From: Certhia americana
Taxonomy: Eukaryota; Chordata; Aves; Passeriformes; Certhiidae
DNA length: 64,000 bases
Direction: 5' to 3'
Assembly: GCA_018697195.1 (NCBI GenBank)
Contig: JAGMWU010000028.1
Coordinates: forward strand, 7,047,277-7,111,276
A program made the translations under genes and the position numbers. Position 1 is the first letter of the stretch; each line of letters starts with the position of its first letter. Shown here piece by piece: positions 1 to 64,000 of this stretch. The notes below the pieces were generated by a model, which ran no database searches, was not told the DNA's origin, and saw only the letters and a list, made by a program, of their open reading frames with translations.

Positions 1-1190
1 AGAGAAGGCAGAGCAGATGCTGTCATTGACATCATGGTGGGATTTATCCACTGTTATTCTTCCACCTCTCCATGAACCAGTGACTTGAGTCCATTCTCCC
101 AGCAAGGCTGGGCAGACTCCCTGCCAAATCCAGATCACATCTGTTCCCCAAAAATCAACCAGGCAGGCAGAAAATACACCTCACACTGGATTCATCCCTG
201 CACTTTGGGACAGGTACACCATGACAGAAAGCAGGGAAAACCAGGCCTTACCTTGAGGATTGCATAGCTGATGCTCTCCAGGGTCTTTACAATACGCCAC
301 CCCAAAAAGAGGAGGTCACACAGTCACTGATCCCCCAGCTCTCCCACTACTGAGATTTCTCTCCACAGGCAAGAACATGCTGCATGGATGAAAGGGCCGT
401 CAGTGGCACTATCCAAAACCCAGTGTGCTGCTGTTGTTCCTACAGGCATCCAGAAACAAGTTGCCCAGGTTTAAGCACCCCCAAATACCATAACTATCTG
501 CACTGAGGTGGATTCTGCATCAAAGATGGTCTAAGCCACTCAAGCTTTTGTGTAACTCCCAAGAGAGAAGGAGGAAGATTGCAGGCAGCTCCTCCCTGGT
601 CCCATTGGCCTTTGGAGCTGGCAGAGCCAGATGGGGCAGAGATAGACCAAGGCCTAAGAACTGGGAAAAGAAGTTTTTGGCAGTTTAATTTCCTCTTTGG
701 GGCACTCTCCATTGTCAAATGCTCCTTGACTATATCCTGGCTGCTTCAGAAGCAATAGTGAAACAGATAAACACAGGTGTCAGACAGCTGGAGAGAGAAG
801 CCTCATATCTGCTCTCTGAAACCACAATCTGGGCTTTGGAAGTGGAATAATTATCATCGTTGTTTAATGTTATTCTGTCAAGCTTGAGAACAATTCTTCT
901 TGACAGGCTTGAGAACAATTCTTAACTGGCATCTAAGAACAATTTTTTTCCATAAATCTGGTTCCATAATTCCACTTTCCACACTGAGCCAGACTTCAGT
1001 CTATTGCTGATTCCAATGTGTAGGTTCTTTCCCCTTCTTGAATACTTTAGGTGACAAATATGGTACTGGATACAGCTTTGATGAAAGAAAATGGCATATT
1101 GAGTCAGAGGAGCAATTAAGTCCCAAACCCGTCGAAGTGTACGGGCTTGACTGGGGCTTCTCCTGCAGTGGGTCAAGAACCACGCCTGAG
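1..1190. other. No gene recognised, left edge
   Basis: I see no convincing exon, RNA gene or mobile element in this stretch. Open frames are short and look random. In human the neighbour upstream of UBE2T is PPP1R12B, in head-to-head orientation. If that order held here, PPP1R12B would lie to the left on the minus strand, but none of its exons is visible. Confidence 0.5.
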
Positions 1191-1194
1191 AGTC

Positions 1195-1993
1195 TGGATG
1201 CATGGGGGACGGGGCGGAGGGAAGGTGGGGGAGATGTGCTGAGGCTCCAAGCCCCGCTGCCCGGGCCCCTCAGACGGATGGAGAAGTGGTGAGAAGGGAA
1301 GGGGGGTGGGCGGCCCCTGCGCCAGCCCCACAGCGGTCGGGGGCGAACAGGCGGGGCTGGCCTCCCACCTCCTCCCCGAGGGGGCACCCCGACCCCGCCT
1401 TTACCTCTTTCCCCACGGCCTGCGGGGGCGGCGGGCGCGGCGCCGCTTCCTCGCCCCAAAGGGGGCCGGCTACACAACGCGGGCCAGGACGGTGGGTTAT
1501 GTAAGGACCGCTCCCAGCGGGAGCCTGCCCGCTGTCGGCAGAGGTTTAACACGGTTCAGGGGCAAAGGGCTGGAGCACGCTGAAGGCGAGGATCCTGCAG
1601 CGGCTCCGGCCCAGCTCCCGCCTCCCCGTCACAATCTCGGGCCACGCCCCCTGCGCGCACTCAGTGAGGGGCAGGGCTTGGATTGCCACGGCACTCACCC
1701 AATGGCAGCGCCCCAATTCAATGGAGGGGGCGGGGCTGAGCGTCAGGGCAGCCCAATCAGCGCCCGAGCGAGGGGTAAGGGGCGGGGTTTCCCGCCAAGC
1801 GTCCCCCCCGTTGCCAGGTGATAGCGGAAGTGCGGCCCCCGCTGCGCACCGCCTCACGGGTCCGGACGGCGGGAGTCCGGCGCTGGGTCATTGTGCGGGG
1901 AGCGTTAATTAGCTCGAGTGACGGGGTAATTAGCAAGCAGAGAGGGTGGAGGCTGTTCCGAAGGGATTGCGTGAGGGCTCTTGCAGTGGAGAG
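1195..1993 (+). promoter_or_regulatory. UBE2T: CpG-island promoter and probable non-coding exon 1 of UBE2T
   Basis: This is a GC- and CpG-rich block directly upstream of UBE2T. CCAAT boxes (NF-Y) lie at 1699-1703, 1713-1717 and 1753-1757. An E2F-type TTTCCCGCC lies at 1788-1796, an RFX-like GTTGCCAGG near 1810, and an ETS site CGGAAGTG at 1825-1832. This NF-Y plus E2F plus ETS combination is typical of S-phase genes and fits a DNA-repair E2. A plausible donor after a non-coding first exon is GAG|GTGAGG at 1993/1994. The start site is inferred, not seen. Confidence 0.65.
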
Positions 1994-2820
1994 GTGAGGC
2001 TGTGGGTAGCCGTTCCCATCCTTGCGGAGTGGGGAAGGGAGGCGCAGCTTTTGTCACTGTGTAGGGGTGTTTAGGCTAAGGGGTAATTAATTAGGCTGAT
2101 AGAGAGGGATGGATCGCTTCTTCAGTGGAGATAGTCAGGCTGGAGGTGCAGTGAAAACGGGTTCTTGGCCAAGGGAGTCTGTGTGGTGTTGGTGAGGGAA
2201 AGAAAAATCCTTGGAGGGGGTAGATAGGCCTAGGGGGCTGTCCCACATCCTGAGAGTGAGTGGATAGGTCTGTGGTAGGTTACCGAGCCAGGTTCCTCTC
2301 GGGGTGGCGTGGTGGGTGTCCCCATGTCCCTGCTCATGGGGACTGAGGGGGTTTAGCTTTGGGAGTGTCAGGGGCATTGCTGTGGCAGGGCGTGGCCCAT
2401 CCCTGAAGCAGCTTTTGTGTTTCCCCCTGCACAGGAAGGGGGAGATGGGCCTTTGGGTAAGAAGGGGCACTGATGGGTGTCCCCAGTAGGGCAGCAGGTA
2501 CCTTAACCATGAAGGGTCACAGGTAGTCACAGGGCAAATTTTACAGACCCATAAGGGGTTTGGAGCCTGGTCATGGCCCCCCAGTTCATTATGGTTTGTT
2601 AAACTCTAGGGTTTATTAGACTCAGCTGGGGACTGAGTGGATGGGATGGATAATAAGGGGTCTCACGCCCCTCTTCCAGCTGGGTGCAAGGGCAGCTCCA
2701 GGAACTGGCTCAGCCTCTCTGTGACTCTGGTATCACATCAGGATAACAGCTCAAAACCCAGATCCTTAGCAAAGAAAAAAAATCTCAAAGTGCTCTTTTT
2801 GAAAATCCAGGTTTGTCAGG
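1994..2820 (+). other. Probable 5'UTR intron of UBE2T
   Basis: No coding exon or repeat is recognised here. It lies between the likely non-coding first exon and the exon carrying the start codon. A plausible acceptor is the TTTGTCAG ending near 2820, about 30 bases before the ATG. Confidence 0.45.
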
Positions 2821-2850
2821 GATAGAATTTGGTCTTGGAGCTCCAGCACA

Positions 2851-6586
<3,736 letters not shown>

Positions 6587-6729
6587 GGGGATTTTGTTTT
6601 CTTCAGGCTGTCACTGTCCCCTTCCCCTCACACAGGTACAAGGAAAGAGTCTGCCTTTAAAGGGCTGCACCAACTTTGCATTTCTGTTGCCTTGTGGTGT
6701 TATTTTTTTGCAAAAGGTTCCATTATATT

Positions 6730-6740
6730 AATAAAATAAA
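6730..6740 (+). promoter_or_regulatory. UBE2T: UBE2T polyadenylation signals
   Basis: Two overlapping AATAAA hexamers at 6730-6735 and 6735-6740, about 145 bases after the stop codon, give a short 3'UTR. Confidence 0.8.
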
Positions 6741-6806
6741 GCTTTCATTTATATCTGTTTTTTTCATTTTTTTGAGTGGAGGTTTTGGAATATTAGAAAG
6801 AAAAGG

Positions 6807-8027
6807 TGTGTTGGTGTGGCACAGCCTGTTTTTGGAGACGGCCATAGGATTAGCTTCTGTGAGAAGCTGCTAGAAGCTTCCACCATGTCTGACTGTCTGA
6901 CAGAGCCAACCTCTGATGGCTCTGAAGATGGACATGCTGCTGACACAATTAGAGAAGTTCTAATTTTAGTACCTCTGTGATGACATATTTAAGAAAATCA
7001 AAACAGTGGAGGAGCAGTTTTTCCCCAGGGATGGGGAGGCACTGCCATGCTGCTGTGGCCTTGCCTGCCTAGCTGCCCCTAGCCAATGGCTGCAGCTGGA
7101 AGGGCAGGAGTGGTGTCTTCCCCTTCCCGCTGCCCTTCATGAGGCAGCCACACTGCCCGTGCAATGGCAGCAGGGACACCTGGCCAGCAACAGAAACAGG
7201 GCAAGTGATTCCCTGACTTGGAATCTAGACGAGATCAACATCCCAAAGCTGCAGCATTTTGCAAGAACTAGTGGGACTTGTTGCCAAGAGTAACTACAAA
7301 CAGCAATTTTTCTTCTAGTCAGAGGAGGAAGTGAGAATATGTGAGAAAAACCAACGTGCCAGCACCAAGGTCGGTGGCAGAGAAGGTGCTCCAAGCATTG
7401 GAGCAAAGATTCCTCTGCAAGCTGTGGTGAGGACCATGGTGAAACAAACTGTCCACAGCGAATAGAGAAGTTCACTTACAGCCCATAAGAAAAGGGGCTC
7501 ACACTGGAGTGGGTGGATGCCAGAGAAAGCTGCAATACAGTTGGGAGACCCAAACAGAGACAGAGGGCCCTTGCTTGCATACTACAGCATGCCCACAGAT
7601 GAGTGATTCACACCACAACTGTTTTGGGAAGACTGTGTTTGCCTGTGGGAGGGACCCCATGGCATAGCAGAGGAAAGACTCCCTGCTGTGAGCAAACAAA
7701 AGATCTCCAGTGACAACTGACCAAAAACCTCCATGCCCTGTCTCCCTGCACTGTCGGTGGGAAAGAGGGAGGGGCTAGGGGAGAAAAAAGGTGGTTTAAA
7801 AGCTTATTTTACTTCTCATTCTCCTCTTCTGACTCTGTTAATAATAAATTTATTTCAATTTGATTTTTAAAAATTTGAACCTATTTTGCCCTTAGTGGTT
7901 CTTTTTTTTTCCTCCTAGTCCTTAACTCAGAAGCCCTTCATTTTTTTCCCTCTCCTCTGCCCAACTGTAGTAGAAGATAAGCAAATTACTTTTGTGCCAG
8001 GTGTTTGGCCAGTGTCAAACCACAACA
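6807..8027 (+). mobile_element. Solo ERVL-type LTR with intact target duplication
   Basis: A 1,221-base solo LTR. It begins TGTGTTGGTG and ends AACCACAACA, giving the TG...CA termini. It is flanked by a perfect 5-bp duplication, AAAGG, at 6802-6806 and 8028-8032; 5 bp is the ERVL-class length. The 5' part ('gagaagctgctagaagcttcc', then 'gatgacatatttaag' near 6979) and the 3' end ('ggccagtgtcaaacca') recall avian ERVL LTRs from memory. An AATAAA-type signal lies near 7842. No internal gag, pol or env is present, so this is a recombined solo LTR. It starts about 67 bases past the UBE2T poly(A) signals. Confidence 0.85.
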
Positions 8028-8032
8028 AAAGG

Positions 8033-8759
8033 AAAACTGGAACCATCACTTTAGCTTTCAATTTCTAACTTTCAGAGACGGGAACAGCACCAAGTAGTTC
8101 AGTTTCTATTTTTATAACTGAGAGCAGGAGCTGACAAGCAGACAGGTCAGAGCCAGCTGGTGGGAATCCTTTCCCAGGAAAGGCTTAGTTTTCCATGAAC
8201 CCTCAAGGGCTAAGTCATTAAACTCAAATCTTACAACTCTGTCTCTCCGGAGCAGTCTGTTAGGTTCCAGCTGGACCATTCAGGATAACCTGGATGGTGT
8301 CTTGGCTCTGTTGTAACTCCAGGAGATGGCCAGTGACAAGAACAAGCTCACAGCAGGTGAGGATGAGCCCAAAGGATTCCCAGGGATCTGGAAGGATGGG
8401 TATGGAAGAGTGAGATGTTAGCAATGTGCTGTGCAGGGTGAAGGGCATGAGAGGATTGGGCTGAGGACAATTCTTGGTGCTTCCACAGATCCAAAGATGA
8501 GGGCTGCCAGCTGATTGCAGTAGGAGCAAGTCAGGTGCTTGGCCTCTTGCTCTGCAGGTTCCCTGCTGGGAATTTACCCCATGTCCTGTCCCTGCTCCCA
8601 GAAAAGCGAGTCAGGCCCATCTGTGGAGCAGAGACAGGATTCAGCAATGTTCCCAGTGCCTGGGAAGCAATGAAGCTCAGTGATGAGCAGATCTCTGCTG
8701 GCTGAGGAAAGGCTGGGTTCTCAGCTGCTCCCAAAGCCCTGGGCGCGTCCTTGTCCTAC
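8033..8759. other. Intergenic, probably includes the tetraspanin 3'UTR
   Basis: No exon was recognised. The part next to 8759 should be the 3'UTR of the minus-strand tetraspanin gene, but I found no canonical AATAAA on that strand here. Confidence 0.4.
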
Positions 8760-11465
8760 TCAGTCGAAGTTGTAGTAAAGGCAGAAGGCGAAGAACATGG
8801 CAAAGATCTGGAATGATGGAGATGGGAGAGGGTCAGCGCAATAGCAGGGCTGGGCCTGGCTGCAGTTAGAAGCAGGGAGGGGCTGGAGGGTCCCTGGCCT
8901 GGGGCCATCGCTGTGCCCCTCAAGGGGCCTGGACAAGCTGTCCGGGTGCTGCACAGGGACACCAGGGTGAGGAGACCCAGAAGGAGTAAAACAAACCCTC
9001 TTTTGTTCCTTCCATCTGCAGTGGAGACCAGGCTCTGTACCCCAAGACAGACCTGAGCTCCTTTGTGCTCTCCTTGCCCACTGAGCAACTCCCCTGCCAT
9101 AAGGAGGGGACACTCTGCCTGCCCTGTCCCCAGCCCCCCTCATTACCTCAATGCCCAGCACGGCCAAGCTGCAGGTCCCAGGGAGGGAGATGTACCTCTG
9201 CAGGGTCCTGCCGAAGGTGGAGAAGCAGCCCTGAGGCAGAGAGAGGAGGGAAGGACTCTCTCATGTTCCCCATGGCCACAGGGAGCCCAGATCGCTTTCC
9301 CTGCCCACAGGTTTAATTTCCTTAGCTGACAAGAGCCGGAGTCTCCCAGCCACCAGTGGCACAATGGTGGATCCTGTTCCCCATCAATCATTCATCGCCT
9401 CGCTGCTGGAAGGGATTTCTTGGGGGCTGCTGGAGTGGGAAAGGGGGGAGGGATTTTCTGACCTTTGTGATGTTATATAGGTGCCGGCAGCACCAGGGAA
9501 GGTTGGAGGTACCTGGGTCGCTCACTATCCCTGCAGGGTGAGTGGTGTGGGGACTAAAGGGAACACAGGATTTAGACAGGGTTGCAGGGGGATGTCAGGG
9601 GTCCCCTGTGGGGCAGGACGAGCTGAGGACTTTGGGACCCACTGGACTGTGGAACTACACTACAGCTAGGAAATATCCTAGGCTTCTAGCCCTTATGCTC
9701 TCCTCCATGAGCCTGGGAAGGGCTGAGGCTGGGACAGGGACACGGACACAGCAGATTTGTGCTGTACCTGCTCATAGATGTAGCCTGGGCTTCTGTCCTG
9801 GCACTGCTCCCAGCCCAGGAGATCTCCCACCTGCAGAAGCCCATCCCGGGCACAGCATGCCCGTGGCCATGGCATCCCTGGGTGCAGCTCCTGGAAGCGG
9901 GAGCCATTCCCAAAGTCTTCAGGTCCTAAAACACCACAACACGAGAACTGGAACAGAAGGGAAACACCATCACCGTGGTCATTGGTGAACCCCATGTGTC
10001 CCTGGGGAGCCTCTCAGCTGCTCACCGTGACCATGAGGGTGTTCCAAGCTGTGGAGAAGACCTCAGCACCCTCATCCCCACCATAGTTCTTCTGCAGCTC
10101 AGACAGGAAGTGCTCAGGCTGGACCTGTGGAATTGGTGCCAGAACTGGGACTATTTCTCTCCCATTCTGCTCAGCCCCAGCTGCTTTTGAGGGGAATTGG
10201 GCACCCAGTGGATCCTCCCCACCTGCTTTGAGGTTTGTGTTATGGTGCTGATGACAGAGACAAGGGGAAGGGTATCCCTACACCAGCCTCAGTCACCTGG
10301 TGGACTCTGAGCCATGGCCATGGTGTGATGTAGGCTGGTGAGACTGGGGATGGTGCCAGTACCTGTTTCCAGTGCACCAGCAAGAGAACGGCCCCAACGA
10401 GCTGCGTGAGGAACACAAGGCTGACAAGGATGAAGAACTGGAAGGCAGCAGGTAAAGGAGTCAGAGACCAGCCTGATCCCACAGGCAGCTTGCTCACATT
10501 ATCCCTGCCCTCCTCTGCACTAGCCCTGCCTGTGCCCTGTGTCCCTGACACTAGGGACATGTGTACAGCTCCTGGGGACATTTGCCACATCTCTGACCAC
10601 TGTGGCTGCAAGGCAGGGTTGAAAATAAGCACTGTCTGCAAGGGACTGGGGATGCTGAAGAAATGGGGGGGTCTTGGTGTTCAAACGGGCGTTTCTGCCA
10701 GCAATGGGGTCATCTTGGAAATGCCATGTGGGACAAGCCAATATATTCAGAGAGAATTGACCATACTGGGTGGCTTTAGATATCCTCTGGGCTCTAAGTT
10801 GAGACTCACAAGGTGGGGAGTGGATGGCAGGACATGTTGATGATACCAACTCCTGGCTCCTCCAAGAATCCCTGCATCTTCCACCACCCCCCAGCCAATG
10901 ACTCCTGCCCCCAGTGCCCCCTGCCCACATCCTGTAGCCCCTTCCCACCCATCTTCCCTCCCTCACCAGCAGTAAGAGCGGGCGGCTCCGGCGCAGGGCC
11001 CCACAGCAACCCAGGAAGCCCAGCAGGGACAGGGCAATGCCCACGGCCAGCAGCAGCCACGCGCCTGCACTCAGCACAGCCCTGGCGGCCACGATGTCCT
11101 GGAAACCGGTGGGGTCCACAACCACCCAGACTCCCATGCCTGCCAGGCATGTCCCCCCAGCCTACAGGGGGAGGTCAGGAGATGATCATGGGCTCAGGGG
11201 CTGTCCAAGCTTTGGTCACCTCCTCAGAAATGAGTGTTACCCACCCCTGAGCTAGATGGAAATGTCACCCCATGTGGATGGGGGATGCTTCAACCCTTGT
11301 ATCCCTCCCTGGGACCGATGTCATCCACCTCTGAGTCAGCTGGAGCTGTTGCTCCCCAGGCACAGGTTCCCTCCACCCCTGCATCCCACAGGGCCCAGGT
11401 GGACTCACAAACACCAGCACGTTGAAGATGAACATCAGGTACTTCATGCAGCTCAAGACACCCAT
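8760..11465 (-). CDS. Tetraspanin, TSPAN18-like, seven coding exons
   Basis: A four-pass membrane organiser. Coding exons in transcript order are 11409-11465, 10967-11161, 10363-10437, 10026-10124, 9768-9947, 9147-9230 and 8760-8807. They total 738 bases, or 245 residues (human TSPAN18 is 248). Every junction is GT-AG and in phase 0. The start [12 protein letters not shown] and the stretch [12 protein letters not shown] resemble TSPAN18. The large extracellular loop has the tetraspanin CCG motif (C145-C146-G147), a second CC pair (173-174), C191 and C204, making six cysteines. There is one sequon, NGS, at N156. The protein ends CLYYNFD. The family is certain; the exact paralogue is inferred, so I leave the symbol blank. 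An upstream acceptor at 11503/11502 joins it to a probable 5'UTR exon near 11881-11912. Confidence 0.93.
9295..9580 (+). repeat. Inverted copy of the tetraspanin promoter/5'UTR-exon module
   Basis: These 286 bases are the reverse complement of 11838-12123 with only two mismatches (at 9553 and 9577) and no indel; paired positions sum to 21418. The copy lies in intron 5 of the tetraspanin gene (between the exons at 9768-9947 and 9147-9230). On the plus strand it carries the same TATA-like element (near 9474-9480) and the same splice donor CAGG|GTGAGT (after 9537). If active it would transcribe antisense across coding exons 5 to 1. It resembles no repeat family I know. Confidence 0.9.
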
Positions 11466-11639
11466 GGTGACACCAGGAGGAGGGACACAGCAGTGTTTGT
11501 CCCTATGGAGGGGAGAGCAGAGCCCTGGCCACAGCCAGCCCTGACTTGTGCTGGACCCCATGGCTCCAGCTGAATGTGGGGCATGCAGTCTCCCAAAATT
11601 CCCAGATCATTTTCTATCCCCCCCCATCTCCCATGACAC

Positions 11640-11855
11640 CCCAAAAAAACCCCAAACCTGTGTCCTCTCCAAATCTGTGTCCTCTCCCAACCACACGTCC
11701 CCTTCAAACCCCATGTCCCCAGTCCTGTGTCCCATCCAAACCCTGTGTCCCCTTCAAATCCCATGTCCCCTCCAAATCTTGTGTCCCCACCAAATCCCAT
11801 GTCCCCTACAAATTCTATGTCCCCTCCAAACACATGTCCTCTCTAAATCCTGTGT
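11640..11855. repeat. Minisatellite, about 18-bp unit
   Basis: About eleven imperfect copies of a unit like 'tgtcccctccaaatccca' in the 5'UTR intron of the tetraspanin gene. The open frames across it are repeat artefacts. Confidence 0.8.
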
Positions 11856-12123
11856 TCCCTTTAGCCCCCACACCACTCACCCTGCAGGGATAGTGAGCGA
11901 CCCAGGTACCTCCAACCTTCCCTGGTGCTGCCGGCACCTATATAACATCACAAAGGTCAGAAAATCCCTCCCCCCTTTCCCACTCCAGCAGCCCCCAAGA
12001 AATCCCTTCCAGCAGCGAGGCGATGAATGATTGATGGGGAACAGGATCCACCATTGTGCCACTGGTGGCTGGGAGACTCCGGCTCTTGTCAGCTAAGGAA
12101 ATTAAACCTGTGGGCAGGGAAAG
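11838..12123 (-). promoter_or_regulatory. Probable tetraspanin promoter and 5'UTR exon (other arm of the inverted repeat)
   Basis: On the minus strand this holds a TATA-like box (plus strand TATATAA at 11939-11945). About 25-30 bases on is a likely start near 11912, followed by the strong donor CAGG|GTGAGT with the exon ending at 11881. The next acceptor, CTCCATAG at 11503, leads to the exon with the start codon. A nuclear-receptor-like half site (TGACCTTTG) lies just upstream of the TATA box. The start site is inferred. The same 286 bases recur inverted at 9295-9580. Confidence 0.6.
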
Positions 12124-12689
12124 ACGAGTCGCCCCACCAGGCCAGGGGTGACCTCGGCCACTGATTATTGCTGTGGCTGTTCGGGGAAGTCCTCACTGGC
12201 CATGCATGGCACCCGTGGGCAGGCAGGGGGTGCTGCAGGGGCTATCGGCTGTTGGGACACAGGGACATCCCAGATGGATGACAGAGTCTGCCGCCTCTTG
12301 TTGCTGACTTTAGGAGCTGTCTAAACACTGAGTCTTGCTAGAAAGGAAACATTATTTATTCTGCACCAGGTACAAAGAGGAAGTTTCCACAAATCAAGCA
12401 CACCGAAGGGTAAAAGGTTAAATACAGTAAAATTTACATGAACCCAGCTATCTAAAGCATATTCTTTGCCTGCTTAATGCATATTTCTTTTGGCGATGTG
12501 ACTTTACTCAATGTTTGAAACACAAAGTGCTTTTCTTCACTAAAGCATCTTCTGTTGGAGAAGTTGAATTACACAGTTACGTTTGCAAAAGGTGAGAGAA
12601 TTCATCCTGGGGGCAGATAATTCAACTTGAAGACGGCGGCAGTGTCACCGCAAGCCCAGGGCCCTCAGGGCTCGGTCCCTGGCGGTGCC
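12124..12689. other. Short divergent intergenic gap
   Basis: Lies between the tetraspanin promoter (leftward) and the ADIPOR1 CpG island (rightward). The AT-rich part at 12340-12610 is unlike its neighbours but matches no family I recognise. No exon seen. Confidence 0.45.
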
Positions 12690-12962
12690 AGCAGGGGTCA
12701 GCCGAGGGCGCAGCCATAGAGCTGCGCGGCAAGAGCAGAGCGCCTTCCGCAGGCACCACAGCTGGACCAATCACAGCGCGCGGCGGCCGCTGGGGCGGGA
12801 GAAAACAGAGACAGACAGTGATTTTAACCAATCATCGAGCGCCCCTTCCGGGGTTGGGGCCCGTGGGGGCGTGGCCTCGAGGCCGGAAGCGGTGCTGTGC
12901 GTTCCCGTTCCCTTAGCGTTGCTTCCGGTGGCGCCGCCGCCGTCCGCGGGATGTAGCGGCCG
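12690..12962 (+). promoter_or_regulatory. ADIPOR1: ADIPOR1 CpG-island promoter and non-coding exon 1
   Basis: A CpG-dense block with CCAAT boxes near 12764 and 12827 and ETS-type CTTCCGG/CCGGAAG sites near 12883 and 12921. A GCCG|GTGAGG donor at 12962/12963 would end a non-coding first exon, joining the exon that starts at 13063. The start site is inferred. Confidence 0.65.
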
Positions 12963-13130
12963 GTGAGGGACGGGCGGGGCAGCGGGGTCTCCGAGCGGGG
13001 CTGCTGCTTCGCTACCGCTGGTCCCCTCAGTCCCGATAGCTCTGTGCTTCTTTCCTCTCCAGAGCGGCGGCAGAAGGACGCGAAGGGACCTTCACCGGCT
13101 GCCTCGGAACCGCACGCACCCGTCGTCCCG

Positions 13131-16100
13131 ATGGCCTCCCGCAAGGCCCCCGCCGGGGCGGGCAGCGGGCTGGCGGCCGCCGGCCGGGAGCGGGAGCGGG
13201 AGCGGGAACGGGCGCACCTGGAGCTCGCCGAGCTGGGGCCGCTCCTAGAGGAGAAAGGGGACCAAGGACCCACCGGCGCGGCCAGCGTGAGCCTCTCCGA
13301 CACCCTCGGGCGGGAGGGCAGCCAGAGCCTGGCTAAGTCTCCTCGCTCCGTCCCCGCGGATTATCCCGGGAATCTGCCCGTTATCCCATTAACAGCTAGA
13401 GGAATAGGGCTCCGTGTCGTTCCTCGGGCCGGTCCGTGTTCCGAGCCGGCCCAAACTCTGGTCCTGCCGAGCAGGCATGGAGCCGGGATAGTCCTTCGCG
13501 GGGATGTCACCGGGATTGCTGTGTCTGTGCCGGGTGTTCCCAGGGTGTTTCCAGTGTCCCAGCATTTCCACAGGGCAGGGAATCACCTTCCCGAAGCCCT
13601 TCCCGGCTGAGCAGAGCGGGAGCTGTGCCGGGACCTAGAGCGTTCCCAGTTCGGAGCTACCTCTGCTCCAGTGGGCTGGCTCGGGTCTCCTGGCGGGGCC
13701 GAGCGGCCGTTGCAGCCTTGGTTGTAGGGATGAAAATCCCTGGTGATAATCCCATTTTTCGACACGATAAATCTGGGATTAGCCTGCCCAGGATGGGTCA
13801 GGCAGCAGCGTGTTGCATAAACGAGAGTGAGCAGCGGGTCCTGCCCGTCCCCTCAGAGGGATGAAGCCCCAGGTGCTCTCAGTAGGGCAGGGATGATTCC
13901 TCTTCTGGGGTCTGGAATGATTCCCTCCTGGCTCTTCTCCCTTCAGGCCGAGGACCCACCGTGCCCAGCAGCCCGTGAGGAGGAGGAGGAGGTGGTGCGG
14001 GTGCTGACCCTGCCCCTGCAGGCTCACCATGCCATGGAGAAGATGGAAGAGTTCGTGTACAAGGTACCGGAGCCTGTGGCAATCCCCTAGTCTTGATTTT
14101 GGAACAGAGTCCCTCAGTCCCTGGGTTTGTGGTGACAAGATGTGTCTGGATAAAGCCTCATGTGGCCGCAGCTGCCTCCAGCTCTGCTGGGCTGCTCCCA
14201 GCTGCATCCTCAGGAATGGTGTGGGAAGGGGATGGCTGGGATGAGGGTTGACCCAGCCATGGTGGGTGAGGACATGGGAGCAATCCTGGTGTTCTGCAGG
14301 CCTGGGTGGGGCCCGGGAGCCCAAGTGTTGGCTGGAGTGTCACCTGGTGCCTGCAGTCACTGTGGCTGATCAAACAGGAATTCCCACCACAGGGAACAGT
14401 CTGTGGGTGTGGAAGGGTTAAAGCTGAGGATGTTAAATGCCCCTGACTCCCTGAGTGGCCCTGAAATCACTGCCTTGGGAGGCTGAGACTCAATCCTTGT
14501 GGGAGCTGAAGTGGGGGTAAATTCTCTCCCTGCAGGGGCTGGGAATCACTCTCTGGCGAGTTAAGGGGAGCAGAGTGCAGGATGTGGGTGGGTGGTTTAC
14601 AGGGTCCAACAGGACACCTGGTGTCGAGAAACCAAACTTCCTCTCCCTGAGGAGCATCCCAGGGCTGGGCAGTTCCTGTGGATTTAGGGCTCTGGGCTGC
14701 CCTGATCCCCCTGGTGTGTTGCAGGTGTGGGAAGGACGCTGGCGTGTGATCCCATATGACGTCCTGCCTGACTGGCTCAAGGACAACGATTACCTCCTGC
14801 ATGGACACCGGCCCCCCATGCCCTCCTTCCGTGCCTGCTTCCGGAGCATCTTCCGGATACACACTGAGACAGGCAACATCTGGACACACCTGCTGGGTGA
14901 CTGTGGGGAATGGGGGAGCCCTGGGGCTGGAGGGGCTCAGACCTTGTATTAGGGTCAGAACTGTGGCTGGGTTAGGGTTAGTGCATTAGGCTTGGTGCTG
15001 GGTCCTCTCCGTGCCCGGGGCTCCCTGTGTGGATCCTGTGCATGCAGGAGGATCAGATATGGAGTGCCTGGAGCTCCTGGAGCCCTTGGGAGAGAGGGAC
15101 CAGGGCTGGGCTCAGCCCACTGCAGGAGTAGGACAGGAAAATGTGTCCTGGGCAAAACAGGGAAACCTCAAGAGGATGTTCCTCTGAAATGAGTCCAGAG
15201 GAGGCCACAGAGATGCTCTGAGGGCTAGAGCTCTTCTGCTCTGGAGCCAGTCTGGGAATGCTGGGAATACTTAGCCTGGAGAAGAGAAGGCTCCAGGGAG
15301 ACCTTAGAGGCCCTTCTGCTTCCTAAAGGGGCTCCAAGAGAGCTGAAAAGGGACCTTGGACAAGGGCTGGGAGTCACAGGACAAGGTGGAATGGCTTCCC
15401 AGTGCCAGAGGGCAGAGTTAGATGGGATAGTGGAAGAAATTCTTCCTTGTGAGGGAGGTGAGGCCTTGGCCCAGGTTGCCCAGAGAAGCTGTGGATACCC
15501 CATACCTGGCAGTGTCCAAGGCCAGGTTGGCTGGGGCTTGGAGAAACCTGGGCTCGTGGAAGGTGTTCCCTACCTATGGGAGAGGGTGGAACGTGGGTGA
15601 GTTTTAATGTCCCTTCCCACCTAAACTAGCCTGTGATTCCATGACCCTGTGAAACAGCAGTTTTTTGCCCTGTACTTGCCCCTTCCCCTGTCCTCAGCCC
15701 TTCTCATTTGCATTAACAAAGATCTCAGTCAAGGACCCGTTGTGGGTTACTGATCACCCCTGGGATACATCCAGGACCTCCCAGAGGATGGCCAGGGCTG
15801 TTCTTCTCCTGGCTTTGCTGAACTCCCACAGTGTCCCCTCTAACTTCCCTCTCCATGTGTTCCTGCAGGGTTTGTTCTGTTCCTTTGCTTGGGAATCCTG
15901 ACCATGCTGCGGCCCAACATGTACTTTATGGCTCCTCTGCAAGAGAAGGTGGTGTTTGGGATGTTCTTCTTGGGAGCAGTGCTGTGCCTCAGCTTCTCCT
16001 GGCTTTTCCACACTGTCTACTGTCACTCAGAGAAGGTTTCGCGGACTTTTTCAAAGTGAGTCAGCATGAGTGTGGTTGTGTGGTCCGCTGGGAGGTTTTG

Positions 16101-19074
16101 GGTTCTTGCAGCACTTTCTCTTGGAAAGCACTGTGTTCCCAAATGTTTTATCCCTGGGGGAAGGGAGCGTCCACCCAATCCAGTGTGGAACTGAGGGGAA
16201 CCACAACAGGGTTCTGGAGGGTTCTGCCTGGGCATCTTAAATGTGCCAGGTCAGAGGTCTCAGGTGCATGATAAAGGTCCTGGGACCCTGCAGATCCCAA
16301 GGGAGCAGGATCCTGGCTCCCAAGGGAACAGGCTCTGTGCCTCTCATAGCAGTGAGTTGAGGAGGGGTCTCGCTCTCGCTGGGCAGCTGGGGACCATGGC
16401 CAGTTTGGCAGGTCCCAGTTTACTGGATGCTTTTAAAAATCTCTGTTTTGGATCCAGTTTGGACTGAAACCAAATGGAAAGAAGGAACACAAACAGGATT
16501 CCCAGCAGAGTTGGAAGGCTGGTCAGTGGTTTGTGCCTCTTCCTGGGCTGCTCCAAGAGTCAAGCTCCAGTCAGCCTTCACAGTGAGGCCCTCAAGTGAC
16601 ATTCTGTTCCCACATGGCTGTTAAAGGCATTTATTTGGATGGTGCTTGCTGGGAATCCTGCCCATTCCCTTTCCACAACCCCCAGCAATCCCATGGGATC
16701 CTGTCTCCAGAACAAATTCAGCAGGAGTGCCCTTGTGTTCCTGGGAGGGCAATGGGGGCAGTGCAGGGGCTATGTTTCAGTGGTAAGATGAGTGGAGGAT
16801 CACAGATCCATGTGCACAGGGATTGCAAACCCTGTGGTTTGAGCTCCATCCTCTTGCCCCATTCCAGCATTCCCACTGTGCCCAGGCCCTTTCTCATGTC
16901 ACACCTGCCCTAATGGGACCCTAGCACACCCCTCCTGCCCAGTGACTCCACTCAGGTGCAGGCTGGAGAGTTCCCACACATGGAGGGGGTGGATTTTGGG
17001 GCTCACCTGTGACTCTCTGTCATTGCACCCTGTCTGCAGGTTGGATTATTCAGGAATTGCACTGCTGATCATGGGGAGCTTCGTCCCATGGCTCTACTAC
17101 TCGTTCTACTGCTCTCCACAGCCAAGACTCATCTACCTCTCCATCGTCTGTGTCTTGGGTATCTCTGCCATCATTGTGGCACAGTGGGACCGATTTGCCA
17201 CCCCCAAGCACAGGCAGACCAGAGCAGGTAGGAGCCCCATCCTCCCCCAAGTCCTGGGAGGCACTTCAAGCAAATCCCATCTGGGAGAAACTCTGGGCAC
17301 CTGCAGGATTCTTTCCCCCCAAGCCAATGAGCACTGCAGGGAGTGGCCTCCTGCCTTCCCTTGCTGTGCTGGGGATTCATGTCCTGAGTAGAACCTGAAG
17401 TTTGGAGTTTAAAAATAACCCTGGCTGGGCTGGGGCTGTGCCTTTTCTGCCTTCTCCGGGAAGCAGTTCAGAAGCAGGAGCCTACAGCTGGGGCGGAGGA
17501 GGAAGGCATTCCTGAGCTCCTCCCTGCCAGGGACATGCTGGCTGGTCCTTGCCTTCCTGGGGGTGGAGTGGGGGGCTGCATCCAGCCCCACGCCCCAGTT
17601 TACCCCCATGGTAGGTCAGCCTCATTGAGCACCAGGAGATCCCTCCCTCCCCAACTCCCAGTGGCCTGAAGCAAATGTCTTTCAGAGCACTGTCCTGGCT
17701 ACCTGAGTGAGGGAAGACCATGCTGAGACAGAGTTCACCTGAGAGCCCTCAGATGAGGCAGGGGACAGGCAGGATTCACATCTCCATGGCTCCTCCCCAC
17801 TGCATCCTGTGCCCCCAACATGAACAGGATCCAGCCGGGCGTCACCCAGAGCCTTTCCAGGCCAGTGTCACCATGGTGCCACTTGTTCTCTGCCAGAGTT
17901 CAGAACTCTGTTCTCGGAGGCCAGAGTTGAACATTTCAGCTGCTACTGAGCTCCTTCCTCAGGATCTGCAAGAAATCACTTTCCTGGAAGGAGTGGCCGT
18001 GTTCCTGGTGTGATCCAAAGGGCTGGCACCTTCCAAACTGTCCATTACCGTAGCCAGGAGCAGGAGCTGTTGCAGCCCTGCATAAAAAACACTGTGTGGG
18101 TTCTACCCAGCAAGCACAGGGGCAGTTTGCCTGGGATGTGGAGCTGTGGATCCCTCATTTTGTGAAGGCTAAGTGCCATGAGGATTGGAGAAATTTAAGG
18201 AGTGTTTGGACAACACTTTCAGGCACAGGGTGGGATTGTTTGGGTGGGATTGTTTGGGGGTCTTCTGTGCAGGCCAAGAGTTGGATACAATTATCCTTAT
18301 GGGTCCTTTCCAGCTCGAAATATTCTATGAGTTCAGTGAAGAAAAGGTGCTTCCCTAGCACAGGATGAGGGATCCAGGGGATTTGGTGGGAGGAACAGTT
18401 CCACCTCCACACTGACCTCTTTTCCCTGACCTCTTCTTTGGGCCACAGGCGTGTTCCTGGGGCTGGGACTGAGCGGGGTTGTGCCCACCATGCACTTCAC
18501 CATTGCTGAGGGCTTTGTGAAGGCCACCACGGTGGGGCAGATGGGCTGGTTCTTCCTCATGGCTGTGATGTATATCACGGGTGCTGGGCTCTACGCTGCC
18601 CGCATCCCTGAGCGGTTCTTCCCGGGCAAGTTCGACATCTGGGTGAGTGTGGGGGTGAACAGGTTGTCTGGGGCCAGCTCTGGGGTCAGGGGAGAGGGCA
18701 TTGAGGGGCTGGAGGCTGGAAGTGTCTGGCTGTGCTTCAGCACATGCTGGCAGGCAGACCTTCAATGGGTTCTGTGTGTTGGCAGGGCAGGGCAAAGTAC
18801 AGGGTGGGAATTGCTGCTGGGTGCAACAGAGTGGGGAACAGAGGACAGAGGAAAGTCCTGGAGCAGCAAGGAAGAAGAGGAGGAGGTGTTGACAGTGTTG
18901 TTGTCCCCTTTGGTCTGCTCTAAAGGTTTTTTTGCTTCCCTGCAGTTCCAGTCTCATCAGATCTTCCATGTGTTGGTGGTGGCTGCAGCCTTTGTCCACT
19001 TCTATGGGGTGTCCAACCTGCAGGAATTCCGCTACGGCCTGGAAGGGGGGTGCACAGACGACTCTCTCCTCTGA
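13131..19074 (+). CDS. ADIPOR1: Adiponectin receptor 1, seven coding exons
   Basis: A seven-helix PAQR membrane protein of inverted topology with zinc-dependent ceramidase-like activity; it signals to AMPK and PPAR. Coding exons are 13131-13286, 13947-14063, 14725-14896, 15869-16055, 17040-17227, 18449-18642 and 18946-19074. They total 1,143 bases, or 380 residues (human 375). The exon with the ATG begins at 13063. From about residue 85 the protein nearly equals human ADIPOR1. Zinc ligands are intact: H196 (WLFH), D213 (KLDY), and H342 and H346 (SHQIFH). The N-terminal cytoplasmic tail is diverged and contains an RERERERER run. It ends EGGCTDDSLL. It is tail-to-tail with TIMM17A. Confidence 0.97.
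15185..15652 (+). mobile_element. CR1 LINE 3' fragment
   Basis: About 470 bases of CR1 3' end in ADIPOR1 intron 3 (between the exons ending 14896 and starting 15869). It runs from 'gaggccacagagatgctctgag' through the full set of conserved blocks to a degenerate ATTCCATGACC tail. Confidence 0.85.
18178..18335 (+). mobile_element. CR1 LINE 3' tail, other subfamily
   Basis: Ends with 'gggtcctttccagctcgaaat' followed by ATTCTATGAG. It lies in the ADIPOR1 intron before the exon at 18449. Confidence 0.65.
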
Positions 19075-19666
19075 GAGCGCCTGGTTTTAGTACAAGCTTC
19101 CTAAGTGCTTTTTAAACTCTTGTCTTTGCTAAAATCAAAGGAAGACTCAAAACCATTTGGGATTGTTGTTTTGTTGTTTTGTTTGTTTTTTTAAAGAAAC
19201 AAATAAGAAATGGATAAATCTTTTAGCAAAGTTGTCGACCAAATCCTCAGCCCCTTCCCCACGCACTGCGCTGGGGCTGCAGGGGGGCTCCCAACTCCTC
19301 CAGACAGTGTTTTAGCTGCACCGGGATCACTTGCTGCTCTGACAGCACAGGGAACAGCTCCCTGTTCCCGCACAGCCAAGCACATCCTGCTCCTCACGCA
19401 CCAGGAGTTTTGCATATCCCCCACAGCAGTGCCTGGCTGGGGCAGCCCCAGGCACGGGCACACACTCATGTAATTTAAACTTTTAATTGTCCGTTTTGTT
19501 TTGTTTTCCTTGACAAAGTAATGTAAACATAAATGAAAGAATATTTAATATTTAATACTAAGCTTTAAGACAGTGCGCTGCCACTGCAGTCCTCAGCTCC
19601 CTCACTGTCGAGAGGAGGGAGGAAGGACAGTGTTGTAGGGAATGTAGAGCTGCTGTAGTTGATTGA

Positions 19667-19672
19667 AATAAA
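19667..19672 (+). promoter_or_regulatory. ADIPOR1: ADIPOR1 polyadenylation signal
   Basis: AATAAA about 590 bases past the stop codon, consistent with a moderate 3'UTR spanning 19075 to about 19690. Confidence 0.75.
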
Positions 19673-19689
19673 AAGGTCAGTAGTTCAGT

Positions 19690-20846
19690 GTCACCCCTGT
19701 GTCCGTGTCTGTTTTTGGGGTGGGGGAAGAGAGGGCTCTGGGCACCTTGGGAGCAGGGCAGGAATGCCCTGGAGCGGTGGGATCCCTCCAGCAGTGGTGG
19801 ACTCTGGACTGGGTTGAAATAAGACAGGAACTTGGGGTGTTGTGGTGATTACAGAGCAGGAAACCTTGCCCTGGCTGGTGACCACTCCGGGGCTGTGACT
19901 TCCGTTGGGGCTCAGCAGGGCAGGAGAGGGGTTGCAGCTTGGCTAGGGTGGGGGCAGTGCAGGACCATGCCTCAGTCAGAGATTTCTCCTGGTGCACAGG
20001 GGACAGTGACTGTCAGGGGGTTTGGAGGGGCAGAGGCCAGCACAGTAAAGCCCAGCTCAGGCAGCTGAAGGCCACTGCCTGACCTACAGGTGAAGGAGTG
20101 TGGGCAGAGCCACTATAGCCCCTGTGCCACCTGTCCCTGCCATCCCCCAGAGGCGGGGGTGTCCTTTTGCTGAGCTGTTTGGATGTGGCCCAGCTTTGGA
20201 AATCCCCCAGGCTGGATACTGTATCAGGAACTGCAATAGCATCATGGAGTTAATTACCGAGATACAACAGAAAACCTCACTGGATGCATTATGTAACTGC
20301 TGACAAGAGTGAAGGGACTTCCACTGCTGTTTATGGACAAAACCACACAGCAGATATGGTAACTCTGCTCAGCCCAGGATGCGAGATGAAAGGCAGGAGA
20401 CTGTGCAGGCAGCAGGTGTAATGCTTCCCCTCCCCGCCCTATAAGCTAAATCCAACAGGGAAGAGGCTACATTCCAGCTGCGTTCACTGCAGGTATGATA
20501 TCCCAAAGGAGATTCCAAGACTTTCACTCCAGTCTGTCCAAAGCACGACAAGACTCCATTTGGTCCTTGTCTCAAACATCCTTGTATTCTACCAGACATG
20601 TGTAACATTACAGCAATGGAATATATCAGGAATAAATAGATTTTCTTTTCTAAAAGTTCTCCTGAGCAGTTTGACATTGAGAAATGCTGCAGGTCCTCCT
20701 GGCACAGTGAGTAAGGGACAACCACAGATGTAAATACAAACCCCCTCTGCATCCTCCAGGTGGGACCACTCAGGAACAGAGAAGGAAGAGAAAGAGGAGG
20801 AGGAGGAGGAGGAGGAGGAGGCAGAGGCGGTGGCGGCCAGGGACCA
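19690..20846. other. Convergent interval between ADIPOR1 and TIMM17A
   Basis: No exon, RNA gene or mobile element recognised. The right part should be the TIMM17A 3'UTR. The only signal-like hexamer noted for it is CATAAA on the minus strand at 20330-20335. Confidence 0.45.
20799..20832. repeat. (GGA)n trinucleotide repeat
   Basis: About nine GGA units, reading (TCC)n on the TIMM17A strand, just past its stop codon in the presumed 3'UTR. Confidence 0.85.
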
Positions 20847-23800
20847 TCATTGGTACTGTCGATAGTCACTGAACGGGGGTGGCTGGAGCTGGGATGGATC
20901 CTCTGACAACTGTGGGCCTGGAGCAGGAACAGGGGAAAAGGTAAATAAATACCAAAACGCAGAAGATTCTTCGTATTAACAGAACTCACAGCTCATTTCT
21001 TTGTATTACCCTCTTAATCATAAATCCTGGAATTGTTTGAGTTTCATAAAAAGTTTCAAAAGTCACATAGAATTACAGGCTGGTTTGGGTTGGAAGTGAC
21101 CTTAAAGGTTATCCAATTCTACCCCCTGCCATGGGCACAGACACCTTCCATTAGCCCAGGTTGCTTCCAGCCCTGTCAAAACTGTCCAAACTTCCAGGGA
21201 TGCAGCAGCCACAGCTTCTCTGGGCAGCCTGGGCCAGGGCCTCCCCACTCTCACAGGGAAGATTTTCATCCTAATATCCTATCTTACCCTGTCGTCTGGC
21301 AATAGGGAGCCATTTCCCTTGTCCTGTCTGTCCAGGCCCTTGTCCAAAGACCCTCTTCAGCTTTCTTTTAGGAAAAGCACACTGTGCAAGCTGCTCCAAA
21401 GACAAACCACTTCTCTCCAAGTTTCACAGAACCGTAGAATTGTGAAATGATTTGGGTTGGAAGGGACCTTAAAGCTCATCTTGCTCTACCCCTTGCCATG
21501 GGCAGAGGCACCTTGCACTAGACAAGGTTTTCTAACAGGAAATGGATGAGAGCAGGGAGAGGGAAACCTTTCCAGTCATCTAAAGGAGCTGGAAACTTGC
21601 ACATTAGTGCCTTTGAGGTGACCTTGGCCCTCTGGAAAGGTTTAACCACGGTGACTTGCCTGACAATAAAGCAACCAGTGAAACGGATCAAGTGTGGAGT
21701 CAGCTTCCTGATCCACTGCCTGCTGCTGGAGGGAGTAACACAGCTGTGGTGGAACAACCCAGAGAGAATTAACTGTCATGGACAGATGATATGTTTTCTC
21801 AAAGGCAGATCAATTTTCAAGCATCATTAAAGACAGCGTCAGTTTAGGTTGGATGAAGAATATTGGTGAACAAACCCAGGAGAGGATTGACTTGGGAATT
21901 AGTGACCTGCTATTCATCCAACACTCGTGGTTTGTGTTCTTCCGAAAATAAGGTGGAGTATTTCTCCTATGAGGAAAGGCTGGAAGGGCTGGCAATGTTA
22001 AGCCTGGAGAGCAGAAGGCTCTGAGGAGACCTTAGAGCCCCTTCCAGTGCCTAAAGGGGCTCCAAGAAGGGGACTTTGGACAAGAGCCTTGAGCCACAGG
22101 ACATGGGGGAATGGCTTCCAACTGACAGAGGGCAGGGTTAGATGTGATATTGGGACAGAATTTTTCCCTGTGAAAGTGGTGAGGTCCTGGCCCAGGCTGC
22201 CCAGAGAAGCTGTGGCTGCTGCATCTCTGGCAGCGTCCAAGCCCAGGTTGGACAGGGCTTGGAGCAACCTGGGATAGTGGAAGGTGTCCCTAGCTATGGC
22301 AGGAGGTAGAATGAGATGGGCTTTGAAGTCCTTGCCATCCCAAACCAGTCTGGGATTCTGTGACAGGTATTTCAGATTTTCCACAGGAAACATTCACACA
22401 ACAGTTTCTGACTCAGTGAGAGCTCTGCTTACATTTTACTTGGGAAAGAAAACGGATGTAGATATTGAAGCAGTTTAGAAGAAAATCACCACCACTCTTT
22501 CTGGAAATTGTGTATCTGTACCTGCCAGGTCTTCATCCTCCTGTTTACCTCGGGGTTCCCAACACAGACCATGGCCTGCCAGAACCACCCGTCTTTTCCA
22601 CAACCTGCTGTCTGCCATTCCCTCAAACCATTGTGTCTCACCCCTGAGTAAAACCTTTCTGCCACCATGTGCCAGGTGTGTGGCAGAAGCCAGGGACAGC
22701 AGGGATATTCCTGCTCTCAGCCATGCCACCTCCAGTCTCCCAGCGGGAAGCAACTGGTGATAATCTCATGTCATTAGCACCTGCAGCTCCTCCTTGGCTT
22801 TCCACAGCCTCAGGAGCTGGCAGGGCAGTGCAGATTCACTCTAGGATAAGAAGATGATGGCCAGGGGGACATCAGCAAAGCAAATTCTTGTGACACATCT
22901 ACTGCTGACTCCTTACCATTTGGGAACTGTGTGGAGGCAAATCTCGTCAGCAGAATTCCAGCTCCTTCAATCAAGGCCAGGAGAATCCCTCCCATCGCGG
23001 CAGATCCCACCATGGCAACAGGGCCATCTGGAAATTAAAAAAACCCAACACTTAATTTCTTTGCTACATGTTGGAATCCACTGAATCCCAGGATGGTTTG
23101 GTCTGGAAGGGACCTTAAAGATAATTTCGTTCCACCTGGTGCCATGGGCAGAGACACCTTCCACTAGCCCACGTTGCTTCAAGCCCCAGCCAACCTGGCC
23201 CTGGACACTTCCAGGATGGGACAGCCACAGCTGATCTGGGTAACCTGTGCCAGGGCCTCACCACCCTCTTTGTGCCTTAATCTCTCCTAAAGCAGACTCA
23301 GCGCAGTAATTTTGCATCCATTAAACTGCATTAAAGAATAATTACTGGGCAACTCCCCCCACCCTGCCCTCAAGGAACACCAGGAACATTTGGGAGCCTG
23401 ATTATTACTTTCCTAAGCACAGGAGAAAATTTTCAGATTTTTTTTTCAGCATCTGAGACAGCAAATTCCAATTTGGGTGTCATAGACCGTTGCTTTGTTA
23501 TAACAATGAGAATTGTACATTTAGACAATAGGAGATTTTCAGTTGATATCCCCAATTTCTTACTTCTTGCAGCTAAAATGGCTCCAGTCAGTGCTCCGCT
23601 TGTGATGGAATTCCAGGGATCTTCCTTCCCTCTCATTCTGACCATACTGCAGTCAATCATGGAGAAGAGACCACCCCAGACAGCAAAACTCCCTATTCCA
23701 AATCAAACCAAAGCCAGTTTGGAGACAGCAGAGTAGTCAGTTGTGCTGCACAACAGATGCTGTGGTGTTATTGTGCTCCCTTTCAGACACGAAGTAAATT

Positions 23801-26800
23801 CAAACTCATAAAGAGCCAAATTCAGGTTAAAATCAATACAGGAAAATTTCCAACTTGACATGTCATCAAGCCCCTCTCACCCCACTTTATATATTATCTC
23901 ACAAATCAACAATTAACTACAGAAAATTTACCAAACTGTGATTAGAATGGAACTTTCATCCCAACAAAGCTGGATTAGCTAAGAGAACTTCCAGTTTTAT
24001 CCCTTTTTAACATATTTCCTCACAGACAATGATGAAGAGTCATGTCACACCTCACCCCATTCTGCTCCTGTGGCCTCAGGAGTTCAGCATCCTACAGCAC
24101 ATGCATGGACACTTCCAAATTCTATTTTTGATCCAAGCTGGATTAATTCTTGTAAAGAGTTAGTTTTATCTTAACCTGCTCCATACCATGAAGAGGCTCC
24201 AGGGAGCTCTGCTGTTTAAGATATGACCAGTTATTAACACTGGCTTATCACTCCAGGAACACAGACTGTTTTCTCCCCAACCAAACTAATTTTGGATACA
24301 TTAGAACTGTATTTAACCATTGCTTGGGCCAACAAACCTGCTGAGACTCAGCTGAGGCGTCAGTGCAGCTGCACCACGTTACATTCCCAAACTCTGTTAT
24401 CTAACAACAGTCAATTCTGTGCAACAAAACACCAGAATTCATTACCTCCTAGTTGTGGAGCTCTGGTTTTAACAGCTGTCAAACTGCCCCGCAGCCGGTG
24501 GTTTACACCCTAAAATAAGAAAATTTAGTTAAAATGAAACAGTAAAATCTTAGAGCCAAGCTGAGTCCATATTGCAAAAACCTGACACAGGCCCAAAACA
24601 TTTCTGAGCCCCCTCAGCAGCTGTGAGGACCTGAGACAAAGTGGGCTTTACACTTATTTCACATTTATCACTCCCATACAATATCCCTGTTAGGTACAGA
24701 AGGGAATTACAACCACCAGGCAGGAAACAATTTGTGTTCACACTTCTGAGTGGCCCAGTAAGACTGAAGGAGGCATTACAGTAACATTTTAGCAGGATAA
24801 GCAGTGGGACTAGTGACACCTAGTCCCACTACCTGTCCTATGTTTAGTCATTCCAGCAGGTGGAATTGTAGATGTCTTTGTAGCCAAGAGAAGCGAAGTC
24901 ATGCTGAGCCTTCCAGAGTTCAATACTCAACACGTCACCCAGGACCCCACAGAAGAATTATGTATTTTCCCCCACTTTAACACCATTTAAAGAATATCCA
25001 CCAAGTTTTATTTTTGTTACAATCACTCAGAAGTGGGGATAGGTATATTTAGCAAGTGTTAAGCAAAATTAAAAATCTAATTAAGCACATAGTCCTTTTC
25101 AAGTGAATTGTCTGCAGAATCTAACTAGTTTGGATTTATTAAATCCACCTCAACCCAACAGCTTATTGTCAGTGTAACAACAAAAACACCTTATATATGA
25201 AATCAGCCAAAATTCAAAACAAATGTTCAAGCAGCAATTAAATCTTAAATTTATCAAATGTCTTTGCAATGGGTTTACAGCCAAAATTTTGTAGCAGATA
25301 TCCTGAAAGTGAAAACTGATTTGCACCAGCAAAACTTCACTTCCATGTTTACTTACTCCTGCATTGAAACCAAACCTGAGCATTAAAAGCCCGAGTTAAT
25401 AAAAAAAGGCAATGATTAAATAAGAGATTAATTAAAGAAAATAATTTTAATACCCTTTAATATAAATCTGAAGAAGAAAGAGATTCTTTCTTCGTTCCAT
25501 GTTTTAAAAGAAAGGGAAAGGCCAGGAGAGGAAAGAGAGCCCAGGCTTCATGTCCTTCCATGCAGACAGGAACCACAGGCAGGAGATCAGCCAAGATGGA
25601 TCTTTCCTGCTGCACTTCCCCATCCTGAGGGAAATGTTCATCAGTTAGGGAGGAACAAGCTACCAGTGTCCCACTACAGGCACCAGAGCAATTGGGGAAG
25701 CAGCAATTTTATCCCAAAAGATGAACCCACACAGATCTTGAGCCAGGACAGATTCTCATGGTCTGGATTAACAATGTTCAGGTCTTTAATCAGCCCTGCT
25801 TCCTGCACAGGGATTTATTCTCCTTTCCTTTCACTGCCACACTCCCTGGGGAAAGACAGTGGAGGCAAGATTGCAGTCAATGCACCTTTAGAGGATTTTA
25901 CTCACCACTGGGGAATTTCGGAAGCCTTTGATAGCCTGGAAAATGCCCCCTCCTATGGCACCCATGGTGAAGGCCCCTCCACAATCATCCACTATCCTCC
26001 AGGGACTGGAAAGAGAAATGGAGATGAAAATGCTAAGTCCCATCATGTTAAACCGTGTAAGTGAGTGGGATGGATCCAGCATTTTGGCACTGGTATAACT
26101 GGGGTAAAGATCAAACCTGGTGGCTAAACTGCCTCACATCCAGCTCACTGAGCAGGCAGCAGCAAAAAACCAAGAATATTACAGCAACACAAACTCAGCC
26201 TTTGCCAGAGGCTCCTGACACACTTCCCTGGAGTGGGAAGTACCAAATATACAGAAATGCCTGAACATAAGCCAGAGAGACATATTTCCATCATGGAAAA
26301 CTTCTCCAGAATTCCAGCCCTGCCCTACTCACATAGTGTAAATAACTTTAAATTCCCGGATCTCATTCTTCTCTTGACCTACAGAGAACTGAGGTAGCAA
26401 ATTCCATGAGACTCAGCTCCCAGCTGGCACTAAACACGTTTTCTTGAATCACTCATCCTTTTCATTAGTTCTGCTTCTTACAGTGAGACTTCAAAGTCAT
26501 CTTTGTTGACATGGAAAGGTTTTTTCTGATGCATCCTGGAAGTCCATTCAAACAAAACAGAGATCCCCTCAGAGGTATAGCACCCACAGTTCCTGCTCCA
26601 ACACCACAGAGCACCCTCCTGCAGCACAGGCTGTCAGTACCTGCCAGGGGAGCTTTAATTTAGAGTTCAGAACCTCTGCCAAGAACTGGAGCCTTGCAAC
26701 CCTAAACCAAACTGCGAAATTAGATGAGCTTTAAAATGTCATTAACTTCTGTTGTCACCATGGGTAATTTCAGAGCATAAAATAACAAAATTGTTTGGTT

Positions 26801-29800
26801 TCTCTCAAGAAATCAAGATCTTCCAGCCAAGCGCTCAGGTGATTTAACTCCTACACTGCCAATAATCAGAAAATGCAAAAATCAGCCTACAACAGCATGC
26901 AGGTCACAAACAGCTTCCAGCTCCTGCACATGAGGACATCATCCCTGACCTACCAAACAAACAAACCAACCCCACCTCACTGTGCTGCAGGCTTTGCCAC
27001 AAGGTGTATTCTTCCTGAAGAAAGCATTTCTAACTTGCAGTCCCTCCCTGAGTGTACTCCCAGGCACCTCATGTTCAAAACCTATGTCCAAACCTCCTCC
27101 TCCTCCACAGCCACCCCTGACCCCTGCCCAAGGGAACTCCTGTGAGCACAGGTCACACAAGCCAACTCAATGTTGGCTTTGCTTTTGTACCTTGGATTGC
27201 TGGGTTGTTCCCAAGGCACCAGGACCCCACCCAAGTGTCACCACTGAGTGTACTCAATCACAGCTACATCCAAGTCCCAATCACACATAGCCTCAGTGCT
27301 GTGCCTGCACATGGTCTCATCTTATCTCACTACAACCCCCTCAGCCCTAACTGCATTCAATTATTCAAGTTTATTTTCCTTCCACTCTTTCCTGCATCAG
27401 GAAAAGGTTCCAGGCACACTCTTGTCCAAGATGCCAAGATGAAAGCAACTCACACCTTTTTTCTCAGGGATTTCTTGTTGTTTTGTTCTTGCATCTGTGC
27501 AGATTTTTATCTCCTCTGCTATGAATAAAACATCCCAACTCTCTCCCTTTGTTAATTCTGTAAGAGTCATCTTGTTAATAGGCTTTTTCAAAATCTAAAT
27601 TGATTACATAAAGTGGGCTTCCCTTACCCATAAAATCAAGGAATTCCAATCTACAACTCATGGCTGCTTTTTCCTGAAGCCTTGTTAATGAGACCCCAAC
27701 CGTGGAATCCTTCCCACTTTAACCTCATTAACTGTTACCTTCGGGGTTCCTAATTTTCCTTTTAAACTACTCTCCAAACTTTTCTGAGCAGCTTTTAAAT
27801 GAGAGAACTTTGATCCCAGCACAGCTAGCCTGTGTGTCAGCTCCTCCCAACTCCCTCAGAGCTGACACAAAACACACCCAGGCCTGGCACTGCTTGACCT
27901 CATAAAGAATTAAAGGAGAAGAAAAGAGATTATTCCATTGTTAAACTGGCACTTATCTACAAGCTACTGTTAATTGCTTCCCTGACTCTGAGGGGAGCCC
28001 TGGCTACAGAGAAATGACATGTGGATAAGGATGGGTTCCTGCTCCTGATGGCATCAGAGATTGCTCAGAAATACGGAGAGCAGAGGGCAAGACTTCACTT
28101 TTCCCAGGGTTTCTGGACAGCCACACAGCAGCTCTGGCTGCCTGGGAGACATGTGAGTCCTCCCTCCAAGCCCCACGGCATCCTGCAGCTCTCTTGACAG
28201 CTGGATAACCACCACACTTTAAATGAACAAAGGGACCTTTTCTCCGTGCCAAGGGCTCACAGGGAACCAGCCTGACCCCAGGAGAGCAACTCCCGAGGGC
28301 TGGATAACAAGGGGACCACAGGGTAACCACAGCAAAGGGGCCAGAACAACGGGGAACACCAACGGCCCCACCTGGCTTGGCATCCCTATTGCACAGCATT
28401 AAACAAACAGCTTCAAGCTGTGCCTGGGGAGGGTCAGGAGGATATCAGAAAGAATTTCTCCACAGAAAGGACTGTCAGGCATTAGAAGGGGCTGCCCAGA
28501 GGTCGTGGAATCCCCGTCCCTGGATGGCTCAAGGTGGCACTCACTGCTCTGGTCTGGTTGATGAGATGGGTCACAGGTTGGACTCGATGGCCTGAGAGGT
28601 CTTTTCCAACCTCAGTAATTCTGGGATTACCTGGAGCCCACAGCAATCTATTAATAAACACTATTTACTTTGCTCATGTCCAAGACTTTATGCCGTAAAA
28701 AGGCAGGGGTGATGTTCGTTGACTAACTTAATACACATCAGCAAAGCAACCTGTAAAGTTTGGGAAAAGCCTCCTGAACAGTTGCAGGTCTCTGTCTGCA
28801 AAGATGAGCAGAATCTCAGGATGGTTTGTGTGGGAAGGGACCTTAAAGCTCAACCCATTCCGCCACCTGCCATGGCAGGGACACCTTCCACTATCCCGCA
28901 TTGCTCCAAGCCTCAGTGTCCAATCTGGCCTTGGGACACTGCAAGGGATGGGGCAGCCGCAGCTGCTCTGGGCAATCTGGGCAAAGGCCTCAGCACACAG
29001 GAACGATTTTTATCCACTATGCCCTCTGGCAGTGGGAAGTCATTCCCCCTGTTCTGCCTGTGACTCCTGGCCCTTGTCCCAAGTTCCTCTCCACAAGAAA
29101 CTCTGCCCGTGCTTCAGTAACCCTGCACCTGAGCTTGCATTTAATCCTTTTATTCCTACAAATACAACCTTTGACTTGCAACCAATGTGGCTGTGTAGGT
29201 CTACAAAGCCAGTGCTGAACCGTGACAGGATTCAGACACTGCCAGCTTGGCACGGAGGGGGCCAGGGGACTGGGCCAGGCTTATGCGAATGGGGAGGGAG
29301 AGGGGCAGGGTCACTGGGGGGGCCAAGGCTGAGGAGGGGGTGGGGGAGGCTGAGCATGTAGGAGACTGAGGATGAGGGAGAGAACTGAGAAAGTATTAAG
29401 GGTGAGAAAAGGTTGACTGGTGTGTGCGGGAGGCTGAGAATGAGGGGAGATTAAGGATGGATGATCTGATAACGACGAAAGGACTGAGGATGTGGAGAGG
29501 AGCAGAGGGAGAGGGTGGAGGCTGTGAATGAGGAAGGGACCGAGACTGTGAGGAGCTGAGGATAAGGGGTAACTGAGGACAGAGAGGCCGATGATAGGGG
29601 ACTGAGGCCGAGGGGTGCTCAGGATGAGGAGGCACTAAGGATAAGGGAAGGTAAGCTGAGGATGAGGGACCGAGGTAAGGCTGCAAATAAGGGGGTGCTG
29701 AAGGACCGAACGTGGGACGTCAGTGCAGCGGCCGCCGCCCCCGGAGGCGCATGAGCAGCGCAGGTCGCAGGGCCCCGCCGGCTCCTCGCCGCTCCGGGAG

Positions 29801-30211
29801 GCCGCGCGGGGCTCGGCAGCGGCAAGGTCCGGCTGCCCACACTGCGAGCCGGCCCCGCCGCACGGCCTCTGCCGCCTCCCTTAGCGGGCCACACCAAGGT
29901 CAAGCCCGCCCCCCCGACGGGGAGAGGCCCCGGTGCGCCCACACCGCTCCTCCTCCCCTGCCCGGCGCTCGCAGATCCCGAGCCCGAGCCCGATCCCGGT
30001 CCCGATCCCGGTCCCGATCCCGATCCCGATCCCGATCCCGATCCCGGTCCCGAGCCCGAGCCCGAGCCCGATCCCGATCCCGATCCCGGTCCCGGTCCCG
30101 AGCCCGATCCCGGTCCCGAGCCGAGCCGAGCCGAGCCGAGCCGAGCCCAGCCCAGCCCAGCCCAGCCCAGCTCCGCTCCCCTCACCAAGGCTCACGAGCG
30201 TACTCCTCCAT
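20847..30211 (-). CDS. TIMM17A: Mitochondrial import inner membrane translocase subunit Tim17-A, six coding exons
   Basis: An inner-membrane subunit of the TIM23 presequence translocase. Coding exons in transcript order are 30186-30211, 25906-26005, 24446-24509, 23564-23692, 22917-23027 and 20847-20917. They total 501 bases, or 166 residues (human 171). The start [19 protein letters not shown] and the glycine-rich [12 protein letters not shown] helix match the Tim17 family. Four predicted membrane helices are present, and the protein ends FSDYRQYQ. The tail is about five residues shorter than human. All junctions are GT-AG. The first exon holds only 26 coding bases. The introns are rich in CR1 copies. 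Confidence 0.96.
21064..21360 (-). mobile_element. CR1 LINE 3' fragment
   Basis: Reverse-oriented CR1 in TIMM17A intron 5 (ACATAGAATTACAGGCTGG, then 'ccatgggcacagacaccttcc'). Confidence 0.8.
21424..21535 (-). mobile_element. Short CR1 3' fragment
   Basis: A second reverse-oriented tail (TCACAGAACCGTAGAATTG, then 'gggttggaagggacctt') 60 bases beyond the previous one, broken off after about 110 bases. Confidence 0.75.
21958..22367 (+). mobile_element. CR1 LINE 3' fragment
   Basis: A long forward CR1 tail in TIMM17A intron 5, from 'tttctcctatgaggaaaggctg' to the ATTCTGTGAC end. Confidence 0.85.
23083..23290 (-). mobile_element. CR1 LINE 3' fragment
   Basis: Reverse CR1 tail in TIMM17A intron 4, 56 bases outside the exon at 22917-23027. 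Confidence 0.8.
28432..28632 (+). mobile_element. CR1 LINE 3' tail, other subfamily
   Basis: Contains 'ggttggactcgatggcctgag' and 'aggtcttttccaacctcagtaa', ending ATTCTGGGATT. It lies in TIMM17A intron 1. Confidence 0.75.
28808..29105 (-). mobile_element. CR1 LINE 3' fragment
   Basis: Reverse CR1 (AGAATCTCAGGATGG, then 'gggaagggaccttaaagctc') in TIMM17A intron 1. Confidence 0.8.
29330..29705. repeat. Purine-rich degenerate minisatellite
   Basis: Imperfect repeats around 'actgaggatgaggggagg' in TIMM17A intron 1, next to the CpG island. One strand is almost all purine with TGA interruptions. Confidence 0.65.
29974..30172. repeat. GC-rich hexanucleotide repeat, then CCGAG and CCCAG pentamers
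   Basis: About 24 hexamers of CCCGAT, CCCGGT and CCCGAG at 29976-30120, then about five GCCGA pentamers and about five CCCAG pentamers to 30172. On the TIMM17A strand these read GGGATC, GGGACC and GGGCTC, and begin about 13 bases inside intron 1 (exon end 30186). Because the unit is six bases, all six frames stay open over it, which creates spurious Ser-Arg, Pro-Ile/Val and Gly-Ser proteins. Confidence 0.9.
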
Positions 30212-30370
30212 CTTGCCCGGCCCCACCACCTCCCCACGCGCGATTGGCTGCGGCTGTCCTGCGCTAGCCAATGGCAGCAGAGGGCGGGACGAGGCGCGGC
30301 GTAGGGACGTGTTTGCGCGTGCGCTACGCTGCGGGCCCCGCCCCCGCGGCTGATTGACAGGCGGTGATGG
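30212..30370 (-). promoter_or_regulatory. TIMM17A: TIMM17A CpG-island promoter
   Basis: A CpG-rich block upstream of the minus-strand ATG. CCAAT elements occur in both orientations: ATTGG near 30242, CCAAT near 30269 and a weaker GATTGAC near 30351. The start site is inferred within about 100 bases of the ATG. Confidence 0.6.
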
Positions 30371-30412
30371 TGGGGATGTCGCTGAGGCGTTAGGGGGGAA
30401 GTCCCGGAGCGG

Positions 30413-30737
30413 GGGAGTTGTTTGGTGGCACGGACCTTAAATTCCATACAGTGCCACGTCCCACTATGGGCGAGGGACACTTTCCACGATCACAGTGCAC
30501 TTCAAGACCCGGCCAACCTGACACTAGACATTTCCAGGCATGGGGCAGCCACAGCTTCTCTGGGCAACCTGGGCCAGGGCCTCACCATCCTCCCAAGGAG
30601 AGGAATTCCCTCCGGATACCCCATCTAACCCTCGGCCAGTGAGAAGACCTTTGTCCTGTCACTCCAGGCCCTTAACCAAAGTCCCTCTCATAAGAACAGT
30701 ACCTGTGCAAGTTGCTCCAAGGACAAACCACTCTGCT
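30413..30737 (-). mobile_element. CR1 LINE 3' fragment
   Basis: Reverse CR1 immediately upstream of the TIMM17A promoter, with 'gcagccacagcttctctgggc' and the 'aggcccttaaccaaagtccct' block. Confidence 0.8.
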
Positions 30738-30744
30738 CCAAATT

Positions 30745-30880
30745 TCACGGAATCATGGAGTGGTTTGAGTTTGAAGGAACCTTAAATCTCATCCCATTCC
30801 ACCCCTTGCCATGGGCAGGGATGTCTTCCACTAAACCAGGTTGCTCCAAGTCTGTCCCACCTGGCCTAGAATGTCAGGAT
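30745..30880 (-). mobile_element. CR1 LINE 3' fragment
   Basis: A second reverse CR1 tail directly adjoining the previous one (TTTCACGGAATCATGGAG, then 'ccccttgccatgggcaggg'). Confidence 0.75.
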
Positions 30881-31159
30881 CCAAGCCTACATCATTCCTG
30901 ATGCTGCTGCATGAGCTGGGCTGACCTCACATGCCCCAGGGGATGCTCCTGTGGTCCTGCTTGTAGCTGGGAGCCTTGACCTCCCTGTTACGGATGGGTG
31001 ATGTGGTGCTTGGCTCTCGCAAATGAAGAGTGGATATTTTGCATATTTTGTGTGTTAAAAATGTTTTCTTAAGGTTTAAAGTTCCTTTGATGTGTAATTC
31101 TGTAGTTTGGTTTTGGACCCTTTTTATTCTCCTTTTAATCCTCTCTTCTCCCATCTATG

Positions 31160-31575
31160 TTGTTGTCATCAGGCAACCCTGGCCCTCAGGATTGTCAGAG
31201 ACTGTGGGGAGGGTGTGCACACATGCCCCTGGCATGGGGAAGCTGTCACTAGGGAACTTGGCCTGACAACACCTCACCTCCTGTCAGAATGTAAGAAGAC
31301 TTCCACCAATGAACGGTGAAGGAGGATAAACTGGAAAGCTTTAGGAGGGGACAGATATATAGAAGGAAAATATTGAAATATGTTTGACCGTTCATAAATA
31401 CGTATGTTGCTGATGCAACACCAGGCGTGTAAAGGTGGAGCCGCCACTTTGCGAACGAGCCTCTGGCATCCAGCCACACTCCCAATGCTGCCCCTTTTGC
31501 TTTGCAAATTTTTAATTGGTTCTCAATAAAACTTTTATAACTCATTCCTGCTTGAGGTCTGAGTTGTTTATAACA
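31160..31575 (+). mobile_element. Possible solo LTR, unclassified
   Basis: Looks like a U3-R-U5 unit. A TATA-like GATATATAG lies near 31350, CAATAAAACTTTT near 31525, and the candidate ends are TGTT...AACA. I could not find a matching target duplication, so the left end is uncertain (alternatively near 31282). No internal retroviral genes. Confidence 0.4.
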
Positions 31576-31579
31576 TCCC

Positions 31580-32317
31580 TATCACCAGGTTAGTTCGCTG
31601 GGCAGGCAGAGCTGGAATCCAGAGAACAGTGTCTTTGCTGGCAGGAGATTCTCGGGCAGCTTGCAAAGCTCTGGGTACAAATGAGGGTGTTCCCTCTTGT
31701 CCCATCATTTGCTCCCTGGAACCAGAGCTCTACCCCTCCCCAGCTCCACCCTCGTTGTCAGGGAGCTGTGGAGAGGGAGAAGGTCCACCCCCAGGAGCCT
31801 TTTCTGCCCTGGAGCCTTGCTTCATGTTTGCTTCAAGCCAGTGGTTTGCAGCCACTCTAAGTTGGAAATTGCTTATTCTTTTCTAGTCCTAATTTAACAG
31901 TACCTGTTCTGCTTTCCTATAAGGGCAGCAAATCATTTGGCAGCAAAAACTGAACGCAAAACAGGTTGTTCTGCAGGGATTTAATTGTTCTAATAAATTC
32001 ATTTCATGAATGGCTGAAGCACCATGAAGGAGCTAGAATGCTGTGTTGGGTTTGGATGCTTTAAAAGACTTCTAGGGTTTAACAAACAGGTGTGTTTGGC
32101 CTCATTTAAGATGGGGGAGTGGATATCATGCAATTTTGGAGCTTCCTGGGAGGTGGGATTGTGGCTTCTTCTTTGGCCAAGAAGGGGAGATGGGAAAAGT
32201 AGGAAATCTTGGCCTCTCTCAGTCACTGGAGCGGCTCTCCCCTTCTGTGTCCTCTGGCATTTCTATGACTTCCTCTCACTGCAACACCTCCAATCCTGGG
32301 GGCAGCTCTGTTCAGGA
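31580..32317. other. Intergenic, nothing recognised
   Basis: Between the LTR-like stretch and a CR1 copy in the TIMM17A-LMOD1 divergent interval. No exon or named repeat seen. Confidence 0.4.
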
Positions 32318-32775
32318 GCTCAGTTCAGGAGGGACATTGAGGGGCTGGAACATGTTCAGGGAAGGGAATGGAGCTGGGAGGGGGCTGGAGCACCAGGAGT
32401 GGCTGGGGGATCTAAGGGGGCTCAGCCTGGAGAAAAGGAGTCTCAGGGCTCACTCTCCAAAACTCCTGACAGGAGGTTGTAGCTAGAGGGGAGGGAGGTG
32501 GCAGGCGTCATGCTCTGCTGCCACGGAGCAAGGCACAGAACAAGAGGAAATGTCCTTAAACTGGGCCAGAGGAGTTTCACTTTGGATATTGTGGAAACTT
32601 TCTTCCTGGAAAGGTTGGTCAGGCCCTGGCACAGCTGCCCAGGGCAGTAGTGTAATCACCATCCCTGGAGGGATTTAAGAAAAACATATGAATGTGGCAC
32701 TTACGGACACGGGGTAGTGGTGGCCTTGGCAGTGCTGGGGGAACTTAAAGGGCTTTTCCAAACCCTTAGAGGGCT
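32318..32775 (+). mobile_element. CR1 LINE fragment, divergent subfamily
   Basis: About 460 bases with 'gggctcagcctggagaaaagg' and 'ggccctggcacagctgcccag'; the tail is 'aaagggcttttccaaaccctta'. Confidence 0.7.
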
Positions 32776-32927
32776 TTTCCAGTGGTTTGGAAATAATCAT
32801 TAGTGCCCTGAAGATGTTGTTTGCTATGGAGATGGGATCCCGATAAATCCAGGACTGATGGATTCAGAGCTGCCAAGAACTCCTGTGTGCCAAGCCACAC
32901 TGCATCCCACTGCTCTGAACCACACAG

Positions 32928-33335
32928 GGCTTGGACTATCTCTCTGATGAAGAGAGACTGCAGGAGCTGAGCCTTGTCAGTCCAGAGAACACCGAGAAAG
33001 GATCCCATCAATCCAGACAAATATCTCCAAGGGGTGTCAGAGGACAGTGCCAGACTGTTTTCAGTGGTGCCCAATGTCAGGATGAGAAGCAATGGCCATG
33101 AATTAAACCCCAAGAAGTTCCACCTCAACATGAGGAAAACTTCTTTGCATGGAGGAGGGCAGAGCACTGGAACGGCTGCCCAGGGAGGGTGTGAAGTCTC
33201 CTTATCTGGAGATACTCCAAACACACCTGGAAGTGTTCCTGTGTCACCAGGCGACCCTGCCTGGGCAAGGGCGTCAGACTGGATGATCTCCAGAGGTCCC
33301 TTCCAACTCCAGCAATTCTGGGGTTCTGTACTTCA
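32928..33335 (+). mobile_element. CR1 LINE fragment, divergent subfamily
   Basis: Includes 'ccatgaattaaaccccaag' and 'gactggatgatctccagagg', then 'tcccttccaactccagcaa' and an ATTCTGGGGTTCTG tail. Confidence 0.75.
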
Positions 33336-33339
33336 CTAT

Positions 33340-34275
33340 TCCACACTGTGGTGGCTGGAACCAGCTCCAGAGCATGGCCCAAGGGTCCCCAAAGACATCC
33401 CCAGTCCCAGCTTTCAGTAGCCTATGAAGGACCTGTCAGTACAGACATATCCAGAGCTCCTCTTCTTCTGGGGTGAAAAGACAAAATTTCTTTCTACTGT
33501 TTTCTTTTTACAGACCCAAGAACCCTGTGGAATATGGCCTGACAGAACTGTGCCAATATCCCAGTTAAAAAGGGCTGTGTAATGGCCAAGATAAATCACA
33601 GTGAGACCATTCATTCTAAACTATAACAAATTTGTGTGTCCTCTGCTTCTCCCCCAGATTTTCTGCTAATGTGGGAATATTTCTCCACAAAATTATTCTC
33701 TGCACTACCTCTGCCCGACTCTGCAGTGCAGGGGAGAAGTGTGCAGCAGTTGTGGACTCCTGGATCAGGAAAGGATGGGTGATACTTCAGGAGAAACTTT
33801 GAGTGTCCCAGGCCGCATTCACAGCTTCTTAGGGAATTTGATGTGTGGTGCTTCTCATCAGAAGAATCAAGGCTCAACAAAGACTAAATAGAGATTTTAT
33901 CAAGGTGCTGATAGTGATTATATTCTGTTGAAAACCAATTTAGAACATGGAAAAGTTTGCAACGATTTACTATGAAGGAAAGGCAGACAGCAAAAATTCC
34001 AGATTTCCCTTTTAAGTAGTAGGATTCGTTCTCTGGCTTAGTGTTGCAGATTGTCCCTGGGGCTGTCTACATGCCCTGTCCCTGGAGCCAGGGGTGGCAC
34101 ACCTGTGAATGCTTGTATTGTTCCAAGAAGAGGCAGACACAAAGATGTGATTCCTCACTGCCTTTTTGTTGCGCACTTTACAGTTGGGAAATGAGCTTCT
34201 AGTTTGTTGCTCAGGTCTTGTAAGGACTTGATGACTGAGCACAACAATATCGTAGAAATACTGGAGTGCTGGACA
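33340..34275. other. Intergenic, nothing recognised
   Basis: No exon or named repeat seen between two CR1 copies. Confidence 0.35.
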
Positions 34276-34655
34276 TTTACAGAATAGCATAACGGACTTG
34301 CATAGGTTGGAAAAGCCTTCTAAGATTATCAAGTCCAACTATTGCCCAAGAACTACCACTAATCCTGTCAATTCCTCCAGGGACGGAGACTCCTCCACTA
34401 CCTTCACCAGCTGTGCCATGACTGCGCAATCCTTTCAGGGAAGAAATTTTCCCAATACGCAACCTAAACCTCTGCTGGTGCAACTTGAGGCCATTTCCTT
34501 TTGTCCTACCTCTTGTTCCCTGGGAGAAGAGCCTGACACCCACCTAGGTCTACCCTCCTGTCAGTTAATTTATTCCACCCCCAGGCTCTGTAACTCAAAT
34601 TTCTCTTCCAAAACACAATGTTCAAACATTTCCAGCCTTGCATCCTGAAAAGTAG
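34276..34655 (-). mobile_element. CR1 LINE fragment, divergent subfamily
   Basis: Reverse copy with 'ggttggaaaagccttctaaga' and 'tcaagtccaactattgccc'; older than most CR1 copies in the window. Confidence 0.7.
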
Positions 34656-34844
34656 CCAGACAAAACCTTAGTGGGATCGAGGGCTGTATTACGGTGGGAC
34701 AAGCAAGACACCTATTTGGCTTCCTCAGGCAAAGATGACACCAAATGGACACCAAAGATTAAATTCACTGTGGTTTCTGTTGCACTCAGCACTGTCACAG
34801 CTGTGGCTGTGTTGGGGAAGGAGAGTCAAGGAAGATGGAGAGGA

Positions 34845-35138
34845 ACTTTTCATTGGGAACTGGAGTGACAGGACAAGGGGGAATGGCTTCCCACTGCCAG
34901 AGGGCAGGGTTAGGTGGGATATTGGGAAGAAATTTCTCCCTGAGGAGAGGTGGGGAGGCCCTGGCACAAGTCACCTAGAGTAGCTGTGGCTGCCCCATTC
35001 CTGGAAGTCCAAGGCCAGGCTGGCTGGGGCTTGGAGCTATCTGGGCTAGTGGAAGGTGTCCCTGCCCATGGTAGGGCATGAAACATGGTGAGCTTTAACC
35101 AACCCAAACCCAACCCAAACCATTTCATGATTCTATGT
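34845..35138 (+). mobile_element. CR1 LINE 3' fragment
   Basis: Forward CR1 with a small tail duplication (AACCCAAACCCAACCCAAACC) before ATGATTCTATG. Confidence 0.8.
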
Positions 35139-35139
35139 C

Positions 35140-36360
35140 TGAGGCCAGCTGGGGAAGAGAATGGCTGTGCCACTCCCAGTGCAAGTGAGCACCAAGATCA
35201 GGGCTTCAGGATCAGGGAAACAGAAGTGATGGGAGTGGAATCCACCACAGCAATGTTTAAGTTTGTACACTTGGAAACTAAACCAAACAGTTTCTTCTAC
35301 AATCTGGAAAAAAATCTCAGCTGTGCTGGTGAATCATAGGAAGGATATGTGCAGGATCTGGGCACTGCAGCACTGGAGATAAAGGAAATTCTGGAATGCA
35401 CCAAGAATGTACATTTCCTGTCAGGATGGGGAATGTCTAGTTTGTTACACATGGCACTAGGAAACTCACCTGGGGCAGCCAGTGCCCGTGTGCAGGGTGG
35501 GATCTGGCCAGGAAGATGGGCAGAGGAAGTGATTAGGCTGAGGAAAATCCTAGGGGAGCTTGTTTTGTCAAAAAACACCCAAGGACTCCTAGCTTGGACA
35601 AGTAGAGAGAGGCCTGGGAGCAGGCAGTAAATATTAGGAGGATGATAAAGGATGAAGAAAACCAGGATGAAGCTGGCAGGATAATGAATGGGTACAAAAT
35701 GCTGGACATGGGGTAAAGCTGCCTGGAAAGTTGGAGAAAAAAGCCAGTCTCCTGTCCCTGTGGGAGAACTCCCATATGCCAGTAAAGCTTCTGTATGGAT
35801 TAGGGAAATGGAAATTTGGTTCTGCCAGCCAAAGTTCAGGCTTAGGGCACTGCCTGAACCAGGAGCAGGGGAGACTCAGGAATTCCATCTGTGCAGGAGG
35901 GATGTTTTCGGGGCTTGGTGAGGGGGAGTGTGTGAGGAAGAACAGCTGCAGGAACAGCTCCTCAGGGTCTGAGGGTCGGTAGGAGCTCTGACAATCCGCG
36001 GGTGGTCGGGTCTGCAGAGCCGGGAGCACTAGCTACTTGCTGCCTCCATCCCTCCCATGGGACCAGTCTGCCTCAACACCACCACCTCCAGCTCTTTCCC
36101 GAGGGGCTGAGCACGTCAGCTAACGGCACAGATCCCAGCCTGCAGCGGGATAAAGAGGAAAACTTCCTCTAGGGTAGGTGTTTCCTTGCCGATTTTAGCC
36201 CAGAGCTGTCACTGTCACAGCAGAGGTTCCCCCCAGCCCTTCACAGCCACGCTGCCCACTTTAGTAGCCCCTCAGCCCCCATGGCACAGGCTGGGGCTGC
36301 CTCCTCCACCCCCCCTTTCCCAGCCTGCCGGCTGGTGCATTTTTCCCTGTTTTCTCACTA
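35140..36360. other. Upstream flank of LMOD1, nothing recognised
   Basis: No exon or named repeat seen. The sequence leads into the LMOD1 promoter. Confidence 0.4.
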
Positions 36361-36370
36361 GGCTGGCCCA

Positions 36371-36721
36371 TTGCCTTTAAAAGGCGAAATGCTTCGGACT
36401 AAATTTGGTCATGTAGCTCTGCATGGTTCCCTGGAATGTCCTCGGGTTTCAGGCTCCTCTGATAGCACCATTCCCCGCCTCCCGCCGGGCTCCATTGGCT
36501 TCCCAGCGCCGGAACCGCCACTGGATTCTGTTATTGGCCAACTCTTGGATCGAGGGGTGTCCTCTCCGGATAACCACCGTATCCCGGGCTGGAGAGCTGC
36601 TGAGGTTTAACACTTCAGCACCTGCTGCCGCTCAGGAAGCAGCTTTGGAGCTTCAGCTTCTTTTTTTTCCTCCTGCTTTGGGTACCACACAACCGCCACC
36701 GTGTCTCGCCAGCGAGCCAAG
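36371..36721 (+). promoter_or_regulatory. LMOD1: LMOD1 promoter with CArG-like and TEAD-like sites, and 5'UTR
   Basis: Two adjacent CArG-like elements, each one mismatch from the SRF consensus: CTTTAAAAGG at 36375-36384 and CTAAATTTGG at 36399-36408. A TEAD/MCAT motif, TGGAATG, is at 36432-36438. Inverted or direct CCAAT elements lie near 36493 and 36533. LMOD1 is a known SRF/myocardin target in smooth muscle, so this cluster fits its regulation. The exact start site is not visible. Confidence 0.55.
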
Positions 36722-39700
36722 ATGTCCAAAGTGGCCAAATACAGGCGACAAGTTAGTGAAGATCCAGATATAGACAATTTATTGTCTACTTTGTCTCCAG
36801 AGGAGATGGAGGAGTTGGAAAAGGAGCTAGATGTGGTGGATGCGGACGGAAGCATCCCTGGGGAGCGCAGTCAGACAAACCAATCAGGAAACTCCTCACC
36901 TGGCCCACAAAACTGTGACACGGCGCTCCACCACCACGAGAAAGACACCAGGAGACTCCTGCAGCGGGAGCACTCGATAGACGTAAGTTACATCCCCCGC
37001 TGCTGCTGCGGGAAAGGTGGGAACACACCTCAAACCCCTCCCCGCCCCCCCGGGCTGAGTGAGGGAATAGCTGCCCCGGAGAGACCAGGGAGCTGGTCCA
37101 GGCACACCGGAGGGAAACAGGGTGTCCCATAAAATCCCGGCGTTACTAGCAAAGCCAAAACCTGTGCTGGTGCCAGGGATTTTCTCCCTCCCCCTGCTCT
37201 AACATCCCTGGGCAGGGCTGGGAGCGGAGCTGGGATTCCCAGGAGGCTGCTGAAGGGGCCGGTGCAGTGAAAGCGATCCCACGGGCTGTATTTTTCTTTT
37301 TTTTTTTTTTCCTCTCCTCCTTTGGCGATCTCTGGACTCTTGATCCTTTCAGTTACTCTTATGCATACATTTATCTCCCACTCTGCACCTGGAAAATCCT
37401 CTACAAGTTTTCTTGGAGCTCGAGAGCTTCATGTCGGTCCTTTCTCTTTTTGTACTGTGCCTTAGAGGGAGCCAGTCCTACTTTTCTGTAATATTTGTTA
37501 ACCTCAACCCTAAGAACATTTGGTATGTGCTTTGTGCGTGGAAGCCTGGGAAGTATCTGTTTTCCCCAGTTTTTCAGGCTGAGCCAGAAAATGAAAGACA
37601 GCGACTCCAGCAGTTGATCCATGTGGTCGTGGACTGGTTTCATGTCGCAGGCGGGATTCGCATCTGCTGTGCCGGGGCAGGGCTTGTGAGTGTTGGCAGC
37701 ACAAGCAGAGCCAAGTATTATGTGGCTACCCCTCTGCTCTGGCTCTAATTCCAGATCTATTCCAGGTCACCCAGCTGTACCCTGGGTCTTCCAGCTGGGT
37801 AATCAATCTGTAACTACGCCAGAGTGCTTGGAAATTTCTCTTTCTGGATATTTATGGAGTTTATATAGCAGGGTCCTCTCCTGACTGTGGCCTAGGCACC
37901 CTTATTCCCTTCTAAATATTGGGAGGAGTGGGAATGAAAATTGCACCTGTAGGAGAAATAACTGAAGGTTGCTTTTGGAGAGCTGAACAGGGGTTAAATT
38001 GTTCCTCTCCACCCATGTCGTGCGCAGCCTGGAAGCTCTCTCTGGCTCTGAGGATAAGGAACAGCTTTCACCTTCTATATGTGGTGCCTGGCATGGGCTG
38101 GGGGACAGTGAGCGCCGTGCCCCTCAACACAAGGGCTCTGTCTTGATTTCTTTACCAATGGAAAATTTCCCTGTGGTGGGGAAGTGCAGGCACTGCAGGA
38201 CAAACCTGCCTGGAGAGGGAAATGCTTGTATGCTTTTACCAGTCACAGAAAACAGTGACCACTGTTTTTCAGGTGATCCCAAGAGGTAACACAAAAATCT
38301 GCTTTTTCAGATGGGGGGACATTTGGATTTGCAAGCACTTGTGTTGCTGTTTCAGTATTAACATGAGAGGTTAACTGAGAATTGGCATAGGGAAGTGTCC
38401 ATGACCAGGAGGAAGGGAAGAAATTTGTGAGTTTTGTTAAAAAGAGACCTGTGAAAGTGCCTGGTTAAACATAATGTTGTTCGGAAATGCCTGAGAATGT
38501 GTGTGCAGTGGGAGAGGACTTGGGATGTGGAAAGGGATGGCCCAGGGAGGAGAGACACCTGGGAGAGGGTGTAGGGCTCTGGCTGGAGGAGAAGGCAGCA
38601 CAGGGGTCCTGGAAAAGCTCCTGCTTCTTTCTGAGTTCAGGAGCTTCAGGCTGTGGAAGACAAAACAAATTTGCAACAGGTCAAGTTTGTCAGTGAAAGT
38701 GGCCTAGTTTGATTGCATTGCAGTAACTGGATAGGGCAGAACTGACTTTCTTCTATTTCAATCCCTGGAGGCCAAAAAACCAAGTATATCCTACACCCCT
38801 TCCTCCCTGCCATTGTTAGGATCTGGGATTAGCACTTAGAAAATGCCAGCTTGCACATCAGATTGTGCTGATGGAAGAGTAGGGCTGTGCTCTGTCATGG
38901 GGCCCAAGGATAGGATGGGATGGGATGGGATGGGACGGGACGGGATGGGACGGGACGGGACGGGACGGGACAGGACGGGACGGGACGGGACGGGATGGGG
39001 TAGGGTGGGATGGGGTAGGGTGGGGTGGGGTGGGGTGGGATCATCAGACCACAGGAACAGTTACAAAAACCGTGCAGGAAGCTGATGGTCCCTTCTGTCT
39101 GAGGAAGCCCCAGGGTTCTGTTTTGCTGCAGGTTGGAATGAGAACATGGAGCCATCCAGAGCGCCCCAGGCAGATGCTGAGCTCTCCCCCAGCTGCTCAG
39201 AGCTCTGAGGTCTCTAATGACAAATCCCTGTCATGTGTCAGCAGATTTCATGCTGTGCCAGCCAGCACAGGCATGGTGGCTGAACTCCCACAGGGTTGGC
39301 ATTCCCCCAGGTTGTGCAGGCATCATCCCATACATGTCCATCCCAGCCCTTCTCCATCAACAGCTCCTAGTATTTTGAAGCAAATCCAGAAGAGGTCACA
39401 GAGATGCTCTGAGGGCTGGACCTCCTCTGATCTGGAGACAGACTGGGAAAGCTGTGGGTGTCCAGCCTGGAGAAGAGAAGGCTCCAAGGAGATCTCCTGA
39501 AGAGACACCACAGACACAGGATAACATCTTCCAGATGTTCACAAGTAATTCCTACTGGAATTACTCCCATTCCTTCCCTGACTTTGTGCCTGTGTTTCTC
39601 CCCTGCCTCCCACCCCCTGCCCAGCTCACACATCTGCTTCTGGCTTGGAAAAGTTTCTCTCGATGCCTTAAATTAGGAATGCCAGGCACTGTGTCTGTGA

Positions 39701-42700
39701 TGTCTCTTCAGTAGGGAGGGACAGGAGGGCAGATTCTTGTCCTTGAACTACAGGGAGTTTGTCCGTGGTTAATGGAATCATGGAATGGTTTGGGTGGGAA
39801 GGGATCTTAAAAATCATCCCATTTGACCTCTGCCATGGGCAGGGACACTTTCCACTGTCCCAGGGTGCTCCANNNNNNNNNNACCTCTGCCATGGGCAGG
39901 GACACTTTCCACTGTCCCAGGGTGCTCCAAGCCCCATCCAACCTGGCCTTGGACACTTCCAGAGATGAGGCAGACGCAGATTCATGAGCAACCTGTAGCA
40001 GGGCCTCCCCACCTCACAGCCAAAAATTCCTTCCACTATCCCATCTAACCCTGCCCTCTGGCACTGGGAAGCCATTGCCCCTTGTCTGATTCTCCAGGCT
40101 CTTGTCCCAAGTCCCTCTCCAGCTCTCCTGGAGCCCCTTTAGGCACTGCAAGGGGCTCTGAGATCTCCCTAGAGCCTTCTCTTCCCCAGGCTGGATACCT
40201 CCAGCTCTCCCAGCTCATCTCCAGATCAGAGGGGCTCCATCCCTCAGAGTATCTCTGTGGCTTCCTCTGGACTCACTCCAGAAGTTCCATGTCCTTCTCA
40301 TCTTGGGGACCTTCTGGCTTCCCCCCTTCAGCCAAGTCCTCCTTGAACTCCAATGGGGTACTCCTCCCTGAAGCCAGCACAGAGCTGCTCATGCTCCCAA
40401 GAGTCCATCGTCACATCTTGTTCTTTGGCTAAGCCAAGCACATCCTGCCGTGGTGGGACCATGTAGGACAGGACATATCTCTGAAAATAACTGCAGGCTG
40501 GGGAAAGCTGTCCCCTTCCAAAGACTAAACTTCTGCAAACATATTTCCATATGTCCCCTCTGCCAGGGACTGATGTAACAGCAGCTGCTGGGCCACCAAG
40601 TGCATCTTCCCTCATCTTGGGTACAGGATTTGTGAATCCCTGAGTAACACCTCTCCCCTCCCCTCCCCTCCCCATTCCCCTTTCCCTTGGAAATCTGCTC
40701 CAGGCACAGCAGGGTGACTGTGCCCACATTCTGCCTGTTGATCAAACAGCGAGATCAATAACTACCATTAAACCAGCCGTATTCTACTCCAAGATGAGCT
40801 GTGAGGCTTTCAGAGCAGGAAGTGAGACCCCCTCACTCATCCTCCAGATTCACTCTCCCCAGCCCCAGCTCTATCCCCAGCCCCATCCCTTGCTCAGCGC
40901 TGGAGCGAGTGCTTGGATTCCAGGCAAGAAGTTCCCAGTCTCCTTTGCCTTTTAAGGCAACATCTGAGTGGGTTTGAGGGTTACAAATGCTAACAAGCCA
41001 TGGCAATGCTCATTTTAGTCTATTTAGAGGAAACGGGAAGGCATTTCAGTTCATCAAAACACTGGTGATTAATCAACCGCCTACCAAGCTGTTTTCATTA
41101 GGCTTATTTTTAAAGGTCTGACATGCTGTGTAAAAATATTCCCCTAATAAATGTGCTTGTGGCAGAGGGAAGGGCACAGAAGGGTACTTGGAAACCAGCA
41201 GCACTGGTTTCCAGGTACCCAAGGTAAATATGCCAGTGGGCATAGAGGAGTGAGCAGGCAGATCTCAGGATGGCCATGAAGAGGGGACATCTAGCCCTAG
41301 GCTGCAGGAGAAGCTGTGCTGGTGGCCACAGGGGCAGCCAGGGGTTCCAGAGCAGGGGAAAGGTGCTTTTGTCTCTACTCCACCCCTCCCACATAGTTCT
41401 GCCACCAAGCTCCTGTTCCAGCTGCACTTCCATCCTAGAGGTAAGGACTTTGGCATTGTCACCAGTGGTGGGTTGGTTACACCTGAGGCTGACACCTGCA
41501 GCATGGCCTGGGCCAGAGGAACACACTGAGAGCCCTGGGATGGTGGAAAGGCAGGAGGAGACAAGGACATGTTCCCTCCTGGGCACATATGCAGGGCCCA
41601 GAGCAGACCTGCTTTGGAGATGTCCCCAGACCTCAGCAAGGGATGGAGATGGGCCACAGTAACCCTTGCTTTTAGAAACACAGATCTGGTATCTTGCCTG
41701 AACTTTCTTCCTCCTGATTCCTCCTGCTCTGCGGCCACTGGAGCTGGGCACTTGCCAAGGACTCTCCCAAGGCAGCTCTGCAGGAGATGAAGCAGCTTGA
41801 ACCCCTCTCATCCCCTGAAACCATCCAGCACTTCTTCCAGGAACCTGCAGCTCTGAGATGGGATCCTTCTGGTACATCCCAAATTTGCTGGGTGCAAATG
41901 ACCCCACAAGTGCTACCCACAGTGGCAGAAACACCTGTGATGGTAACTGCATATCTGTTGCATTCCCTTGCTCCCATGCCTGGGGCCACAACTGGCTCCT
42001 TTTCCCCCAGCTTCTTTTCCCCAACTTCTCCCAGCTCTCTTTCTCCTGATTTTCCTGCACCTCTTTTCCCACATCCTATTCTTTGGCTCCAGGTTTCTCC
42101 TCCCCCAAACCTGCCCCACACTGCATGACGTGGCCACACAGCCACGGATGAAAGCTTTAACCAGATGACAGGACATTCCCGGCATGTGTTACAGCAGCTT
42201 TCCCAAGCAGGGATTGCCATGGATTTAATTTTCCTCTAGTTTCATTTGCTTGGAGTATACCATCACCTTCTCCAAGCATGGGAGAGGTTGCTGGTCATCC
42301 TTACCAGGGCTTTTCTCCCTTTCTCCAAGGTCTGTTTATCCCTGGCTCTTTGCTCTTCTTGGTCTTGGATGTGCCCAGGGTGCTCAGGGGAGATTCAGAG
42401 CTCCCCAGTGTTAGGCTGGGTGAGCTTGGGTTGGGAAGAAGAAAGATTTTTGGAGTAGTTGGTGTGGAGATGAGGCTGTTGGCTCTGACTCAAGGGGTGC
42501 TCAGCCTGTGGTCACAGATGGTCACAGAGCACTGAGGAGGATAAATATCCCGTCTCACAGGAACCTGCAACCTGGGCACTCCCAAATACCTTGGAGGCCC
42601 TTTTGGGTACCAGCAGAGGAACACCAGTGTCCTCATCCCACAGTCCTCCTGTCAGGCCTCTTCCTCCACCAAGGTGCTTCAGGATGTCACTGAGCATGTG

Positions 42701-45700
42701 TGTATCCTGGAGCTGGGAACAGGCCACAGCTTGGTGAGAAGGACCCCTGGCTCAGTGCCAGAGGAGGTGGCATCACCTGCTCCCTGCAGCACCCAGGGCT
42801 GGGTGCCCTTCTGGGAACCCCATCGCTGGTCCCTGGGGTGGCAGTAGTGGGGGATGTGTGAACGCCAGGCTAGGCTCTGTAGGGGTCTGGCATGAGCTTT
42901 CCTGTCCCTGTTCGGCCTTGTGTCAGGGAGCCAAGAAATCTCTTAACTAAATAAACAGCGCTCTTGTCCCCAGTGGCATCTGTTTATACACCAGGTACAA
43001 ACAGTCCCCAGGACTGCCCATGCCCAGCCAGTTCTTTTCACAAAAATCTGTCCCTGAGGGCTGGCATGGAGAAAGCTCAGCCTCATGCTGCCCCAGCATG
43101 GACACTGCAGAGCCCCAGGATAAAGAGGAGGAGGCCAGCCTGATTGCAGACTGGGGTGTCAGGATTCAGATTTGGGGGTTCCAGGCACTGGGTGAAGCCA
43201 CAGTGTTGTCCTAATTATGAGTGAGTCCAGGAAGATTGTAAAGGCATCACAGCTGCATCTCCCAGAGGCATCTTCCTTCCTCCTTTCCTTGGAGTCCTAA
43301 AATCCCCCCAGCAAAGATGATGAGCCAGGCCAGTGGTGACCTGTGTGTTCCTTAGCTGTGGAGGAGGAAATTGCAAATTTAAATAAATTTCATTTAAATT
43401 GCCAAACCTTGATGTGAAGTTTATGGTAGGATCCTCCACTGTGCAGCCAGCTTGGTCCCAATGTCAAGTTCATCTGCCTTTAGCCACCTGAAGCATTGGC
43501 TCCTCTCCCTTGGGAATGAATGTGTTCCATGTCATGGATTCTCAAACTAGTTTGGGTTGGAAGGAACCTTAAAGCTCATCCTACTCCAATCCCTGCCATG
43601 TGCAGGGACAGCTTTCACTAGCCCAGGTTGCTCCAAGCTCTGTCCAGCCTGGCCTTTGACATTTCCAGGGATGGGGCAGCCACAGCTTCTCTGGGCAACT
43701 GTGCCAGGGCCTCAGCACACTCACAGGGAGAAATTTCTTCCCAATATCCCACCTAACTGTGCACTCTGGCAGTTTAGAGGGAAGGATGGGAACCATATAA
43801 AAGGTTGTACCAATGCTGATGGAGACCCCTTCAGCCAGCTCCTCAGCCTTGGCTGAAGGCTACAATGAGGTATTGTCTGTGTCCCCAAGCTGCTGGAGCT
43901 GGTTGTGGCCAGCAGCAATGCCCAGGACAGGCTGTACCAAGGGCAAAGGTTGGGAGCTTGTAAAAATGACCAGAACTTCCTTCTGACCTTCCCCCAGCCT
44001 CTCCATTAAGCCCTTCCCTCTTATGATGTCATTCAACACTGTGAGCAGAAGTGTGGGGAGAACTTTGTGCATTAGAAAGCAGTAAACGCCATGCTCCCAT
44101 TTCCTTGGCTTTCTGATCAAAAGTGCAACCTGCTGCTGAAAAGAGAATGGTTTTGCAGAGCACAGGGTTGGAGTGACTGCTGGGTAAGCAGTGTCACTGG
44201 GGACACTGCTGTGGGCACTCCCCTGCTTGCACACACATCCAGGACAGTGTGGAGAGTGCTGGGCTACCGACTGTGGAAAGCCACCAAGTATCCATCTGGA
44301 AACCACTTAGGAAAGGTAGGAAGGCACCCGGGACTCACAGGGAGACAAGCACTACCTCCATCCCTAATTAGAAAAATTATTAAAAAATGATAACTTTTAG
44401 GGTTGTATGAGAGAAGGTGCCTCCTATAGCTTGTTAGTTTGTGGCCTGTTAGGAAGGGTTCTAGAGACCTCCAAAGCCCATTGGGAGGGCACTGGGGGCA
44501 GAAAGAGAGCAGAGCTGCCTTGGAGAGCTGCTGCAGGATCTCATTACACCTGGGTCCTGCAGGCTCTACCTACATTCAAGGCACTCAGATGCTGAACCCT
44601 TCCCTGGAGCTGGGACCTCGGCTGGGCCAAACATTCCTCTTCCAAAGGCCAGCCACAGGCTGCAAGATGTTCCCATGTGACAGAGGTTGGTGGCAGTGAG
44701 ACTGGGGTGGCAAGTCTATAGGTGAGAGACACCTACTTCTGTAATTCCCAGGTGTTTTTCTCTCACTAGGAAAGCAGGTTGAACAAGAATAAGGGAGACA
44801 AAAATCAAGAAGAAAAAGGAAAGGAATCTCCTTCCAAAGACCTGGACCAGAAACGAGATACTAAAGTGGGGAAAGACTTTAAAAAGGAAGAAAATGTTCA
44901 GAAAACAGACCCAAAAGGTAAAGCTGAGACTGAGATCAAGAGCAAAGAGAACAAAGCTATGAACGATAAAGTCAAGGCCATGGAGAAAAAGCTGATGGGG
45001 AAGGACAAGAAGGAGGAAGAGAAGGGTTCAGTGTTGAAGAAGGATGCAGGGAAGGACAAAAAGGAGGAAGAGAAGAGCTCAGAGTTGAAGAAGGATGCAG
45101 GGAAGGATAAAAAGGAGGAAGAGAACAGCTCATCTTTTAAAAAGGATGCAGGGAAAGATAAAAATGAAGAGGTCTCAGCAGCAAAGGAGGAGACAGAGAA
45201 GGAAAAAAAGCAAGAAGAAAAAGATTCAGCATCAAAGGACACAGAGAAGGACATAAAGGAGGAGACAAGTTCTGAATCAAAGAAACAGGCAGTAAAGGAT
45301 GTAAGAGGGGACAGTAAGAAAGAAAATGATAAAAAGGAAGAGGAAAAGCCTTCAGCTGTGAAAAAATCTAAGGCATATGAGAAGGATAAATCTCAGGCAG
45401 AAGCAGAAAAGGCAGAAAAAGTGGAGGAGAAACAGGAGGCCAAGGCAGGAGATGGGAGCAGCCCTTCCAAGCCTTCCTCCAGCAGCTCCGCAGATCAAGC
45501 CAAGGACGATGAAGCCTCCAGCATCTTTGATGAGCTCATTGAAAAGGTGAAGAACAACGATGCTGAGGTGACTGAGGTCAATGTGAACAACTCCGACTGC
45601 ATCAACAATGAGACCCTGGTGCGCTTCACTGAGGCCCTGGAGTTCAACACTGTGGTCAAGATGTTCGCCCTGGCTAATACCCGCGCGGATGACCACGTGG

Positions 45701-47571
45701 CCTTCGCCATTTCCATAATGCTCAAGTCCAACAAGGTGCTGACAAGCATCAACTTGGACTCCAACCACATCACAGGCAAGGGTATCCTGGCCATTTTCCG
45801 GGCACTGCTGCAGAACAACACGCTGACGGAGCTACGTTTCCACAACCAGCGACACATCTGTGGGGGAAAGACAGAGATGGAGATTGCCAAGCTCCTGAAG
45901 GAGAATACCACACTCCTGAAGCTGGGTTACCACTTCGAGCTGGCTGGACCACGCATGACTGTCACCAACCTGCTGAGCCGAAATATGGACAGGCAGAGGC
46001 AGAAACGCCTTCAGGAGCAGAAACTGGCCCAGGAACGGGGGGAGAAGAAAGACCTCCTGGAGGTGCCCAAGCCTGGAACACTGCCGAAGGTGTCCCCCAA
46101 GGCATCCCCACAGCCATCCCCCAAGGCTTCCCCCAAAAGCTCTCCCAAGAAAGGGGGGGCACCCACCGTGCCACCCCCACCTCCTCCTCCGCTCGCCCCA
46201 CCACTGATGATCAATGAGAACCTGAAGAACTCACTCTCACCAGCCACGCAGAGGAAGTTGGGAGACCGGGCACTGCCAGTCCAGGAGAAAAACTCTCGGG
46301 ACCAGCTCCTGGCAGCCATTCGCTCCAGCAACCTCAAACAGCTCAAGAAGGCAAGTGTAGGGCCAGGTGGGGCACAGAGTGGGGCTGGGGGCTGGGGTCA
46401 TAGCCATTGTCACTCTGCTAGTGTCCTTTTCTGGAGTGGGGTGTCCATGCTCTCAACTCCTGCACAGGGGTAGTAGATCCATCCCTTTGCCACGCACATG
46501 GGGAAGGAAGATCCATCCTTTAATACCATCCCTGCAGAGCAGATGGGGTCTGCAGGTCCATTCTTGACAGAGCATCCAACAGGAGACCCATCCTTTGGCA
46601 GAGAGCATGACAGGTGCAGATACATGCCTTGGCAAAGCTCCTGTGTTGGGCAGATCCCAGGGGTTGGGACACAAGAAGCCATCCGTAACTTGTAACTCAC
46701 GGGGCTCTTTTTCTTCTTGTTGTGGCTGAGCCCAAGCCCCTGGGATGGAAGGTGGCCCAGGATGGCTGGAGAGGCTTCACCTGCATTTAAACAACTGAAA
46801 CATTCTTTGATGTCAGTCCCAGCTCAGGGGCTGCTCGACTTGACTAAGGCTTTTGAACTCTTTACGTACTGTCCTGGGTTGATGATGTTGCTCTGGAGGT
46901 ACTCACATAGCACCTTGGGGACCAGCAGAGAGGTGTGATCTACTTCTCAAAACAGCTAGACAAAGCCTGGGTGCTTGAAAGCTGTGGTAATAACTGTCCT
47001 CCTAATACAGGAGGCCCATAAATTCACCCTTGGGCAGCAGATGGTTGTGTATATACCCCATGCAGTAATAACTGTGCTGGAACAAAAGGGTCTAATGCTG
47101 GTCTCAGCATGGAATCTTGAAACCTCTCACACACTCTAGGTGATTTCTGTCCCTGCTGGACTGTCCATGGGCTGGAGTGTGGGGAGAGCCAGCCTGACCA
47201 AGAGAAAGAGATCATTGAATGGTTGGGTTGGAAGAGACCTTAGAGATCATCTCTTTATCTATTTCTTGCTATAGGGACAGGGACACCTTCCATTAGCCCA
47301 GGTTGCTCCAAGCCCCATCCAATCTGGCCTTGAACACTTACAGGGATGGGTTAGGATTAGGGTTAGGATTAGGGTTGCCCAGCTAATCTGGGCAGTTTGT
47401 GCCAGGACCTCCCCACCTTCACAGAGAGGAATTTCTCCACAGTATCCCATCTAACCCTGCCCCTGGATGTCCCTGCACCATGTCAGGGACATTCTTGTAC
47501 TCCCTCCCATTGCTCTCCCAGTAATGGGGTGTCCTTCCCTGCAGGTGGAGTTGCCGAAGCTGCTGCAGTAG
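36722..47571 (+). CDS. LMOD1: Leiomodin-1, three coding exons
   Basis: Nucleates actin filaments in smooth muscle and binds tropomyosin at the pointed end. Coding exons are 36722-36982, 44770-46350 and 47545-47571, totalling 1,869 bases or 622 residues (human 600). Domains: an N-terminal tropomyosin-binding helix (VAKYRRQVSEDPDID, about residues 4-40); a lysine/glutamate-rich low-complexity region (about 88-330) containing a 17-residue tandem repeat; a leucine-rich repeat domain (about 337-510); an SPKASPQPSPK run; a proline-rich stretch near 556; and a WH2 motif (DQLLAAIRSSNLKQLKK) near 600. It ends VELPKLLQ. Intron 2 uses a GC donor (AAG|GCAAGT). Intron 1 is 7.8 kb and contains an assembly gap. 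Confidence 0.96.
38908..39042. repeat. (GGGAC/GGGAT)n pentamer satellite grading into GGGGT
   Basis: About 26 pentamers in LMOD1 intron 1. The order GGGAT, GGGAC, then GGGGTA/GGGTG suggests local expansion of variants. It gives false open frames on both strands. Confidence 0.9.
39368..39500 (+). mobile_element. CR1 LINE internal fragment
   Basis: Forward CR1 block (GAGGTCACAGAGATGCTCTG to 'gagaagagaaggctccaagg') lacking the 3' tail. Confidence 0.7.
39770..40285 (-). mobile_element. CR1 LINE 3' fragment interrupted by an assembly gap
   Basis: Reverse CR1 of about 500 bases (GGAATCATGGAATGG, then 'ccctctggcactgggaagcc'). The N run at 39873-39882 falls inside it. Confidence 0.8.
39873..39882. 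other. Ten-N assembly gap flanked by a 47-base duplication
   Basis: Ten N's. The 47 bases before (39826-39872) and after (39883-39929) look identical, from 'acctctgccatgggcaggg' to 'cagggtgctcca'. This suggests unmerged contig ends rather than missing sequence. Confidence 0.9.
40290..43535. other. LMOD1 intron 1, unique sequence
   Basis: No nested gene recognised. A pyrimidine run (CCCTCCCCTCCCC) lies near 40660. Open frames here, including one of 320 codons on the minus strand, show no family similarity I can see. Confidence 0.5.
43538..43765 (-). mobile_element. CR1 LINE 3' fragment
   Basis: Reverse CR1 in LMOD1 intron 1 ('gtttgggttggaaggaacctt', then 'cacagcttctctgggcaac'). Confidence 0.8.
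45001..45171 (+). repeat. LMOD1: Coding minisatellite in LMOD1 exon 2, 51-bp unit
   Basis: Three and a third in-frame copies of a 17-residue unit like KDKKEEEKSSELKKDAG. The unit length is a multiple of three, so copy-number change would keep frame. Confidence 0.85.
47211..47460 (-). mobile_element. CR1 LINE 3' fragment
   Basis: Reverse CR1 in LMOD1 intron 2, ending about 85 bases before exon 3. It is interrupted by telomere-like repeats. Confidence 0.8.
47348..47377. repeat. Interstitial telomere-like repeat within CR1
   Basis: About four hexamers alternating TTAGGG and TTAGGA, replacing the CR1 segment expected between 'cagggatggg' and 'gcccagctaatctgg'. Confidence 0.75.
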
Positions 47572-48368
47572 GGAGCAGGAGGATTTTTCCCCTGCAGCCC
47601 ATGGCAGACCCCCAGACACTCATCTTTCTTGTGACTGTTTCCATAACAAGGCCTTTGGAACCTGCAGTGACCGACGCCAAGGAGCAGGGATCTCTCTGGG
47701 ACATGGAGGATGATCCGGTCCCAGCAGGACATGATGGAGGATGTTGTATTTATTTTTTGATGGTTGTGAAGCCTTCAAGCTCGCTCTTCTAACTGCACTG
47801 TGCCCCACTGGAAATGCCAAGAATAGAGCAGGGGCCTGCAGAGCTGATCCTTGTTGAAATCCCCCATCAGAGCATAACGAAGGTGTTTAACAACCTCTGT
47901 TCAGGGTCCAGCCTGGGGTGAGCAGGAGTACCCCCAGCCTTGGGGGGGAGCATGGGACATCCATAATAGCATCATATCACCACAAGGTGTCTGGGTGGCC
48001 AGTAGTGTTTTGGGATTCAGGCACAGCAGTGGCTGCAGAGTTGGGGGTTCAGGCCTGACGTCAGGAGGAATGAGAGGGTCAGAGAAGGGAGCAGCCAGGG
48101 AGAGAGGGGGCATGGAAGCAGTGGGACATGGGGAGCCAGGCTGAGGCCAGGAGCTCAGGCCATCTTGTATGCACCCACAGCACTGTGAGAGGACCCCAAG
48201 AAACCTCAGAGTGTGGAAACCAAATCTGCCTCAGAGAGAGTAGGGAAAGCACCAGCTCAAGGGGGACAGTGGGTTTTGGGATCATGTAATGCTCCCCCTC
48301 CCCCACCCCCATCCTTCCTGTCGTGACACCTTGATCACGATTTGTATGACTGCAGGCACTACATCAGC

Positions 48369-48374
48369 AATAAA
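48369..48374 (+). promoter_or_regulatory. LMOD1: LMOD1 polyadenylation signal
   Basis: AATAAA about 800 bases past the LMOD1 stop codon, implying a 3'UTR from 47572 to about 48390. Confidence 0.7.
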
Positions 48375-48539
48375 GCTCACCCAACGCTTCCTGTGGCTCT
48401 GGAGAGCTCCACGCCCCCAGACCCCAGATTGGGGCACAGGAGGTGTCTGGGAATGGACTCAGCTGCCAGGGGCAGCTCTTCCCTCTCCCACACCCACAGT
48501 CCACCCTGAATTGGGCACCCTGGGACCACTTGGACACCC

Positions 48540-48835
48540 CAACATGGATGTCCCATAACCCTTGCAAATGGGACACCCAAACCTCCTCCAAATGGGGACC
48601 CTGCTGCTTCTGGACGCAGACAACTAGGCACCCAGAGCCATGCAGACACCCCAAAACTCTGGAGCCACCCAGAATTGGGCATCCTGGGGCTGCCCCAGTG
48701 TCACCCCGAACCCCAAGGTAATCCAGAACTGGGTGCCTCAGGGTCACCCTAAAACCCCGGGGTGACCCCGAAACTGGGCACCCCAACCCCCAGGGTCGCC
48801 CCAGGGTCACCCCAAAGCCCCGGGGTCACCCAGAA
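48540..48835. repeat. C-rich degenerate minisatellite
   Basis: Imperfect repeats of the type 'cagggtcaccccaaaacccc' between LMOD1 and the next CpG island. Confidence 0.65.
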
Positions 48836-48839
48836 TTAC

Positions 48840-49507
48840 TCTCCCCCCTGGCACCATGGGGCCGGGGCCGTTTTGGGGGAGCAGTAGCACCCGGGTGTCC
48901 CCTGAGAGGTTCCCCCTGTCCCGGGACACCCACTGAGAGGCGGCTCCCGGAACCAGTGAAACGCCGTCTTGGGAGCCATTTCTGCAGCCGCGCAGTGCCG
49001 TGGCCCCAGCGGGAGGAGCTGTACCGGTACCGGGGGGTCCTTACGCCCCTCACCCCCGCACTCCTGCCCCATGGGGCGGCCCCTGCTAACGCGGGACCCA
49101 ACCGGGCACCGCGGGGCCATAGAGACATCCTACACCGAGCATCCGGCCGGCCTCGGGGTCAGAGCATCACGGTGCACGGGCGGTGTCACCTAAAACCACG
49201 GGACGGGGGGCGGACCGGGGCAGTGCGGCTCCCGGGGGGGGGGGTGTGGGGTGGGCCGGCAGGGGGCGCCGTTAACGCACCGGGGCCGCCGTTAACGAAC
49301 CGGGGCGGAGCGGCGAGCGGCGGGGCCAGTAGGGGGCGCGGTGGAGGCTCGGCCCGCCCGGTCCCGGTAGCGACAGCGCCCGACGGGGGCTCTCGGGGGT
49401 GTCTGGCTCCGCTTCCCCCTTTCGGTCCCGGGGAACCGGCGCAGGGCACACGGCGACGGCGATGGACGGCGGGGCGGCGGCATGAGGCGGCGGCGGCGGC
49501 GGGGAGC
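48840..49507 (+). promoter_or_regulatory. CpG-island promoter of the Myb/SANT-like gene
   Basis: A very GC- and CpG-rich block continuous with the first exon of the downstream gene. No TATA box seen. The reading frame stays open upstream of the chosen start for 184 codons, which may only reflect the base composition. Confidence 0.6.
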
Positions 49508-52500
49508 ATGGCGGCGGCGGGCGGCGGCGGGGCGCGGCGGGGGCTGCTGAAGCGGAAGCCGAACTTCACGCTGCAGGAGCTGGAGGTGCTGATGAGCGAA
49601 GTGCTCCGGTACGAGCCGCTGCTGTTCGGCGCCGCCGCCGGTACCGTAAACGCGTACGAGAAGCAGAAGATCTGGTGGAGGATCACGCACAAGGTGAACG
49701 CCGCCGGCCGCCACCAGCGCGACATCGGCGAGGTGAAGAACCGCTGGCGGGGGCTACGCCGCCGCGCCGGGGACAAGATCAGCCGGCACCGGCTGGAGCG
49801 GCAGGGCCCGGCCGGCAGGGCCGCCGCCAGGAACGGGAACACCGGGAGCATCGGGAATAACGGGAGCAACGGGAACGGCGCGGCCGAGCCCGGCCCGGGG
49901 CCTGCCCCCGCCCCCATCTGGGGTCCTCGCGGCGCCGCCGGAACCGATCCTCCGATGCGCAGCGCCGAGGGGTCGACACAGCACGGTGAGTGTGCGCGGA
50001 GCGGCGGGAGGACGGGGCAGGGACATTGGAATACTGGGGCCGGGACGGAAGAGTGGAGAGACGGATATGGAAGATCAGGACACGGACATGGGGGACCAAG
50101 ACTAGGACAGGGGAGAACGGGGCAGGGTCACGGGGATGCTGAGACCGGGATGCGGGGGGACCGGCACACAGCCACCACAGGCACTGGGACTGGAACAGGT
50201 GTATGGTGGGACAGGGGCATGAAGAGCCAGGATACAGACATGGGAAACTGGAGCAAGGACTTGCTGGGGGACCGGGATGGGATATGGAGGACCAAAAAGG
50301 GGCCACAGATGAGGTGGAATGGGACATAGAGAAATGGGTTTAGGAAGTGGGGACAAGCGACAGGTACACAGGGACACTGGGACCAGGACAGATGCATGGA
50401 GGAAAAGAGTTAAGAGAGAAAAGGACCAGGACCAGAACATGCAGAAGTAGGACATGGACATGGGAAACCAGGACACAGACACAGGGCCACTGGGATTGGG
50501 AGAGGATGGGAGGAATGGGGACACAGGGGACTACAACCAGGAAGTGAGGGGATCAGGATACCACGATCATGACATGGAGATATTGTGACCAGGATGTGGG
50601 GGTCCAGGACACAGACATGGGGGACTGGGATACAAGAGAACTGAGACTGAAACAGGTTGCTGGGACCTGTGCCAGGGCAAGTGCATGCAGGGACACAAGA
50701 GACCAGAACCAGGGTGTGGGGAATCAGGGAAGGGGCGCAGCTAAACCAGGACACAGGGGCGCATACATGGAGAGATGGAGATGGGGACTCAGGAGACCTC
50801 GATCAGAACCTGGAGAACCAGGACACAGGGCATCAGGACAGGGTCATGGGGAATTGGGACAGGGACGCAGAGGCACTGGGACCAGTACAGGGACATAGAG
50901 TAACAAAGACACAGGGGACCAGAACAGAAACATAGTTCTGGGACAGGGACACAGGAGACCAGGACCAAGAGCAGGGGATGAAGAACAAGAAACTCGGGAG
51001 CAGGACAGGTGTGTAGAGGGACCAGGACAGGGGCACAGGAGATTAAGGCCAGGACAGGGACACTGGGACCATGCCATGGGGGACTGAGACATGGATACAG
51101 GGGACAATGGCAGGGACATGGAAGACTGGGACAGGGACATGAGGGGTATGGGGGGCATCCTAAAGCATCACTAGGCCTAGGAGAGATATGTGGAGGGACT
51201 GGGATGCAGGTCCAGGGAAACAGGGCAGGGATGTGAGGGGACTGAGATGAAGATGTAGGACCAGGACACAGGGACCAGTACAGGTGCATGGAGGTACTGG
51301 GGCAGGAACAGTGGGGCAGGGACACAGATGCAGGAGCATTGAGTCAGGGCAAAGGGATAGTAACATGGACTATTGGGACAGGGACACAGGTGACAGGGAT
51401 ATGGGAGGATCAGGACAGGGACATAGAAGACAGGGATAATAACAGGGGCACCTGGACCAGGACAGAAGGAACAAAGATATGGGTAACTGGGATTAGGACA
51501 GGGACAAAAGGCAGGGAGTACTGGGAGCTGGACAGGGATAAGAAGGGGGCTGGAAACAGGGCAAAGACGTGGTGGGATTGGGAGAGTGATATGGGGCGGG
51601 ACCAGGACAGAGACAAGGGACATGCTGGTAGTGGGACCAGAACAGGGACATGGGGGTTAGTGGGGTGAGAATTGGAACATGGTGGTATGAGGACCAAACA
51701 GGGACATAGAGCCACCACATTTAGGACAGGGGGATATGTGTGGACTAGGACAGAGATGTAGGGGTACCAGGATCATGCAGGCACATAGGGACACCACATT
51801 CAGGACAGGGGTATGGGAGTACTGGGAACAGGAGAGGGACAAGGGACATGGGATGGGATTGAACCATCAGGAGGGGACACAGGACTATGGAGATATGTAC
51901 AGATGGAACCAGGACTGGGTGCAAGAGAGGGGATGTGGGAGCTCGGGGATGGAGACAAATGGTCTGTCACTTGGTCCGTGGGACACTAGGGACAAGGGAG
52001 ATCCCTGCAGCTGCCCTTTGCTCCCCGTCACTCCCACAGGTGTCAAGGAGGAGCCGGTGAAGGAGGAGCCTGTGGAAGTGAAGACTGAGCCCTTCCACGG
52101 CCCCGCTGCTGACGGAATTCCCGGTCGCGGCTCAGACTGCCGGCTGCCCCGCCCCGGCATCTGCCCGCCCAGCGAGCTGTGCGAGGGCTGGAGCCGGAGC
52201 CCCCCGCGCCCCGCACCCTCCGAACTCTCCCTCGGCGACCTAGGCGGGCAGCAGGAGTCGCTGGGCTCCGACTTCCCGAGTCTGCTATTGGAGCAGGAGG
52301 CCGAGCAGCTCAGTCACTGCAGCGCGGGAGAGACGGGCCCCCCCGGGGCGGCGGGGCTGGACGGGACCCCTGAGTGCCCCCAACTCAGCTTCGTGCAGTC
52401 CAATGAGCGGCTGGTACAGGAGATGCGGGCGTTCCGCCGGGAGTACGCCGAGAGTCGTCGGGAAACCACAGCGGTGCTGCGCGGCATCGCCCAGGCACTG

Positions 52501-52572
52501 GGCATGCTCAGCCGCAGCCTGGCTGAAATCCGTGACCTCTACCTCCGGGAGCGGGGGGTCCCCAAATCCTGA
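49508..52572 (+). CDS. Myb/SANT-like DNA-binding protein, two coding exons
   Basis: A probable transcription regulator. Exons are 49508-49985 and 52040-52572, totalling 1,011 bases or 336 residues; the junction is GT-AG. The start GGGAGCATGG has a good Kozak context. Residues about 15-95 form a Myb/SANT-like domain (KRKPNFTLQELEVL ... EVKNRWRGLRRR) of the type in NAIF1, TSNARE1 and MYPOP. A low-complexity Gly/Asn/Pro linker follows. Exon 2 opens with three SUMO consensus sites (VKEE at K162, VKEE at K167, VKTE at K174). The C-terminus (about 278-330, with RLVQEMRAFRREY) looks like a coiled coil. I do not know the orthologue; in human, SHISA4 and LMOD1 are neighbours without such a gene between them. 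The gene looks intact, with a good poly(A) signal. Confidence 0.88.
50000..51965. repeat. Large G-rich minisatellite filling the intron
   Basis: About 1.9 kb of degenerate repeats built from 'gggacagggacatgggggacc' variants, covering almost the whole intron of the Myb/SANT-like gene. It is guanine-rich on the transcribed RNA, so G-quadruplexes are possible. Long open frames across it are artefacts. Confidence 0.9.
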
Positions 52573-52684
52573 GCTCCCCACGCAGCTGGCTGTGTACACA
52601 CCCCCCTCCCCCTTCCCCCAGAACCCACCTCACTGCTTTTATTATTATTTTTAATATTATTTCTTTTCCTCTCCATCCCACTTC

Positions 52685-52690
52685 AATAAA
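52685..52690 (+). promoter_or_regulatory. Polyadenylation signal of the Myb/SANT-like gene
   Basis: AATAAA about 115 bases past the stop codon, a short 3'UTR. Confidence 0.8.
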
Positions 52691-52699
52691 ACTTGGAGC

Positions 52700-53280
52700 T
52701 GCACCCCCACGGCTCCCCCCATCCCGGGCATCTCAGAGGGTTTTTATGGTGATGTGATGCAGGGGCCTGGGAGATGGGACAGGGATTTGTCCTTCCAGGC
52801 AGCTCTGCCTGGCTTTTCTCTTGGACTCTGGTCCCAAATTTAGCCAGCGATGCTGGGGGCCATGAATCCCACTGGGAACAACCATTGGGTTGACACCCAC
52901 CCTCCCTCATGTATTCCTGTCCAGGAGAGGAGGCGTGGGTAGAGGAATTGTTCATGCACCCACAGTCCCAATCCCAGGGCTGAATTTGCTCTTCTCTCAC
53001 CTGAAAGATTTCAGGGGTGGTTTCACGCCCCTGTTTTGAGTGAGGGGGTCTGGGTGGGCAGCAGCACTCCAGGCTGGTTTAACCATGCAGCTGATTTGGT
53101 GGGAATTACCCATCCCAACACAATTTTGGGATGGAGAAGTCTCAGGAACAGAAGGGGCAGGGCGGAGTTCATGTTCCCACATCTTGTAGTTCACGGAAGG
53201 GGGTTGGGGGCATTGCCCTCCCCTTCTTTCCCCATCAGAGAGTCACCAAGATGACACCAGGCTGTGGGCACAAGATGTGG
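52700..53280. other. Convergent intergenic gap
   Basis: Between the 3' ends of the Myb/SANT-like gene and SHISA4. No exon or repeat recognised. Confidence 0.45.
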
Positions 53281-53286
53281 TTTAAT
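53281..53286 (-). promoter_or_regulatory. SHISA4: Probable SHISA4 polyadenylation signal
   Basis: Variant hexamer ATTAAA on the minus strand, about 330 bases past the SHISA4 stop codon. No AATAAA was found nearer. Confidence 0.5.
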
Positions 53287-53614
53287 GCCAACCCCGGGGG
53301 GAAGAGCCGGGGATGAATCCAAGGATGGGTGTGCAGGGAGACAGTGGTGCACGGCCCTCGGAGGACCCCCCACGGGGACACTCCTCCCCCCGCGGGGCCA
53401 CTGGCACCCAGAGCTGGGGGAGAAGGCGCCCACAAAGGGCTCAGTGTGCGGCACAAGAGCTGCCCTGTTCTGCTGGCACCGGATCAACCTAGGATGGCCG
53501 GGAAGAGCCCGATCCAGCACTGGGTAGGGCAGCCCCGCAGCACCAAGGCGGGTCCCAGGGGTCCCCAGCCTGGCCCTGCTGGCTGGCGGCAGGTGCAGGG
53601 GTCCCCACGGGGAC

Positions 53615-56600
53615 TTATGCTCCAGGGTAGCTGGGCTGTGCTGGCACATAGGGTGGTGGTGCTGCGGGGGGAGCAGATGTGGTGTCACCAGGCCACCAGG
53701 CCACCAGGCCCCCCTGGGGAATAGGGAGGTTCCCCCATGGTGCTCACCTGTGGGGTTGTAGACAGGGGGTCCAGAGGGGTACATGGGGTACTGGGCGGCG
53801 GGACCAGGTGGGGGGTACATGGCCATGGGTGTGAAGCCAGGCTGGGGAGGCATAGGGCCAGGTTTGGGGTCCACAGGGAAGGGAGCTGGGGGAGCTGCGG
53901 GGGTATAGCTGGACAGGGGGATTTCCGGGCCTGCGGGAGAGATTGGGGAGGTCTGCGGCATCCCGGCACAGGGACAGGGACAGGGACAGTGCCTGAGGGT
54001 GGCAGTGCCTCAGGGTGGTGGGCACCAGCGTGTTATCCCCATGGCCCAATTTTTCCCCCACATCCCTTCAGGTCCCACCACCTCACCCCTCCCCCCCAAC
54101 CCCTCCACCTTGTATCTCAGGACCTCTCCTGCTCCCCCATCCCTGTACCCTACCCCACCTCATACACCTTCATCCCGGCGGCCTACCCCACTACCCTCCC
54201 ATTCCCTCCCTTGCATTCCAACAGCCTCCCTTCTCCTTGCCTCCACCCTCACCCCCCACCCCACACCTACAACACTCTTCTACTCCCTCGCATCCCTTCA
54301 GATTCCACCTTGCACACCAACACATTTCCCCCCCCCCCCCCAGACTCCCTCGCCCTATACTTACATGATCCTGCAGACCCCCATCCCTTCAACTGCTACT
54401 TCTGCCTTTCCACCCCCAGCCCTCCCTGCATTCCTTGAGGCCCCCTCAAAATCCCACCACCCTGTATGTTAGGAACCCCCCTGCAGCCCCCCATTCCCAC
54501 TGCCCAACCCCCACACTCCAATGCCCCCCTGCATTCCTCCAGCCCTCCCCTCCTTACCTTTGGGAAACCCCTCCACTCTCTACCTACAGGACCCTCCTGC
54601 ACCTCCCACCTCTATAGCCCCGTCCCGCCCCCCCCCGCAATACCCACAGGCCTCTGTCCAGGCTCCCCCAATCCCCCACCCTGTACCTACTACACCATCA
54701 TGCACCAAGCCTCCTCCTGCACCCCCTCATCTGTTTGTCCCCCATCTGTGCATCCCCCATTCCTGTACCCTCCCATTCCCCCATTCCTCTTAACCCTGCT
54801 CCTTCTTACCTGCAGGACCCTCTTGATTCCCTCCTCCTGCACACCCCCATCCCTGCATCCCCCATCCCTACAGCCCCCCCACCAGAACCCCATTCACCCT
54901 GAATTCCTATGGGACCCCTCAACCCCCTTTTCCTACAGGACCCTCCTCCTGCTCCCTCATCCCTGCCCCCCAGCCCCACACCTTGCAGGGGGGTGCGGGG
55001 CTGCTGCCGGCGCTGGTACAAGTAGCAGCAGGAACACATGAAGCAGCAGACGATGGTGGTGACGATGGCGATGAAAAGCACCACGGCTGAAGCGATGCCC
55101 GCGATGGTCTTGGGGCTGTGGGACCCCCAGGCGTGGGGAGCAGGGCCTGGGGGGCACCCGGGGCACACACCCCCAGCCAGCACCCACTGATACTGCACAC
55201 TGCCCAGTGCCCAGCACCCAGTGACACTGTCCAGTGCCCAGAACCAATGCCCAGTGACATTGTCCAGCACTGCTATTAGCATCCAATACCAGTGCCCACT
55301 GCCCAGCACCCAATAGCATTGCCCACCCAGTAGCAGTGCCCAGTACCCAGTGCCAATGCCCTGTACCAGTGCCCACTGCCCAGTGACCACCATCCAGTAA
55401 CAGTAACCAGTGCTCAGCACTGCCCAACACCCAGTGCAAGTTTTCAGTACCAGCATCCAGCACCCAGTCCTAACACCCAGTACCAGTGACCGGTCCGCAG
55501 CATCCATCCCCCAATGCAGTGCCCAGTATCAGTACATAGCATCCAGTGCATAGCAACCAAGTGCCCAGTACCCAGAACCCAATACCAGCACCCCATACCA
55601 ATGCCAAGTGCCCAGCACTCAGTACCAATATCCAATGCACAACACCCAGTAACAGTGCCCAGCACCCACTGCAAAGCACCAATGCCCAGAGCCCAACAAC
55701 CCAGAACTAGTATCCAACACCCAGCACCACTGCCCAGTGCCCAGTACCCAGCACTCAATGCCCAGCACCCAAAGCCCAGCATCCAGTGTTAGTGTCCAGC
55801 ACCCAGAGCCAATAGCCTGGCAACGCAGTAGCACTGCCCAGTGCCCAGTACCATTCCCCAGTGCTCAGAACCAGTGCACAGCACCTGCATTCAGCATCCA
55901 GTAACAGTGCCCAGTGCCCAACACCCAGCATCCAGTAGGCAGTTCCATTGCTCAGTACCAACGTCAACCTCCCCAGTACTACTGGCCAGCATCCAGTTCC
56001 AGTGCCCAGTACCCAATACCAGAGCACAGCACCCAGCATTCAGTATGAGTGCCCAGTAGAAGTGCTCAACAGACAGCACCACTGCTGAATGCCCAGAACT
56101 CAATGCCCAGCACCCAATACTAGTGCAAAGCATCCAGCACCTAATGCCCAAGACCCAGTACAAGGGCCCAGATACCACTGCCCAGCATCCAATACCAGTG
56201 CCCAGCACCACTGCCCAGTGCATAACACACAATGACCAGCACTCAGTACAACTGCACATCACTAGCACCCAGTACTAGTGCCCAGCACCGAGTCCCAGAA
56301 CCCAGCCTGCCCAGGGGAGCCCCCAGCCCCACCAGCCCTGGCTGTGGCACCTGAAGGCAAGGCAGTGCCGCTGCTGGCGCTCGGTGAGCAGGCGTAGAGG
56401 GTCTCGGCAGCAGTACCGCTGGTGGCATGTGCCGCAGCAGAAGGTGAAGAACTCGCAGTCGAAGCCAGGGTGCCATGACCCGTTTCTGTCCACGTACCAC
56501 AGGCAGTCTTCGCCCCCGGCCACTGTGGACAGCCACTCATCACCAGGGCCTTGGAGCACTTGGCCATCATCACCCTCAGGGGCATCAGCAGCACCCCATG

Positions 56601-57528
56601 CCCTTCATCATGAGCACAGCCCGTACCCCACTGCGTCTTATTCACTTGTCCCCCAGTCCACCCTGCCCCATGGATCCCCAAAGTGTGCCCCTATACACAC
56701 CCAATATATCCTATCTATCCCTCCTATCTATCCTCCTTCCTATCCCCTTGTCCCTCATACCCAGCCCCACATCCCCTATACCCTGCTCCATCCTGCCCCA
56801 TATCCCTTAAAACCTTGCTCCATCCTGCCCCTGTGTACCCCCATATCCTGCCCAATCCTGCTCCACTTCCTTCCAAACCCTGCCCCTATGTACCCCAACA
56901 CCCTGCTCCAACCAGTGCTACAGTCTTGTAGACCCCCCTCCACCCACCCAGCTCTCCGACCCCTCTAGACTCCTCCAGATCCCCCCAGCTTCCCCTCCTT
57001 CCGCGTGTTCCAGTAGCACTTCCCGCTGTATTTCTGTCCGGAGCCACCTGTCTTCCCAGAAATAGCCGCGGGCCGAGGCCCGGGGGCGGCTGGAGGCGCC
57101 GGGGCAGCGGGTGGGAAGCCACGGAAATGGGCTTTGCGGGAGTCTCACACGGCATTATTCCCACATCCAAAAAAGGGACCACGGCAGCTCAGGGACAAGT
57201 GGGGAAACTGAGGCACGGAGTTCGTGCATGGGAAGCCCCCGAATTCCCCAGGGCTGGGCATCCCGGCTCGCTTAGCCACTGGCTCCGTGCCAAAGGGGTG
57301 GTCAAAGGGGCCCCGTGTGGCACGACTCACAGTCACGGCTGGTGGCACCAAGTCTCACCCAGCGGGATCCCCGTGTCACGGATGGTGGCACCGTGTCCAG
57401 TCGCAGGGTGGCACCGGATCCCCCTGGCCCTCCCAGGTCCCCATATGTCTCTTACCCATCGAGGCCGCCACGGCCACCAGCAGGGTGCCAGCCAGGGGCC
57501 AGCCGCTCCCGGGGCCGCCGGGCCCCAT
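53615..57528 (-). CDS. SHISA4: Protein shisa-4, five coding exons
   Basis: A small type I membrane adaptor of the Shisa family. Coding exons in transcript order are 57456-57528, 56351-56522, 54982-55115, 53748-53930 and 53615-53661. They total 609 bases, or 202 residues (human 197). It has an N-terminal hydrophobic signal peptide (about 1-25) and a cysteine-rich ectodomain (EDCLWYVDRNGSWHPGFDC ... CCGTC ... YCCRD). One membrane helix starts at about residue 86 (TIAGIASAVVLF) and runs into a cysteine cluster (CCFMCSCCYLY) suited to palmitoylation. The cytoplasmic tail is proline/tyrosine-rich with a PPPY WW-binding motif near the end, and the protein ends PSYPGA. The ectodomain and helix closely match human SHISA4. 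All junctions are GT-AG. Confidence 0.96.
54050..54965. repeat. C-rich degenerate minisatellite in SHISA4 intron 3
   Basis: About 900 bases of pyrimidine-rich repeats like 'cctgcaccccccatccctgta', almost free of G on the plus strand. On the SHISA4 RNA this is G-rich. Confidence 0.8.
55160..56300. repeat. Minisatellite in SHISA4 intron 2
   Basis: About 1.1 kb of imperfect short units ('cagtgcccagcacccagta'), roughly 10-20 bases each with no unique spacers. It produces Cys/Trp-rich false frames on the minus strand. Confidence 0.9.
56640..56990. repeat. C-rich low-complexity stretch in SHISA4 intron 1
   Basis: Degenerate units such as 'ccctgccccatatcccttaa'. No exon seen. Confidence 0.65.
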
Positions 57529-57890
57529 CGCGGGGCCGGGCCCGGTGTCCCCGCTCAGCGCTGCCCGGAACAGGGGCGGCGGCTGAGCGGCAGCACCGGG
57601 ACCGGGGCCGCTCCCGTGGTCGGTCCTGGTGTCGCCCGGTGCCGGGGCCGCGGGGCCGCTCCCTCTGCTGGTGTCTCCTGGTGCTGCCTGGTGCTAGTGC
57701 AGGCCCGCAGTGACGACGCAGCCCGGCGGCGCTCGGTTACTGCCCGGTGTCCCCCCCCCCCTTCCCCCCCCCCCCGGCGCCGCCTCCCGCCGCAGCCACA
57801 GGCCCCCGCCCGCCCCCACCGGGAGGAACGGCGCCGCCGGCCCCGGGCACTGACAGGGCCGGCGGGGATGCGGGGACCGGAGTGGCTTCT
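57430..57890 (-). promoter_or_regulatory. SHISA4: SHISA4 CpG-island promoter and first exon
   Basis: A CpG-dense block spanning the first coding exon and its upstream sequence, with long C-runs near 57750-57775. The start site is inferred. Confidence 0.6.
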
Positions 57891-57894
57891 CTGG

Positions 57895-58345
57895 CACTTA
57901 CCCCCCCACCACTGTACCCCACCAGCAAACCTTATTTCCCCTTTTCCTGCATCCCATCCTTTCGCTCGTCCTTGCACCACTCCCTGCACCTCCCCCGCAC
58001 CCCATCCCTTACATCCAATCCCTTCCCTACCTTCTGCTCCCCATCATTTCCCCTCCCAGCACCCCTTCTCCCACCTCATCCACCCTGTCCCATCCCTGCA
58101 CTCCTTATTTGCTTGCTCTGCACCCCATCCTTTCCTGCACCCCATCACTTCGATTCACAGCACCCTTTCTCCAGCCCCATCCTTTCCCTGAACACCTTAT
58201 TTCCCACCCCTTGCACCCTATCCCTTCACCCATCCTTGCACCCCTTCCCTGCAACCTTCCTGCTCACCCTCCTGGACCCCAACCCTGTACCCCTCACTTC
58301 CATTCCATTCTTCTCTTCTAGTCCTTCCTCCTTTCCCACCCGGGG
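57895..58345. repeat. C-rich low-complexity repeat between SHISA4 and INAVA
   Basis: Pyrimidine-rich units like 'ccctgcaccccatcctttcc'. It accounts for the open frames here. Confidence 0.7.
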
Positions 58346-58543
58346 TCACCAGGTGCCAGGGGTGCACAGCTGGATCTGGGGCACCCTCTTGACACTGGAA
58401 TCATTCCATTACTGCCCCGAGCACAGCCAGACTCCAAATCCACAGAGTCTCATCCTGGCAATGCCAACTGGACCCAGGGATGGGGGACATCAGAGGGGAT
58501 ATGGAGTTGACACATCCTGAGAGTGATGTATCCCAAAAACCAC

Positions 58544-58549
58544 TTTATT
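58544..58549 (-). promoter_or_regulatory. INAVA: INAVA polyadenylation signal
   Basis: AATAAA on the minus strand about 240 bases past the INAVA stop codon. Confidence 0.75.
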
Positions 58550-58789
58550 AGAGACCAGAACCTCAAATTCAGGGTCATGGTGACACCAAAGTCACCATAA
58601 GCACTGGGGTGACAGTGTCCCTATCAGAATTGCAGTACCACTGAGGGAACAAAGGGTGGGGGCCAGCCTCTGCCACCCTGTTGTGCCTCCCTCCTGTGCC
58701 CCCACACCGGGGTGAGGAAGCATGAGATGTCCCCACTGCCCCTGGGCCAGCCAGGATGTGCCCCTGCCCCAGGGTGGGGGTGTGGGCAC

Positions 58790-61700
58790 TCACACTTGTG
58801 TGACAATCTCGCCGTTCTCGGGCATATAGACCTGCACGGGCACACCGGCTGCTGAACGTCGCAGCACCTGCACCGGGCGACCCTGGGGGGACAAAGACCC
58901 TGTGGGTGTTTGGGAGCACCACTGGGGGCACATTCTGGCACCAGGGCTGGGCTGGGGGAGTTGTGGGGGCATGATTACAGGTCCCCATTTGCTCAGCATG
59001 TGTCCCAGCTGTGCCATGTGTGCATTTGTCACAGCGAGACTCCCAGGTGGAGAGGAGGAGCTGTCCACTGAAATGTCTGCAGGGATTCTTCCCCACTCAA
59101 GGGCACACCACAGTGCTGCCCCAGGGTCCCACATGAGTCCTGCTTGTGGGAACCTGGGTGTGACAGGAGGGACCCATATGGATCCTGCCCTAGGGACGCC
59201 CCTGAGGTCCTGGTCCTTCCATTGGAACACTCATGGGACCCCAGTCTTGCCTCAGTAACCCCCTTAAGTTTCCTGTGGGACCCCAGTTCTGCCACAGGAA
59301 CACCCATAGGGTCCTGGTCTTGCCCTTGGGATTTTCAAGAGAAAGTATGGACCTACATGGAACCCCAGTCCTGCTCCAGAGACCCCCTTAAGGTCCTGGC
59401 TCTACCCCAGGGACTCACATGGGACCCCAGTCCTGCCCCTGGAACCCATATGGGACTCCAAACCTGCCCATGGGACCCTCAGCAGGTCCTCATCCTACCC
59501 TGAAGGACCTTAAAGACCTTACTTCTGTTCCCAAGAACAAAAGACCATGGTCCTGGCCATTGGACCTCCTCAGGAACCCAGTCCTGACCCAGGGACCCCT
59601 CTAGGACCCGAATTCTTCTCCTGTGATTGCCTCAGGATCCTAATTTTCCCACAGGAATCCACTCAGAACCCTGGTCCTGCCCCAGGGACCATCAGGGACC
59701 CTCCAGACTCAACCTATGGGACCTTGGACCTGTTCAGAGGGTCCTGATTCTGCCCCAAAACATCTTAAAGGACTGTGATCCTCTCCTCATGACACTCCTG
59801 AGACCAAGGTCCTGCTGTAACGTCCCTTCTGGGATCCCAGTCCTGTCCCAACAACCCTCATAGGAGCCCACAGATCCCTCAAGAATTCACTTCTGCTCTA
59901 AAAATTCTCATGGGTTCCCACCGGAGTCACATGTCTCTATACTACCTCAGGGTAAAAACTCATGTAGTCTGCAGGACAGCACCCAGGGGGTCCCCCTTCT
60001 CCCACATGACACCTCCCAGCCAGACCCCGTGTCCTACCTGAACCAGTGATAGGACTCTATGAGCAATGGGCACGTCCCTGGTGGTCCCACCATGGGGTCT
60101 CTGGAAAGCCCCTTGCCGGTCGAGGGAGTGGGGCCGGGCACCCCTCAGCTGGGCCCGTTGGTGCCATGACTTGAGCTCCTCAGTGACAGTGGCCTTGGAG
60201 AGCCCCCGGGCCCCAGCAGGGACGTAGTCTTTGAGCGAGGGTGTGCGCACAATGCGGCTACGTGAGGGCACCAGGCGCTGGTAACGCAGTGGGGCCAGAT
60301 CCTGCTCATACAGGAAAGTCAGGGGGCCATCAGGTGGCAGGAGCTGCAGGGCACCCCGTGGGTAGTAACCAGGCTCAACAAGGGGCAGCGGAACTGCAAA
60401 GGACATGTCAGGGCTGCTGCTGCCTGGAGAGGTTACGTGGGAGATGCTGGATAGGTTGGAGATGCTGTCATCGGAGCCAGAGTGGCATGCAGAGCTGGGT
60501 GTCAGGATGCAGGAGGTGGGCACAGTGACTGTGTAGTAGGTGGGGTGCCGTCGGGGTGCAGTGCTGCGGCCCCGTGGCTCAGCTGGCTGCCAGCATGGAT
60601 CCACCCTGCAGGCAAGACACTGTGGCTGCGGGAGGACCCTTTCCCTCACCCCAAAGCCAGGGCAAGAGCTGGAAAAGGTGCACCCATGGGTGTGGGGTGC
60701 AGCCACCCTGTGGGGAGACATCTAGCCTCTTCCCATGGGATTAGCTCCAGCTTCTCTGCGGGGCAGTCTCCAGCCTCTTCCCAAGGGATCACTTCATGCT
60801 CCCCATGGGGCTGACCTCCATCATCTCTCTATATGGTTACTTCCATCCTCTCCATGGAATTATCTCCAACCACCTCCCAATAGATTTCTGTCCATCCTCC
60901 CCACAGGGTTTTCTCCCACATCCCCAGAGTATTATCTTCGTCCTGTTTCTGGGATTATCTCCATCCTCCCCATAATATTGTCCCCATCCTCCCAATGACT
61001 GAGCTCCATTATCACCATGGGGTTAGTTCCATCCCCTCCCCATGGGATTATGTCCATCCTCTCCATAAGATTTTCTCCATCCTCCCCATAGGCTTAGGTG
61101 CACACTTCCCTTGATGTTCTCTCTATTATCTTCTCCAAGGGATTATCTCCATCCTCCTCCCTATGGGCTGCGCTCCATTATCTCCATGAGGTTCTCTACA
61201 TCCTCCTCCCCACAGGGTTAGCTCCATCTTACTGACAGTGGGACTATCTCCATCCTTCCTATGGGATTATTTCCAACATCCTGCCTATGAGTTGAGCACC
61301 ATCTTCACAGGGTTATTTTCATCCTCTTTCCCATGGACTGAGCTCAATCCTCCACATGGGATTATTTCCATCACCCTCTTCATGGGGTTATCACCATCCT
61401 CCCTTGCAGAAGCCCTTGTCTATGCCCCCCATGCTTAGGACATACCTCAGAGGCTGGGTCTGTCCCTGCTGTCCTGATGGCTCTGGGGTGCTGGGAGCAC
61501 TGGAACCTGCCTGCCGGTACAGCAGCAGGGTTCGGACTGGGACGAACCGGTAGGGGGGGTCCCCTGTCCTTGACACTGGGGAGTCTGCAGAGTCAGGGTT
61601 GCTGGGGGCCAAGGAGCTGGCAGGAGCAGCCATCAGGGACCCAAGAGAGCATTGTGAGCTCTGGGTTTCGCCATCCTCAGGGTCGATGTTGAGATTTTTG

Positions 61701-63444
61701 GCCCTCTCGTATGGTCTGTCCAGGCTGGTCTCCTGCCAGGGACTGGGGGAGGGCATCAGAAGCCCTGACTCCTCCTCCTCGGTGGGGTCCTTGGGAGATG
61801 GGGACCTCCATGAGGTGGCAGGTCCTGGTGGCTGTGCGTCCTCTGCAGGAAACATGAAGGGTTGGGATGGAGGGGACACAAAGAAAGGGTTAGGATGGAA
61901 GGAACAGGTGGATGGTTGGCATGGAGGGAAGATGGGGGTAGTTGGGATGGAAGGGACACACAGGGGAATGTCACGGACACATGACAGTGGAATGGGACTG
62001 AGGAGACACAGGAAGAGTAGGGAAAGAAGGGACACAGGAAGGGTTGGAATGGAGGGAACATAACAGGAGTCCCCCCCTGGCCCCACAGCCCCCTCACCCT
62101 CCTCCAGCAGGCTGGTGTCAGACACGGAGCTCTCATCGGAGGCACTGAGCTCTGTGGGGCAGGGCCCTGTGAGATCAGAGGGCCGCCTCCGGGCACCAAA
62201 GCGCTCCCACGGCCCCGCCACCACCCAGTGCGTCCCCGCAGGCCTCCGCTCCCCTCTCCCACGCCACCTGTCCCAACACGCTCCGAGACTGCAGCGGTAC
62301 CGGCCAGGCCGGCTCTACTGAGCCATGCGCAGTTCTCAGCCTGCCCAGGATGGGCAGGTTGGGGGCACCAACGGGGAAGGAGACACCACCACCATGGCCC
62401 TGGCCCTGATGGCATCCAAGACACCCCTTGGATGGCCACTACTGGGATGTGAACACGGCAGCTGGGCCACATCCTGCCTCTCTTTGGGCGCAGGTGCTGA
62501 GGATGGGTGATTGGGGATACAATCACAAGTGGCAAAGGTGAAGTATTAGGGTACATTCACAGGGGTGCAATCAATGGAGATGAAGTACTGGGGTGGATTC
62601 AGTGGGGTACCACTGGGGATGGTTTATCGGGGTGCATGCACTATGAATGAAATTTTGGGGTACATTCAGGGGGTACTTATGCCAGGAATGGTTTATCGGG
62701 GTGCATGCACTGGAGATGAAGTTTTGGGGTGTGTTCACGGGGGTAGATGCACAAGGGATGGTGTGTTGGGGTGTATGCACTGGGGACGAAATTTTGGGAT
62801 GCACTCACAAGGGTACAACCACCAGAGGAGAAGAATTGGGGTACCTTCAAAAGGGTGCATTGACAGTGAGAGCATATCAAGGGGTGCATGTACCAGGGAT
62901 GGCCTTCCAGGGGGTATATGCAGCAGGGATAGGGAATTGAGGTGCATTCACCAGGGATGGTATGTTGGGTGGTATTTTGGGGGTGCACATTCATTGGGGC
63001 TGTAGAACTGGGTTGTATTCACAGGGGATGGAAATTTGGTGTGCATCCAGGGTGTGTATTCACCAGGAATGGGAACTGGGGTACAAGCATTGTGGATGAC
63101 ATACTGGGGTGCATCCAGAGGGGTGTATTCATAGGGAATGGGGAATTCAGGTCCACAGGGACACCCAACCAAGCAGTGGCCCATTCTGCCTTCCTGCTCT
63201 CCAGCACCCTGCCTCCACCATGGGGCTCAGGGGTCTCACCCTCGGTGGCACTGGTGTCCTGCTGCCCTGCCAGAAGGCGCCGCTGGCTCAGAACCTGTTC
63301 CAGGTCCCGCAGCTTCTGCTCCTCCCGGAGCGCCACTGTCTGCCGCCTCTTCCGCATCTGCCAGCCAATATTCTCCTCGTGGCAGAGCCGGCGGGAAGCC
63401 TCGGCAATCTGCAGCTGCAGTGCCCGCTCCCGTTCCAGAGGGTC
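58790..63444 (-). CDS. INAVA: Innate immunity activator (C1orf106), 3' part, five coding exons; 5' end outside the window
   Basis: An epithelial adaptor that binds cytohesins, stabilises adherens junctions and supports NOD2 signalling. Coding exons visible, in transcript order, are 63240-63444, 62098-62151, 61446-61842, 60038-60605 and 58790-58882. They total 1,317 bases, or 438 residues of the C-terminal part. The first visible exon encodes a coiled-coil portion of the DUF3338/CUPID domain (ERALQLQIAEASRRLC). Later landmarks are ELSASDESSVSD, RRHPTYYTVTVP, RYQRLVPSRSRIVRTPSLKD, EELKSWHQRAQLR, RPHSLDRQGAF and the ending VQVYMPENGEIVTQV, all close to human INAVA. Phases agree across all junctions. 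The N-terminal exons must lie beyond 64000. FRMD4 paralogues share the domain, but the C-terminus points to INAVA. Confidence 0.93.
59100..59920. repeat. Degenerate minisatellite in the last INAVA intron
   Basis: Repeated blocks like 'gggaccccagtcctgccccag' with spacing of roughly 30-60 bases. Confidence 0.8.
60735..61425. repeat. Minisatellite in the INAVA intron before the 568-base exon
   Basis: About twenty units of roughly 33 bases resembling 'ctccatcctccccatgggatta', filling the intron between exons 61446-61842 and 60038-60605. Confidence 0.9.
61850..62065. repeat. Minisatellite in the INAVA intron between exons at 62098 and 61842
   Basis: About seven units like 'gggttgggatggaggggacac' filling nearly the whole 255-base intron. 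Confidence 0.85.
62530..63140. repeat. Minisatellite in the INAVA intron between exons at 63240 and 62151
   Basis: Degenerate units of roughly 35-60 bases around 'ggggtgcatgcactggggatg'. Confidence 0.85.
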
Positions 63445-63469
63445 CTGGGGGCAAGGGACAAACTCAGAA

Positions 63470-63900
63470 ACATGCTTCATCACCTCCAAGCCCCACCTCA
63501 ACACCACCCACAGCACTTGGGATCCCAACACCTCCAAGCATCTCATCTGGAACCCAATCTTCTGGAACTCAACACCACCCATCATGCTCGGACCCCACCA
63601 CTTCCCATAACATTTGGAATTCACCTCCTCCCATAATTCTGGCACCCTGATACACCTGGGACCCCCCCACACCCATCAGTTTGGCACCCGACCTCCACAC
63701 ATTAAGTTTGGGACCCCATTAACTCAACACCTCAACACGAACCATCAGGCTTGGAATATCCTACCTTGTCGCATCTCCTGGGCACCGCAACACCAAACAT
63801 TACATTCAGAACCCAAACACCTCCCTTCACTGGGACATCTCAGCACCCCAACACATCCATCATGCTTGAAAGCACCCCTCTGACTGTCCCACCTACAGCA
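63470..63900. repeat. C/A-rich degenerate repeat upstream of the first visible INAVA exon
   Basis: Units such as 'ggaccccaacacctccaagca'. No further INAVA exon is visible between 63445 and 64000. Confidence 0.6.
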
Positions 63901-63969
63901 CTTGGTACCCAACCACAACCCATGGGATGCAGATGGAAACATTTGCAGGTGACCCTCAGACAGCTTCAG

Positions 63970-64000
63970 GAGGGGAGGGGAGGGGAAGGGAGGGGAAGGG
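63970..64000. repeat. (GGGGA)n pentamer at the right edge
   Basis: About six purine pentamers (GAGGG/GAAGG) running off the window; total length unknown. Confidence 0.85.

Follow-up and report, generated by a model that had tools for sequence, protein, structure and literature searches.

The DNA analysed here, referred to as the window, is a stretch of 64,000 nucleotides from the Certhia americana assembly (contig JAGMWU010000028.1, positions 7,047,277 to 7,111,276). It contains a tetraspanin-18-like gene on the minus strand (8760–11502), whose 245-aa product was assigned to the Pfam family Tetraspanin and, among the best 120 of 188 proteins in the protein search, shares 95% identity with the Passer domesticus protein tetraspanin-18-like. 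The gene comprises seven coding exons separated by GT-AG introns: exon 1 (11502–11409), which carries the ATG at 11465, exon 2 (11161–10967), exon 3 (10437–10363), exon 4 (10124–10026), exon 5 (9947–9768), exon 6 (9230–9147) and exon 7 (8807–8760). Intron 5 (9231–9767, minus strand) measures 537 bp including the insertion described below and 257 bp without it (537 minus 280). Upstream of the coding exons, a 5' exon ends at 11881 and is followed by the intron 1 splice donor GTGAGT (11875–11880, minus strand), recognized from the letters and from an eagle peptide; a candidate TATATA box, identified by motif only, lies at 11939–11944 on the same strand. Intron 1 holds a minisatellite with an 18/36-bp unit (11652–11860, detected by TRF), whose gene strand is rich in G. 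When an unspliced bird open reading frame (ORF), P0121, is aligned with the locus, a large part of intron 1 falls in a gap, which may reflect an expansion of the minisatellite in this lineage.

Four of the 17 window ORFs submitted matched Pfam families. Exons of an adiponectin receptor 1-like (ADIPOR1-like) gene, assigned by an HlyIII domain in two ORFs and by ADIPOR1 as the best PDB match, lie at 16843–19071 on the plus strand, head to head with the tetraspanin gene; a GC-rich stretch (~12.75–13.5 kb) separates the two. Further along the plus strand are an ORF with a tropomodulin domain (36611–37129) and, downstream of it, a Lys/Glu-rich open frame of 567 aa (44770–46470) with no Pfam match, within which a 51-bp (17-codon) tandem repeat occupies 44998–45372. 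Together these two resemble leiomodin. Another plus-strand open frame (48722–50326) encodes a Myb/SANT-like DNA-binding domain (PF13873). The window yielded no tRNA and no Rfam family above threshold.

Two segments of the tetraspanin locus, 9295–9580 in intron 5 and 11838–12123 around the 5' exon, had been singled out from the letters as a near-perfect inverted repeat, and direct sequence comparison confirms it. Each arm is 286 bp long, and the two are ungapped reverse complements with two mismatches (9553, A/G; 9577, C/G), separated by a spacer of 2,257 bp. At 99% identity this is the longest inverted repeat of the window, the 24 others shown (of 35 in all) having 75–90% identity. A search of the whole assembly (1,067,471,879 bases), which skips very common words, matched the arm at two places, both of them these arms; within the window, blastn (word size 7, query 9255–9640) returned no further copy beyond three weak matches of 23–32 bp. 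An exact 26-base pattern from the arm had no match among viral or prokaryotic sequences, which is no surprise for DNA of a bird. Outside the arms the flanks showed no homology to each other: 149 of 500 shuffles scored as high for the outer flanks and 486 of 500 for the inner ones, and 162 of 500 did so when the inner flank was compared with the whole minisatellite array.

In 260 kb around the window (scaffold C28, 7,217,684 bp), these arms are the only repeats, direct or inverted, that reach both 100 bp and 93% identity; this survey, which contains 19,554 N, is our sole base rate for such repeat pairs. A 10-N gap falls within the window at 39873–39882, where the same 47 bp are repeated in both flanks, the mark of an unresolved graph join. 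Two more occur at C28:7152784 (15 bp overlap) and C28:7174341 (44 bp, a TG repeat), and a run of 14,378 N (C28:7111277–7125654) begins directly after the window end. The 47-bp overlap hints at Supernova (k = 48) as a possible assembler, which the literature consulted did not confirm.

The ancestry of the right arm was examined with the best 120 of 188 listed proteins, compared by tblastn with window positions 8000–14000; the 60 best rows overlapping intron 5 or the region upstream of the ATG were considered. Among these 120 proteins, two predicted proteins of the white-tailed eagle, P0007 and P0078, match the arm with E values of 5e-11 and 6e-11. Their N-termini align with it at 77% over 30 residues and then at 54% up to the splice donor, from which the peptides run on into the coding exon. 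The same stretch is matched by hoatzin P0077 (70% over 30 residues, E 7e-9) and, weakly, by pheasant P0033 (E 0.001). Peptides of this kind match both of the near-identical arms, and the discriminator is their continuation into the coding start of the gene. A search with the eagle N-terminus returned three proteins from four candidates: two were the eagle queries and the third, the most telling case, was P0121. Its single alignment starts in the right arm, crosses intron 1 and ends in the first coding exon (12054–11392, 102 bits, E 2e-29), compared with 57 bits at the left arm. Because the eagle peptides and P0121 continue from the arm into the coding start, we regard the right arm as ancestral: judged by these alignments, it represents the original 5' region of the tetraspanin-18-like gene together with its first exon. 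The donor proper (11844–12123, minus strand) comprises the promoter-proximal region, the 5' exon, the splice donor and the first 37 bp of intron 1.

The sequence-only reading had seen in the right arm a probable TATA box and the donor of a 5' untranslated exon. The part concerning the 5' region and first exon stands, since the eagle proteins reach the matching splice donor and then the coding exon; the TATA-like box remains a motif and may not mark the sole start, as the eagle peptide begins upstream of it. Two further indications were set aside. The hoatzin peptide, considered as evidence on where the right arm ends on its outer side, was indecisive: it scores 45.4 bits at the right arm and 45.8 bits at the left arm, where the match slightly overruns the arm edge. 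The minisatellite, of which the right arm includes 23 bp, was considered as a proof of polarity, but 45 of 500 shuffles score as high; this test being weak, the polarity rests on the cross-species evidence.

For the left arm, we took out the arm, translated segments of the remaining intron 5 and searched them together with exon 6, which returned 31 proteins from 273 candidates. Six of the 31 are unspliced bird ORFs that extend upstream of exon 6 (P0122–P0127). Five of these six (P0122–P0126) read from intron 5 or exon 5 into exon 6 with no space for a 280-bp arm; the upstream part of P0127 is too diverged to place the arm as present or absent. When the arm is removed from the window sequence, P0122 forms one alignment of 218 bits instead of a split one of 120 + 110 bits, P0123 reaches 166 bits as against 127 + 55, and P0126 reaches 182 bits as against 158 + 91. 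Removal gains little for the other three (P0124, 249 vs 245 bits; P0125, 156 + 143 vs 156 + 140; P0127, 94 vs 86); in P0124 and P0125 the two halves of the alignment abut with zero spare residues between them. Compared with the reconstructed empty site, P0123 agrees at 68 of 72 degenerate positions when one C is added and at 57 of 72 without it, where about 32 are expected per placement. The same test, run ungapped, gives 61–67 of 102–111 positions for P0122 and P0124–P0126 (50–54 expected per placement), low scores that arise because small indels break the register.

These comparisons indicate that the left arm (inserted copy, 9295–9574) is a derived copy inside intron 5, carrying the donor's gene-sense orientation on the plus strand and thus facing opposite to its host gene. 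They bear out the earlier description of it as the same module turned around within intron 5; at the orthologous intron of other birds, it is absent from five of the six ORFs that reach upstream of exon 6. The ORF method is blind to birds that carry the arm, which has stops in all three sense frames; what it demonstrates is the derived state of the arm and not the extent of its distribution.

P0123 also places the edges of the insertion. It reads TGY AAY CCN GTN CCN TTY TGG; the corresponding letters of the window are TGC AAC CCT GTC, followed by the insert and then by CG ATC TGG. With the boundary 9574/9575 taken from P0123 alone, the comparison indicates a copied tract of 280 bp (9295–9574, from donor 11844–12123) with one true mismatch between the copies. 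The next six bases (9575–9580, minus strand) would then be old intron sequence, CCTGTC on the gene strand, which agrees with the donor's CCTCTC at five of six positions and forms an imperfect microhomology at junction 1. Since 9575–9580 is old intron, the difference at 9577 was inherited and is not a mutation, and the sole change since copying is that at 9553. At least five of six bases match in 0.83% of random pairs, and the last two bases match exactly in 7.7%. Junction 2 has no microhomology (0 bases). The insertion cost about 1 bp of target and is flanked by no target-site duplication, and no direct repeat longer than 5 bp occurs near the ends of the arm or of the block 9295–12123.

We interpret the left arm as a recent germline inverted templated insertion produced by replicative template switching of the MMBIR/FoSTeS type, a reading to which we assign a probability of roughly three in four (0.76). 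The source of the insert, of which it is the reverse complement, lies nearby and is still in place, and template switching is favored because the copy is inverted, its donor has been kept, the range is short, there is no target duplication, the junctions are blunt or microhomeologous, and the copy is single. Points against it are the lack of microhomology at junction 2 and the three of six ORF comparisons in which removal of the arm gained little. Under such a scheme, intron 5 would have been undergoing replication or repair when a growing 3' end, terminating in CCTGTC on the gene strand, jumped to the opposite strand ~2.27 kb away and landed at CCTCTC on the edge of the intron 1 minisatellite. 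There 280 bases of the gene's own promoter and first-exon region would have been copied before the strand returned to its original template about 1 bp further along. We infer both the polymerase switch itself and the presence of the insertion in the germline. The G-rich minisatellite at the start of the donor may have favored the switch.

The age of the event can be approximated from the single change in 280 bp. At the rate of 2.0e-9 per base per year given for the zebra finch in the source consulted (PMC12047795), this corresponds to ~0.9 My (interval 0.02–5), assuming neutrality and no conversion. The identity of about 99% between the arms had originally been put down to a very recent duplication, to gene conversion or to an assembly error; the first of these agrees with our results, whereas the absence of the left arm from five of six bird ORFs speaks against the second, and the third is less likely than had been allowed, with junctions that share only 2 and 0 exact bases.

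An artefact is nonetheless the alternative that fares best, although we consider it unlikely: the left arm could have entered intron 5 during short-read assembly or gap filling, or through chimeric amplification. The 10-N gaps, of which the 260 kb contain three (flank overlaps 47, 15 and 44 bp), do indicate that a graph assembler left some joins unresolved, and the stretch that is identical in both arms (9295–9552, 258 bp) is longer than a usual short read. Against this, neither junction of the left arm contains N, the sequences flanking the two arms are dissimilar, and the exact bases shared at the junctions contrast with the 47-bp overlap at the assembly's unresolved join. Mis-joins in an assembly graph arise at a word common to both sides; the left-arm junctions have at most two exact bases in common and do not look like the assembly gaps. 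A mis-join would also have no use for the microhomology at junction 1, and the arms differ by one internal mismatch, although a heterozygous site could also give one. A library chimera is possible in principle as the source of the left arm.

That the left arm is instead old, and that the two arms were kept alike by gene conversion, is very improbable. The high arm identity would fit, as conversion is described as homogenizing inverted arms elsewhere, in the Y palindromes; the absence of the arm from five of six bird ORFs means, however, that its origin does not reach back as far as those birds, and the identity stops sharply at the insertion junctions. We give slightly less credence still to a mobile element, be it the arm itself or the whole block 9295–12123 carrying exons between 286-bp terminal inverted repeats. 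Inverted arms around a segment do recall foldback or Pack-type elements. Such a block would contain most of an old, conserved gene at its ancestral place, and the five spanning bird ORFs are without the left arm only; with just two genome matches and neither a target duplication nor a direct repeat of more than 5 bp near the ends, the arm is not a dispersed transposon, in keeping with the earlier remark that it recalls no familiar transposon family. Retro-insertion of a transcript from the 5' region, which would account for the 5' exon within the copied tract, is scarcely credible, given that the tract extends beyond the TATA-like box on its upstream side and retains 37 bp of intron 1 in unspliced form. 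Poly-A is present at neither end, a target duplication is lacking, and the source is a mere 2.3 kb away.

Returning to template switching, we compared the insertion with events of this kind in other systems. Osia et al. 2021 report 103 and 99 germline insertions of at least 25 bp in two people and, for their lung tumor set, microhomology of 2–12 bp at 80% of junctions, rising to 95% when one mismatch or gap is allowed ("microhomeology"; PMC8421209). The Certhia insertion resembles the MMB-TI described there (templated insertions linked to microhomology-mediated break-induced replication) in being an inverted copy of a nearby template, with the donor retained and with probable germline occurrence. 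It differs in scale: by that account the search for MMB-TI covered templates no farther than 100 bp from the insertion, with read length as the size limit, whereas here 280 bp came from ~2.27 kb away. With 2,269 bp between the insert end (9574) and the donor start (11844), it is therefore not an MMB-TI in the narrow 100-bp sense. The short-range template switches reported for great apes by Walker et al. 2021, 65% of which lengthen the sequence, likewise copy the reverse complement of a nearby template, but the copied length in that set has a median of 12 and a maximum of 128 (PMC7954356), compared with 280 bp here. The MMBIR model as outlined by Hastings et al. 2009 includes microhomology of 2–5 bp, inverted duplications and a second inverted switch that restores the chromosome (PMC2621351). 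An inverted duplication and, in our reading, a return switch also characterize our case, in which five of six bases match at one junction and none at the other; that model, however, addresses copy number variation with switches mostly of tens to hundreds of kb, unlike the one small intragenic tract seen here. In our reading, the insertion is an unusually large member of a known mutation class. Among the titles listed in our literature search, none concerned this gene pair or an intronic inverted copy of a promoter, and we make no wider claim.

The possible consequences follow from what was copied. The insert carries a TATA-like box (9474–9479), the first exon with its end at 9537, and the counterpart of the splice donor (GTGAGT, 9538–9543), all oriented along the plus strand toward coding exon 5 and the exons beyond it, up to exon 1. 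That the left arm acts as an antisense promoter, as proposed from the letters, is possible. Modeling predicts RNA pairing within the sense pre-mRNA: with an assumed start at ~11911, 68 nt of the 5' exon and intron 1 are predicted to pair completely with the left arm at −148 kcal/mol, compared with a mean of −51.6 and a lowest value of −61.9 for 50 mononucleotide shuffles of the arm. The pre-mRNA would probably form a duplex between its 5' end and intron 1 on one side and intron 5 on the other, bracketing coding exons 1–5, and this predicted duplex is a more direct consequence than an antisense promoter would be. In worms, reverse complementary matches flanking exons promote back-splicing and exon skipping in the cases described by Cao 2021 (PMC8330042). 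As there, complementary sequences flanking exons can pair in the pre-mRNA; the worm introns were tested by mutagenesis, whereas the duplex considered here is a prediction and lies partly in the 5' exon.

Near-neutrality is the most likely state of the insertion, which is probably for the most part neutral intron filler, its antisense promoter and splice donor being dormant or weak. We see only a small chance that the flipped module is functional, either by base-pairing to the 5' end of the pre-mRNA that contains it or by firing antisense, and in either way reshaping tetraspanin output. If it were, the outcome could be a circular RNA of coding exons 1–5, a masked first splice site or antisense silencing, and the locus would represent a self-antisense regulatory switch born in one step, by a single template switch.

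Irrespective of function, the locus offers a bird inverted templated insertion that is polarized and roughly dated, and large, at 280 bp over a range of 2.3 kb. Its polarity illustrates that unspliced ORFs in protein collections can be used as evidence for an empty site without the genome of a relative. The tetraspanin-18-like gene illustrates how a whole promoter region and first exon can end up in antisense within their own gene, apparently by one event, with consequences that can be tested by RNA-seq.
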